Shown here one piece after another: positions 1-43,070 of a DNA stretch of 43,070 nt. The stretch is from a virus. Position 1 is the stretch's first letter; each line of letters begins with the position of its first letter. Location: the IMG/VR virus record IMGVR_UViG_3300002053_000006, positions 1-43,070 of that record, one strand, 5' to 3'. The position numbers and the translations under genes were made by a program. The notes below the pieces were generated by a model. That model saw only the letters and a list, made by a program, of their open reading frames with translations. It was not told where the DNA came from and did no database searches.

Positions 1-35
1 GGATGCTATATCAGAGGCACTAACACCTATGACCT
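1..35. repeat. Terminal direct repeat, left copy
   Basis: These 35 bases are identical to the last 35 of the window (43036-43070). The reading frame of the Cas4-like nuclease crosses the overlap without a break. This is the signature of a circular assembly whose ends were not trimmed, or of a circularly permuted or terminally redundant phage chromosome. The overlap lies inside a gene, so it is probably an arbitrary cut and not a physical end. Confidence 0.95.
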
Positions 36-276
36 TATTGTTCTATACATGATGGGTAACTATGCACCGCCTTTCCCTCAGTTGTATGCTGACCGCATTA
101 CCTTTACTGATGAGGAGCTCAGTGCCAACTGGAACATTATACTTGCCAACAAGAAAGTGTTGGATGATTCGTTAAAAACTAACATACCGCCTATGCCTCA
201 CAAGAACTGCTTGGAGTGGGAGTGCAAGTACTGCCGCTTCAAGCTTATCTGTGAGTCACTGGCTATTAAGGAGTAA
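1..276 (+). CDS. Cas4-like PD-(D/E)XK Fe-S nuclease, C-terminal part (continues from 42640)
   Basis: This is the 3' part of a gene that starts at 42640 and crosses the circle junction; joined, it gives 223 residues. The segment carries the C-terminal cysteines of a Cas4/AddB-type iron-sulfur nuclease, seen here as CKYC followed five residues later by another Cys (C207, C210, C216 in full numbering, with an extra C202). In Cas4 these pair with one N-terminal Cys, here C38, to hold a 4Fe-4S cluster. It lies directly upstream of a small gene and a Sak4-like recombinase, so end resection during recombination or replication is the likely job. A role in CRISPR spacer capture is not supported: there is no array, cas1 or cas2 here. 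Confidence 0.8.
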   Translation, partial: GCYIRGTNTYDLIVLYMMGNYAPPFPQLYADRITFTDEELSANWNIILANKKVLDDSLKTNIPPMPHKNCLEWECKYCRFKLICESLAIKE

Positions 277-277
277 C

Positions 278-502
278 ATGACAAACGAAGAGCTCATAGC
301 CTTTGTCAATGAAGCACAAGACTCTGAGGAGCGTTGGCGTAGGAAGGCCATAGTCTTTCCATACCTTTATGGAGCTTCAGGCGAGTGCTTGAAAGACCAT
401 GCTGTAAAGGTTATGGACAAGAAAGATGCCAAGCGTATCCTTGATGAGTTTGCATCTAGATTTGAGGAGGTAAGACGATGGATGACTCTGACAACATCTT
501 AG
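278..502 (+). CDS. Hypothetical 74-aa protein
   Basis: A small, highly charged and mostly helical protein that I do not recognise. The ATG at 278 is chosen because GGAG lies just upstream, overlapping the stop of the Cas4-like gene; a longer reading from 251 would overlap that gene. Its 3' end overlaps the next gene by 25 bp, which suggests translational coupling in a nuclease - small protein - recombinase operon. There are no membrane segments or Cys clusters. A partner role for either neighbour is only a guess from position. Confidence 0.7.
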   Translation: MTNEELIAFVNEAQDSEERWRRKAIVFPYLYGASGECLKDHAVKVMDKKDAKRILDEFASRFEEVRRWMTLTTS

Positions 503-1437
503 GCATATCAGCTATAGTTGGTGAGGAAGGCACATGCAAGACCACTATGGCACTAACATATCCAAAGAAACTCTTCCACTTTGATATTGATGTAGGCGGC
601 TTCAAGCGGGCTAGATGGCGGATACCTGATGAGACAAGAGTGTGCACGCTCTCCGCTCACCAGCCTATATCTGACATTGACCTTAATGACTTCGACATTA
701 TATCTAAGCCCTACCCTAAGCCCATTCAGATGAGCAAGCTCATGGGCCTAGAAGTTACTAAGGCCACTACTCGGATGGAGGTCAAGTTTCCTCGCAAGGT
801 CGAGGGCATGAAGGAGCTATGGCAGGAGATTGTTAAAGACTTTGTGGAGCTATGCCAGGTTCCTGAGATAAGCTCTATGGTACTAGACTCAGCTACAATG
901 TTCTGGAACATAGACCACAAGAGCTACCTACAAGAGCTTCAGGAGCGTCAAGTGTATAAATGGCTTCAGGAGCACAAGAACCTAAAGACTGATGATTTTC
1001 CTGAGAATGATTACCGTGAGCGTCTCCAGCCACTCGAGTACGGAGAGCCAAACGACAGAATGAACCAGTTATTTCATACTGCCAGGTCGTTTAACAAGAA
1101 CCTTGTTCTCACACACTACCCGACTGATGTATACGGACCTATGCCTGACGGTAAGGGAGGTATCGCTGAGGGTAAGACTGGTGAGCTAACTCTTGATGGC
1201 TACAAGCACACTGCTAAGCTAGTAGACCTTGTGGTGTGGACTAAGCTCAAGACTCAGACTGTTCCATCAGACCCTAAGAACCCTCAGTCGAAGCCACACG
1301 AGGAGAAGTATGCTGTTGCCAAGTTTGCTAAGTGTGGTATAGAAGGTATGGGTATTAGCGTGGTTGGACAGGAAGTGATGGCTGACTTCGATAGCATTAT
1401 CAACCTGAGAAATATGATGAGAGGAACTAGTAAGTGA
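478..1437 (+). CDS. Sak4-like RecA-fold ATPase (single-strand annealing/recombination)
   Basis: A 319-residue P-loop ATPase. The Walker A motif GEEGTCKTT is at residues 15-23 and a Walker B-like strand SMVLDSA ends at Asp137. A later LTHYP segment resembles the sensor strand of AAA_24/Sak4 proteins. Sak4 proteins are short RecA/UvsX relatives that promote strand annealing in phages, usually with a single-strand binding protein. The position just after a Cas4-like nuclease fits a recombination module. The start at 478 has GAGGAGGT about 7 bases upstream. A plasmid or phage helicase loader of the same fold is the main alternative. The third-position bias favours AAG and GAG. Confidence 0.75.
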   Translation: MDDSDNILGISAIVGEEGTCKTTMALTYPKKLFHFDIDVGGFKRARWRIPDETRVCTLSAHQPISDIDLNDFDIISKPYPKPIQMSKLMGLEVTKATTRMEVKFPRKVEGMKELWQEIVKDFVELCQVPEISSMVLDSATMFWNIDHKSYLQELQERQVYKWLQEHKNLKTDDFPENDYRERLQPLEYGEPNDRMNQLFHTARSFNKNLVLTHYPTDVYGPMPDGKGGIAEGKTGELTLDGYKHTAKLVDLVVWTKLKTQTVPSDPKNPQSKPHEEKYAVAKFAKCGIEGMGISVVGQEVMADFDSIINLRNMMRGTSK

Positions 1438-1461
1438 GTTCGTCCCTAAGGAGAATAAGCT

Positions 1462-1944
1462 ATGGGATTGTCAGGAGAAACAACAGATTGGATAAAATCT
1501 CCATGCGATGATTGCACAGCAGAACATAAGTTAATAGACGAGTATGGATATTTTTGTGACATGGCTTGCGGTAAGAGAACAGCATGGATAAACAAAAAAG
1601 CTGGTGCAGAAGCCATGTACTCCCACCTTGCCAGCATGACAGATGATGAGTTGGTGGAGGAGATAGCTAATATAATAAAAGATGAACAAAAAGAGAAACG
1701 CTCACTAGATGCCGAGGCTAGAGATTTTGGTCTGCTTTGCAATACTAAAGAAATAACCACCAAATATGCCCGCCAAATCTCCGCCATCTTAAAGGTTAAG
1801 ATAGAGGAAGCGGTGGAGAAAGAAAGGGAGAGGATAGAATTAACCATAGGGGAATATATACACTTTCACAGAGGAGAATGGTGCTTTTCCCCGAAGAAAT
1901 ACCATGAATTTATGATAGCCCTCAAAGGAGAACCCCATGACTAA
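1462..1944 (+). CDS. Hypothetical 160-aa protein with N-terminal Cys cluster
   Basis: The N-terminus has CDDC (residues 15-18) and CDMAC about 18 residues later, a likely zinc-binding knuckle. The rest is a charged, Glu/Lys-rich helical region, probably a coiled coil. AAGGAG precedes the ATG. It overlaps the next gene by 8 bp. Codon choice differs from its neighbours: Lys and Glu are often AAA and GAA, whereas the flanking genes mostly use AAG and GAG. That suggests a later arrival, together with the next gene. The function is unknown. Confidence 0.7.
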   Translation: MGLSGETTDWIKSPCDDCTAEHKLIDEYGYFCDMACGKRTAWINKKAGAEAMYSHLASMTDDELVEEIANIIKDEQKEKRSLDAEARDFGLLCNTKEITTKYARQISAILKVKIEEAVEKERERIELTIGEYIHFHRGEWCFSPKKYHEFMIALKGEPHD

Positions 1945-2146
1945 AACAAACGATAAAGAAGAAAAGGCGATTGAGGCGATAGGGGATGTTCTCAATGAAA
2001 TAGCTTCTGTTGTTGGTAACAGTGTGCTTGTTCATCATTTGACAGGCAATTCGCCAAAAACTAAGACAACAGAAGAATACACAAAAAACATCCTCGCCCT
2101 CCCCGAAGTAAAAGAATACTTTAAGGAGACAGATAGTAATGCCTAA
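1937..2146 (+). CDS. Hypothetical 69-aa protein
   Basis: A small soluble protein with no motif I recognise. GGAG lies 4-7 bases before the ATG, inside the end of the preceding gene, so the two are probably co-translated. It shares the A-rich codon style of that gene (five AAA against three AAG for Lys). It overlaps the start of the RNase H-like gene by 8 bp. Confidence 0.65.
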   Translation: MTKTNDKEEKAIEAIGDVLNEIASVVGNSVLVHHLTGNSPKTKTTEEYTKNILALPEVKEYFKETDSNA

Positions 2147-2576
2147 GATTTATGTTGATGCTAACCCTAGAGCTGTTGCCTACTGTATAGACGGTGGCGG
2201 CTCTAACTACCAGCTCCTCCCATCAGGCTATACGTCCATGCAAGCTGAGTACATGGCTGTCATCTATGGCCTCAATGAATTCTTCCTGAAGTGGAACAAA
2301 GAGCTGGATGCTCGTGACTCAGACCGTGACCCTGAGACTGGCAAGTTTGTTAGAGTGTCTACTCCATCTCAGCAGACCAAGCGGCCACTGCCTCCACCTA
2401 TCCTTATCCTGTCTGATAATGAGGTTGTAGTGAAGCAGCTTAGTCGTCAGTACCACATCAAGGAAGATAGACTAAGGAAGCTTGCCCAGCAGGTTTGGGA
2501 CATGACTCAAAATCTGGAGGTAAAGTTCGAGTGGATAAGTCGGAAAGAAAACCTAGCAGGCAAGATGCTCCCCTAA
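2139..2576 (+). CDS. RNase H-like protein
   Basis: The 145-residue protein has the RNase HI layout: a first strand IYVDAN with a catalytic Asp, QAEYMAVIYGL with the catalytic Glu, ILSDNEVVVKQL with the second Asp, and a final VKFEWISRKEN segment matching the 'WVPREEN' region. RNase HI cleaves RNA in RNA:DNA hybrids and would remove primers during phage replication. The last family Asp, normally shortly after 'EN', is Gly here (ENLAGK), so one metal-coordinating residue is missing; activity may be reduced or the metal site rearranged. A proline-rich insert lies in the middle. AAGGAG precedes the ATG. Confidence 0.75.
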   Translation: MPKIYVDANPRAVAYCIDGGGSNYQLLPSGYTSMQAEYMAVIYGLNEFFLKWNKELDARDSDRDPETGKFVRVSTPSQQTKRPLPPPILILSDNEVVVKQLSRQYHIKEDRLRKLAQQVWDMTQNLEVKFEWISRKENLAGKMLP

Positions 2577-2752
2577 TCTGCCCATTAGCTCTACACCCTT
2601 CTGGAACAGATATTGAGTTGTGCGAGCTAAACTACAAGGCCTGTCTCAAGATGTCTGGAAGTAACTGTGATATATACAATGACTACTTAAAGTATGAGAA
2701 TGAGGCTAACTTCAGCGACTACGACCCTAATGGGCCTGCTGGAGATGGTTAG
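2531..2752 (+). CDS. Small Cys-containing protein, GTG start
   Basis: I place the start at the GTG at 2531 because GGAGGT sits at 2516-2521, nine bases upstream; an ATG at 2495 in the same frame has no such site. The protein is 73 residues with Cys in ICPLA, ELCELN, KACLKM and SNCDIY, a possible zinc site, and an acidic tail. It overlaps the end of the RNase H-like gene by 46 bp. Similar short Cys proteins recur through this genome. The function is unknown. Confidence 0.6.
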   Translation: MDKSERKPSRQDAPLICPLALHPSGTDIELCELNYKACLKMSGSNCDIYNDYLKYENEANFSDYDPNGPAGDG

Positions 2753-2770
2753 AAATTAAGGAGGAAGAAA

Positions 2771-3430
2771 ATGATACTCGGAGAAGGAAACCAAATGCAG
2801 ATGGAGGCAAGGGACTGGCATTACATTCTCGGAAGATACATAAGGCGGTATCAGTTCCTTAACAAGGGGGCTATACCAGACGAGATTGTCTTTCCAATGT
2901 TCGAGTCAGTTCCTCATCCCACCAAAGGGCAGCAGCCTATTCCAGTCAGATACGTTCCTGAGATTAGCCCTGAGGCTCAGGCTATTGCTGAAGATGGTGA
3001 GAATGTTCCAGAGACCAGTGAGGAGGAACTAACTGCCATCGAGGTCAGAGACAGGGAAATCGAGGAGCTTAGAAAACGTGTGTCTGAGTTTGAGGGCCAG
3101 CCTGACAAAGCCTTTGAGCCCATGCCACCTGAAGAGTCAGATGCTGTCAAGGAAGCTAAGGCGGAGGCTGAGTTGCAGGGTGTTAACCCTGATGAAGAGG
3201 CCATGAGGGCTGACATAGCTCCAGCTCCAGAGAATTCAGATAGAAAGCCCATCATGCCCGAACATCCTGCTGAAGGCCAGCCTGATGACACCTATCCTAA
3301 AGACCCGACAATGCTCACGAAGGTAAGAAGTGCCCTCAGAGACGACCCTGATATAGATGAGAGTGCTGAAAAGCCGTTCGAGAAGACGGTTACAAGGGAT
3401 GAGAAGGGCGAGCCAAAAGTAGAGGAGTAG
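2771..3430 (+). CDS. Acidic hypothetical protein, 219 aa
   Basis: The first 70 residues look folded (aromatic and basic, including WHYILGRYIRRYQF). The remainder is very rich in Glu, Asp and Pro, with a short predicted coiled coil near residues 85-110, and is probably disordered. GAGGAAG precedes the ATG. It sits between RNase H-like and ERCC4-type nuclease genes. Acidic tails are common in single-strand binding proteins and in scaffold-like or DNA-mimic proteins, but nothing here decides among them. Confidence 0.65.
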   Translation: MILGEGNQMQMEARDWHYILGRYIRRYQFLNKGAIPDEIVFPMFESVPHPTKGQQPIPVRYVPEISPEAQAIAEDGENVPETSEEELTAIEVRDREIEELRKRVSEFEGQPDKAFEPMPPEESDAVKEAKAEAELQGVNPDEEAMRADIAPAPENSDRKPIMPEHPAEGQPDDTYPKDPTMLTKVRSALRDDPDIDESAEKPFEKTVTRDEKGEPKVEE

Positions 3431-3431
3431 C

Positions 3432-4214
3432 ATGCTTCTAGTCGACTCTAACGAACCAGATGAGATTGTGAAGCTACTGAAGCAGTCTTGTCCTGTAGCT
3501 GTATCTAACCTCAACCTGGCGAACATGTCTGATTACTTCTTCGCCAACTGCGAGGGCAAGACGTTTCAGTACAGCCGCAAGCAGGCTGCTGAGCTACTCG
3601 GTAACATTGATGAGGCTGAGCAGCAAATTGCTGATTATTATAAAAGTGCCGACTATAACTTCCAGATTGTCGAGGGTCTAATAGACGATGTACCTCTGAA
3701 GGATATTGAGATGAAGGACAGAACCATCAAGCGTGTGTCTACTAGACCTCAGCCCACTATCTTCGGCTACCGTATTAAGCCTGACCGTAGCCTAGAGGGC
3801 TCAGCGTTCGACACTCTGCATACCATTTCTATCTTATATGCTTGGGAGCATAGACTAATGATGGCTGGAGTACCTACTATCTATGTTCCCAACTGGAAGA
3901 GTACTGCCCAGTATCTGTCAGCTGCTTACCATAATGAGCAGAAGCCTCCTGAGGAGCACCACACTCTCCAACGCATTATCAGACCTAGGCTTCATATCAG
4001 AGAGGCTGAGCCGTTTGTTAAGGCCCTACTGTACTTATCAGCCGCCTACAGCCTAGACATTGGAGAGAAGCGTGCCAGAGCTATAGCCGAACAGTATGTG
4101 AACCTGATGGACTTGGCGATGTCATCTGTGGATGAGATTGTCAATAGCATAGAGGGCATCGGCAAGACCACAGCTAAGAAATTGCTACAAGCAATAGGAA
4201 AGGAGATAGACTAA
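3432..4214 (+). CDS. ERCC4/XPF-type nuclease with C-terminal HhH
   Basis: The first strand LLVDSNEP matches the XPF/Mus81 nuclease start (VDxREP), followed by MSDYFF for the GDY element. The segment FQYSRKQAAELL aligns with the catalytic ERKxxxD region, but Glu is replaced by Ser (SRK). A 'VEGLID' strand follows, as in the family. Residues about 195-258 form tandem helix-hairpin-helix repeats, including IEGIGKTTAKKLL. The family cuts branched or flapped DNA, fitting resolution of replication or recombination intermediates. Loss of the Glu may impair catalysis. The gene abuts its upstream neighbour and overlaps the next gene at TAATG. Confidence 0.75.
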   Translation: MLLVDSNEPDEIVKLLKQSCPVAVSNLNLANMSDYFFANCEGKTFQYSRKQAAELLGNIDEAEQQIADYYKSADYNFQIVEGLIDDVPLKDIEMKDRTIKRVSTRPQPTIFGYRIKPDRSLEGSAFDTLHTISILYAWEHRLMMAGVPTIYVPNWKSTAQYLSAAYHNEQKPPEEHHTLQRIIRPRLHIREAEPFVKALLYLSAAYSLDIGEKRARAIAEQYVNLMDLAMSSVDEIVNSIEGIGKTTAKKLLQAIGKEID

Positions 4215-4618
4215 TGCAAGACAGACCAATAGTAAATGCCTACAGGGGTATCATAGACGGCTTTCACGGGCATCCTGAGTATCTGGAACTTACCCTTGAT
4301 GAGCTAGTCCTGCACTCTGCCAAGAACAAAGACTACACCAAAGGTGGTGACAGCCTTGGCAACTTCAAGCGTGTAGCTAATATCCTGTCCAACTATCCAG
4401 GCCTCGACCTCTCTAAGCCTGCCGTTGTGGCTATTGTCTTTGCCATGAAGCAGATGGATAGAGCCTTATGGCAGATGTCTCAGGGCTACGAGGGAGAGCT
4501 GGAGGCCACTGACGGTAGTATGGCAGACGTTCATGTTTACTGGAAGATAGCCAGGATATTATATAAGGAGGAGCAAGATGGAAGCCGAACAACTAATACA
4601 GCTGGAATTAATCCTTAA
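4214..4618 (+). CDS. DUF1599/Nmad1-like phage protein
   Basis: A 134-residue protein whose HSAKNKDYTKGGDSLGNF segment (about residues 34-51) resembles the 'KNxDY...NF' signature of DUF1599, also called nucleotide-modification-associated domain 1. Such proteins occur in phages near nucleotide-metabolism and DNA-modification genes; a biochemical activity is not established. It starts at a TAATG overlap with the nuclease gene, with AAGGAG upstream. A MazG-like protein, two methyltransferases and an HD phosphohydrolase elsewhere in the genome strengthen the link to nucleotide metabolism. Confidence 0.5.
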   Translation: MQDRPIVNAYRGIIDGFHGHPEYLELTLDELVLHSAKNKDYTKGGDSLGNFKRVANILSNYPGLDLSKPAVVAIVFAMKQMDRALWQMSQGYEGELEATDGSMADVHVYWKIARILYKEEQDGSRTTNTAGINP

Positions 4619-4820
4619 GAATGTGGATGAGGAGGTAGTCAGAGCATCAGAACTTTATCCGCCATTTCGCTCAATCCATGAAGGCATAGCTATAATTGAG
4701 GAAGAATTCCTTGAACTCCGAGCCGAAGTATTCCGCAAGCCTGTTCGGTGGAACAAGACAAGAGAAGAGGCCAAACAGCTAGCTGCTATGGCTATTAGAT
4801 TTCTTATTGACTTAAACTAG
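4578..4820 (+). CDS. MazG-like nucleotide pyrophosphohydrolase, short form
   Basis: An 80-residue helical protein containing HEGIAIIEEEFLELRAEVF and, later, EEAKQLAAMAIRFLIDL. This matches the MazG-like pattern EExxE ... (E)xxD, in which the acids bind magnesium for NTP pyrophosphate hydrolysis. Phage versions are often this short and are proposed to change nucleotide pools or counter the stringent response. GGAGGAG precedes the ATG; the gene overlaps its upstream neighbour by 41 bp. Confidence 0.6.
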   Translation: MEAEQLIQLELILKNVDEEVVRASELYPPFRSIHEGIAIIEEEFLELRAEVFRKPVRWNKTREEAKQLAAMAIRFLIDLN

Positions 4821-4832
4821 AGGAGGTAAGAT

Positions 4833-5732
4833 ATGTTCAAGGACAATCCTAAGTTTGCACCAGAATACGAGCGCACATCTGAGGGCTGGGTTATCTTCCC
4901 TCCTGATGCTTCCTACCGCAAGGAGATGTTTCCTGAGGCTGTCTCAGGCCACATCGCCAAGGCTAACGTATTTCTAGTCCAGGCTATTATCGAGTATGTT
5001 TCCAAGCCAGACCAGCATCTGCTCGACCCTATGGCTGGCTCTGGTACTCTGATGGTGGCTGCCCTAGTTGGCCGAGACGTTATGCTTATCGAGATAAATC
5101 CAAACTATGTCCAGTGGCAGAGAGATGCACTCGCCTACCTAGATGAGCATATAGCCCCAGGCATCTCAGGTCATGTTAGCATTGTCAATGCTCCGCTACA
5201 GAATGTACTGCCTATTGCAAACCTTACCGACCATATTATATTCTCTCCACAGTACGCTGACATTATGAAGACGAAGGGGAAGGACAAGCTAACTCGTGAG
5301 ACAATGGGCGATATTGCTGGCGAGTATACCTACTCCCATCCTCTCAACTTAGGTGGCATGAATGAGTGGCTGTGGGCTCAGGAAATGAGGAAGATTTATC
5401 TTAAGTGCTACTACACTTTGAAGCCTGGAGGCACTATGACTCTCATCGTCAAAGACCATTATAAGAAAGACCAGAAGACAGGTATTCGCAACCGTATCCC
5501 TCTCTCTAAGCCTGCATGGGATACCTGTATTGCTATAGGCTTTCAGCCACTGAACTGGTTCAAGTGGAAGGCTCCTGGCTCTGTCTACACTGGTATTTAT
5601 CGGAGTCGTGGCTGGGAAGTAGTAGACGATGAGGACATTCTAATACTTCAAAAGCCGCCTGTTGTTGCATCTGAGTCTGCAGCTCTTAGTGAAGCTCTGA
5701 GCACATTCGCTGTGCGCCCAGTGGCTGTATGA
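4833..5732 (+). CDS. DNA methyltransferase (N4/N6 amino-methylase type)
   Basis: A 299-residue SAM-dependent DNA methylase. Motif I, LLDPMAGSGT, is at residues 63-72, followed by the acidic LIEIN that binds the SAM ribose. The catalytic motif IV reads SPQY (138-141) where the family has (D/N/S)PPY, so the first Pro-Pro pair is broken. Motif order is I before IV. No restriction endonuclease accompanies it, so it is probably a solitary phage methylase for host-restriction evasion or regulation. GAGGAGGT precedes the ATG. The target is unknown, and reduced activity is possible given the Gln. Confidence 0.75.
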   Translation: MFKDNPKFAPEYERTSEGWVIFPPDASYRKEMFPEAVSGHIAKANVFLVQAIIEYVSKPDQHLLDPMAGSGTLMVAALVGRDVMLIEINPNYVQWQRDALAYLDEHIAPGISGHVSIVNAPLQNVLPIANLTDHIIFSPQYADIMKTKGKDKLTRETMGDIAGEYTYSHPLNLGGMNEWLWAQEMRKIYLKCYYTLKPGGTMTLIVKDHYKKDQKTGIRNRIPLSKPAWDTCIAIGFQPLNWFKWKAPGSVYTGIYRSRGWEVVDDEDILILQKPPVVASESAALSEALSTFAVRPVAV

Positions 5733-5761
5733 TTGACAACTTGTTCTAAGCATGATATAAT
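5733..5761 (+). promoter_or_regulatory. Sigma70-type promoter, TTGACAACT class
   Basis: TTGACA is at 5733-5738 and TATAAT at 5756-5761 with a 17-bp spacer, both perfect consensus. It starts right after the methyltransferase stop and should give a leader of about 13 nt before the HD gene's ATG at 5781, which has GGAGGG. It probably drives HD phosphohydrolase, DNA polymerase and phosphoesterase. Confidence 0.85.
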
Positions 5762-5780
5762 TCTAGTAGGAGGGTCAAAA

Positions 5781-6350
5781 ATGGATGACGACACTATTGG
5801 ACTTCATCCTGGTGGTATGGAGACATCGTCAGGCCTATATATCAATCCTCTAGACCCAGACCCCAAGCTGATTACTGCTCAGGACATAGCCCACCATCTT
5901 AGCTTGATATGCAGATTTCGTGGTGCTTGCAAGTGGCACTACTCAGTTGCCCAGCATAGCATATACGTGTCAGACATGCTGAACATGATGGGCGAGAGCA
6001 CTATAAACCAGCTCGCTGGCATTCTGCACGATGCGGCTGAGGCCTATCTTGGAGATGTAATCAGGCCTATTAAGCACTTGGATGCAGCCAAGCCACTTAG
6101 ACTAGCAGAGCATAGACTCCAAGCTGTTATCAATAAGAAGTTCGGAGTTGAGGACGCTGACTGGAAACTCATTAAAGATATAGATAACATGGTTATAGGA
6201 GCTGAGGCGAGACAGCTTATGCCTAGTGGAGGCAGAGGTTGGAAGAACCTGCCAGCACCTGCTGACATCAAGATTACCAGGCTGCCTCCAGACGTTGTTG
6301 AAAGCTGGTTTCTCGCCCAGCTCAGTAATCTTATGCGGAGATTAAGCTAA
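5781..6350 (+). CDS. HD-domain phosphohydrolase (YfbR-like 5'-nucleotidase type)
   Basis: A 189-residue protein with the HD metal-site series: H59 in AQHS, H83-D84 in LHDAAEAYLGD, then E87, D92, and D135 in IDN. This pattern matches YfbR-type dNMP 5'-nucleotidases and related phage HD proteins. A role in degrading or balancing nucleotides before DNA synthesis fits its place right before the polymerase. The ATG at 5781 follows GGAGGGTCAAAA; an in-frame TTG at 5733 is the promoter -35 box and cannot be the start from this promoter. It overlaps the polymerase gene at TAATG. Confidence 0.8.
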   Translation: MDDDTIGLHPGGMETSSGLYINPLDPDPKLITAQDIAHHLSLICRFRGACKWHYSVAQHSIYVSDMLNMMGESTINQLAGILHDAAEAYLGDVIRPIKHLDAAKPLRLAEHRLQAVINKKFGVEDADWKLIKDIDNMVIGAEARQLMPSGGRGWKNLPAPADIKITRLPPDVVESWFLAQLSNLMRRLS

Positions 6351-8008
6351 TGCCGACATACTTCTATCAGGATGGTCAAGCAGGAAGCGGAAACCCGAAG
6401 AAGCGGTTTCAGTACTGGCTAGATAATCCGCCATCTGCTATTGCTATTGATGTCGAGACTCCAAGCCTAGAAGACCGTGACCCTCTTGGCTTTGCGATTG
6501 CCTTCAACCCTCACGAGGCTGTGTACTTTGATTTACGGCCTGAGCCGCCTAGGGAGCTGGAGCTAATCAAACCAATGCTCCAGAATATGAACATTACTAA
6601 AGTAGGACATAACTTGATGTTCGACCTCGGAGTATGGCCGCTGATACCGATAGTCGGGGATAGTATGAATAGAGCCAAATTGTTTGATACTAATGTGGCA
6701 GCTCGCATACTCGGCAAAATAGAGACAGCATTGTATCTTCTAGCATTCGAGGTTGGTATGGAAGCCACTCCAGTCAGCGACATGCTGGGGCCTAAGCAGA
6801 CGATGGAAGACCTTGACCCTCGTGACGTAGCCAGAAAGTGCCAGAACGATGCCAAGGTTAGCTATGCACTTTATCTGCAGCAGTTTCCAAAGATTGACTC
6901 TAATTTCCGTGAGTACTTCAATATTGAAATGCAGGCGCTGCCTATAGTCCTGGACATGAGCCTTCATGGAATTCTCATTGACCAGGCCAAGAGATATGAG
7001 CTATCTGTTGAGTACGAAAAGGAAATCAAGTTCCTTGAGGAGTTCATACATGGGTTTGGAGTTGAAAAGCCTGGGAGTCCAATGCAGGTTGGATATACTC
7101 TGGCTAATCGTGGAAACTTCCTTAAATTTACGAAGAGCCATAAGCAGTACCGTACAGATAAATCAGAGCTTGAATTCCTGTCAGACCCTCTAGCTGCAGC
7201 CATACTTAAGTACCGCCGAGCCGCCAAGTTCAAGAGTACATATCTAGACCCACTAGCTGGAGAAGACAGATTTTTCACCGAGTACTACTTCGATACATCA
7301 GTGGGAAGAATGAATAGCCGTAGAAGAAATATCCAGAATATCCCACTGCTGGCTAGAGCTATGTTAGTTCCAGAGTCTGGCGTATTCACTACAGGAGACT
7401 ACAGTCGAGAACACTTATATATTCTTGCTCACATGAGTCAGGACAGGGATATGCTCAGAATATTATACGACCCTGACAGAAGAAGGTCAGACTTGCACCA
7501 GCACACTGCAGATAAAATGGGAGTCCCGAGACAACTGGCTAAGACACTTAACTTCGCCGTAGCCTATGGCGCTACCCCAAGGACTGTAAGGGACGAGGCT
7601 AAGATTAGAGACCTTCAGGTCTGCAAACGTCTGATTGAGGACTGGTTCAAGACTTACAAGGGGGTGGCAGACTGGGTTCAGCATGCTCAGCAGGTTGGAC
7701 TAAGAGACGGGTGGTCTCTGCCTACGCTGTTCGGCAGACGTATAAGAATACCCGAGGATGAAAAGACTGACCAGCGTGAGCGAAAGTCTGTGAATTACCC
7801 AGTGCTTGGCTCAGATGGCGAGGTTATCAAAAGGGCCATTGTGCTGTGCAACAAGCGGAGTCTTGGTCCTCCCAAGATGGTTATTACTGTCCACGATAGC
7901 ATCACTTGGGATGGCTCTTATAGCAAGCAGATACCAGTTGAAGAGCTCCAGATGATACCAGGCTTCAAAGTTCCATTCGATGTCAAGGAGACTGTAAGAT
8001 GGGAGTAG
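6350..8008 (+). CDS. polA: Family A DNA polymerase with 3'-5' exonuclease domain
   Basis: A 552-residue replicative polymerase. The exonuclease domain has IDVE (D34, E36), GHNLMFD (D92) and a third Asp (D167, without the usual Tyr four residues before). The polymerase domain has motif A GDYSREHL with D350, motif B RQLAKTLNFAVAYG (R394, K398, F402, Y406) and motif C TVHDS with D516. Two normally conserved acids differ: the Glu five residues after the motif A Asp is His355, and the Glu after the motif C Asp is Ser517. The O-helix Phe402 (E. coli 762) is linked to virulent lifestyles in phage surveys. There is no 5'-nuclease domain. Confidence 0.9.
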   Translation: MPTYFYQDGQAGSGNPKKRFQYWLDNPPSAIAIDVETPSLEDRDPLGFAIAFNPHEAVYFDLRPEPPRELELIKPMLQNMNITKVGHNLMFDLGVWPLIPIVGDSMNRAKLFDTNVAARILGKIETALYLLAFEVGMEATPVSDMLGPKQTMEDLDPRDVARKCQNDAKVSYALYLQQFPKIDSNFREYFNIEMQALPIVLDMSLHGILIDQAKRYELSVEYEKEIKFLEEFIHGFGVEKPGSPMQVGYTLANRGNFLKFTKSHKQYRTDKSELEFLSDPLAAAILKYRRAAKFKSTYLDPLAGEDRFFTEYYFDTSVGRMNSRRRNIQNIPLLARAMLVPESGVFTTGDYSREHLYILAHMSQDRDMLRILYDPDRRRSDLHQHTADKMGVPRQLAKTLNFAVAYGATPRTVRDEAKIRDLQVCKRLIEDWFKTYKGVADWVQHAQQVGLRDGWSLPTLFGRRIRIPEDEKTDQRERKSVNYPVLGSDGEVIKRAIVLCNKRSLGPPKMVITVHDSITWDGSYSKQIPVEELQMIPGFKVPFDVKETVRWE

Positions 8009-8061
8009 AAGTACTGAGGCTCCAGTTTCGAGAACTATAAACATACCTATAGGAGGTTGCC

Positions 8062-9231
8062 ATGAGACATCAAGGTTACTTAGACGCTAATGCAGAGAAC
8101 TTCGAGGAAATCAAGAGTAAGTTCACCAAAGGTACCAATGAGGAAGTACGAGAACTGGCTACCAAGCTTGGGTACATTAGAGCAAGTGGCTTATATAGAG
8201 CCATGAGAAATCTTGGTATCAATCGTGAGTTCAAGTACGTGCCTCCGCCAATCAGCACCGAGCTGAACGAGTTAGAGACCCAAGTGCTTGCCATCGTCAA
8301 GAAAAAGCCTGCGTCCGTTGGCGAGATAAGTCGGCAGATTGACCATAGCTCAGAGACCGTTATCAAGATACTAGATAGTCTTAGGCATAAGCACTATATG
8401 GTTGAGCTAGATAAAATCAGCAGACTAGTGGAGCTGCCTGCCGAGCCGAGAAGAGACTTTGCACCTACAGAGTTCGACTACTACCATAACTACTACAAGG
8501 TTGGATTAGTCTCTGACACACATCTAGGAAGTAAATACCAGCAGCTGACTGCTCTCCACGATGCCTACAGAATATTCGATAGTAAGGATGTTGACTTTAT
8601 TCTCCATGCTGGAGATGTAGTAGATGGCGTCAGTGTCTATCGAGGCCAGGCTCAAGAAGTATTCCTGCACGGAGCGGACGAGCAGAGGAAGTATGTTAAA
8701 GACGTGTACCCTAAATCCAAGAAGAGGGGACTCAAGACATACATGATAGGCGGACAGCATGACCGTAACTTCTGGGGAACTAACGGCTACAATATAGTAG
8801 ACCACATCTGCGAGGAGCGTGATGACCTTATATCCAGAGGCTTTTATAGTGCTGAGTTTCAGGTCAAGGGGCTACCAGTACGGCTCGAGCATCCAGGAGG
8901 AGGAGTCGCATATGCAAGGTCTTATGGCCCTCAGAAGATTGTTGAGAACATGATGGGATTTATCAACACTATACCAAGTGCAGTCAAGCCCATACTACTA
9001 ATCATGGGGCACTGGCACACGCCGCTGCTCATTCCTGTATATATGGGAGTTAGTGAGGTAAGCATGCCATGCTTCCAGGCTCAGACGCCCTATATGCAGC
9101 AGCACAAGAATATGATGCCTACAGTAGGATGTGCTATAGCTGAGATATACCTTAATGAGGAGAACCAGCTTTCCTCAGTAGATGTCGAGTTTATCATAAT
9201 GAATGACAGGATAAAGAGCAAGGACTACTAG
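8062..9231 (+). CDS. Calcineurin-like metallophosphoesterase with N-terminal winged-helix region
   Basis: A 389-residue protein. Residues about 65-130 look like a winged helix (VGEISRQIDHSSETVIKILD). The phosphoesterase domain has SDTHLG (D152, H154), HAGDVVDG (D185), GGQHDRN (H233, with Gln where Asn is usual) and GHWHT (316-319), the dimetal-site series shared with Mre11/SbcD. A DNA-end or nucleotide phosphoesterase role beside the polymerase is plausible; no SbcC partner is seen. GGAGGT is 5 bases before the ATG. The next gene starts immediately after its stop. Confidence 0.8.
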   Translation: MRHQGYLDANAENFEEIKSKFTKGTNEEVRELATKLGYIRASGLYRAMRNLGINREFKYVPPPISTELNELETQVLAIVKKKPASVGEISRQIDHSSETVIKILDSLRHKHYMVELDKISRLVELPAEPRRDFAPTEFDYYHNYYKVGLVSDTHLGSKYQQLTALHDAYRIFDSKDVDFILHAGDVVDGVSVYRGQAQEVFLHGADEQRKYVKDVYPKSKKRGLKTYMIGGQHDRNFWGTNGYNIVDHICEERDDLISRGFYSAEFQVKGLPVRLEHPGGGVAYARSYGPQKIVENMMGFINTIPSAVKPILLIMGHWHTPLLIPVYMGVSEVSMPCFQAQTPYMQQHKNMMPTVGCAIAEIYLNEENQLSSVDVEFIIMNDRIKSKDY

Positions 9232-9456
9232 ATGGTAGACATTATCATGTCAGTTGCTATATTCCTATTCGTGCCTGCTCTGATGCCAACTCTGATATCT
9301 AAGCAGAAGCCGCACCGAGCATCGTGCCTACTAACGGCTGCACTCCTAACCACAATAGCTGTGTGCTTTGCACTAAATGGCCAATGGTGGCCTTTTGCAT
9401 CTGAGGTAATTAGTGCAGCTGCATGGTGGGCGCTACTAGCACAAAGGAGAGTCTGA
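9232..9456 (+). CDS. Small membrane protein, 74 aa
   Basis: Two or three hydrophobic stretches are visible: about residues 2-20, 31-48 and 52-68. It begins on the base after the phosphoesterase stop and is the last rightward gene before the convergent structural block. End-of-operon two-TM proteins in phages are often holins, but this is inference: no endolysin is recognisable next to it. There is no strong ribosome binding site, so expression is probably coupled to the upstream gene. Confidence 0.55.
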   Translation: MVDIIMSVAIFLFVPALMPTLISKQKPHRASCLLTAALLTTIAVCFALNGQWWPFASEVISAAAWWALLAQRRV

Positions 9457-9506
9457 TATAACCGCACTGCTTATGGTTGCTATAGCCGCTATTATATACT
9501 TCGGCT

Positions 9507-11300
9507 CTACCTGTTATCCATAGGTATCTGCTTAACGCTTCCCATCGTGTAGTCACCTATCAGCTGCTTGCGGTCTCCCCAGATACTAAGCACCTCGTTT
9601 CTCAGCTGTAGAGCCTCACCTCTATATTTGTCAGCTAGAGCTAGTCCACCAGCAGCAGACTGCGCATACGCAGTAGCAGTGGCTATATAGGAGTTTATTT
9701 CTGTCAGCCTTGCCTCAGCTTCCCTAGCAAAGAGTGAGGCTATAGTAGAATAGCCTGAGGATTGCTCAATGTATGTGCTGAGATTACGGAGTCGCTGTGC
9801 AGCTTCCTGAACATATGCTAGTGCAGCGTTAGTCCTTCTGGTAGCATTGTCCAGATAGCCTGACCTCTGCTGGATATAAAGGCTGCCAACTCCCTCAGCC
9901 CACGCTCTTGCGTACTCAGCATACATCTCTGGAGTTCTCTCATTTTCTCCTCCAACTGTAATGGTATTGATGAGGTCATCACCAGTCTCAAGGTAGGCTC
10001 CAGCAGCGTCTCCCTGAGCATCAAGGTCTATGGCATCAGCGTTAGTTATATCAGATGCTGCTGAGTCAAGGTAGGCATTAGCGGCGTCAAGAGCAGTGCT
10101 GATTGCAGTTCTTAGACTGGCAATATCATCAGTTATATCTTGCAGTATGCCAGCAGCATCAGCAGCGGAGTTATTGTCCAGATACTTCTTAACATTAGTG
10201 AGCGCTACTCCCAGAGCAGTGTGAGCAGTTCCAGCTGCTGTCAGCGCAGTTCTTAGACTTGCAAGGTCTGTCTCAGCTTGGTGCTCCTGCTTAAGAGCGT
10301 ATATCAGGAGAGCGTATGCCTCAGACGCTGACATCAGAGTTCCCTCTAGAAAGTCGGGAATTGTTCCAGGTGCATAGTTCGATGGGGGTATGTGCTGAGC
10401 ATCGTAGTAAATCCTAACATGCTCACTCTCACGCATATTGCTCTGAGACTCAGCATCACTTCCAGTAAGAAACACATACTTGCCATCTACATCGAAGGTA
10501 GGGAAGCTCTGAGGAACCTGCCCTACAGGATACTCAACCCGACGGACTCTAACGAGTCTAGGAATGTCAGATATATCCACACCAATCTGTATCTTAGTGT
10601 AGTCGAAAGTGCAGGCCTCGCCAGCAGATATATCGCCACCAGATATAGCCTTCACCCTGCCAAGCCCGTAGTCGATTTTGTAGTCAGTACCTCGAGTCAG
10701 GCTATTGCTAGCAGCATCAGTTCCAGTCTCACTAGCATCCTTGACTGGTCTATAAGTGAGATATACCCAGACATCAGTATAAGCTCCAATACCTATATCG
10801 AGTGACTCGCCAGATGTATTACCATCTATCTGGTCTACCTCAACCTCGTTGACCGTCTTGAAGTACTCCTTACCTGTAATAACTCCCATGCCCTTAGCGT
10901 AGTTGAGGGCCTCCTGAATAGCCTTGCCATCTTTGTCAGTACCCTTGATTATGACTATAAGATTAGTTATATTACCAGAAGCATCAGTTATAGTCATAGT
11001 AAGAGGCCTAGGTACATCAGGCTGAGCAGCTATTGTGAGTGTATCTCCATCATCAGTTGAAGATATATCAGCTCCATCCACTATCCTATCGGCATCTGTA
11101 TCGGCAGGAAAGGTAACAGACTCGTCCTCTACACTAAAGCTGAGAGTAATCTCGTGCATACGCTCTTCAGGTAAGTAGCGACTAAGGTCAGCCACAGACC
11201 TCTCGATGCACCTGTTAAGCTCAGCAGCAGACCACAGGCTGCCAGAGTCCTTAAGGTCAGTTCTTATGTCGGCTATCATTTGCAGGCTTGTCTTGTTCAT
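9507..11300 (-). CDS. Head-tail adaptor-like protein fused to a long Ala-rich helical fibre region
   Basis: A 597-residue structural protein, the last gene of the late block. The first ~55 residues (TSLQMIADIRTDL ... LNRCIERSVADLSRYLPEE) resemble the helical start of podoviral gp4/gp6-type adaptors. Residues about 330-580 are Ala-rich amphipathic helices with many QAAxxL and AYA repeats, likely a trimeric coiled-coil shaft. The middle is beta-rich. The start at 11300 follows GGAGGTATGAA; a longer reading would run into the preceding gene. The exact virion position is inferred. Confidence 0.6.
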   Translation of the reverse strand: MNKTSLQMIADIRTDLKDSGSLWSAAELNRCIERSVADLSRYLPEERMHEITLSFSVEDESVTFPADTDADRIVDGADISSTDDGDTLTIAAQPDVPRPLTMTITDASGNITNLIVIIKGTDKDGKAIQEALNYAKGMGVITGKEYFKTVNEVEVDQIDGNTSGESLDIGIGAYTDVWVYLTYRPVKDASETGTDAASNSLTRGTDYKIDYGLGRVKAISGGDISAGEACTFDYTKIQIGVDISDIPRLVRVRRVEYPVGQVPQSFPTFDVDGKYVFLTGSDAESQSNMRESEHVRIYYDAQHIPPSNYAPGTIPDFLEGTLMSASEAYALLIYALKQEHQAETDLASLRTALTAAGTAHTALGVALTNVKKYLDNNSAADAAGILQDITDDIASLRTAISTALDAANAYLDSAASDITNADAIDLDAQGDAAGAYLETGDDLINTITVGGENERTPEMYAEYARAWAEGVGSLYIQQRSGYLDNATRRTNAALAYVQEAAQRLRNLSTYIEQSSGYSTIASLFAREAEARLTEINSYIATATAYAQSAAGGLALADKYRGEALQLRNEVLSIWGDRKQLIGDYTMGSVKQIPMDNR

Positions 11301-11310
11301 TTCATACCTC

Positions 11311-12606
11311 CTAAAATATACTTGCAATCCTAGGAACGAAGGCAGATACACTATAAGTAACTACCAGCTTAGGCTTATAACCGTTACCTTTCTCACTCAT
11401 ATAAACACCGCTGTAGTTCTCTCCAGTGGGAGTGCTGTTTGAAATGTCACTATTCAGGCGAAGGCAGAATTTGGTCGTTCCAGTCTTACTTATCCAGCCC
11501 AATCCTGTAGCATTGAGAGACTTGGCAGTATAATCTCCAGTAGCAATAGGGAAGGTCCAGGGAGCATCTACACCATAAGCAGTTTTAGAGAGTTCATCGC
11601 CATAATTAGCAACAACAATAGGGTCTCCTTGAACTCCCTCAACTAGGCAAACATCAGAGTAGTCAGCATCTCCCTCAGAACCTCCAGCACCTCGTAGCGA
11701 TAGAGATGCTGCACTAATTACTGCGGTAGCGCCCAAGGGAGAAGTATCAAAGAAAAGAAAAGCCCTTGAAATCTCATAATACTGAGGCGACCAGTATATG
11801 TAGTTTGAGACATACTCCATGACTTCTCCTGCTCTCACAGAGCCTGCTTCTGCTGCATCGTGTACCGCAGCATATCCACCACTAGCAAGAGCACTCTTGA
11901 GCGCTCTGCCGTCACTTGTAGTAGAATAGACAGTTAGAGAGTCACTAACAGATAAAGGAAAACCAGATAGAAAAGCCAGCCTTCTGAAATCTTCTGGCCT
12001 AACCAGTTCCTCGTCACTTCCAGTAGCAAACTGTCCTAGGTTAAGTCTTAGACTGCCAAGTTGGTTATACTTAAACCTTACCACGTTATCAGGTATCTTA
12101 CCAAATATCCATAGGCCCTGTACCTGACCTTCTATAATTCTAAGCCAGCGCTTGCAGACTCCATAGTCCCACTCAATTACATTTTCAGTATAGTTGGAGT
12201 TGATAGGGTCAGTAGCTAGTAGTATAGGAGCACTGCATGACTGCTCTATGCTACCAAGAAATACTTGAGGCCTGTAGCAGAGACTACTTCCACTAAGCCT
12301 ATTCATGGCTTCGATATTAGTGCTTTGAGCACTAACTAGAAGCATACTACTCTTAGACTCAAAGCCTTCACCAGAGTTTTGCCATCTAGTCTCAGCCTTC
12401 TCTCCATTACTGTACACCATTGGAAGCTGAGAAAAAACCATGAACCTTTTATCAGACTTAAGGTCACGATAGAATTTGGTAGTAGGATGCTGGGCACTAT
12501 AGTCCCTTTCAAACTCCACATAATCCTTATCAATCCCCTGTCTATAGAGTTCCCCAAGTACTACAGGGTCTGTCACCATCTTGGCCTTATCTGTTATCTT
12601 GTCCAT
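11311..12606 (-). CDS. Tail/adhesin protein with DNRLRE-like C-terminal region
   Basis: A 431-residue protein in the tail block. Around residues 270-320 the segment EISRAFLFFDTSPLG, then VISAASLSLRG, resembles the beta-sandwich 'RAFLxFDTS...AxLxL' module (DNRLRE/carbohydrate-binding-like) seen in surface and phage tail proteins. This suggests a receptor-binding or tail-spike component. The start has AGGA upstream. It ends 10 bp before the next gene's ATG. The N-terminal half is unrecognised. Confidence 0.55.
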   Translation of the reverse strand: MDKITDKAKMVTDPVVLGELYRQGIDKDYVEFERDYSAQHPTTKFYRDLKSDKRFMVFSQLPMVYSNGEKAETRWQNSGEGFESKSSMLLVSAQSTNIEAMNRLSGSSLCYRPQVFLGSIEQSCSAPILLATDPINSNYTENVIEWDYGVCKRWLRIIEGQVQGLWIFGKIPDNVVRFKYNQLGSLRLNLGQFATGSDEELVRPEDFRRLAFLSGFPLSVSDSLTVYSTTSDGRALKSALASGGYAAVHDAAEAGSVRAGEVMEYVSNYIYWSPQYYEISRAFLFFDTSPLGATAVISAASLSLRGAGGSEGDADYSDVCLVEGVQGDPIVVANYGDELSKTAYGVDAPWTFPIATGDYTAKSLNATGLGWISKTGTTKFCLRLNSDISNSTPTGENYSGVYMSEKGNGYKPKLVVTYSVSAFVPRIASIF

Positions 12607-12615
12607 CTCGACATC

Positions 12616-13611
12616 CTATGGCAACTGGAATACTAAGATTACCCCATCACCTTTCTCGCCAGTTCCCGCAACATCCTTATCAATCCTTATAATGTCTCCT
12701 GTTGCTACATCGTCATGACCAGTATCTATTACAGGCTGGGCAGATGCAGTATAAGACGTCTTCTCGTTAGCGTCTATGGTGATAAGGGTAGATAGCATAT
12801 CCTGGGTATCAGTAACATTATGTATCTGATAAGTCGGAGTGCCACTAGATGATACAGTGTCCACATAGGCATGAGCACCTACTAGGTTGTACCCATTTAG
12901 CTCAGCAGGGACAGCAAAGTAGAACTTACCATCTCCAGTGCCTAGAGCAGTCGCTGGAGCAGCAAGGCTAATTATCATTACCCTCTTACCATAATCTGAG
13001 CCAGCTAGACCATCGGGGGTTACTACCCTAGCAGTGTCAGTTCCAGTAGTAGTTTCAGCGGCTGTAGCCAGCTCTGTGGCTAGCCCCTTCTGAGTAGTTG
13101 ATGCGTTCTGAATGTCATCTGTACCATCAGTATGATTAGATGCGTGTGTCTTAGGAGGCTGGTCATCAGCTAGTTCTCCTGAAAGTCCAGCCACTGATAC
13201 CTCATCACCGCCACCGTTCTCGTGAGACGAGGCATGAGCACCAGGCACTACTGAAGTCAGCGCTGTAATTATCTGTCCATCAGTATCCATCACAGTAAAC
13301 TTCTGACCGTCAAATACCAGAGCATATCCAGCATCAAGACTTAGGTCTACAGGTATAAGCCTTCTAGCAGTCCCACCACTAGGAAGCAGATACAGGTTGA
13401 CTGTTATAGCTGAAGAGTCAGTGTTCACAAGAGTCATAGCTATGATTGCTACAGCTGCACTAGCAGTATAAATATCTCCAGTGCTATCAGCTAGTTGTCC
13501 ATCTGCCAGCTGAGTGACAGTACTTCCAACTAGGCCATGCAGCGTATAGTCCACTTTAGCTCCAGTCGAGCCATCGCCTTGTATCTTATCTCCATTGTCT
13601 AAAGCTATCAT
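12616..13611 (-). CDS. Tail fibre/tip-like protein
   Basis: A 331-residue protein rich in Thr, Ser, Ala, Gly and Asp, with a beta-rich N-terminal part, a central DELADDQ-type linker with HASNHTDGTDDIQNAST (a hinge seen in many phage fibre proteins) and a C-terminal beta domain. It is probably a receptor-binding fibre or tip; no enzymatic motif is seen. GGAGG precedes the ATG by 6-7 bases. It lies 2 bp from the small fibre-neck gene upstream. Confidence 0.55.
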   Translation of the reverse strand: MIALDNGDKIQGDGSTGAKVDYTLHGLVGSTVTQLADGQLADSTGDIYTASAAVAIIAMTLVNTDSSAITVNLYLLPSGGTARRLIPVDLSLDAGYALVFDGQKFTVMDTDGQIITALTSVVPGAHASSHENGGGDEVSVAGLSGELADDQPPKTHASNHTDGTDDIQNASTTQKGLATELATAAETTTGTDTARVVTPDGLAGSDYGKRVMIISLAAPATALGTGDGKFYFAVPAELNGYNLVGAHAYVDTVSSSGTPTYQIHNVTDTQDMLSTLITIDANEKTSYTASAQPVIDTGHDDVATGDIIRIDKDVAGTGEKGDGVILVFQLP

Positions 13612-13613
13612 GG

Positions 13614-13901
13614 TTAGCCTCCTGTAATGAAGCCAAACTTAATCATCTCAGCAACAACATCGCTGTCCACCTTAGCAAGTGTCACTGCATTAGCAGCTAG
13701 CTGGTCAGTGTCAACTGCACTGTCTCCTATCTTACTATTATCTACAGCGTCGTCCTCTATCTTGACGGTAGTGATAGAACTATCAATAATATGCAGAGTG
13801 GTAATCGAGTCAGCAGGAATATATCTACTACGCCTTTCCAAATCGTGAAAGTTCCTGCGGTCAATTACTTCACTTTGTGGTCTTCCAGTTTTATCTTTCA
13901 C
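13614..13901 (-). CDS. Short tail-fibre neck protein
   Basis: A 95-residue protein with imperfect repeats of the type DSSITTVKIEDDAV, DNSKIGDSAV and DTDQLAANAV. This 'x-x-I/L-x-x-x-A-V' repeat is typical of trimeric fibre necks. The start codon is GTG (13899-13901), with only a weak AGGTAG upstream; coupling from the preceding gene, which ends 4 bp away, is likely. Confidence 0.6.
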   Translation of the reverse strand: MKDKTGRPQSEVIDRRNFHDLERRSRYIPADSITTLHIIDSSITTVKIEDDAVDNSKIGDSAVDTDQLAANAVTLAKVDSDVVAEMIKFGFITGG

Positions 13902-13905
13902 AGCA

Positions 13906-14982
13906 CTACCTAAATAGGTCTAAGAACCTTTCCAGCAGGCCCTTCTTAGGCTTCTCCTTCGACATAGGCTCATACAAGCCTTCCTCGCCAAAAAGCTTCT
14001 CACCAAGCTCTTTCACTCCAGGAGTAGCCTCCTCCCAGGCCCTCTGACCAAGACCTCTCTTATTCAGTTCGTCCATCAGCTCCTTCATCTGTATCATCCT
14101 AGGGTCATTTCTAGTCATAATATCGCTGGATGGCCAGTACTCAATAGGCTTACCCTCGTGTGTCCAGATGCTCAGAGGCATGTCCTTAACAACCTCCTGC
14201 TCGCTGACAATTCTTTTAACAACGCTCTTGATGTGGGGCTCAGTCTTCTCTGGAACAGTGACTTTCTGAACTGGAGCTGGAGCCTCCTCCTCAGGAGCTT
14301 CTGGTATTGCCATCTCCACCTTAATAACTTCTGGAGTCAGAGTGACTCCGCCAAGAGTTAGCTCCATCTTGTATAAGCCTGGCCTGTATGTGTGTCTGAT
14401 ACCGCCAACTCTAGCAGTAGCTGTGACCGACTCTATGCCCTCCTCTTCAAGTAGCAGGTTTCCAAATGTTCCAGCAGGATTATTAGTAGCCCCCTCAGTA
14501 TCATTGGTATCTACCAGATATATATAAGCACAGTCGTCAGACACACATGTAACAGATAGCGTATCATGGAGATTAGTTCTGCCCGAGTCAGTATATAGGT
14601 CTACCTGAAGAGTAGTTGTACTGCGGGTCACAGTTACGTAGTACATAGTGTTCAGGTCAATATTGCATGAGTCCTGAGTCTCCCCTTGTAGATATACCTT
14701 GCCATCCCAGGACTCAGCCAGCGGATGCCCCAGCCAGCCTATATAATCATTGAGGTCAAGAGCGGCTGCCCACCAGTGATGCTCCTCAAGAGCGTACTCG
14801 CCGCTGTAGCCAGTAATCTTAAATTCAAACTGATGGACAAAGTTACTCTGAACCTCAGCCAGCTCTTTTATCAAGTAGGACCTAGCATTGTCCTGTACTG
14901 AGGTCAGCGTGAGGAGAGATGCAGTAACGGCTATGCGGTTCTGCTCATCATACTCGTCATATTCCGTGAAGTCCTCAGCCAT
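13906..14982 (-). CDS. Tail/adhesin protein with LamG-like N-terminal domain
   Basis: A 358-residue protein. Residues about 10-190 look like a concanavalin/LamG beta-sandwich (FVHQFEFKITGYSGE, then YYVTVTRSTTTLQVDLYTD). A beta domain follows, then a Pro/Glu-rich linker near residues 230-255 and a helical charged C-terminus ending in LLERFLDLFR. It is a likely glycan-binding or tail-associated protein. It begins at a TAATG overlap with the upstream gene, so translation is coupled. Confidence 0.55.
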   Translation of the reverse strand: MAEDFTEYDEYDEQNRIAVTASLLTLTSVQDNARSYLIKELAEVQSNFVHQFEFKITGYSGEYALEEHHWWAAALDLNDYIGWLGHPLAESWDGKVYLQGETQDSCNIDLNTMYYVTVTRSTTTLQVDLYTDSGRTNLHDTLSVTCVSDDCAYIYLVDTNDTEGATNNPAGTFGNLLLEEEGIESVTATARVGGIRHTYRPGLYKMELTLGGVTLTPEVIKVEMAIPEAPEEEAPAPVQKVTVPEKTEPHIKSVVKRIVSEQEVVKDMPLSIWTHEGKPIEYWPSSDIMTRNDPRMIQMKELMDELNKRGLGQRAWEEATPGVKELGEKLFGEEGLYEPMSKEKPKKGLLERFLDLFR

Positions 14983-16016
14983 TAAACTCTCCCATAGTCA
15001 ACTTCCACGAAGTCATAGAGCTCATGCATACAGTTATGAGGTATGACTAGCCTGCCCTTAAGCTGCTCAGCCTTGATACGTGTAAGTACAGCATCCGCTC
15101 TATTCTGAGCATCGTCATCATCGTCAATCTCAGGAGCAAGCACAATCGTAGGAACAGTTCCATAAGCATCCTGAGAGTCAGTATCATCAGATGTCTTACT
15201 TATAATATTAGTCCACAGAAGGTCAGTGCCTGCATTAGCAAATAGCAGTACCTGATTAGGCACAGGGAGCACCAGCCCTCCAGACCACTCATAAAACTGA
15301 GTAATGCCATACTCAGCATCAAGGTCGTCATCATCTTGAGGATAACGCACCTCAAACTGAAGAGTAGGCTTAGGACGCAGGAAGCACTTAGTCATCTTAA
15401 GTAGGGTGTAGACCATAGCAGCAGCGTCATCAAAGTCTACAGTGTTTACTATAAACACTGGCTCATAGGTATCAATAATGCTATCATCCTGGTCTCCAAG
15501 AGCCTGCAAGCTCATGGCTGGGTCTATCTCAGCAAGCACAATTCCGATTACGTCATATACTGTTCCAGTCACTCCCTCTGAAGAGCCAGCAGTGTAGTAT
15601 GGAGGGTCTCCGAGTCTCATGAGAGTTTCCCTTAGCTTAGACCACATGCCTTCAAGACCAAGAATAATCACATACTTGCCGCCTATAGACACCTGCTGAT
15701 GGGACTTCACCCACAGACGTGGGGTAGCAGAATATTCGTTGCCTCCGCCAGTAACATCGCCATAGCCGATTTCAGTCCAGTAGCCTCTTAAATCATCAGG
15801 GAGGTTACCATCGTAGTTGGCAAGCATTATGGTAGCATAATCGTTGTAGGGCTCCTCGAAGTGGTCAATGAGAAGTATCCTATTGCCATAGGCGGAACTG
15901 TCAGTTGAGAGGTCATAAGTGGTCAGACCATCGTAACTGGTGAAGACCATATGAAAGTAAGGAGTTCTGTTATTTGAAGCCTGAGCAGCTTCCAGAGTTT
16001 CAGATACTGACTTCAT
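14982..16016 (-). CDS. Putative tail/baseplate-like protein, 344 aa
   Basis: A beta-rich structural protein. The N-terminal region has an IDHFEEPYNDYATIMLAN segment followed by DDLRGYWTEIGYG, a pattern seen in uncharacterised tail-hub or adhesin proteins from environmental phages. A very acidic stretch (DDDDD) lies near the C-terminus. There are no catalytic motifs. GGAGGT lies 9-10 bases before the ATG. A virion role is inferred from its place between coat/decoration and fibre genes. Confidence 0.5.
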   Translation of the reverse strand: MKSVSETLEAAQASNNRTPYFHMVFTSYDGLTTYDLSTDSSAYGNRILLIDHFEEPYNDYATIMLANYDGNLPDDLRGYWTEIGYGDVTGGGNEYSATPRLWVKSHQQVSIGGKYVIILGLEGMWSKLRETLMRLGDPPYYTAGSSEGVTGTVYDVIGIVLAEIDPAMSLQALGDQDDSIIDTYEPVFIVNTVDFDDAAAMVYTLLKMTKCFLRPKPTLQFEVRYPQDDDDLDAEYGITQFYEWSGGLVLPVPNQVLLFANAGTDLLWTNIISKTSDDTDSQDAYGTVPTIVLAPEIDDDDDAQNRADAVLTRIKAEQLKGRLVIPHNCMHELYDFVEVDYGRV

Positions 16017-16034
16017 TGGCAGACCTCCTATGAG

Positions 16035-16370
16035 CTAGTTTATTCCCCTCACATAGAAGGTCCTCTCAGCAGTGGTCTGAGCTGCACTCAGAACAAGCGT
16101 AACGAACCGAGCGCAGATGTCCTTAAAGACGTTCATGGCTGCTGTAGTCTTTGCAGTGGTGGTATTGGCAAAGTCACCAGTCTCATCTGCATCAAAAGTG
16201 TAAGCCTGAACCGCAGTGCCACCAGTGGCTCGGCTGGGCTTTACAGTAAGAGTGGCACTATCGAGAGCTGGGCTGTATACCTGAACATCCCTGAACTCGC
16301 CACCAAGGTCTGTCTCAGATGAGCTGGTGCCGTCCTTTGCTATGGTTACTGTCTTCCAAGCTCCAAACAT
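16035..16370 (-). CDS. Small structural protein, 111 aa
   Basis: A beta-rich protein (FGAWKTVTIAKDGTSSS; VQVYSPALDSATLTVKPS) that looks like a small head- or tail-decoration protein. The start at 16370 follows GGAGGACAAG; a longer reading to 16430 lacks a site and overlaps the neighbour. The specific role is unknown. Confidence 0.55.
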   Translation of the reverse strand: MFGAWKTVTIAKDGTSSSETDLGGEFRDVQVYSPALDSATLTVKPSRATGGTAVQAYTFDADETGDFANTTTAKTTAAMNVFKDICARFVTLVLSAAQTTAERTFYVRGIN

Positions 16371-16380
16371 CTTGTCCTCC

Positions 16381-16560
16381 TTAGTCAGCCTTTGGAATAG
16401 GCTTACCCCACTGCTTCTCAGCCATACCATAGGCCTGGCCAGCAGCAGCCTTAGGGTCTTTGTTTTCGTTATCTATCAAATATCTGATAGTATCAGCTAT
16501 CAGTTCACGAACCGTAACTAGGGGAGTTTCCTCTGTTATACGCTCTACTGGAAGCGGCAT
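16381..16560 (-). CDS. Hypothetical 59-aa protein
   Basis: A short helical protein (VRELIADTIRYLIDNENKDP; QAYGMAEKQWGKP). The ATG at 16560 follows GGAGGTTATC. It lies inside the tail/decoration gene run with 10-bp gaps on both sides. I do not recognise it. Confidence 0.55.
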   Translation of the reverse strand: MPLPVERITEETPLVTVRELIADTIRYLIDNENKDPKAAAGQAYGMAEKQWGKPIPKAD

Positions 16561-16570
16561 GATAACCTCC

Positions 16571-16897
16571 TTATGCTGGTTCAAAGTTTGTCAGTATTCC
16601 ATTAGTAAATGTAAGAGTACCAACTCCAGGTATGAGCCTAGAGCCAGATATTCCAGCGGCTCCTCCTACTTTGATATATCCAGTGAAGTCCACATCCCCT
16701 AGAGACTCATGGGGATGGTCTGACACATCTATAATCTTAGTCCAACCACTGCCACTCCGTCTATAGAGACAGTGGTCAGAAGTGTTAAGCCACTCCATCC
16801 CGTCTCTGAGCCATCCAGGAGGAGCATCCACTGCTGGGTCTGTATCTGATATTAGCAGTGTTTGAAAAGCTCCAACCCAACTATCCATACCTGCCAT
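16571..16897 (-). CDS. Small structural protein, 108 aa
   Basis: Contains a short segment GMEWLNTSDHCLYRRSGSGWT like the 'W-N-T-S-D...' repeats of phage tail and fibre proteins, followed by a beta-rich SGSRLIPGVGTLTF end. It is likely a virion accessory protein. AAGGA sits about 8 bases before the ATG. A stable hairpin lies between it and the upstream decoration-like gene. Confidence 0.5.
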   Translation of the reverse strand: MAGMDSWVGAFQTLLISDTDPAVDAPPGWLRDGMEWLNTSDHCLYRRSGSGWTKIIDVSDHPHESLGDVDFTGYIKVGGAAGISGSRLIPGVGTLTFTNGILTNFEPA

Positions 16898-16926
16898 TTC
16901 TGTATCCTTGACAGACTACTTCAAGA

Positions 16927-16970
16927 GGTAGGAGGAGCAGCTAACGGTTGACTGTCACTCTCCTCCCACC
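16927..16970 (-). terminator. Stable intergenic hairpin after the coat/decoration genes
   Basis: On the leftward transcript, GGTGGGAGGAG pairs with CTCCTCCTACC (10 of 11, one G-U) around a 22-nt loop. No U-run follows, so it is more likely a pausing, attenuation or mRNA-stabilising hairpin than a full terminator. It separates the highly expressed coat genes from tail genes. Confidence 0.4.
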
Positions 16971-16989
16971 GATTTGACTTAGCCTGCAT

Positions 16990-17856
16990 CTACTGGTCAA
17001 GCTGCAGCATGACGAAGTTGTCGCCGTATTCGGAAGCAGTTCTGGACAGGATATACCCTATTCTCTGGTAGTGAATGTAGGTAGCGCTTCCAGCTGCACC
17101 AATTACTGAGCCGTCAGTATTGCAGAATGCGTCTCGACCATACTGAGTTTTGCCCAGTGAGTAGTCGTTGCCGAATGTAAGACCAGATGTTCTCCCAGCA
17201 GTCTTTAGCCAGAAGAAGTAGCCACTGGTGACTGATAGCGGAGCCTGGCCGATTGCAGAAGCATATCCTCCGCCATCAGCGAAGTTCCTGACGTTGCCAT
17301 ACTCGTTCAGGTAGATAGTACAACCGTATCCAATCCCTGAGACGCCAGTTACAGCACACTTCAGACCTGGAGGCGCTATATAGATAGTAGTATAGGTGCT
17401 ATTGGTAGCATCGTTACCAATTATTCTGTGCTGCTCGTAACAGGAGTCTGTGTCGTTGTAGACTACCAGATAGGCACCTTCGTACAGGTTCTTGGTTGCA
17501 GCGGTATCAGTAATCTTAAGGGCAGTAGCACCAGCCGCTGCATCAGCGTAGAGAGCTTCCTCGTAGCCATAGCCAGACGAGTTGCCACCACTTCCTGGAC
17601 AGATGGTGTAGTTGCATTTCAAAAAGCCCACTGCAGCCATAGCCGCCCCAGCCTTAGAGTAGCGCCACAGGCCATTCTCCTTATGGAGCTGTGCTCCGAG
17701 TGGATATCTCTGAGTGACGCTTTGAGTAACCAGGTCAGCTTCACTCGGCACCTCGATGTTGTTAAGGCTATCCAGCACCCACTCTGGGAGCAGCACGAAG
17801 CCTCCATTGTTGATAACAGAGCTTCTTGATTTCACGACTTCTTGTTCAACGCTCAT
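16990..17856 (-). CDS. Head decoration/fibre-like protein, 288 aa
   Basis: Immediately follows the coat gene. The N-terminus has FVLLPEWVLDSL and the rest is Gly/Ala/Tyr-rich and beta-structured, with DAAAGATALKITDTAA and a series of aromatic-glycine turns. Proteins of this kind next to coat genes are usually decoration or head-fibre proteins. GGAGG is 7 bases before the ATG. No enzyme motif is seen. Confidence 0.5.
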   Translation of the reverse strand: MSVEQEVVKSRSSVINNGGFVLLPEWVLDSLNNIEVPSEADLVTQSVTQRYPLGAQLHKENGLWRYSKAGAAMAAVGFLKCNYTICPGSGGNSSGYGYEEALYADAAAGATALKITDTAATKNLYEGAYLVVYNDTDSCYEQHRIIGNDATNSTYTTIYIAPPGLKCAVTGVSGIGYGCTIYLNEYGNVRNFADGGGYASAIGQAPLSVTSGYFFWLKTAGRTSGLTFGNDYSLGKTQYGRDAFCNTDGSVIGAAGSATYIHYQRIGYILSRTASEYGDNFVMLQLDQ

Positions 17857-17885
17857 TGTATTTCCTCCTTCTTTGTTTCGTTAGA

Positions 17886-18962
17886 TTAGACTGTCACCGC
17901 TGTATCAGCGATGTCGAAGATGCGACCCAGGCCAAAGGTGCTGGGCAGAATAAGTCCGCAATAGCTGACCATTCTGAGACCGCCAGCATCATAGTCTTCC
18001 AGCTCTGGGAAGCGAACGAGTTTGTACAGGTCTCCCTGACCTTCGGTGTTACCGTAGATGAAAGTCAGGCCAGGATTGCCGCCATCGAGAGCTCCAGAGC
18101 CCTTCTTGACGAAGAACATGGAGTACCTGGCAGTAGTGCTATAGAGAGCACGAGCGTTAGAAGTAGCACCAGTTCCCGTACCACTTTCCTCCGCTACCAG
18201 ATAGTCGGTCCTGACTAGCGGAGTACCGTTCCAGAACAGAATTCTCTTGCCCAGCTCATTGAAGCCAAGGGACAAGAAAGCCAGAGCGCCAGCAGTATCA
18301 TATGCCAGACCAGCAAACCCCTTCTCCTGGTAAGCAGCATCTAGCCACCTGAGTATCTCGAACGGAGACCAGATTTCGTCAATACCGAGTTTCATAGCAT
18401 CTTCCATAACACGGAGATAATGCAGGCTCAGCCCAACGTCTTCCTGGTCGATGTTCTTAGCATCATTGGTAGTCGCTGATGTAGTATAGGGAGTACCGTG
18501 CTCAGCAGCGAGAGCATGGCAGCCGTCAAACTGCTTAGAGCTGGTATAGGTAGTATCGGCATAGATAAGGCGAGCGCCGATTTTTCGCTTCAGCCCCTTC
18601 TCGCACTCGAGCATGACACGAGCCTCATAGTTGTTGTAGGTTCCGTAGATGCCTTTGACAAAGTGGTCGAGCTTCCTCTGGATATATACAGTTTTCAGGG
18701 TTGTCTCTTTCTCTTCGTACTCGACATCGTCAGACCAGGCTAGCTGCTCGCCGACTGTTATATCAGTTACAGCATCCTCGGTAGTAGTCTTCTCACGGAG
18801 CCACTCAATCTTCAAGCCAGTGCCAGCGCCCTGTGCTACAGGGAGCCTCTCGACAGGATTGTTGAGTTTGATGTCTTCTTCATAGACACCTGGGATTTTC
18901 ATTGACTGGGTCAGTTTCTGAGCCTCAGCCAAAGTTTTCCAATGTCCGCCACTATCGGCCAT
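17886..18962 (-). CDS. Major capsid protein
   Basis: A 358-residue protein placed directly after the scaffold-like gene and under the strong internal promoter at 19.68 kb. The sequence has the mixed alpha/beta make-up of HK97-fold coats: a helical N-arm (LAEAQKLTQSM), a long spine helix region (YEARVMLECEKGLKRKIGARLI) and a beta-rich C-terminus (LVRFPELEDYDAGGL). The N-terminal arm is not an obvious processed delta domain. GGAGG precedes the ATG by 8 bases. The family assignment rests on position and composition. Confidence 0.75.
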   Translation of the reverse strand: MADSGGHWKTLAEAQKLTQSMKIPGVYEEDIKLNNPVERLPVAQGAGTGLKIEWLREKTTTEDAVTDITVGEQLAWSDDVEYEEKETTLKTVYIQRKLDHFVKGIYGTYNNYEARVMLECEKGLKRKIGARLIYADTTYTSSKQFDGCHALAAEHGTPYTTSATTNDAKNIDQEDVGLSLHYLRVMEDAMKLGIDEIWSPFEILRWLDAAYQEKGFAGLAYDTAGALAFLSLGFNELGKRILFWNGTPLVRTDYLVAEESGTGTGATSNARALYSTTARYSMFFVKKGSGALDGGNPGLTFIYGNTEGQGDLYKLVRFPELEDYDAGGLRMVSYCGLILPSTFGLGRIFDIADTAVTV

Positions 18963-18983
18963 CGTGAGTTCCTCCTTTTATGT

Positions 18984-19637
18984 TTATTCTTTTACAGGTT
19001 CTCTTACACCTCTGATACCAGTCTGAGCTAGAACCGCCTTAGCCCTATCCATATCAGACATAGGCCCAGCGCTTCCACCAGCACCGCCACCAGAAGCATA
19101 AGGTCCAGGCCCCTTGCTAGCAGAGCCAGCAACAGCCTTCAATGCCTCCTCCAAAGCATCGAGCTGCTCTGAAGTCTTGTCCTTCAGCTGCTCGTCTGTT
19201 ACCTGGGGGTACTGAAGTCTAATCTTTTCTTTCCGCAACTCCAGTACCTTAGTAGTTGAGCTTTGAACAGCCTCATTAGCCTTATCCAGAGCCTCCTTCT
19301 GCTTCGCCGCCTCTGCAGCAGAGACAGCAGACGCACCACTTGCGTCCTCAAGTTCTTTGACTCTTGCGTTCGCAGCAGCCAGCTGAGTCTGCATGTCGGA
19401 CAGCTCCAACTTAGTCCTATCAATGGCTTCATTATGAGCTGTCTGGGCTTTCTCGATGGCGGCTTCTGAACTCTTCTTAGCAGCGATAAGGTCAGACTCA
19501 TGCACAACCTTCTTACCGTCTACCATCATAACCCCATCCTTGACTTCAAACTTGGGGCTAGCTGGCGGAGTGGTAGGAGGAATAGCAGGAGGCTGGTTAT
19601 CATTCTGCTGAGAAGCACCTTCTCCAGGTTCAGACAT
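18984..19637 (-). CDS. Scaffolding-like protein
   Basis: About 217 residues with a Pro/Gln-rich disordered N-terminus, a long Glu/Lys/Ala coiled coil (about residues 45-160, including AQTAHNEAIDRTKLELSD) and a Gly-rich then basic C-terminus. This is the typical make-up of phage scaffolding proteins, which sit just upstream of the coat gene. Two adjacent ATGs are possible (19640 and 19637); the second is better spaced from GGAGGTGCG. No protease motif was seen. Confidence 0.75.
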   Translation of the reverse strand: MSEPGEGASQQNDNQPPAIPPTTPPASPKFEVKDGVMMVDGKKVVHESDLIAAKKSSEAAIEKAQTAHNEAIDRTKLELSDMQTQLAAANARVKELEDASGASAVSAAEAAKQKEALDKANEAVQSSTTKVLELRKEKIRLQYPQVTDEQLKDKTSEQLDALEEALKAVAGSASKGPGPYASGGGAGGSAGPMSDMDRAKAVLAQTGIRGVREPVKE

Positions 19638-19665
19638 CATCGCACCTCCATTATTGGATACTTAT

Positions 19666-19730
19666 AGTATAACACACACAGGGTCGGTTGTCAAGTATAT
19701 TTAATTTGACAGCGTATTATTTTTTATACC
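19666..19730 (-). promoter_or_regulatory. Late promoter for scaffold/coat, with upstream A-tract box
   Basis: Reading leftward: an A-tract box GGTATAAAAAATAA (19730-19717), a 17-bp gap, TATACTTGACAA (19699-19688, containing the -35 TTGACA at 19694-19689), a 17-bp spacer, then TATACT (19671-19666) with an extended -10 TG. The box and its spacing are identical to those at the head of the late block (30965-31029). It should boost scaffold and coat expression. Confidence 0.8.
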
Positions 19731-22700
19731 TAGCCTGCCATACTGTTATCAATGTATTTATCTTCGAGCTCAGCATATCTTTCCTTAGACTTGGCAGACA
19801 GCAAGGTATCGGTAATACCGAAGAAGTAGCACCAAGCATCAAGCTCAGGGTCAATCATTCTCATACGCTGACGAGCCTCACGAACCTTTGAGGCAAACCC
19901 AGATATTAGCTTCTCTCCATCAGGACCTATAATGTCTTGAAGCTCATCACGCTCAGCTCCACGTGCTACCTCAAAGCGCTCAATCTGCTGACGCTGCTCA
20001 TCATTATACTGCTCGAGAACAAGATTTCTGACAAGCCGATAAGGCCTCAAGTACTCCATGCTTACAGACCAGTATAGCTTCTCCATAGCGTTCCAGTCAA
20101 ACTGAATTCTGTCCAGAAATCGCTGCTTAAACTCACCTTCGAGGGTCTCAATGAGAGCCTGTATCTTGGCATAGTAGGCTTCAAAGTTCCACTCGTCAGT
20201 CTGACTATCCCAATCGAACTTCAGCTCAGGCTTGATGTCATAGTACATATACATCAGTTCTTGGTCAGGAGAGTATGTAGGAGCAGGGAGTCCTCGCTCC
20301 TCATATCTAGCGGCTCGCTCATCAAGAGTCTTAGGGACATCAGGATAGACACGCTTGCCAAGCTCGGTAACAGCTGCAGATGCCTGAGTCATTAGAGTCC
20401 CACGTTGAGACCTCCACTGGTCAGGACCTATCTCACCAGACATCCAGAGACGAGTTATCTCGTTTACAGACCTTGCCACTAGGTTGCCTTGCTCATCGTA
20501 AACTCCATTCTTGCGGTAGTCCTGATATACGTCTGATACTTTCTCATAGTATTCTCTGATACGAATATCCTCTTGCTGCCACTGAGAAGGATATAGTGGA
20601 GTAGTCACACCTTGCCAGCGCTTGTACATCTCAGAGTTATATAGTACCTTTTGCTGAAGAGCATCAAGCTTGTAGTAGTCTGAGAGGCGCTTGCCAGTAA
20701 CAGGATAGCGATTGTTGATAGTATCCTGAACTTCCACAGGCACCCCAGTCATGTCAGCTATCAGCTCTTTATTCTTATTGATGAAGTCCTGATATTCCTC
20801 AGGCCTAATACGGAAGACTCCAGTCTGTTCCATCAGAACACCTTTCCAGCCTACAGCCTTAGCTTCCGCCTGCCTCCACAGCTTCTCCTCTTCCTCAGTA
20901 AGCTTTTCTCCTGTGTGCTTCTTGCGCCAGATAGCATCAGCATCATAGCCCATCTCACCGAGGGTAAGCATTGTCAAGTATTCCCTGAACCTATCAGGAA
21001 CATAATGGTCTATAACTGCACCAGCTTTGTCTGGAGATATCGCCCTAGCAGCATCAAGTACAGTCTTTGACCAGGCTGGCATAACCTCACTCCACTCAGG
21101 CTTACCAGTTATCGCACCAGTCGCCACAATAGGTAGCATGATGTGAGCACCAGGATAGAAGCCCATACGGCTAAGGAAGTCTATCATCTCCATTCCTGGG
21201 AACTGGTCATAGTATTCAGGGTAGTCTCTCAGGTATAGCCGTCTGAAGCCACCCATAAAGACAGTACCACGCAGAGGATTGAACTGCAGGTCAGTTCCAG
21301 GAATAGGAATGTAGCCCTGCTCTGAGTATTCGTAGTAACGACCAATGGCAGTTCCAACTCCAGGTGTGCGGAGCATGGCACGAGGTAGCCAGAACCACCG
21401 CTGCCACTCGTAAGTCCAGAAGGGATAAATCATTCTCATAAGAGCATCTACCATGTTGCGGTTCTCATAGTCAGTGAAGTCCATCTCGTACTGAGTACGA
21501 GCTCGCTTCATAGCATCCTCACGGATGCTAGTCCATTCAGCAGACACGGATGGCTTAATCTCACCCCTCCATAGACTATCATCAAGAAGTACAATCCAGC
21601 CATCTGGGTCTCCTGGCCTCCCAACTCTAACCGCATCGTATCCTTGGTCCTGAAGTATCTCAGATATGTTAGCCCCAGCCACCTCGACATCCCAGTTAGT
21701 GTCAGATAAGTTAGCAATCTCTGCAGCCCTCTTATTAGCTTTTAGCCACACTGAGTCTGTCTCCTGAACTGGCTCGAGCAGTGGAGACGCATCCTGAGCC
21801 ATCAAGTAAGTTTCATCATGACCTATCTCAAGCACCTTTTTAGGCCTAGAATAAGTAACATCCCTAGTAGTAAGACCCTTTCCTGCCCTAGAGAACCTTT
21901 CAGCCATCTCCTTGGTGTTTGCAAGGTACAGACCAGTGCCCTCAGTAGCCTCACTGCCAGTAGTTGCATACACAGCCTTACCCTTAGGTATACCACCTCT
22001 ATACCCGATAGCAGGTCCGTACATTGGCAGACTCTCAACACCTTCTGCCACCTGATTGACATACTGCTTGAACTTAACATAATCGCTCTCAGGTATAGCC
22101 TTCAGCCCATACTGCCGAGTGAGCTCTTGCTCTACATCATCAAGCTGCATCATAGCTGGAGCAAGAGCTTCCTTGTTAGCAAATGCTGGGTCTATACCTA
22201 CGTTAGCAAACATCTGGTCATAGACATCGCCTATGGCCTCACGGCTGAAGCCCATCTCCTCAGGCGTCTTGCCAACCTTAGTAGCTGCCTTGTTTGCTCT
22301 CCTATACACCCAGGTAGTAAAGCGGTTCTTACTTCGGATGGTAGTCATAGCTCCAACCTTAGTCAGAGCCTTATACATATCATCTCCAGCAACTCCCATC
22401 ATATAGGCTACATGAGCAGGAGCAAGCTTGTCCACTACCTGAGGAACAACGGCTGGCTCGGTTATGTCAACTCCAAGAGAGTTCATCATACCAAGCTTAA
22501 GGTCTTCCACATTGTTGAAGAGGGTTTCCTCCTTTGCCCAGTAAGGTTCCCAGGCCTCAGTTGAGCGCTTCTGCTGTAGCCAGTCCCAGAACTCCTTGTT
22601 GCGCTTCCTTCGAGGAGTCTGACTGACTGCATCGTTTATAATCTTGCGGTCAAGGTCTCTAGCGGCTACAGCATTGGCATGGCGAAGTTTGATAGCGTCA

Positions 22701-25700
22701 GTCAAAGAATGCAGCCGCTGAGTTTGGTCGGCAGTGAGAGTAATGCCTGGCTTAGGCTTCATAACAGACTTCTCATACAGGGTATAGCCAGCCTCGCTCC
22801 TAGTGCTAGTGTAGTTGCCCGCCTTATAGAGCTTTTGATGTTCTGGCTTGGCAACGATACTAATTTTATTATAGCCTTTTATGACCGCAAGGTCATTAGC
22901 TAAAACATCTATATCCCTTAGAAACTGCCTGTCTAGAATTCCTGGCTTGTCAACCCCCAAAATATCTATAACTAGAGAATTGAGCTTCTTAGACTCATGA
23001 GTGCCTAGTCCACCAACCCTTATCCCGTCAAGGATAATATCATACTCTCCAGGAGCACCGCCTTTAGTTGGAGCCAGCTTAATATCCATAGTAAGGTCAT
23101 CCAGTAGTGTCCTTGGCCTACTGACATTTCTAGCTATTCCATCCAGCATAGTGTCAACGGCATCTTTGCTCTTGCCAAGGAAACCTGCTAGCGTCTCAGA
23201 CGCAGCTCGGTGGAAGTCGTCAATCTCCTGACCAGTAAGGGAAGCTGCCCGAGACTGAGTAATGCTCCTGACTTCTCCAATACGCTCGGATATGCCATCT
23301 ACTATATCAGATATAAAGCCGATGTTTCTAAGCATCTCATCAGAAGTAGCAGGAGCAAAGTCCTTAAGGTCTGCTACCAGCCTATCAAGAGCAGCTCCTT
23401 CGTTCTGTAGACTGACAATATTAAACTCACGAACAGAGTCCTTGATAGCGTTCATAGTCCCATTGATGTCTTTCCAGATGCTACCGTCAAGTATCTTGTC
23501 ACGAATAGCCTGCTTCTGGGGATTATAGATATCAGTACACTTGTCAAGAGTCTTATTCACTTCCCTAAGCGCTTTCCTCCGCTCTAACTCAGGAAGAGGT
23601 ATATCATGCTTCCTTACCATGTCAGGGCCTACAGTTGCATCCTGCTGAAGCACTCTGACAAAGTCATTCTTGTCGCCCTTGCTAATAGACTTAATATCAT
23701 CAAGGATAGGCTGGGCTCTGTCAAAGACTCTAGCTATCTCATCTATCTGGTCTGGAGCTATTTCCTGCAAGAACTGCTTGTACTTGGTCAGAAGGTAGTA
23801 TGCCCTCTGCTTAGTACCAAAATCAGCAAACATATCGTTGTACTGCTGGAGCGAGCGGATAGGATACTTCTTACCTCCAATGTCAATGCTCACACCGAAG
23901 GGAAGGTCCTTAGTAATACCAGGTATCTTGCCCTTGTTGAAGACCAGAGTCTTGTTAGTCTTAGGGTCGATGACTGCTATCTCTAGCCTGCCCATCTCAC
24001 GCTGAGCAACAACCATCTCATATGGCAAGTTGGTCAAGCCCTCTCCGATACGGACTAGCTCGTCGACTGGACTTGCAGCCCTAGGATATAGCATCTCACC
24101 TCCGCCAAGGAAGCTCCTCATGGCACTCTCAATCACATTGAAAGGACCATAGTTGGTGAACAGCAGATACTGATTAGCCATAGGAGCAGTGAACATTCTG
24201 TCAATCTTAGCAAGGAAGCTGTTTCTGGTGAGAGAGTCAATAGCTCTTCCAGCTCGGTTGAAGAAGCCTGTAGATTTACCCATCTTCAGCGCATACTTAT
24301 ACACAGGACTGAGAGCTTTTCTTACCTGCATATCTTCAACATGACGCAGCAGGCCTTCAAGAACATCCCTAGCACTATCGCCTTTGATTATATCTAGTGA
24401 CGCCTTAGCTAGCTTCTCTCCCTCCCTGCTGAGCGTGTTAGTCAGCTTGTTGACATTCTTGGCTGTTGTATCTACCCCAATAGCTAATAGAATATTGGAA
24501 GCTGCCTCCTTTGAGGTAAGTGTCTTCCTATAGAACATATCGAAGAAGTTGTTCACATCATGCACCATCTGCTGAGTAACCTGAGCCCCCTCACCACCAG
24601 CTAGTTGAGCCCACTCCTTAATGGTAGCCTCCTCAAAGAAGTCATACTCAGTGAGATACTTCCCAACTCTGACCGCTAGGTCTCCAGTCTCAAAAGGCCT
24701 CTCGGCAGCTTGCTTAATAGCACTCTCAAAAGCCTCACGAACTTCAGGAATAGTGACACCTACAAGGTCCTTCCCAGTAAACCTCCTTAGATATGCTCTA
24801 GTATCCATAAATGCCTGGCGAGCATACGATATAGCTCGCTGGGTTGGAGTCTTAGGTATAGCCCTAATAGCTCTCCGAAGTCCTCTGAAAGGAACATCCC
24901 AGAGCTCAAGCCATCCTCGCTCGATAGCTCCAACAAACCTACTCAGATAAGGCCCATGACATGCAGCATCTATCACTCTCCCAGGGGTAGCTAAAAACTC
25001 AGACACCTTACCAATCTTGGTAGTAGCCTTAGCAGCTACTGTAGATGCTCTAGTAGCCCCAAGTCTTGACGCCTCAAGTGACTTACCAAGGAGTCTAAGC
25101 AGAACCTTATCTCCTGTGATTGCTACCTTAGACGCAATCCCAAACCCAAGATAAGATGTAGGGTCGAGGGCATTCTCAGCGAACATCTTATATGCCAAGT
25201 TGACATCCCAGGTTTGAAAGGCCAAGCTATAAGCCTCCCAGGCTCCAACGCCTTGGCTTCGATACTCTTCATATATTCTCTCAAGCTCAGCGGCAGAAGA
25301 GTCCTTATCAATTCTAGGAAAGGCAAGGATGGCAGCTGCTGCGAGCGGCCTAGATAAGGCATTGAAATACTTATCTAACAGCTCAAACGTAGCCATAGCA
25401 GGCTGGGTGAATAGCATCTTGGTAAACTCAGCAGGAGTAAGCTCAGGAGCCTCTACATCAAGAATACCAGCCCTGATAAGATTGAGGTAAGCGGCCTGAG
25501 CCTGCCAGTCCCTCTTGAGCTCCTCAGCGACAGTATGGATGCTATCTATATCCGCTTGAGTTTCCTCATCAAAGCCAAGGTCTGAGACAATAGTCCTAAC
25601 ATCCTCAGCACTCATCCCTTCGGGGAGTTCTACAGTTATAGGTCTGATAGTTTTAACGAGCTCATCTACAGTGAGATTGTGGACACTCTTAAGCTCTAGC

Positions 25701-26329
25701 TTCGGCTCTGACAAGATTGTGTCAAGTACCTTAGCCCTAATATCCTCCATGCTCCCAGCGTAACCTTCAGGAAGAGACCTAGTAGCCAGATACTGAAGAT
25801 TGCTGAACGCTTCCTGTAGCCATGCCTTATCACCCTCAAGCAGAAACTCCTCAGGAGAGCGCCCCGCTGGGGTGGAGCTCCAGACATACACATCCTCAAC
25901 AGTCTGAACTCCAGAGTCAGGGTCTGCAAGAATTATTGGAAGGGAAGTAATCATCTGTTGTCGCCAGCTCATCCTAGCGAATTCTTGAGTAGCAGCATCA
26001 AGCTCGGCCTGAGCGTCTTTCCACTGCCTGTCAAAGTCCTCCTTAGACAAGATGTGAATATTAGCGAATGGAAGAGGAATAGAAATGCCACCCTTCTGAG
26101 ACTGCCAGAACATGCGAGTACTTACTCTACTTGGAGGGAGCTCTGATAGCTTACGTCTTGCCTCAGTAAGACGAGCCTCTGCCCTAGCATATAGCTCACC
26201 AAACGCCTTATACTGACGCTGGTAGCCTGGATAGTATTCAACAGGCTCAGGAGGAGTTGGAGTAACAACTTTTTCCTCTTCAGGCTTCTCTTCTTCCTTC
26301 TTTTCTTCTTCATCAATACCATTAGGCAT
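19730..26329 (-). CDS. Giant virion-associated polyvalent protein with GNAT-like and ADP-ribosyltransferase-like regions
   Basis: About 2,199 residues, the largest gene, between portal and scaffold, where podoviruses often encode ejected internal proteins. The N-terminus is acidic and Pro-rich, then mostly helical. Around residues 1,095-1,190 a GNAT-like region shows VIDILGV, a long helix, ISIVAKPEHQKLYKAGNYT and GYTLYEKS. Around 1,440-1,590 an ART-like region shows GYRGGIPKG, GTGLYLANTKEMAERFS, then ISEILQDQGYDAVRV; the usual catalytic Glu is not obvious. A helical C-terminus follows. Such ART modules occur in phage polyvalent proteins. The ATG at 26329 is better spaced from GGAG than the one at 26335. 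Delivery into the host at infection is inference. Confidence 0.7.
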   Translation of the reverse strand: MPNGIDEEEKKEEEKPEEEKVVTPTPPEPVEYYPGYQRQYKAFGELYARAEARLTEARRKLSELPPSRVSTRMFWQSQKGGISIPLPFANIHILSKEDFDRQWKDAQAELDAATQEFARMSWRQQMITSLPIILADPDSGVQTVEDVYVWSSTPAGRSPEEFLLEGDKAWLQEAFSNLQYLATRSLPEGYAGSMEDIRAKVLDTILSEPKLELKSVHNLTVDELVKTIRPITVELPEGMSAEDVRTIVSDLGFDEETQADIDSIHTVAEELKRDWQAQAAYLNLIRAGILDVEAPELTPAEFTKMLFTQPAMATFELLDKYFNALSRPLAAAAILAFPRIDKDSSAAELERIYEEYRSQGVGAWEAYSLAFQTWDVNLAYKMFAENALDPTSYLGFGIASKVAITGDKVLLRLLGKSLEASRLGATRASTVAAKATTKIGKVSEFLATPGRVIDAACHGPYLSRFVGAIERGWLELWDVPFRGLRRAIRAIPKTPTQRAISYARQAFMDTRAYLRRFTGKDLVGVTIPEVREAFESAIKQAAERPFETGDLAVRVGKYLTEYDFFEEATIKEWAQLAGGEGAQVTQQMVHDVNNFFDMFYRKTLTSKEAASNILLAIGVDTTAKNVNKLTNTLSREGEKLAKASLDIIKGDSARDVLEGLLRHVEDMQVRKALSPVYKYALKMGKSTGFFNRAGRAIDSLTRNSFLAKIDRMFTAPMANQYLLFTNYGPFNVIESAMRSFLGGGEMLYPRAASPVDELVRIGEGLTNLPYEMVVAQREMGRLEIAVIDPKTNKTLVFNKGKIPGITKDLPFGVSIDIGGKKYPIRSLQQYNDMFADFGTKQRAYYLLTKYKQFLQEIAPDQIDEIARVFDRAQPILDDIKSISKGDKNDFVRVLQQDATVGPDMVRKHDIPLPELERRKALREVNKTLDKCTDIYNPQKQAIRDKILDGSIWKDINGTMNAIKDSVREFNIVSLQNEGAALDRLVADLKDFAPATSDEMLRNIGFISDIVDGISERIGEVRSITQSRAASLTGQEIDDFHRAASETLAGFLGKSKDAVDTMLDGIARNVSRPRTLLDDLTMDIKLAPTKGGAPGEYDIILDGIRVGGLGTHESKKLNSLVIDILGVDKPGILDRQFLRDIDVLANDLAVIKGYNKISIVAKPEHQKLYKAGNYTSTRSEAGYTLYEKSVMKPKPGITLTADQTQRLHSLTDAIKLRHANAVAARDLDRKIINDAVSQTPRRKRNKEFWDWLQQKRSTEAWEPYWAKEETLFNNVEDLKLGMMNSLGVDITEPAVVPQVVDKLAPAHVAYMMGVAGDDMYKALTKVGAMTTIRSKNRFTTWVYRRANKAATKVGKTPEEMGFSREAIGDVYDQMFANVGIDPAFANKEALAPAMMQLDDVEQELTRQYGLKAIPESDYVKFKQYVNQVAEGVESLPMYGPAIGYRGGIPKGKAVYATTGSEATEGTGLYLANTKEMAERFSRAGKGLTTRDVTYSRPKKVLEIGHDETYLMAQDASPLLEPVQETDSVWLKANKRAAEIANLSDTNWDVEVAGANISEILQDQGYDAVRVGRPGDPDGWIVLLDDSLWRGEIKPSVSAEWTSIREDAMKRARTQYEMDFTDYENRNMVDALMRMIYPFWTYEWQRWFWLPRAMLRTPGVGTAIGRYYEYSEQGYIPIPGTDLQFNPLRGTVFMGGFRRLYLRDYPEYYDQFPGMEMIDFLSRMGFYPGAHIMLPIVATGAITGKPEWSEVMPAWSKTVLDAARAISPDKAGAVIDHYVPDRFREYLTMLTLGEMGYDADAIWRKKHTGEKLTEEEEKLWRQAEAKAVGWKGVLMEQTGVFRIRPEEYQDFINKNKELIADMTGVPVEVQDTINNRYPVTGKRLSDYYKLDALQQKVLYNSEMYKRWQGVTTPLYPSQWQQEDIRIREYYEKVSDVYQDYRKNGVYDEQGNLVARSVNEITRLWMSGEIGPDQWRSQRGTLMTQASAAVTELGKRVYPDVPKTLDERAARYEERGLPAPTYSPDQELMYMYYDIKPELKFDWDSQTDEWNFEAYYAKIQALIETLEGEFKQRFLDRIQFDWNAMEKLYWSVSMEYLRPYRLVRNLVLEQYNDEQRQQIERFEVARGAERDELQDIIGPDGEKLISGFASKVREARQRMRMIDPELDAWCYFFGITDTLLSAKSKERYAELEDKYIDNSMAG

Positions 26330-26341
26330 AGTCATATCTCC

Positions 26342-28045
26342 TTATGCGATAGCCTCTGGGGGAATAGCTCTAGAGGCAGCAGCCCTCTCAGATAACTGTC
26401 GCTGTGCAGAAGCTGCTTGAAGCTCGGCCATAGCTGCCTGCTCAGCAGCATCATACAGCTCGGCAGTAGCATCATCATTGTTCTTTCTAAGGAACGCCGA
26501 CTGCTCACGATAATACGCAATCAAGGCTATTAGAGCATTAGTAGGATGTGCTTCAGCCATTGCCTTTCTAATACGGGCCTTCTCAAGCATCGGGTTCTTG
26601 ATATCTGCAAACAGCTTGTGCAGGACGTAATCATAGCTCAGAGAGAATTGAGGGTCTAACATACGTGCAACTGTGGCCTTCTGAACCATCTCTCCAGGAA
26701 TTTCCACACTGTACTCAGCAGTGACCCTCATTTCCTTATTCAATCCCTTTGGAACCTTCCACCCGTAGGGAGATATTCCACGTTCTCGGGCATCATCTAT
26801 GAGGTCATTGTCTATATCACTCATCAGGTCAATGAGAGCCTGATGAAAAGGCTTGATGATTTGGTTAGCAGACGCAGCAATCTGGCTCATCACATAGGCC
26901 GACACCTGGCCAGAAACACTACCATGCATAGCCCACGAGACTCCACCTCTCTGCATCATAGCTTCGAGGTCAAGCTGGGTACTCCTCAGCTCAAGAGGTA
27001 TAGGAACTCCACCAATGAACTCAACAGAGTCATCAGGACCGCCCCTGAATATAGAGCCACGTCTGAACAGGTCCTCAGGCTTAACGATTGGCCTTCCACT
27101 TCTGCTCCGCTCAAACACAGCAGGCTGAGCTGTGTCACGCATGAGCTGAAGAGTGAAGGTCCACCACCTATTCCAGGTTCGATATATGTTCTCATTGGTA
27201 GCAACCACACTCTGGCCAATTTCTTCCTTCCAGCGGTCTCCTTTGGCCTGAGAACCAGCGTTGTAACTCTGCGTGTCCAGTTCTAAGTTTTGTGATAGAG
27301 CCCCAGTGTCAGGCAGTCCACCTACAGGCGACACATAGATTGGAATACGCTTAAAGCGGGTTGGAGCAAACTTGACAAGACCGTCAGTACTGTCACCAAT
27401 GACCACAGCGTTCCACACCTGATTATAGTCTGGCTCAATCCACCAGTAGTCATATATAGTGACATCCTTCTTGCCTCGAAGGTCTACAGTAGTCCACCCG
27501 TTCCTTTTTATCATCTGAGTAGCAGCATCGGCTGACATGCTGTATATATGAGCAACCTCTGATAGCCCAAGGTCAAAGTTGTCCCACATTGGATAAGTCT
27601 CGGCAGGACTCCAGACATCAATGAGTGAGTACGAGCCATCGTCACTGTTGATAGCAAATACTGCATACCATCCAGTGGCAAGAAGCGTCCCGATAAGAGC
27701 TCTGCTTAGACTTTGGCGAGGCCCAGTTCTACGAAACCGTATCTGGTTATCAGACCACACGGTATTGAGGAAAGTAGATACAGACTCATTGACGCCAGCC
27801 AGCTCAGGAGACCCAAGCTCATAGGATGATAGTCGATGAGGAACTTCGGCGTCTAGCAGATGTAGAATAAGATTATACATGCTCCTAGGGTCATTGCCTA
27901 CAAATGACTCCATCTTCTCAGTCCTGAGCTCATCAATCATCTGGATGAGCCTATACCACTTCCTCATCTTATCGTTGCGAGGCCGCCAGTATGTTCTCAG
28001 CTCCTTACAACGAGATGATACCTTCTGAGCATCACGTTCAATCAT
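26342..28045 (-). CDS. Portal protein
   Basis: A 567-residue protein directly after the large terminase, the usual place for the portal, the dodecameric ring through which DNA enters the head. Features match podoviral portals: a helical N-terminus (RDAQKVSSRCKELRTYWRPRNDKM), a wing-like beta region with DVWSPAETYPMWD, the STQLDLEAMMQRGGVSWAMHG helix, and an Ala/Gln-rich helical C-terminus (barrel). An AAGGGGG site precedes the ATG. It lies 2 bp from the terminase gene. Confidence 0.8.
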   Translation of the reverse strand: MIERDAQKVSSRCKELRTYWRPRNDKMRKWYRLIQMIDELRTEKMESFVGNDPRSMYNLILHLLDAEVPHRLSSYELGSPELAGVNESVSTFLNTVWSDNQIRFRRTGPRQSLSRALIGTLLATGWYAVFAINSDDGSYSLIDVWSPAETYPMWDNFDLGLSEVAHIYSMSADAATQMIKRNGWTTVDLRGKKDVTIYDYWWIEPDYNQVWNAVVIGDSTDGLVKFAPTRFKRIPIYVSPVGGLPDTGALSQNLELDTQSYNAGSQAKGDRWKEEIGQSVVATNENIYRTWNRWWTFTLQLMRDTAQPAVFERSRSGRPIVKPEDLFRRGSIFRGGPDDSVEFIGGVPIPLELRSTQLDLEAMMQRGGVSWAMHGSVSGQVSAYVMSQIAASANQIIKPFHQALIDLMSDIDNDLIDDARERGISPYGWKVPKGLNKEMRVTAEYSVEIPGEMVQKATVARMLDPQFSLSYDYVLHKLFADIKNPMLEKARIRKAMAEAHPTNALIALIAYYREQSAFLRKNNDDATAELYDAAEQAAMAELQAASAQRQLSERAAASRAIPPEAIA

Positions 28046-28047
28046 AT

Positions 28048-29742
28048 TTAGACCCCCTTACCCCAGTTCTCATCCCAGCCTCCGCCTTCGCCAGAGCTCC
28101 CGCCATACCCACGCTGGACAGACTGGGCATTACGGCAAACTATACCAAGAGCACCAGCATCGTGGTGGTCATCAGCACCAACAACTATAATGCCACTTTT
28201 CATAGAGCTGTCTCTACGAATGTTTCTGCACTGAGACCAGAAACGCTGGTCCTGGCAGTCAATATGCTCAAGGTGCCTGTTTACTTCAGTTATCATGTAT
28301 GGCTTAGTACTGGTATTAGTTTCCCAGCCTATAGCCCGAGTAATCTTACCACTTCTGACATCCTCCCTCCAGTAGAGGTCTGAATAATCCTTAACATGGC
28401 CTACGATGTCGAGATTGCTCTCAGGACATAGTACTGCATCATTATAATAGTGGCCAACCATCTTGCAGAAGTCAGCCATTTCGTCAGACTCGTAGAAGCC
28501 AGCTAGAGTTGCACAGTGCATCATAATCGGAGGATGCTCATTACCTTCTTTATCACGGTAGCCGTCCTCAAAGTGCCATACATGGGCAACAGACTCAGAC
28601 TGCTTGCCCTTGCCTGGGTCTATAGGAACCACATACTGAAGCCCATCTTCCCTGTCATGCCAGATTTCAAGGGTTGCTGAGAGACCAGTTTTCTCATTCA
28701 CCATGTTCTTACGAACTGGAGCTGGCCTACAATTCCTTATCTTATCATTTATAATGTCTCCGCTATAGGCTTGGTCTCCAGCAGTGATGAAACATGACTC
28801 ATCATCAGATGGATACTCCTGCTCGAATATCAGAACAGTCTCACCGCTGCGTCTCATAGATGCATTCTCAGCCCTATTGTACCGCCTCCAGCGAAGTTTT
28901 GCCATAATAAGCTTGTCGTCGAAGTTGAACATAGACTTCATCAGAGTAGCAAGCTTTTCCTCGTCAGCGTCTATATTAGGTAGTGGGTCTTGGTCATCTC
29001 CAGGCATACAGAAGTAGTCACCAGGCCACATCACATACTCAGGATGCATGAACCAAGGGTAGAAGTGAGGCTTATACACAGACTTGGCTACAGAAGTGCC
29101 TTCGATAGCTGCCTTATACATCTCATGGAAAGGATTGTCCTCACCGTTAGCAGTCGAACCTACCCTAATCTTAGTTCCGACCACCAGCGGAACTCTCTTC
29201 ACAGCAGATGCAAAGACTGCCTCATGAGTCCCAATAGGCCAGAACGCATACTCATCAAGTAGAAGATTGTGAATTGCCTCACCACGACCAATAGTATAGC
29301 TGCGAGCCGAGAAAATGTACATGGTAGAATAGAAATTAGTATCCTTGTCTACCCAGCTCAGTTCCTCAGCCGCCTTATGGTCAAGCTTTGGAATAGTTGG
29401 AATTATTCGCTCAAGTGCCTGATGAAACCGCTTCGCCTTCAGGACCTGTCGCTTAGCTGAGAACTCATCATAGCTGATAATCACTGAGACAGTCCCATTG
29501 AGAAAGATGTTATCTAGGTAGAAGTCTCCAACTACCAGCGAAGTAAACCCGACCTGCGAAGGCTTAACATAGATGTCCCTGTACTCTGAAGTATCAACTA
29601 CATCCTCTTGGATAGGATTGAGCCTCATAGGCACAAGTTGCCTCTCCTTGTTCTCAATCTGCAGAAGCGAGCTTATGGTAGTCTTGCGGTCTGAGAGCAA
29701 GCGCCTCATAGCCTCATCGAATGAAATGTTGGCAACTGCCAT
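28048..29742 (-). CDS. terL: Terminase large subunit
   Basis: A 564-residue packaging motor. The N-terminal ATPase has a terminase-type Walker A, KPSQVGFTS (residues 60-68), and Walker B LLLDE (D163, E164). The C-terminal RNase H-fold nuclease shows PIDPGKG (D375), CPESN (E441) and HHDA (D528), the three acids expected for DNA cutting. It pumps and cleaves DNA at the portal. GGAAG precedes the ATG, which follows directly on the stop of the upstream basic protein. Which packaging class it belongs to (headful or other) cannot be read here. Confidence 0.9.
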   Translation of the reverse strand: MAVANISFDEAMRRLLSDRKTTISSLLQIENKERQLVPMRLNPIQEDVVDTSEYRDIYVKPSQVGFTSLVVGDFYLDNIFLNGTVSVIISYDEFSAKRQVLKAKRFHQALERIIPTIPKLDHKAAEELSWVDKDTNFYSTMYIFSARSYTIGRGEAIHNLLLDEYAFWPIGTHEAVFASAVKRVPLVVGTKIRVGSTANGEDNPFHEMYKAAIEGTSVAKSVYKPHFYPWFMHPEYVMWPGDYFCMPGDDQDPLPNIDADEEKLATLMKSMFNFDDKLIMAKLRWRRYNRAENASMRRSGETVLIFEQEYPSDDESCFITAGDQAYSGDIINDKIRNCRPAPVRKNMVNEKTGLSATLEIWHDREDGLQYVVPIDPGKGKQSESVAHVWHFEDGYRDKEGNEHPPIMMHCATLAGFYESDEMADFCKMVGHYYNDAVLCPESNLDIVGHVKDYSDLYWREDVRSGKITRAIGWETNTSTKPYMITEVNRHLEHIDCQDQRFWSQCRNIRRDSSMKSGIIVVGADDHHDAGALGIVCRNAQSVQRGYGGSSGEGGGWDENWGKGV

Positions 29743-29964
29743 TTACTTCTTCCTTTTACGAAGTTTGCTAAGTGTGATTGCCAGCCTAGACTGACGACCA
29801 GTAGTTCCCCCCTCCTGCCTGTGCCTTCTTGCAAAGGCCATGACGCTCTGCCCAGCAGCCCTAGCTTTCTTAGTTAGAGCTCCAGGACGCTTGATGGCAC
29901 TCTGTATCCAGTTCCTCCCCTGCTTGCCAGCCTTACGACTGCTTGCCCTTCTTGTCCTTGCCAT
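29743..29964 (-). CDS. Basic phage protein, 73 aa
   Basis: Very rich in Arg and Lys (MARTRRASSRKAGKQG; RPGALTKKARAAGQSVMAFA; KLRKRKK at the end). The start at 29964 has GGAGG eight bases upstream. The 'RPGALTKKAxxAG...A' region is a compact helical motif found in small virion or DNA-binding proteins of phages; its function is not established. Its stop abuts the ATG of the large terminase. DNA condensation or a minor head component are possibilities. Confidence 0.6.
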   Translation of the reverse strand: MARTRRASSRKAGKQGRNWIQSAIKRPGALTKKARAAGQSVMAFARRHRQEGGTTGRQSRLAITLSKLRKRKK

Positions 29965-29965
29965 C

Positions 29966-30217
29966 CTAGCCGCCTCCAAATCTAGCCATAATCGCAGACA
30001 CTACGCCTGCAACAATAGCTGAAATTACCGAAGGAACTCCTACCTGCTGCTTCTTAGACGGATGAGTTATGCTGTCGCACTTTTTTTCTATCTCACCCAT
30101 TCTAACATGCTGCTCATAGGCCTTATCAAGAAGGTAGTCTAATTTATCATCCGCTGGCATCTTCTTGACACGTTCCTTGTACTCCAGCTCAGCATTGAGT
30201 TCTCTGCCGTCTGGCAT
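29966..30217 (-). CDS. Small tail-anchored membrane protein (possible holin/XhlA type)
   Basis: An 83-residue protein with a charged helical N-terminus (about residues 1-55) and one C-terminal membrane segment, VPSVISAIVAGVVSAIMARFG. This topology resembles XhlA/holin-associated proteins, but no endolysin is nearby and it sits between terminase genes, so the role is open. AAGGAGGT precedes the ATG by 4 bases. Confidence 0.55.
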   Translation of the reverse strand: MPDGRELNAELEYKERVKKMPADDKLDYLLDKAYEQHVRMGEIEKKCDSITHPSKKQQVGVPSVISAIVAGVVSAIMARFGGG

Positions 30218-30219
30218 GA

Positions 30220-30378
30220 CTACCTCCTTCTGAGAGGTCTTACTCTGCCAGGACTGCGAGGCTCTCGTGTCCTCACTCTGGCAAGATGAGCTCTGGCCAC
30301 ATTACGTCTGGAGGCAGCCTGTTGCTTCGTTGTGCGAGGTTTGCCAGAGCGAGTCCTAGCTGCAGTCCTGTTTGCCAT
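30220..30378 (-). CDS. Arg-rich 52-aa protein
   Basis: A very small, strongly basic protein: 17 of 52 residues are Arg, with few acids and no hydrophobic core. It begins inside the end of the terminase small subunit candidate (23-bp overlap), and its last codons (AGA AGG AGG TAG) form the ribosome binding site of the next gene. It is probably a nucleic-acid-binding or condensing peptide. It could be fortuitous, but the tight tiling between two real genes argues for coding. Confidence 0.5.
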   Translation of the reverse strand: MANRTAARTRSGKPRTTKQQAASRRNVARAHLARVRTREPRSPGRVRPLRRR

Positions 30379-30946
30379 CCACTGACCTCTGCAAAGTTAT
30401 GCTGTCTGTCCTTGATACCTTTACAATGTCTGGATTGCTTGCTACCCACTTAGCGAAGTTGTCTCCGCTCTCACTCCCCAGTACAAGAGCCTCAAGAAAG
30501 CCGAGCTGCTGCGGAGTATACTGAGAGCGCATCTTTCCTAGGTATGCATAATCGGCAGGAGTCATATCGACTGCCTTATTGTTGTCGTCCAGCTCTAGCC
30601 CAAGGCTCCGCCTTAGTACTCGATAGTCCTTCTCCAGTACCAGACGAAAGTTCCTATAGAACTCAATGGAAAGATAGTCCTTAGATACCTGTTTCCTGAA
30701 GCTTGGAATGTTCTTGCAGAGCTCTGCAAATTCATGGTCTTTCTTGGCCTCAGACAACCACTGCTTGCTACGGCCAATTTGCTGTAGCGCTTCTCTCACA
30801 GAGAAGCCTGTTACACGATAGCCTAGATACATGGCCTTAGGATTGTCTCGGTCATAAGGCAAAACACTAGACGCTACAGTTACCTCCTCTGGGACTGCAT
30901 CAACTACTTCCTGAGCGGTGCGTGGACTGGCAAGTTCATCAGACAT
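30356..30946 (-). CDS. Terminase small subunit candidate
   Basis: First gene of the late block, 196 residues. Residues about 45-75 (VTGFSVREALQQIGRSKQWLSEAKKD) look like a helix-turn-helix of the kind used by small terminases to recognise the packaging site. A central helical region could form the oligomer core. Its position at the head of the operon, three small genes before the large terminase, supports this. GGAGGG lies 8-9 bases before the ATG. A transcription regulator is the alternative. Confidence 0.6.
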   Translation of the reverse strand: MSDELASPRTAQEVVDAVPEEVTVASSVLPYDRDNPKAMYLGYRVTGFSVREALQQIGRSKQWLSEAKKDHEFAELCKNIPSFRKQVSKDYLSIEFYRNFRLVLEKDYRVLRRSLGLELDDNNKAVDMTPADYAYLGKMRSQYTPQQLGFLEALVLGSESGDNFAKWVASNPDIVKVSRTDSITLQRSVDGKQDCS

Positions 30947-30964
30947 AATAAACCCTCCACTTTA

Positions 30965-31029
30965 ATTATACCTCCGTGTGTGCCATTTGTCAAGTATAAT
31001 AATTTTGGCTCATGGTTATTTTTTATACC
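30965..31029 (-). promoter_or_regulatory. Main late promoter with upstream A-tract box
   Basis: Reading leftward: GGTATAAAAAATAA (31029-31016), a 17-bp gap, TATACTTGACAA (30998-30987, with TTGACA at 30993-30988), a 17-bp spacer, TATAAT (30970-30965). The boxes and spacings match those of the scaffold/coat promoter at 19.7 kb. It drives the terminase-to-tail operon and lies back to back with the rightward promoter at 31040. Confidence 0.85.
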
Positions 31030-31039
31030 GTACTGAGGA

Positions 31040-31069
31040 TTGACAACTCATTATACTATCCTATATAAT
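31040..31069 (+). promoter_or_regulatory. Sigma70-type promoter for a leaderless gene
   Basis: TTGACA at 31040-31045 and TATAAT at 31064-31069, spacer 18 bp, in the TTGACAACT class. The expected transcription start (about 7 bases after the -10) is the A of the ATG at 31076, so the transcript would have no 5' leader. Confidence 0.8.
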
Positions 31070-31075
31070 AATTGT

Positions 31076-31528
31076 ATGGACATCTGGTTGACTACGTGCA
31101 AAAAGAAGGCCAAGTGCAGCTATTGTGAAGAGCTCATTGAGCTTGGTGAGCCAGTTGTGTATGGCAGATTATGGCTCAGAACTAAGGAAGGTGAGTACAA
31201 ACCCAGGCGATTTGTCAAGAGGTTTAGATGGCATGCCCAGAAAGGTGACGAGAAGAAGTGCTGCTGGCTAGAACAGGCGCTCAATAACCTTGCTAACAAC
31301 CCATATATAGAGACCAGAGGGAGGAAGAGGCTTGTTCTGCCTCCAGAAATTCGAGAAAAGCGGCTTAAAGTGCTTAGAAGGAGAGCAAAAGTAGTTCAGC
31401 AGCTCCGAACTGAGACAGAAGAGCAGCCAGAACGCCAGGATATTGATGAGATTATCCGTCTAGGAGGTATTCTGGCCAGATTAAAGGAAGAAATCGAGCC
31501 TCTGGGAGGAGTTCCTAAGGGATGGTAG
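31076..31528 (+). CDS. Zinc-finger protein, probably translated from a leaderless mRNA
   Basis: A 150-residue protein with CKKKAKCSYC near the N-terminus and a WHAQKGDEKKCC segment near residues 56-67, a treble-clef zinc arrangement somewhat like PARP-type fingers (C-x2-C ... H-x-C). A very basic helical region follows (GRKRLVLPPEIREKRLKVLR) and then an acidic tail, suggesting nucleic-acid binding. It is the first gene of the rightward block. The ATG coincides with the predicted transcription start and has no Shine-Dalgarno; an in-frame TTG at 31040 is the -35 box. Confidence 0.65.
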   Translation: MDIWLTTCKKKAKCSYCEELIELGEPVVYGRLWLRTKEGEYKPRRFVKRFRWHAQKGDEKKCCWLEQALNNLANNPYIETRGRKRLVLPPEIREKRLKVLRRRAKVVQQLRTETEEQPERQDIDEIIRLGGILARLKEEIEPLGGVPKGW

Positions 31529-31530
31529 CT

Positions 31531-32121
31531 ATGGAAAAGATAGTATTAGGCGATTTTGCTTCCAAGATGGAAGAAATAGAGAGTTCCTCAGTAAGTTTGG
31601 TATTTACAGACCCTCCATACTCTCCCAAGTACTTCTATATTTGGGAGAAGCTCGCTAGAGAGTCTAAAAGGATACTAGTCGACGGAGGCTCACTCGTATC
31701 ACTAACTGGCAATATCAATCTTCCCAGCGTGCTGAGTACAGTGGGCAGATACCTAGACTACTATTGGTGCTGTGCGCTACTTCATGCACAAGTTTCTATT
31801 GTCGAGGCTGTCAACATATACAATACTTGGAAACCAGTAATATGGTTTTCTAAGGGAAAGCCCATTAGAAGTAACACCACACTTCCAGACGGTATCAGTC
31901 CTCATGGAGCTCAGAAGAATGACCATAGGTGGCAACAGGCAGATAGCTGGGCAGAGCACTTCATTCCCAATCTAGTGCCTCCAGGAGGTACAGTGCTAGA
32001 CCCGTTTCTCGGAAGTGGAACTACAGCTGTTGTTTGCAGGAAGCTAGGACTAAGCTTCATAGGAATAGATAATGACCCGAAAGCCATAAGCACAACTTTA
32101 AGAAGGCTAAACGGAGTATGA
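31531..32121 (+). CDS. DNA methyltransferase, beta-class type (DPPY)
   Basis: A 196-residue SAM-dependent DNA methylase with catalytic motif IV TDPPY (DPPY at residues 27-30) before motif I LDPFLGSGTT (156-165) and FIGIDND, the circular order of beta-class N6-adenine/N4-cytosine enzymes. Unlike the second methylase at 4833, its catalytic motif is canonical. The target domain between is short, and no partner restriction enzyme is seen. ATGs at 31522 and 31531 are both possible; MEKIVLGDF is the usual family start. Confidence 0.8.
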   Translation: MEKIVLGDFASKMEEIESSSVSLVFTDPPYSPKYFYIWEKLARESKRILVDGGSLVSLTGNINLPSVLSTVGRYLDYYWCCALLHAQVSIVEAVNIYNTWKPVIWFSKGKPIRSNTTLPDGISPHGAQKNDHRWQQADSWAEHFIPNLVPPGGTVLDPFLGSGTTAVVCRKLGLSFIGIDNDPKAISTTLRRLNGV

Positions 32122-32477
32122 TGGTAGAGTTTTTTGACAGTTTTTGTCCAGAGAAGCCCACTCCACCTCATGCTCACCACTGGGTAGAGGCCTCGAGAGT
32201 GGACAGAGGAGCTATCTTTGTGTGTAAATACTGTCTAAGGTCTCAGTGGTGGCCTACAGCCCTAGGGGGAGCTATGCTGCTTACTGAAATGATGTCTAAA
32301 TTCGGAGTTGAGGAAGGCTATGACATAACTATAGATGAGTTCCCAGTGGCTAAGAAGACCCTCACCTATCTCAGGAACATTCGCAGGATTGGCAAAGTGG
32401 TTAAGGATGGAGAGCAGTTAGCTAGAATTATAATCGCTATGGAGAAGGAGGGAAGCAATGTGGAAGAAGGAGCATAA
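32118..32477 (+). CDS. Zinc-binding hypothetical protein, 119 aa
   Basis: The N-terminal third has Cys and His residues spaced like a zinc site (DSFCPEK, HAHHW, VCKYCLRSQWWP). The remainder is helical and charged. Two adjacent ATGs (32118, 32121) overlap the methyltransferase stop, with GGAG upstream. The function is unknown; the CxxC-x-W pattern suggests a small knuckle used in protein or nucleic acid contacts. Confidence 0.6.
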   Translation: MMVEFFDSFCPEKPTPPHAHHWVEASRVDRGAIFVCKYCLRSQWWPTALGGAMLLTEMMSKFGVEEGYDITIDEFPVAKKTLTYLRNIRRIGKVVKDGEQLARIIIAMEKEGSNVEEGA

Positions 32478-32787
32478 GGAGTTCGATACCTGCCCAAACT
32501 GCGGCTCAAAGAAGCTGCTAGCGAAGATGGCTCAGCAGGAGGCAATAGAACGGGGACTAGTTAAGCCTGGCCGAAAGTTCTTCCTCTATCTATTCGAGGG
32601 AACTCCGCTGGACAGAGCAGACTTTGAGAGGATGCTTGTCGGCTCAAGGTCTCCCGTAGTGTCTGCAAAGATTGATATGTGTACTGAGTGTGGAGCGCTG
32701 GTAGGCAGAGAGTATGACAAGGGAGAGGCCGTAAAGACTCTTACTAGAGATATCCCCAATCTGCCGCCTCAAGGCATGGTAAGATAA
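32458..32787 (+). CDS. Zinc-ribbon hypothetical protein, 109 aa
   Basis: Two Cys pairs form a ribbon: CPNC at residues 12-15 and CTEC near residue 75, separated by a helical, basic middle. Zinc ribbons of this shape occur in transcription-related and DNA-binding phage proteins. GGAGGG sits 5-6 bases before the ATG. It overlaps the previous gene by 20 bp and the next at TAATG. Confidence 0.65.
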   Translation: MWKKEHKEFDTCPNCGSKKLLAKMAQQEAIERGLVKPGRKFFLYLFEGTPLDRADFERMLVGSRSPVVSAKIDMCTECGALVGREYDKGEAVKTLTRDIPNLPPQGMVR

Positions 32788-32942
32788 TGCTTATTCCAAT
32801 GTGCGCTCGCTATAGGACTACTGGCTATCCAACCTTTAAGCCAGTGTGTCTCAAGCAGCACAAGGCATCTGTCAAGTGTCATTCTTGGCGTTGGAGCTGC
32901 AGTGACTACATGCCCTCAAAAGTTCCAGACAAAGGGAGGTGA
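32787..32942 (+). CDS. Cys-containing 51-aa protein
   Basis: Starts at a TAATG overlap with the zinc-ribbon gene. It has four Cys (C6, C21, C31, C38) plus His and Trp residues (KCHSWRWSCSDY), a likely small zinc knuckle. Its final codons (GGG AGG TGA) provide the ribosome binding site of the next gene, which supports real tiling. I do not recognise a family. Confidence 0.55.
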   Translation: MLIPMCARYRTTGYPTFKPVCLKQHKASVKCHSWRWSCSDYMPSKVPDKGR

Positions 32943-32947
32943 ACCAG

Positions 32948-33085
32948 ATGAAACTCATAACATTCTATAAACTCTTTCGGCGCTGGGGAAATAGTCGTAA
33001 AGCGTCTGTTGGTAAGGCCCTACTCTTCCTAGATGGTCAGACTGTATTTCTGAAGCCTTATCGTAAGTCCGAAACTCCAGATTGA
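32948..33085 (+). CDS. Basic 45-aa protein
   Basis: A short, Lys/Arg-rich peptide (FYKLFRRWGNSRKAS ... FLKPYRKSE). GGAGGT lies seven bases before the ATG. It is the last gene before a 367-bp non-coding stretch. The function is unknown; it could be a small nucleic-acid-binding or inhibitor peptide. Confidence 0.5.
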   Translation: MKLITFYKLFRRWGNSRKASVGKALLFLDGQTVFLKPYRKSETPD

Positions 33086-33256
33086 TAATTCTCCGCCAGG
33101 GAGTAGAAAGAAAATTTTTGTCAGAAAACTATGCTAGCCGTACCCCCGAGTTGCCAGTTGGCAGATGCCTGCCCATGTGCTGACAAATGGCGCTGAAAAG
33201 AAATATTATGTCAATCTTTTTAAGATTATGTAAAGTTCCATAATGGTGCTGATGTA

Positions 33257-33373
33257 TAGTACCTTAGTACTAGTACCTTCGTACTGCTGGGTACTAGGCT
33301 GGACGGATGGTGTCCTTCGTGGTGAGGTCGCAACCTGGTACTTTGGTACTAGTACGAACTGGCTATTGCGTAC
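33257..33373. repeat. GTAC motif array (operator-like)
   Basis: Nine GTAC tetramers occur in 117 bp. Two 18-bp units, 33259-33276 and 33338-33355, match at 16 of 18 positions and read GTAC-YTTR-GTAC-TA-GTAC. Each contains the perfect 10-bp palindrome GTACTAGTAC. Further GTACs lie at 33281, 33291 and 33370. The octamer TAGTACCT occurs at 33257 and 33271 and again at 34202, upstream of the next promoter. The last GTAC overlaps the -35 of the promoter at 33366, as expected for repressor or activator sites. Confidence 0.7.
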
Positions 33374-33395
33374 TGGATGGGCTATGTGATATGAT
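33366..33395 (+). promoter_or_regulatory. Weak promoter candidate overlapping a GTAC site
   Basis: TTGCGT at 33366-33371, 18-bp spacer, TATGAT at 33390-33395 preceded by TGTGA. The boxes are poorer than the other promoters in the window, and a GTAC motif (33370-33373) overlaps the -35, so an activator or repressor may control it. It would give a leader of about 50 nt before 33453. Confidence 0.45.
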
Positions 33396-33452
33396 GTCAA
33401 CATGGGCTGGCGGTAGTGGCAACGACCAGCCAGGACCTTAACAATTTAGTCA

Positions 33453-34019
33453 ATGGCCTTCATAAAGCCAGAGACGAATAACACATTGGAGGTGTTAGAC
33501 ATGATTGATGCAGTCAAAGTTCCTACTCAAGCTGAGCATAAGAAAGCCGTAGAAGAGCTCAGGCAAATGTCACAGTCCAAAGATGCGGACTGGAAGGCAG
33601 TTGCGAAGAAAGCGGCAGAAGTCGCCAAGATGGGCGAACTCATCGAGAAGGCAGAGAAGGATGCTATACTCAAGGCCCTTGAGACCAAAACCGAAGACAT
33701 CAGAAAAATCATCCTCGGTGCCTTACAGCCAGCATACGATGCTGGTGAACTCGATGGTGCAGACGGTGTCTGGTTCAACTGGGATTTCGGTGAGAAGTTG
33801 ACCACCTGCCGTTTGACAAAGTCAGCGCCAAGGAAGGCCGGGGGTGGCGGTGGCGGTAAGAAGTTCGATGTCACCACTGAGCAGTTGCTGGAGAAGTTTG
33901 GCAACGAAGAGTACAAGGACGGCGTATCATTCTCCGAAGCATACAAGAGCGCCGAAGGTGATAAGAATGCCAGATTTACCGTCCGCAAGGCCCTGCTCAA
34001 GAAGGGCGGATACAGTTAA
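33453..34019 (+). CDS. Lys/Ala-rich putative DNA-binding protein, 188 aa
   Basis: A monocistronic gene with its own terminator. The N-terminal two thirds are a charged, Lys/Glu/Ala helical domain followed by a short beta region (GVWFNWDFGEKL). A GGGGGG linker near residue 130 leads to a C-terminal module (VTTEQLLEKFG, KNARFTVRKALLKKGGYS) resembling small DNA-binding domains. Codon use (more GAA, GCC and CGC) differs from its neighbours. No Shine-Dalgarno is evident before the ATG at 33453; the second Met (residue 17) has GGAGG about 10 bases upstream and may be the real start. A nucleoid or regulatory protein is the best guess. Confidence 0.6.
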   Translation: MAFIKPETNNTLEVLDMIDAVKVPTQAEHKKAVEELRQMSQSKDADWKAVAKKAAEVAKMGELIEKAEKDAILKALETKTEDIRKIILGALQPAYDAGELDGADGVWFNWDFGEKLTTCRLTKSAPRKAGGGGGGKKFDVTTEQLLEKFGNEEYKDGVSFSEAYKSAEGDKNARFTVRKALLKKGGYS

Positions 34020-34041
34020 CACCTAGCCTATCAAGGCAAAT

Positions 34042-34078
34042 AGGGGATTGGATGAGTTGCTATCCAGTCCCCTTTTTA
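34042..34078 (+). terminator. Rho-independent terminator
   Basis: A 12-bp stem (AGGGGATTGGAT with ATCCAGTCCCCT, one G-U pair) and an 8-nt loop, followed by TTTTTATT. It lies 22 bp after the stop of the 33453 gene and isolates it from the following operon. It is the clearest intrinsic terminator in the window. Confidence 0.85.
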
Positions 34079-34080
34079 TT

Positions 34081-34120
34081 TGTCCAGAAATATCCACTTT
34101 TGTCCAGATTAGTCCAGGTC
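34081..34120. repeat. Four tandem 10-bp units carrying TCCA, helically phased
   Basis: The four consecutive decamers TGTCCAGAAA, TATCCACTTT, TGTCCAGATT and AGTCCAGGTC place TCCA at 34083, 34093, 34103 and 34113, exactly one helical turn apart. A further TCCAG at 34063, in the terminator stem, is in phase (20 bp away). Same-face phasing suggests a protein-binding array such as iterons or a cooperative operator. The rest of 34121-34259 shows nothing else beyond two GTAC motifs (34204, 34226). Confidence 0.6.
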
Positions 34121-34259
34121 AAAGGGCTGGCCATACGTGGAGTCGAACATTTGTGGGGTTGCTGGTTGCGCTGTACAACATCCCATAGCACTACTGTCTG
34201 GTAGTACCTATATCCTATGACCTATGTACCATGTTACTGTTGCAAATTGGGACAGAAGG

Positions 34260-34289
34260 TTGACAACTGGCAGGACTATATGGTATAAT
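34260..34289 (+). promoter_or_regulatory. Sigma70-type promoter, TTGACAACT class, extended -10
   Basis: TTGACA at 34260-34265, 18-bp spacer, TATAAT at 34284-34289 with TGG before it. It drives the gene at 34319 and the small-gene run behind it. Phased TCCA repeats and two GTAC motifs lie within 180 bp upstream. Confidence 0.85.
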
Positions 34290-34318
34290 GGGAGTAGATT
34301 AAATAGTGGAGGTGTAAT

Positions 34319-34489
34319 ATGTCCATCAGTAGAGTGTCTGCTATCAAGGGTTTTATGGGAGAAAGCAAGCCAGTTGAGTTCTCCGAATTAAAAGAACTCC
34401 TAAAGAAAGACAAAGAGGGCTATGAGTGGATGGCACAAGAGTGTGCTAAGGCCCTCGGTGAGGAGCTCGAGGAGAAGAAGGGAGTGTAA
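34319..34489 (+). CDS. Hypothetical 56-aa protein
   Basis: A small helical, acidic protein (FSELKELLKKDKEG; GEELEEKKGV). GGAGGT lies six bases before the ATG and a consensus promoter lies 30 bp upstream, so expression is very likely. I recognise no family. First gene of the operon that continues through the zinc-finger and HNH genes. Confidence 0.65.
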   Translation: MSISRVSAIKGFMGESKPVEFSELKELLKKDKEGYEWMAQECAKALGEELEEKKGV

Positions 34490-34490
34490 C

Positions 34491-34805
34491 ATGAACAGTA
34501 AGTGTGACAACTGCCAGCAGCCCCTGCCTGCTAAACAGGTGGCTGACTCTGATGGCCATACATTCTGCTCTGTCAAGTGCCATTGGGAGTATCACCATGA
34601 GACAGAAGACATAGAGCTAGCTGGTCTACTCCCCTCGGCAGCCAGACGCCGTAATAAGGCATTAACTGAACTCGACGAGGCACTCATCAACCTCCGCTGG
34701 AGGATAGACCTGTACCACAAACTCAAGTGCATCAAGTGTGGCAGGCCAGTGACTGAAGAGGAATGTGTAGTCACTGCCATGTGCCACTTCTGTGTAAAGT
34801 CATAA
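34491..34805 (+). CDS. Zinc-finger protein, 104 aa
   Basis: Two Cys modules: CDNC (residues 5-8) with FCSVKCHWEYHH near 26-37, an MYM/TRASH-like knuckle, and CIKC with CHFC at the C-terminus. A basic helical segment lies between. The ATG at 34491 follows GGGAG and lies one base after the preceding stop; a longer in-frame reading from 34422 would overlap the previous gene. Probably binds nucleic acid or protein; the specific role is unknown. Confidence 0.65.
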   Translation: MNSKCDNCQQPLPAKQVADSDGHTFCSVKCHWEYHHETEDIELAGLLPSAARRRNKALTELDEALINLRWRIDLYHKLKCIKCGRPVTEEECVVTAMCHFCVKS

Positions 34806-34816
34806 GGAGGCAAACA

Positions 34817-34966
34817 ATGCAGGACTACGAGATTGAAGGCAAGATTAGAGACCTTGAACGAAAGGTCGAGGACCTAGAGTATGATTTGGCTAGGACTCGT
34901 CAAGAGCTTGGAAGTCGCATAGACGCCCTTAGGCAGAATGTCCAGCGTAAAGCAGATAAGTATTAG
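34817..34966 (+). CDS. Short coiled-coil protein, 49 aa
   Basis: A continuous heptad-type helix (KIRDLERKVEDLEYDLARTR) rich in Glu, Arg, Lys and Leu. AAGGAGG lies six bases before the ATG; an upstream in-frame ATG inside the zinc-finger gene lacks a site. Probably an oligomerising or adaptor peptide. The next gene begins four bases after its stop. Confidence 0.6.
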   Translation: MQDYEIEGKIRDLERKVEDLEYDLARTRQELGSRIDALRQNVQRKADKY

Positions 34967-34970
34967 AGCT

Positions 34971-35228
34971 ATGAGGTCTAAGCTCTCCGACCATAAGCAG
35001 CGACTCCGCTATCTTCTCTGGGTGATGATACAGAAACACCAGCCCAACTGCTGTATATGTGGGGAGAAGTTCGAACTACAAGATATCCTGCCATCGAGGG
35101 GAGTAGACCAGCTGACTGAGCATCATCTTGATGGAGACCACATGAACTTTGACCTGAAGAACAGAGAGCTTGCACATCGCAAGTGTCATAAGTCATATCA
35201 CACTAAAGATAATGTGAACAGGAGGTGA
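34971..35228 (+). CDS. HNH endonuclease-like protein
   Basis: An 85-residue protein with CCICGEKF, then LTEHHLDGDHMN and AHRKCHKSYH, matching the Cys-His zinc frame and the H-N-H catalytic pattern (HH, N, H). Small phage HNH proteins nick DNA in packaging, replication or as mobile endonucleases. The ATG at 34971 is four bases after the coiled-coil stop; an ATG at 34938 in frame is possible but overlaps that gene. It is not near the terminase, so a packaging role is less likely. Confidence 0.65.
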   Translation: MRSKLSDHKQRLRYLLWVMIQKHQPNCCICGEKFELQDILPSRGVDQLTEHHLDGDHMNFDLKNRELAHRKCHKSYHTKDNVNRR

Positions 35229-35231
35229 AGC

Positions 35232-35462
35232 ATGAAAACTATTATCACTCGTGAGCAGCTGATAACTGCCACAGTCAATGCCTGGCTGGAGGCAGGAGTT
35301 ATCAGGTGGGATGGGGATGAGGCGGAGCAGGCAGTACTTGCTCTCAACAGGCTGGACACAGAGACCATATTACATGTGATGCTGACTGCTTCCCAGATGA
35401 GGCCAGGTAATATGGAACTGCTGGAGGAAGTAGAGCCAGCATTTAACTTTAGTATGAACTAA
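35232..35462 (+). CDS. Hypothetical 76-aa protein
   Basis: A helical protein (REQLITATVNAWLEAG; DEAEQAVLALNRLDTETILHVML) with no recognised motif. GGAGGTGAAGC directly precedes the ATG, and the gene follows the HNH gene by 3 bp. The function is unknown. Confidence 0.6.
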   Translation: MKTIITREQLITATVNAWLEAGVIRWDGDEAEQAVLALNRLDTETILHVMLTASQMRPGNMELLEEVEPAFNFSMN

Positions 35463-35494
35463 AAAGACAATTATATGAACTAAGGAGGCGAAGC

Positions 35495-35698
35495 ATGTTT
35501 TTAACTTTTCGTAACGGTAGATGGACTTATCATGTGGCTGAGTGTATAAACTGTGGAGCATCAGTAACCATGACACGCCAGTTATTTAGGGCTCTTCATC
35601 CAAGGATGAGCACGCTGACATTCTTGGTTGACAACATTGAGTGCTGCAAAAGTCCTCGATACCTTTGGGTGTGGAATGATACAGAATGCACTACTTAG
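35495..35698 (+). CDS. Small Cys-containing protein, 67 aa
   Basis: Has ECINCGAS and IECCKSP, two Cys pairs that could hold one zinc ion, flanked by aromatic residues. AAGGAGGCGAAGC precedes the ATG. Its 3' end overlaps the next gene by 13 bp. One of the Cys-knuckle family in this block; no function known. Confidence 0.6.
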   Translation: MFLTFRNGRWTYHVAECINCGASVTMTRQLFRALHPRMSTLTFLVDNIECCKSPRYLWVWNDTECTT

Positions 35699-35979
35699 CT
35701 ATCTCATTCGTAGTCCTCAATGCACTTGACCTGTACCTTACGCTCACATTCGTAGGTTCAGGGATGGCTACTGAGCTCAACCCTATCATGGCTAAGGTCC
35801 TGACCTGGCCTTGGTATAGCATACTATTATTTAAGATTGTACTACCTGCTGTCCTTGCATATGCTGTCATCCTTACAGCAGGTCGTGTTTCAAAGTGCAG
35901 CGCATACTCAGTCCTGTCCTTGCTAGTCGCAGCTGAGTTTGGCATCTGTGTATTTAACTTAGCGGGAGTGCTACTATGA
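35686..35979 (+). CDS. DUF5658-like membrane protein
   Basis: A 97-residue protein with three hydrophobic segments (about 3-23, 40-62, 72-95). The first contains VLNALDLYLTLTF followed by GMATELNPIM, the 'LNxxDxxxT...ELNP' signature of DUF5658 small membrane proteins, whose role is unknown. It overlaps both neighbours, so translation is coupled to the ligase gene. A holin-like function cannot be excluded. Confidence 0.65.
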   Translation: MHYLAISFVVLNALDLYLTLTFVGSGMATELNPIMAKVLTWPWYSILLFKIVLPAVLAYAVILTAGRVSKCSAYSVLSLLVAAEFGICVFNLAGVLL

Positions 35980-36788
35980 TAAAGCCTATGCTGGCAAAAA
36001 GCGCTCTAAGCGAAGAGCAAGCAGGCATAATCCTACAGTCTACAAATATGCTTTGGGAGAGAAAGTACGATGGTGCTAGAGCAGTAATCATTACAGGTAA
36101 GTGCTACTCAATCAAATCAAAGAGTGGCACTGATAAGACATCAACTTTTCCTGAGATAAACGTGGCCACTAGACAGCCAGCCGTACTGGATGGGGAGATA
36201 GTGTCAGCCAATGGCCTCCCGTTTCAGGAGTCAATCCAGAAGCGTATTAACAGGCAGCACGATGTTGATGCCTCAGCATCTGATTACCCAGCCATATATA
36301 TAGCCTTCGACCTACTATCTGTTAGCGGCCATAGTATTGAAGCAGCCCCACTGTATGAAAGAAAGAAGCTCCTTTCAGATGTACTGTCTGGAGGGGCTGA
36401 AATATCTGGGACATACGAAGATGGTGCTGAGCTCTTTAAGACTGCCAAGGCAAGCGGATGGGAAGGCATTATGGGAAAAGACATCAACCAGCCATATGAG
36501 CAGGGCAAAAGAAGATGGATTAAAGTGAAGTGCTGGAAGACTGACATATTTATGGTTGAGCATATCACACTAGGGACTGGAAAAAGGCATGATACATTTG
36601 GAGCCTTAGAGTTGCACAACAGTGATGGTAAGTTTGTAGGCTATGTAGGTACTGGGTTTACTGACAATGATATATCCCACATACTAAGTCTTGACATACC
36701 ATTTCTAGTTAGAGTTCAGTACCTAGAATATACTAACTCTGGGATAATTAGATTTCCATCCTTTAAGGGGTTAGTTGAGTATGGATGA
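35976..36788 (+). CDS. ATP-dependent DNA ligase
   Basis: A 270-residue ligase that seals nicks using ATP. The nucleotidyl-accepting Lys is K30 in motif I RKYDGAR. Motif III (YIAFDLL), motif IV (WEGIMGKD) and motif V (RRWIKVK) follow in order, then an OB-fold with the final motif near FPSFKGL. There is no extra N-terminal DNA-binding domain, so this is a minimal phage-type enzyme. It starts at an ATGA overlap with the membrane gene and overlaps the next gene by 8 bp. It would join Okazaki fragments or recombination products. Confidence 0.88.
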   Translation: MIKPMLAKSALSEEQAGIILQSTNMLWERKYDGARAVIITGKCYSIKSKSGTDKTSTFPEINVATRQPAVLDGEIVSANGLPFQESIQKRINRQHDVDASASDYPAIYIAFDLLSVSGHSIEAAPLYERKKLLSDVLSGGAEISGTYEDGAELFKTAKASGWEGIMGKDINQPYEQGKRRWIKVKCWKTDIFMVEHITLGTGKRHDTFGALELHNSDGKFVGYVGTGFTDNDISHILSLDIPFLVRVQYLEYTNSGIIRFPSFKGLVEYG

Positions 36789-37032
36789 TATACTGAGCAG
36801 GCTTGAGACTAACACTGGCATATACGAGTATGTCAAGCTGGAAGTTGAGGAGGTAGACCATAGCCACTTTCACTTCCTGCCTTATGAGATGTGTCCTGCT
36901 TGTGGTGACATAGGCCAGAACATTATCAATCCTAAAGATAAGCCTAAGACTTGGATATTCTACTGCCACTACTGCCATACACACTATCGAGTGCAGTTTA
37001 CTGATAAAGGATTACCAATACAGAGGAGGTAG
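36781..37032 (+). CDS. Zinc-ribbon protein, 83 aa
   Basis: CPAC and CHYC pairs about 27 residues apart form a zinc ribbon; a His-rich HSHFHF segment precedes it. The ATG at 36781 lies within the ligase stop region; an in-frame TTG at 36775 is less likely. Probably translationally coupled to the ligase. The function is unknown. Confidence 0.65.
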   Translation: MDDILSRLETNTGIYEYVKLEVEEVDHSHFHFLPYEMCPACGDIGQNIINPKDKPKTWIFYCHYCHTHYRVQFTDKGLPIQRR

Positions 37033-37033
37033 C

Positions 37034-37132
37034 ATGTTCAAGTTATGGAAGACAAAGGTTACAAAGCGTGAGCCTAAGTACTTCGGTCTCATTTTGTGCA
37101 TTTGGAGGCTGAGGTTCTGGATAGGTTACTAA
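37034..37132 (+). CDS. Small basic aromatic peptide, 32 aa
   Basis: Begins with FKLWKTKVTKREP and ends with a hydrophobic WRLRFWIGY stretch. GAGGAGGT is 3-4 bases before the ATG, and the stop is followed at once by AAGGAGGT for the next gene. The tight tiling between good ribosome binding sites supports coding despite its size. Its amphipathic character suggests membrane association. Confidence 0.5.
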   Translation: MFKLWKTKVTKREPKYFGLILCIWRLRFWIGY

Positions 37133-37143
37133 GGAGGTATAGC

Positions 37144-37320
37144 ATGAGAGAGTACAATCTGACCAAGGACGAGCTGAAGTCAGCTATCAATGACCAGATA
37201 GATAAGAGCTTCAGCGGTAGTAGCTCTGTCAGCCGATTCTCAGTTAGTATTACTCCAGGACAAGACAGTTTACTGTTTATCGTTAGGAAGAAAAAGGTTG
37301 CCAAGCCGTCTGGTGCATAG
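37144..37320 (+). CDS. Hypothetical 58-aa protein
   Basis: A Ser-rich, Lys-ending protein (TKDELKSAINDQID; SRFSVSITPGQDSLLFIVRKKK). GGAGGTATAGC precedes the ATG. The last gene before the promoter at 37332. It has a helix-then-two-strand look but no known family. Confidence 0.6.
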   Translation: MREYNLTKDELKSAINDQIDKSFSGSSSVSRFSVSITPGQDSLLFIVRKKKVAKPSGA

Positions 37321-37331
37321 TGCAACAGGGG

Positions 37332-37360
37332 TTGACAACTACCATGCTATGTGATATAAT
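37332..37360 (+). promoter_or_regulatory. Sigma70-type promoter, TTGACAACT class
   Basis: TTGACA at 37332-37337, 17-bp spacer, TATAAT at 37355-37360. The leader to the ATG at 37395 is about 28 nt and includes GGAGG. It drives the operon up to the HTH gene at 39476. Confidence 0.88.
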
Positions 37361-37394
37361 ATGGACAGTATATGGGAAGGAGGTTTAGGCAACT

Positions 37395-37586
37395 ATGGCA
37401 GACAAAGAAATTGTGGAACACAAACCGTGTAAGCATGAGCTCCCGTGGTCTGAGCTATCCCAGCTGCTTAGCAAGGTTGGTTATCTGTTTGGCGATGAAG
37501 ACATTACCCAGATAACTCTCACCAAGCCGAGAACTCTGCTAATTAGAACAACTCGCCCGATATATGCTACTAAGGAGGGTAAGTAA
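37395..37586 (+). CDS. Hypothetical 63-aa protein
   Basis: First gene after the 37332 promoter, so probably well expressed early. It has a KPCKHELPWSELSQLL segment and a beta-like end (ITQITLTKPRTLLIRTTRP). No family recognised. The stop overlaps the next start at TAATG. Confidence 0.62.
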   Translation: MADKEIVEHKPCKHELPWSELSQLLSKVGYLFGDEDITQITLTKPRTLLIRTTRPIYATKEGK

Positions 37587-37762
37587 TGGGTACATCAGCA
37601 CCAGTGAGAAGGACAGAGCATATCCCGATTACCGAGAAGCCTAGGAAACCAGCTGCTCTCCCAGCTCCAGACCCAGAGCGGGTTGTCTCTCCGTTTGTTC
37701 CTGTGCCTGAGCGGGAGCCTGAGAAAGTGAGGCGCTCAGATGGCAATCGTAGAACCATATGA
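37586..37762 (+). CDS. Pro/Arg-rich 58-aa protein
   Basis: Starts at a TAATG overlap after GGAGGGT. About a quarter of residues are Pro, with Arg and Glu (PAALPAPDPERVVSPFVPVP), so it is likely unstructured. It overlaps the next gene by 23 bp. The function is unknown; a flexible adaptor or an inhibitor of a host protein are possibilities without direct support. Confidence 0.5.
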   Translation: MGTSAPVRRTEHIPITEKPRKPAALPAPDPERVVSPFVPVPEREPEKVRRSDGNRRTI

Positions 37763-38507
37763 TAGCATCATCATGGACTCGGTAGAGTCTGTACCATCAG
37801 ACGCTCTCTATCGCTTTAGGGTTGCCATCAAGGATATAAACGCTGGTCTTAATGCCTTCAAGACTCTTGTAGATATGGGGCAGATTAGCGATGCTGACGC
37901 TGGCCGAATGTCTAGCTCTCTTCAGGAAAGATACAATGTATTGACTCACAGACTTAGAACATATCTGGCTTTTAATCGTAGCCTAGTCACTTACTACCTG
38001 CCTCCTAAGATTGATAGGTCTAAGGTTAGAGGGATGCTTGCTTACCGTGTTTGGCAGATTAATGATGTTGATGAAACTGATGGCTTAGCGCCAATCATAT
38101 ACTCAAGTTCTCAAGATTTTGTCTGGAAGGAAGTTACATTCGCAGATACGCCTCCCACTCAGACTAACCATCACGGACTTCATGCTAGGCTACTAATGCC
38201 GTCACTCCTAATAGATGGTGTTGGTTACTCGACCTTCTGCTCTGGCTTCGTTGAACTGCTTGGAGACATACAAGAGCACTCTGATGGCGTAGTCAGGGCA
38301 GAATGCGCTAAGATGATATGCGTGTACTTCAGGGACGATAATGAAGATGCCAATGCTCGCCTATCATTTAATCTGCTAGATAGGTTTAGGTATCAGTATC
38401 CAAATGTCCCTTACTACGTAGTTACTGACGACCAGCTTAATTTAATTGTGGCTAGAGAAGTCCTGATAAGCATGGGCTATGCAATATTCAAAAGGAGTGA
38501 ACTATGA
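37740..38507 (+). CDS. Hypothetical 255-aa protein
   Basis: Residues 1-90 are helical. The middle (GMLAYRVWQINDVD, HHGLHARLL, then GFVELLGDIQEHSDGVVRAECA) resembles a widespread uncharacterised bacterial module of the pattern 'YRVW ... CGIYA ... GxVxLWGxVxxHxxGxRAExA', but without its Cys pair. The C-terminal part is a predicted alpha/beta segment (PYYVVTDDQLNLIVAREVL). No catalytic motif is visible. It overlaps the Pro-rich gene and, at its end, the next ATG. Confidence 0.6.
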   Translation: MAIVEPYDSIIMDSVESVPSDALYRFRVAIKDINAGLNAFKTLVDMGQISDADAGRMSSSLQERYNVLTHRLRTYLAFNRSLVTYYLPPKIDRSKVRGMLAYRVWQINDVDETDGLAPIIYSSSQDFVWKEVTFADTPPTQTNHHGLHARLLMPSLLIDGVGYSTFCSGFVELLGDIQEHSDGVVRAECAKMICVYFRDDNEDANARLSFNLLDRFRYQYPNVPYYVVTDDQLNLIVAREVLISMGYAIFKRSEL

Positions 38508-38584
38508 AAAAGAAAGCAAAATGTGCTCTATTCGCTCTAGGTATATACTCCATAGTTAAGTTCATTAAGAATATTCCAGAGTAG
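38504..38584 (+). CDS. 26-aa hydrophobic peptide
   Basis: A basic start (MKKKAKC) followed by a hydrophobic stretch ALFALGIYSIVKFI and a short end. AAAGGAG precedes the ATG inside the upstream gene's end, and GGAGGT for the next gene begins 5 bases after its stop. Probably a tiny single-span membrane peptide. Length limits certainty. Confidence 0.4.
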   Translation: MKKKAKCALFALGIYSIVKFIKNIPE

Positions 38585-38599
38585 AAAGGAGGTAAGCTC

Positions 38600-38713
38600 A
38601 TGGCAGACATATGGAAAGAGTTAACTGAAGTTCCTATCAACGAAGGCGAGCAGGCAACTGGACACGCAGCACTCAGCTTCAGGGTCTATCGCCGAAGAGA
38701 CCCTGACTGCTAA
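38600..38713 (+). CDS. Hypothetical 37-aa protein
   Basis: GGAGGTAAGCTC precedes the ATG. Short, mixed-charge peptide (ADIWKELTEVPINEGE; SFRVYRRRDPDC). No family is recognised. It is kept because of its strong ribosome binding site and its place in a tightly tiled operon. Confidence 0.45.
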   Translation: MADIWKELTEVPINEGEQATGHAALSFRVYRRRDPDC

Positions 38714-38742
38714 TAGTATAATAAAACAGGAGGTAAAGTACA

Positions 38743-39231
38743 ATGGCAAAGAAATTCCAGCAAGAAATGGGGATTGGTAGAGGTGCGAAGCCTATAGATG
38801 CCGAGCACAAGCACGATTGCGATAAGTGCAACGCATCTGGCCACTGTCCAGCTGAGACCTACTACCGATATATGAGTACTCATCCAGAGGACATTCCTGT
38901 TATAGACAAAGCTATAAGAGAAGTGGCTGACTCTGACTGGATGTCTGCCGTGCTAAGTCTAGCCGTGAATGTCGGAAGGAAAGAAGGAGGAGGAGCTGCT
39001 TCTGCAATCTTAGCGGCAGAGGGTATACACCTAGGGTGGGCTCTCGCTAAGGGGGCTAAGTTTATTCCAGTCAAGCACAGACTGGATGCGGCAGACATGT
39101 TCAGTAGCATCAGAGGCGTTGAGGTGGAGAAGACACCATTCGGACTCGTGGTCAAGCCGTCTGAGGGTGCTGACCTTGATAGTCTAGCCGATGTCATCAA
39201 GAGCCTGCAGGACGGAGGCATGTTAAGATGA
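38743..39231 (+). CDS. Hypothetical 162-aa protein with Cys/His cluster
   Basis: Near the N-terminus HKHDCDKCNASGHC is a compact metal-binding cluster. The rest is helical and Ala/Gly-rich (AVLSLAVNVGRKEGGGAASAILAAEG), ending in a beta/alpha segment. GGAGGTAAAG precedes the ATG. It overlaps the next gene by 4 bp. The function is unknown. Confidence 0.6.
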   Translation: MAKKFQQEMGIGRGAKPIDAEHKHDCDKCNASGHCPAETYYRYMSTHPEDIPVIDKAIREVADSDWMSAVLSLAVNVGRKEGGGAASAILAAEGIHLGWALAKGAKFIPVKHRLDAADMFSSIRGVEVEKTPFGLVVKPSEGADLDSLADVIKSLQDGGMLR

Positions 39232-39473
39232 GCATGATATTCAATCGGGATGAGCCACCGCCTTCCACTTCAGACCCTGAGCCGAGTCTTCCTGTACCTG
39301 CAGAGCATGGTGTGTGCTCTCAGTGTAAGTCCTGTGGGTGGTCAGGATATATTGAGGACCTGAAGGCTAAGTGGATAATGTCTGGCTCAGGAGCCAAACT
39401 TGTTCCTGCTTGCCCTGGATGCCGCTCTACTCAAATATCTGTGCTGACAGATGGTGTAATGAAGGAGGTGTGA
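39228..39473 (+). CDS. Zinc-ribbon protein, 81 aa
   Basis: A Pro/Glu-rich start, then VCSQCKSCGWSGYIED and, later, ACPGCRSTQI: four to five Cys forming a ribbon of the kind found in RNA polymerase-associated and DNA-binding proteins. It starts at an ATGA overlap with the preceding gene. GGAGG for the HTH gene lies at its own end. Confidence 0.65.
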   Translation: MSMIFNRDEPPPSTSDPEPSLPVPAEHGVCSQCKSCGWSGYIEDLKAKWIMSGSGAKLVPACPGCRSTQISVLTDGVMKEV

Positions 39474-39475
39474 GC

Positions 39476-39781
39476 ATGACTGAGTCTACAAAAGTTCCTC
39501 TATCTCGCCTGAAGCGGCAGATACTCCAGCGTGAGGGGGTAGTCCTTGAGAAGCATACTCGTCGCCCTGTTCGAGTTGAGGACCTGCCTGACGAATATCC
39601 TAAGACTCCCAAGATGAAGTACTTTGAGGCTAAGTACCACTGCCATATAGAGCAGGTAGTCTTCAAGTATTCGTTGTCTGACTGCGCCTCGTATTTCAAC
39701 TCAGAAGTAGACCGCTCCACAATCTCACGTTGGAGAGCCCATATTAGGCAGTACTTAGGTATAGTACAATTCCATGCATGA
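39476..39781 (+). CDS. Helix-turn-helix DNA-binding protein
   Basis: A 101-residue protein. The C-terminal segment YSLSDCASYFNSEVDRSTISRWRAHI reads as a HTH, with a recognition helix ending in STISRWR as in many phage and transposase-related regulators. The N-terminal part is basic (SRLKRQILQR). The ATG at 39476 follows GGAGGTGTGAGC. It sits just before the regulated leader at 39836. A regulator of the TTGACAAC promoters is possible but untested. Confidence 0.65.
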   Translation: MTESTKVPLSRLKRQILQREGVVLEKHTRRPVRVEDLPDEYPKTPKMKYFEAKYHCHIEQVVFKYSLSDCASYFNSEVDRSTISRWRAHIRQYLGIVQFHA

Positions 39782-39835
39782 CAATGGAGGTAAAGATGAA
39801 GGCGAAGATTATATAATAATATAGCACCTGCCGTA

Positions 39836-39865
39836 TTGACAACTGCCCTATCTCTATGTTACAAT
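39836..39865 (+). promoter_or_regulatory. Sigma70-type promoter upstream of the RepA-like ATPase
   Basis: TTGACA at 39836-39841, TACAAT at 39860-39865 with an 18-bp spacer; a second TATAAT at 39871 may serve as an alternative -10. In the TTGACAACT class. Its transcript begins just before the hairpin at 39879. Confidence 0.75.
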
Positions 39866-39878
39866 ATAGATATAATAC

Positions 39879-39938
39879 GAAGGCCTGAGGGAAAGGACTA
39901 ACAATCTTTTCAGTGAGCACTCCTCAGGCCTTCCTTTT
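39879..39938 (+). terminator. Terminator-like hairpin in the leader of the ATPase gene
   Basis: GAAGGCCTGAGG (39879-39890) pairs perfectly over 12 bp with CCTCAGGCCTTC (39922-39933), with a 31-nt loop, followed by CTTTTAT. The promoter at 39836 would produce an RNA of about 65 nt ending here, either an attenuator or a small RNA. The ATG of the ATPase gene follows 11 bases after the stem without a Shine-Dalgarno. Confidence 0.65.
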
Positions 39939-39944
39939 ATCTAT

Positions 39945-40904
39945 ATGTCAGATATAAGAGACTCAAGTAAGGGCCGTTTGCTCACCTTGGCTGACCTCAG
40001 GGAGTATAAGCCGCCGCCTGCCTATAGCCTTATCAGAGGTGGCGTTCTTAATATTGGCTCTCGCATGGTTATCTTTGGTGACGAAGGCACATTCAAGTCA
40101 GCAGCTGCCACACATGCTGGCTTCTGCCTATCTCGTGGCTCTTCCTGGCTAGGCTTCAAAACAACTCAGGCTAACATCCTCTATATTCAGGGGGAGATGT
40201 CTGTATCTGAGACCAAAGAGCGTATTGAGCAGTACATAGAGGGCTCTGGAGCAATATACAGTGCAAGACCAGGCAGTGTTCCTAACGAAGCGGAGAGACT
40301 TAAGAAGTATAAAGAGCCTGACAATCTTGTTGTTGAGACCCTGACTGATGATGTTAACTTAGACACAATATCAGGCTATAACTTCATCCGTAACGAACTT
40401 GAGCTGATGATTACCCATCTGCCTGCAAGGCCTATCGTCCTTATCTGCGACCCTCTATTCAAGATGTTCCGCTATGACCTAATCAAGGAAGAGGACCTTA
40501 AGTCCATGACTAGCAACATTGACAAGCTCCGCAAGGACACCAGCCTATTCGCTCATCACCCAGGTATGGCAGTTATTATAGTTCACCATGCTCGCAAGGC
40601 CCAGGTTGATGCTGAGGGCAATCGTATCGAAGGTCCTGGCAGTACAGATATGTTTGGCTCTGCTCACTTGAAGTGGTGGGCTGATACTATAATGAAGTTT
40701 GAGCTAGACTCTAGAGATGAAACTGAGTCCACCGTTGAAGTGAAGTTTACCAAGCATCGGCTCATGCGCTACCCTCCCCCTAAACTTATTAAGATGTTCT
40801 GGGACAGAGAGACTTATCACCCATATATTCAGACCATTATTCCAGCATCTAAGGGCGAGGACTACAGGGAGTTCAGAGGTGTCGACCTCAATCTGTTGGA
40901 GTGA
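39945..40904 (+). CDS. RepA/KaiC-like P-loop ATPase, candidate replicative helicase
   Basis: A 319-residue RecA-fold ATPase with Walker A GDEGTFKS (residues 45-52), ILYIQGEMS after the second strand, Walker B IVLICDP (D169) and VIIVHHARK near residue 210. This set matches the RepA/AAA_25 group of hexameric helicases and related phage ATPases. With DNA polymerase A, ligase and RNase H-like protein it could form the replication machinery; no primase is recognisable. Translation starts without a Shine-Dalgarno, 11 bases after a strong hairpin. It resembles but is distinct from the Sak4-like protein at 478. Confidence 0.72.
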   Translation: MSDIRDSSKGRLLTLADLREYKPPPAYSLIRGGVLNIGSRMVIFGDEGTFKSAAATHAGFCLSRGSSWLGFKTTQANILYIQGEMSVSETKERIEQYIEGSGAIYSARPGSVPNEAERLKKYKEPDNLVVETLTDDVNLDTISGYNFIRNELELMITHLPARPIVLICDPLFKMFRYDLIKEEDLKSMTSNIDKLRKDTSLFAHHPGMAVIIVHHARKAQVDAEGNRIEGPGSTDMFGSAHLKWWADTIMKFELDSRDETESTVEVKFTKHRLMRYPPPKLIKMFWDRETYHPYIQTIIPASKGEDYREFRGVDLNLLE

Positions 40905-40912
40905 GAAGCTAT

Positions 40913-41236
40913 ATGAGAAAGAGCAGGTATTATAAGATAATAACAATACCTCCTAGTCATCCTATGTATGTTATGAGTAATAGGGGGAAGGTGGCCGAGC
41001 ATAGGCTCATAATGGCTGAGCACATTGGCAGGCCATTGGAGCGGGATGATATAGTGCATCATAGGGATGGCAATAGACTGAATAACGATTTGAGCAATCT
41101 GGAGCTCCTTCCGAGGCGCATACATATGCTGATAGAGGAGCGGAGAAGGCTGGCAAATACTATATACTACCTCACTGCAAGGGTTGAGGAGCTCGATGAA
41201 GAGCTTGGAAGGCTAGGTTTCTTAGAGAGGATATAA
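40913..41236 (+). CDS. HNH endonuclease
   Basis: A 107-residue protein of the HNH_3 type: HRLIMAEHIGRPLERDD, then IVHHRDGNRLNNDLSNLELL. The HH-x5-N...N-L core gives the metal-bound catalytic centre. Such small free-standing HNH enzymes in phages are often homing endonucleases. A Leu/Glu coiled tail follows. GGAG lies 12-15 bases before the ATG. It sits between the ATPase gene and the AT-rich region. Confidence 0.78.
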   Translation: MRKSRYYKIITIPPSHPMYVMSNRGKVAEHRLIMAEHIGRPLERDDIVHHRDGNRLNNDLSNLELLPRRIHMLIEERRRLANTIYYLTARVEELDEELGRLGFLERI

Positions 41237-41282
41237 ATTTATATAAATGTATTATATAATATATTGTATATTTATTTTTATA
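41231..41282. other. Extremely AT-rich stretch, candidate DNA-unwinding element
   Basis: 50 of 52 bases are A or T in an otherwise mixed-composition genome. It includes the palindrome TATTATATAATA and ends in TTATTTTTATACC, one T short of the A-tract box of the two late promoters. It starts within the last codons of the HNH gene and lies next to the replication genes. No promoter in either direction is evident from it. Confidence 0.5.
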
Positions 41283-41308
41283 CCAAGCAAGAAAGGAGGT
41301 GAGACCAG

Positions 41309-41578
41309 ATGACATTTGAAGATATGGTACCTATGCTTCCAGACGGTGTTGACTTCAAGGACATATCAACTGAGTCATACAGGGAGTACACCTTTCCAGG
41401 TGGAGATATTATAACCATAGAGTCTCCAGTAGTGCTACATGTGTCAGAGAGCGGCGGCCACTATATAGTGGACAACGAAGGCATAGCTCACTACATTCCA
41501 TATAAGTGGATAGAGCTGTCGTGGGACAATGAGACAGGCAAGCGTATCAGCTTCGTAAGTCCTCGCAGTGGTCGTTAA
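41309..41578 (+). CDS. Hypothetical 89-aa protein
   Basis: A beta-rich acidic protein (REYTFPGGDIITIESPVVLHV; HYIVDNEGIAHYIP). AAAGGAGGTGAGACCAG precedes the ATG, a very strong ribosome binding site. I recognise no family. It is followed by the promoter at 41597. Confidence 0.62.
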   Translation: MTFEDMVPMLPDGVDFKDISTESYREYTFPGGDIITIESPVVLHVSESGGHYIVDNEGIAHYIPYKWIELSWDNETGKRISFVSPRSGR

Positions 41579-41596
41579 CTATCGACGACTGGCATA

Positions 41597-41626
41597 TTGA
41601 CAACCTGACCGCTGAAGGTGTATAAT
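41597..41626 (+). promoter_or_regulatory. Sigma70-type promoter before the recombination module
   Basis: TTGACA at 41597-41602, 18-bp spacer, TATAAT at 41621-41626. It precedes the small membrane gene, the 259-aa gene and, through the circle junction, the Cas4-like nuclease and Sak4-like ATPase. Confidence 0.85.
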
Positions 41627-41654
41627 GTAATCAGAGACATTTGAAAGGGAGGGA

Positions 41655-41759
41655 ATGAGTGAAGAAATAATAATTGCAGTCCTTATTATCTTGGTAGCGA
41701 TTATCCCTGCTACACTGCTAAAAATCTTTTCAGGAGGTAGAAAACACTATGGTAGATGA
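41655..41759 (+). CDS. Single-span membrane protein, 34 aa
   Basis: A short acidic start (MSEE) followed by one hydrophobic helix (IIIAVLIILVAIIPATLLKIF) and a basic end. GGAGGG lies directly before the ATG. Its end contains GGAGGT, the ribosome binding site of the next gene, with which it overlaps by 11 bp. The function is unknown; tiny membrane peptides of phages can be superinfection-exclusion or lysis accessory factors. Confidence 0.55.
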   Translation: MSEEIIIAVLIILVAIIPATLLKIFSGGRKHYGR

Positions 41760-42528
41760 TAAGCTTATTACCACTCGAAATCTGGTAGATGGAGACTTCG
41801 GAGCGCTCCGCCGCTTCACTGGTGTCCTCGACTCGATGCCGATTGAAGACAGCGAGTTTGGAGAGGGTGACCAGAAGAAAAAATCGAAACGTGTCACACT
41901 CAACTTCAAGGAAATCGAGGTTATCGAGGCTGTTGAACCCTATGCCTTTCCAACTTACTCAACTAGACCGATGACACTCAGTAACCGCAAGAAGTCCGTC
42001 TGGGGTGTTCTGGGTGAGTCCTTCAACGACCTGGTAGACCATGCTCTCTATAGCGAAATACAGCTAAAGCCGAAGCTTGATGACGGCTCTGATAATCCTG
42101 ACTTCATCAAGCCTGCTGACCGCATGGACATTGAGTCCTGTATCGGCAAGCGGTTCGGCCTAGTACTGGCTGACGGCGAGAATGGCAGGCCTGACCCTCC
42201 GCTTCTCTTTGATGGAAGAGCCAATGAGGGGCAGGGTGCTGATGTTCCTCGTCCTACCTGGATGGTCTACTCAGTCGAGGGTGTGGCGGTAGCTGGAGGC
42301 TCTGGCAAGACTCCTTACGAAGCTGCTATGGAGTTACTGGATGGAAGGACGGCTGCTGAGTTCAATGACAAGGTTCTCGCAGACCAGTACATCCGTAGTG
42401 ACACTGCTTTACTCTCGTCTATGTCCAAGCCAGAGTCGGCACCTGACTCATTCCTTGCTACAATGGTATCCACTGGCCAGTTTACCAAGGATGCTGGCAC
42501 TGGAGTCTATACCAGAAAGAAAGCCTAA
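41749..42528 (+). CDS. Hypothetical 259-aa protein, candidate single-strand DNA-binding protein
   Basis: The protein shows no obvious enzyme motif. It has a charged, beta-rich N-terminal half (KKKSKRVTLNFKEIEVIEAV), a central acidic segment and a C-terminal helical region (TPYEAAMELLDGRTAAEFND). It is directly upstream of the Cas4-like nuclease and the Sak4-like recombinase, the position where phages often encode an SSB, since Sak4 proteins act with SSBs. That role is inference from context only. GGAGGTAGAAAACACT precedes the ATG. Confidence 0.5.
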   Translation: MVDDKLITTRNLVDGDFGALRRFTGVLDSMPIEDSEFGEGDQKKKSKRVTLNFKEIEVIEAVEPYAFPTYSTRPMTLSNRKKSVWGVLGESFNDLVDHALYSEIQLKPKLDDGSDNPDFIKPADRMDIESCIGKRFGLVLADGENGRPDPPLLFDGRANEGQGADVPRPTWMVYSVEGVAVAGGSGKTPYEAAMELLDGRTAAEFNDKVLADQYIRSDTALLSSMSKPESAPDSFLATMVSTGQFTKDAGTGVYTRKKA

Positions 42529-42545
42529 GGAGGCCAGAACGGAGT

Positions 42546-42625
42546 GAGTGGGCGTGGGTTCAGGCAAGTAGAGAGCTAACGGAGCTGGTACTGGCACTCT
42601 CTCTCCAGCCTGCCGTAGCCCACTC
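42546..42625 (+). ncRNA. Structured intergenic RNA candidate before the Cas4-like gene
   Basis: Three paired arms nest in order: GAGTGGGC (42546-42553) with GCCCACTC (42618-42625), CAGGC (42561-42565) with GCCTG (42608-42612), and AGAGAG (42570-42575) with CTCTCT (42599-42604), with a loop of about 23 nt that holds a second small arm. The first arm is a perfect 8-bp pair. No U-run follows. It could be a leader regulating the nuclease gene or a processed RNA. Confidence 0.5.
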
Positions 42626-42639
42626 CTCCTCTGGAAGCT

Positions 42640-43070
42640 ATGGAACGAGTAGATAATCCAGAGCTCAAGAACCGTATCCTGAAGCATCTGGCTAGCATCT
42701 ACAAGATAGACGAGGTAAGAGAGCCTAACCACCTATCTTCCTACGTATATTGTAGAACCAAAACCTTCTTCGAGCAGAAGCAGGCCACCGAAGCTACTGA
42801 GCAGGAGGTTATGTTGTTTGTTCTAGGCTATGGGCTTCAGGATATTCTTACTCCCAAGTCAGCCGATACTCCGCTGTATGAGAAAGACGGTATCATATAT
42901 AGGCCTGATATGAGCTTCAAGATGGATACCGCTGAGGCTGAGCAGCTGGCTGAACTCAAGACTACTCGGAAATCAGCCCGTAGCCACTATGATGAGGACA
43001 GCATACCTGAGACCTGGCTTATGTATATGAAAGGTGGATGCTATATCAGAGGCACTAACACCTATGACCT
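42640..43070 (+). CDS. Cas4-like PD-(D/E)XK Fe-S nuclease, N-terminal part (continues at 1)
   Basis: Residues 1-143 of a 223-residue protein, cut by the window edge and resumed at 1-276. It carries the first iron-sulfur Cys (C38 in YVYCRTKTFFEQ), the nuclease acids D90 (YRPDM) and the E105-x-K107 pair (AELKTT), and QDI near 67-69, matching the Cas4/RecB core. The full protein is of normal Cas4 length (about 200). It probably resects DNA ends for the Sak4-like ATPase downstream. The Shine-Dalgarno is weak (CTGGAAG), and a structured leader lies just upstream, suggesting controlled translation. Confidence 0.82.
   Translation, partial: MERVDNPELKNRILKHLASIYKIDEVREPNHLSSYVYCRTKTFFEQKQATEATEQEVMLFVLGYGLQDILTPKSADTPLYEKDGIIYRPDMSFKMDTAEAEQLAELKTTRKSARSHYDEDSIPETWLMYMKGGCYIRGTNTYD
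43036..43070. repeat. Terminal direct repeat, right copy
   Basis: Exact copy of positions 1-35; see the left copy. Joining the ends removes one copy and leaves about 43,035 bp. Confidence 0.95.

What the first reader, a model, noticed from the sequence alone, without database searches (positions are those of the whole stretch)
19730..26329. A ~2,200-residue virion-linked protein with toxin-like ART and GNAT-like regions
The gene lies between portal and scaffold, where injected internal proteins are encoded. It contains a segment with the order YRG ... GTGLYLANTKEMAERF ... QGYDAVRV typical of ADP-ribosyltransferase-like modules of phage polyvalent proteins, and a separate GNAT-like segment ending in KLYKAGNYT and GYTLYEKS. 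If ejected, it could modify host proteins or RNA polymerase at the first moment of infection, which would suit a phage that relies on host RNA polymerase with two promoter classes.
Basis: partly seen in the sequence, partly recalled or inferred. Interest (0 to 1): 0.76.

Follow-up and report, generated by a model that had tools for sequence, protein, structure and literature searches.

The report
Phage ejection protein with swappable enzymes
A giant protein that this virus of microbes probably carries inside its particle and injects into its host has a constant frame with fixed slots, and related viruses load these slots with different enzyme modules (here an ADP-ribosyltransferase-like and an acetyltransferase-like one), so it looks like a natural interchangeable-payload delivery protein.

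Summary
The gene is real: 2,201 codons, minus strand, 19730-26335, between a portal (named by synteny) and the scaffold and capsid genes of a 43-kb phage contig with a 35-bp terminal repeat. Both domain calls hold at fold level. The ART region (res 1444-1589) models well (pLDDT 84.5) and matches ART folds; the best solved match is gp27 of the cyanophage A-4L pre-ejectosome. The GNAT region (res 1075-1195) models weakly but matches GNATs. Neither region reaches a Pfam cut-off, so catalysis is unproven.

New here: the protein heads an unrecorded family (no Pfam or PHROG match to the frame; 66 non-redundant phage sequences). Its frame is conserved, and insertions cluster at three slots. Frames 93%, 91% and 89% identical carry different or no cargo. 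The same GNAT cassette sits in slot 1 (window phage) and slot 0 (relatives); the same ART in slot 2 and slot 0. Other cargos: zincin-like, nucleotidyltransferase, ParB-like, canonical GNATs. Four homologs carry an N-terminal SLT transglycosylase, as T7 gp16 does (from memory), which supports ejection.

Verdict: a new variant of phage polyvalent effector proteins, with exchangeable payloads. Virion location, injection, activity and target remain inferred.

The parts
19730..26335 (-). Giant gene, 2201 aa, about 250 kDa, pI 5.3, 3 Cys: conserved frame plus two cargo cassettes
   Evidence: relatives
23156..26335 (-). N-terminal conserved frame (res 1-1060); contains the invariant DP..Y.G.G motif (D391, P392, G397) and the site of slot 0
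   Evidence: alignment A12, 39 sequences; no significant Pfam hit in the window member
23351..23356 (-). Slot 0 (res 994-995): empty in the window protein; holds a GNAT cassette in L036, L037, L085 and an ART cassette in L046
22751..23113 (-). Slot 1 cargo, res 1075-1195: GNAT-like cassette
   Evidence: Foldseek top matches almost all GNATs; same cassette in L005 and, in slot 0, in L036, L037, L085
22067..22720 (-). Middle conserved frame between the cassettes (res 1206-1423), helical
   Evidence: no insertion of 80 aa or more at res 1206-1405 in 51 homologs
21569..22006 (-). Slot 2 cargo, res 1444-1589: ADP-ribosyltransferase-fold cassette with R1446, Y1470, D1567
   Evidence: AlphaFold2 pLDDT 84.5, pTM 0.80; Foldseek; hhalign 95.4% to the ART-PolyVal-like group
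21413..21418 (-). Site PFW^TYEW (res 1640/1641) where relatives L004, L044 and, in partial sequences, L040 and L092 carry an intein; uninterrupted here
19733..21535 (-). C-terminal conserved frame (res 1601-2201), the best conserved part
   Evidence: alignments A2, A4; no insertion of 80 aa or more at 1642-2201 in 51 homologs
26342..28045 (-). Portal protein by synteny (567 aa)
   Evidence: homolog upstream of the giant gene in 48 loci; no family hit
28048..29742 (-). Terminase large subunit
   Evidence: tblastn to annotated terminases 2e-18 and others; Pfam Terminase_6N 0.061
18984..19640 (-). Scaffold protein by position and composition
   Evidence: homologs in the same place in relatives
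17886..18962 (-). Major capsid protein
   Evidence: phrog_212 1e-10; annotated MCPs by tblastn 6e-6
30965..30993 (-). Perfect sigma-70 promoter consensus upstream of the operon TerS-TerL-portal-giant
19666..19694 (-). Promoter-like site (11 of 12, extended -10) between the giant gene and the scaffold/capsid genes

Best explanation
P0001 is a giant internal virion protein of an uncultured, probably short-tailed phage clade. It is made in the packaging operon, enclosed in the head near the portal, and ejected with or ahead of the DNA. Its conserved, mostly helical frame does the ejection work. Fixed sites of the frame accept folded enzyme cassettes that travel into the host. In this phage the cassettes are a GNAT-like acyltransferase-fold module (slot 1) and an ART-fold module (slot 2). 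They most likely modify host proteins (transcription, translation or defence factors) in the first minutes, as T4 Alt does. Relatives exchange cassettes between phages and between slots. SHOWN: gene, context, domain folds (ART good, GNAT weak), slots, cassette exchange, SLT domain in homologs. INFERRED: virion location, ejection, catalysis, targets.
For: Same gene order in relatives: portal homolog in 48 loci, capsid gene within 2.5 kb downstream in 38 of 38 loci where found. SLT transglycosylase at the N terminus of L045, L046, L013, L069 (4e-14 to 3e-6, above the Pfam cut-off). Best solved match of the ART model is 9k3a_B, E 6e-5, which is Anabaena phage A-4L gp27 of the pre-ejectosome; next is the anti-CRISPR structure 6kyf, then RES, ParT, cholix, diphtheria and PARP folds. 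Viral library: ART-PolyVal and MuF-fusion proteins. Profile link to the ART-PolyVal-hitting copy in L080. GNAT fold. Insertions of 80 aa or more in 51 homologs: 51 in the three slots, 2 in residues 11-940, 0 in 1642-2201. Frames 93% (L042/L027), 91% (L049/L055), 89% (L011/L002) and 84% (L064/L065) identical differ in cargo. Same cassettes in different slots. Cargo diversity by Pfam: NTP_transf_2, GNAT, ART-PolyVal, ParB_N.
Against: No proteomics and no cultured member, so virion location is unproven. The window protein itself has no SLT domain. Neither cassette of the window protein reaches any Pfam model. The ART lacks the His of H-Y-D and a Glu at the start of the last strand; the GNAT lacks the usual Q/RxxGxG/A loop. 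The GNAT model is low-confidence (block pLDDT about 50-62; Foldseek E 0.09 or worse). The frame shows no detectable homology to A-4L gp27. The portal assignment is by synteny only.
Confidence: 0.7

Rival explanations
1. The cassettes keep the folds but are catalytically dead or structural fillers: they bind nucleotide or host partners, or simply pack inside the head.
For: Third ART position is G in the window and not conserved; R replaces H. GNAT loop atypical (KPGILDRQ). No Pfam hit in the window protein.
Against: R1446, Y1470 and D1567 are kept in L072, L080b and L046 across different slots. Other phages put canonical GNATs (QRRGIA, RRQGLG) and a nucleotidyltransferase above Pfam cut-offs in the same slots. 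Empty slots are tolerated (11 of 51), so filler is not needed.
Confidence: 0.2
2. MuF-like minor head protein: a head-completion protein in the MuF position whose appended domains are polymorphic toxins used between bacteria or phages rather than injected effectors.
For: Same gene position as MuF proteins, next to the portal; Foldseek match to a MuF fusion protein ART.
Against: No MuF domain by Pfam or PHROG in this protein, nor by Pfam in the N-terminal halves of 39 members. Cargo is internal, not at the C terminus as in MuF polymorphic toxins (PMC12226406, abstract). No relative found in the collection of 84,980 bacterial/archaeal species genomes, which speaks against a prophage-borne toxin.
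Confidence: 0.08
3. The ART and GNAT modules act against host defence (for example as an ART-type anti-CRISPR) rather than on transcription or translation.
For: Second best solved match is the anti-CRISPR structure 6kyf (E 2.8e-3). Fast cargo turnover on near-identical frames is what an arms race would give.
Against: Foldseek similarity does not give the target; no data on the host or its defences.
Confidence: 0.35
4. The protein is a tape-measure protein of a long tail with decorations; SLT domains also occur in tape measures.
For: Large, helical, SLT in some members.
Against: It lies upstream of scaffold and capsid genes, not among tail genes, in the loci examined. No strong hydrophobic segment (maximum 19-residue mean 1.26). 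Large precise cassettes at three sites are hard to reconcile with a length ruler.
Confidence: 0.04

Closest known systems
Phage polyvalent proteins (Iyer et al. 2017, PMC5512222)
   Same: Many unrelated enzyme domains in one late, virion-linked polypeptide; ART, GNAT, zincin and ParB-like modules; ART and GNAT as neighbours; predicted injection at entry.
   Different: Here one orthologous frame, without any recognised LPD or MPTase-PolyVal Pfam domain, is kept across 66 non-redundant phage sequences while cargo changes at fixed slots. Pol-beta-type nucleotidyltransferase cargo occurs in phages, whereas that survey lists the domain only for conjugative elements.
Anabaena cyanophage A-4L gp27, pre-ejectosome protein (PDB 9k3a chain B)
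   Same: Best structural match of the ART domain; a giant internal podovirus protein with an ART-like stretch (SLYHGT...GTYFS).
   Different: Frame not detectably homologous; located after the tail genes in A-4L, not between portal and scaffold; the ART there has the H form.
T7 gp16-type internal ejection proteins
   Same: Four homologs carry an N-terminal SLT transglycosylase, a T7 gp16 feature (from memory).
   Different: The window protein lacks SLT; frame has no sequence match to solved internal proteins; enzyme cargo in the middle of the chain.
T4 Alt (head-packaged, injected ART)
   Same: Proposed mode of action: an ART delivered with the DNA (PMC5512222).
   Different: Alt is an R-S-E-class ART and not part of a polyvalent protein (PMC5512222); here R-Y-D in a 2,201-aa carrier.
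MuF polymorphic toxins (PMC5576092)
   Same: Gene position beside the portal; variable effector domains.
   Different: No MuF domain; internal slots instead of a C-terminal toxin; phages not found as prophages.

Membership tests
Phage-type polyvalent proteins (PMC5512222) | Two or more biochemically unrelated effector domains in one polypeptide | tested here: met
   ART fold and GNAT fold (weaker) in the same chain; relatives add zincin-like, NTase and ParB-like cargo
Phage-type polyvalent proteins (PMC5512222) | Encoded among late virion genes | tested here: met
   capsid gene by PHROG
Phage-type polyvalent proteins (PMC5512222) | Packaged and injected | not testable with these tools
   Only indirect support: SLT in homologs, pre-ejectosome match
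Phage-type polyvalent proteins (PMC5512222) | Zincin-like MPTase or LPD domains that often accompany them (common, not obligatory in the source) | tested here: not met
   No LPD or MPTase Pfam hit in the window protein or among the hits of the frame alignments; HExxH in cargo of some relatives only
ART-PolyVal, PF18760 | Pfam score above the curated cut-off | tested here: not met
   0 hits for the window; nearest related copy (L080) 29.8 bits against a cut-off of 31.2
ART-PolyVal / Tox-ART-HYD2 clade | His (strand 1), Tyr (strand 2), Asp (strand 5) | tested here: inconclusive
   R1446, Y1470, D1567: Tyr and Asp kept, Arg for His; strand assignment inferred from the model
ART superfamily (fold) | ART fold | tested here: met
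   pLDDT 84.5; top matches ARTs
GNAT superfamily | GNAT fold | tested here: inconclusive
   Low-confidence model but nearly all of the top 50 Foldseek matches are GNATs at E 0.09-0.8
GNAT superfamily | Acyl-CoA loop Q/RxxGxG/A | tested here: not met
   The window and its cassette relatives have GxL(N/D)RR-type residues there instead; other phages' slot GNATs have QRRGIA, RRQGLG or RRKGIA
MuF proteins | MuF domain | tested here: not met
T7 gp16-like ejection proteins | N-terminal SLT transglycosylase | tested here: not met
   absent in the window; present in four homologs

The most novel reading that the evidence does not exclude
The frame is a dedicated, payload-agnostic delivery chassis: an ejected phage protein with fixed slots that accept folded enzyme cassettes, which phages exchange among themselves and move between slots, so that near-identical phages inject different effectors.
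Probability: 0.5. Interest if true: 0.82.

Novelty: new variant of a known kind. Interest (0 to 1): 0.66.

Why it matters
Polyvalent proteins were inferred from domain networks. Here one orthologous carrier can be compared with cargo in, cargo out and cargo swapped at the same residue, in frames up to 93% identical. That turns the idea of injected multi-effector proteins into a testable system: which cassettes pass through an ejection channel, which slots tolerate cargo, and what each cassette does. If confirmed it gives a catalogue of natural early-infection effectors (ART, GNAT, nucleotidyltransferase, protease-like, ParB-like) and a candidate protein-delivery device. The fast cargo turnover suggests selection by host differences or host defences.

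Tried and rejected
Pfam and PHROG on the whole window protein: no hit with support. tblastn against 50,697 phage records: no relative; with the ART alone only E 4 hits to one Pseudomonas phage group, judged chance. Genome collection: no relative. First AlphaFold2 run over residues 1020-1640 left the ART region unmodelled, so a second run used seven ART cassettes. PDB by sequence for ART, frame and portal: nothing credible. Frame against A-4L gp27: no significant match. Foreign base composition of the cassettes: GC3 0.42 in both, within the spread of the frame (0.33-0.58), uninformative. Tape-measure, MuF and N4-type virion RNAP readings considered: the first two are argued against in the rivals; for the RNAP no sequence support was found in the frame, but a very divergent one cannot be excluded.

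Full report
1. What is there. The window is itself a virus record of 43,070 bases whose first and last 35 bases are identical, so the assembly closed and the genome is probably complete. The gene of the finding lies on the minus strand, 19730-26335, 2,201 codons. Downstream lie a scaffold-like ORF and the major capsid protein (phrog_212, 1e-10). Upstream are a 567-aa ORF in the portal position and the terminase large subunit. The portal is named from synteny only: it and its aligned homologs match no PHROG family of known function, no Pfam model with support and no PDB sequence. Two perfect sigma-70 promoters flank the divergent early/late junction at 30965-31069 and a third strong site precedes the scaffold gene. 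The longest other ORF has 614 codons, so no gene of single-subunit RNA polymerase size is present; that yardstick is from general knowledge. This agrees with reliance on host RNA polymerase.

2. The family. The whole protein has no supported match in Pfam, PHROGs, 50,697 phage records or one genome each of 84,980 species. IMG/VR contains many relatives: 101 stretches encode the C-terminal core, giving 66 non-redundant ORFs, 51 of them at least 1,700 aa. The longest contigs are about 40-47 kb. The portal homolog was found upstream in 48 loci and the capsid gene within 2.5 kb downstream in all 38 loci where it was detectable. None was found in the genome collection, so the clade looks lytic or its hosts are unsampled.

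3. Constant frame, variable slots. In an alignment of the 51 long members I counted insertions of at least 80 residues relative to the columns shared by most members. Six proteins have one at slot 0 (near window residue 994), 13 at slot 1 (about 1056-1205) and 32 at slot 2 (about 1406-1602). Five have one at the N terminus and three at the intein site 1640. Only two fall in residues 11-940 and none in 1006-1055, 1206-1405, 1603-1639 or 1642-2201. Eleven of 51 members have all three slots empty.

4. Cassettes are exchanged. Outside the slots L042 and L027 are 93% identical, yet L042 has slots 1 and 2 empty and L027 has both filled. L049 and L055 (91%) differ by a GNAT cassette in slot 2. L011 and L002 (89%) carry different slot 2 cargo. 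L065 and L064 (84%) differ by an ART-like cassette. DNA alignments show in-frame replacements between well-conserved flanks. The same cassette families also occur at different sites. The GNAT family of the window (slot 1 in the window and L005) is in slot 0 in L036, L037 and L085 (E 2e-49 to 2e-52). The ART family of the window (slot 2 in the window, L072, L080) is in slot 0 in L046 (E 2e-45). These E-values come from profiles iterated on the family, so they state membership of one cassette family, not independent discovery.

5. What the cargos are. ART: the window cassette plus two relatives align by hhalign (95.4%, E 1.8e-8) with a second group whose member in L080 hits Pfam ART-PolyVal at 1.2e-6, 29.8 bits, just under the 31.2-bit cut-off. 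AlphaFold2 gives pLDDT 84.5 and pTM 0.80. Foldseek against the PDB returns the cyanophage A4 pre-ejectosome chain B (E 6e-5), the anti-CRISPR 6kyf (2.8e-3), then RES, ParT, cholix, MbcT, diphtheria and PARP structures. Against predicted viral structures the best hit is an ART-PolyVal-like protein (2.8e-5), and a MuF fusion is among the first six. GNAT: the model is weak, but nearly all of the first 50 PDB matches are GNATs, E 0.09-0.8. In other members Pfam names GNATs above cut-off (L048 3.1e-7, L028 5.4e-5), a nucleotidyltransferase above cut-off (L053 8.1e-7) and a ParB domain just below it (L087 2.3e-5). HExxH zincin-like cargo occurs at several sites, judged by motif only: nine matches in about 100,000 residues, of which I would expect two or three by chance (my rough estimate), but eight fall inside insertions.

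6. Why ejection is the best reading. Two more now exist. Four homologs (L045, L046, L013, L069) begin with an SLT lytic transglycosylase domain, 4e-14 to 2.6e-6, above the curated cut-off. From established knowledge, T7 gp16 has such a domain and opens the cell wall during DNA entry. And the nearest solved structure of the ART domain is Anabaena phage A-4L gp27, identified by sequence as 9k3a chain B, a protein of a pre-ejectosome inside the capsid (title of Hou et al. 2025, seen in the reference list of PMC12810830; the paper itself is not held). Its sequence has the ART signature SLYHGT...GTYFS. The frames of the two proteins are not detectably related, so this is a parallel, not homology.

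7. Catalysis. Iyer et al. (PMC5512222) give the polyvalent-protein ARTs an H-Y-D active site. The window has R1446, Y1470 and D1567. Y and D are retained, H is R; the R and the D are invariant in all seven cassettes aligned. A Glu at the start of the last strand, present in some copies (L080, L035), is G here. The GNAT lacks the usual pyrophosphate loop. Activity is therefore plausible but open; I put it near even odds.

8. Mechanism and rivals. Most likely the protein is ejected with its cargo and the cargo modifies host factors at once, as T4 Alt does. Whether the target is transcription, translation or defence cannot be told. The second-best fold match being an anti-CRISPR, and the fast turnover of cargo, keep the defence reading strong.

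9. Comparison. The idea of injected multi-domain effectors, including ART with GNAT, is established (PMC5512222; PMC9503650). What differs is one orthologous frame with fixed, reusable slots, cargo swaps between nearly identical frames, movement of cassettes between slots, and a nucleotidyltransferase cargo that the 2017 survey lists only for conjugative elements. I file it as a new variant of a known kind. A paper describing this clade may exist outside the library I could search.

Noticed in passing
L004:7576-8511, L044:8089-9000; also partial ORFs in L040 and L092; window site 21413-21418: Inteins interrupt the best conserved motif of the giant protein at PFW^TYEW in several relatives (Cys first, Asn last, Thr next). 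L042 has one at a slightly different point, with Pfam Intein_splicing at 2.9e-4, below cut-off. Points to a functionally critical motif.
   Followed up: partly
window 30965-31069: Two perfect, divergent sigma-70 promoters (TTGACA-17-TATAAT and TTGACA-18-TATAAT) at the junction of the two gene blocks.
   Followed up: partly
window 4833-5732 and 31522-32121: Two solitary DNA methyltransferase-like ORFs, judged by DPxxGSGT-type and DPPY motifs read directly from the translations; not searched.
   Followed up: no
window 6350-8008: Short family A DNA polymerase (552 aa) with 3'-5' exonuclease domain (Pfam 6.2e-47 and 1.8e-10).
   Followed up: no
L080:8161-8949: Two ART cassettes in tandem in one slot, of two different ART subfamilies.
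   Followed up: partly
L047 and L087, slot 2: ART-like cargo that resembles the R-S-E class (YRGS...SSS...SESELI), the class that PMC5512222 says is absent from genuine polyvalent proteins. Seen by eye only.
   Followed up: no
L012:12165-12177: The giant gene is broken by a frame change in this contig; sequencing error or real pseudogene not resolved.
   Followed up: no
L039, L027, L082 slots 1 and 2: A further helical cargo type with the motif KVxAIDxxxxxxHxxGSLxPxxLG recurs in different slots; no family assigned.
   Followed up: no
window 1-35 and 43036-43070: 35-bp direct terminal repeat, consistent with a complete, circularly closed assembly.
   Followed up: yes
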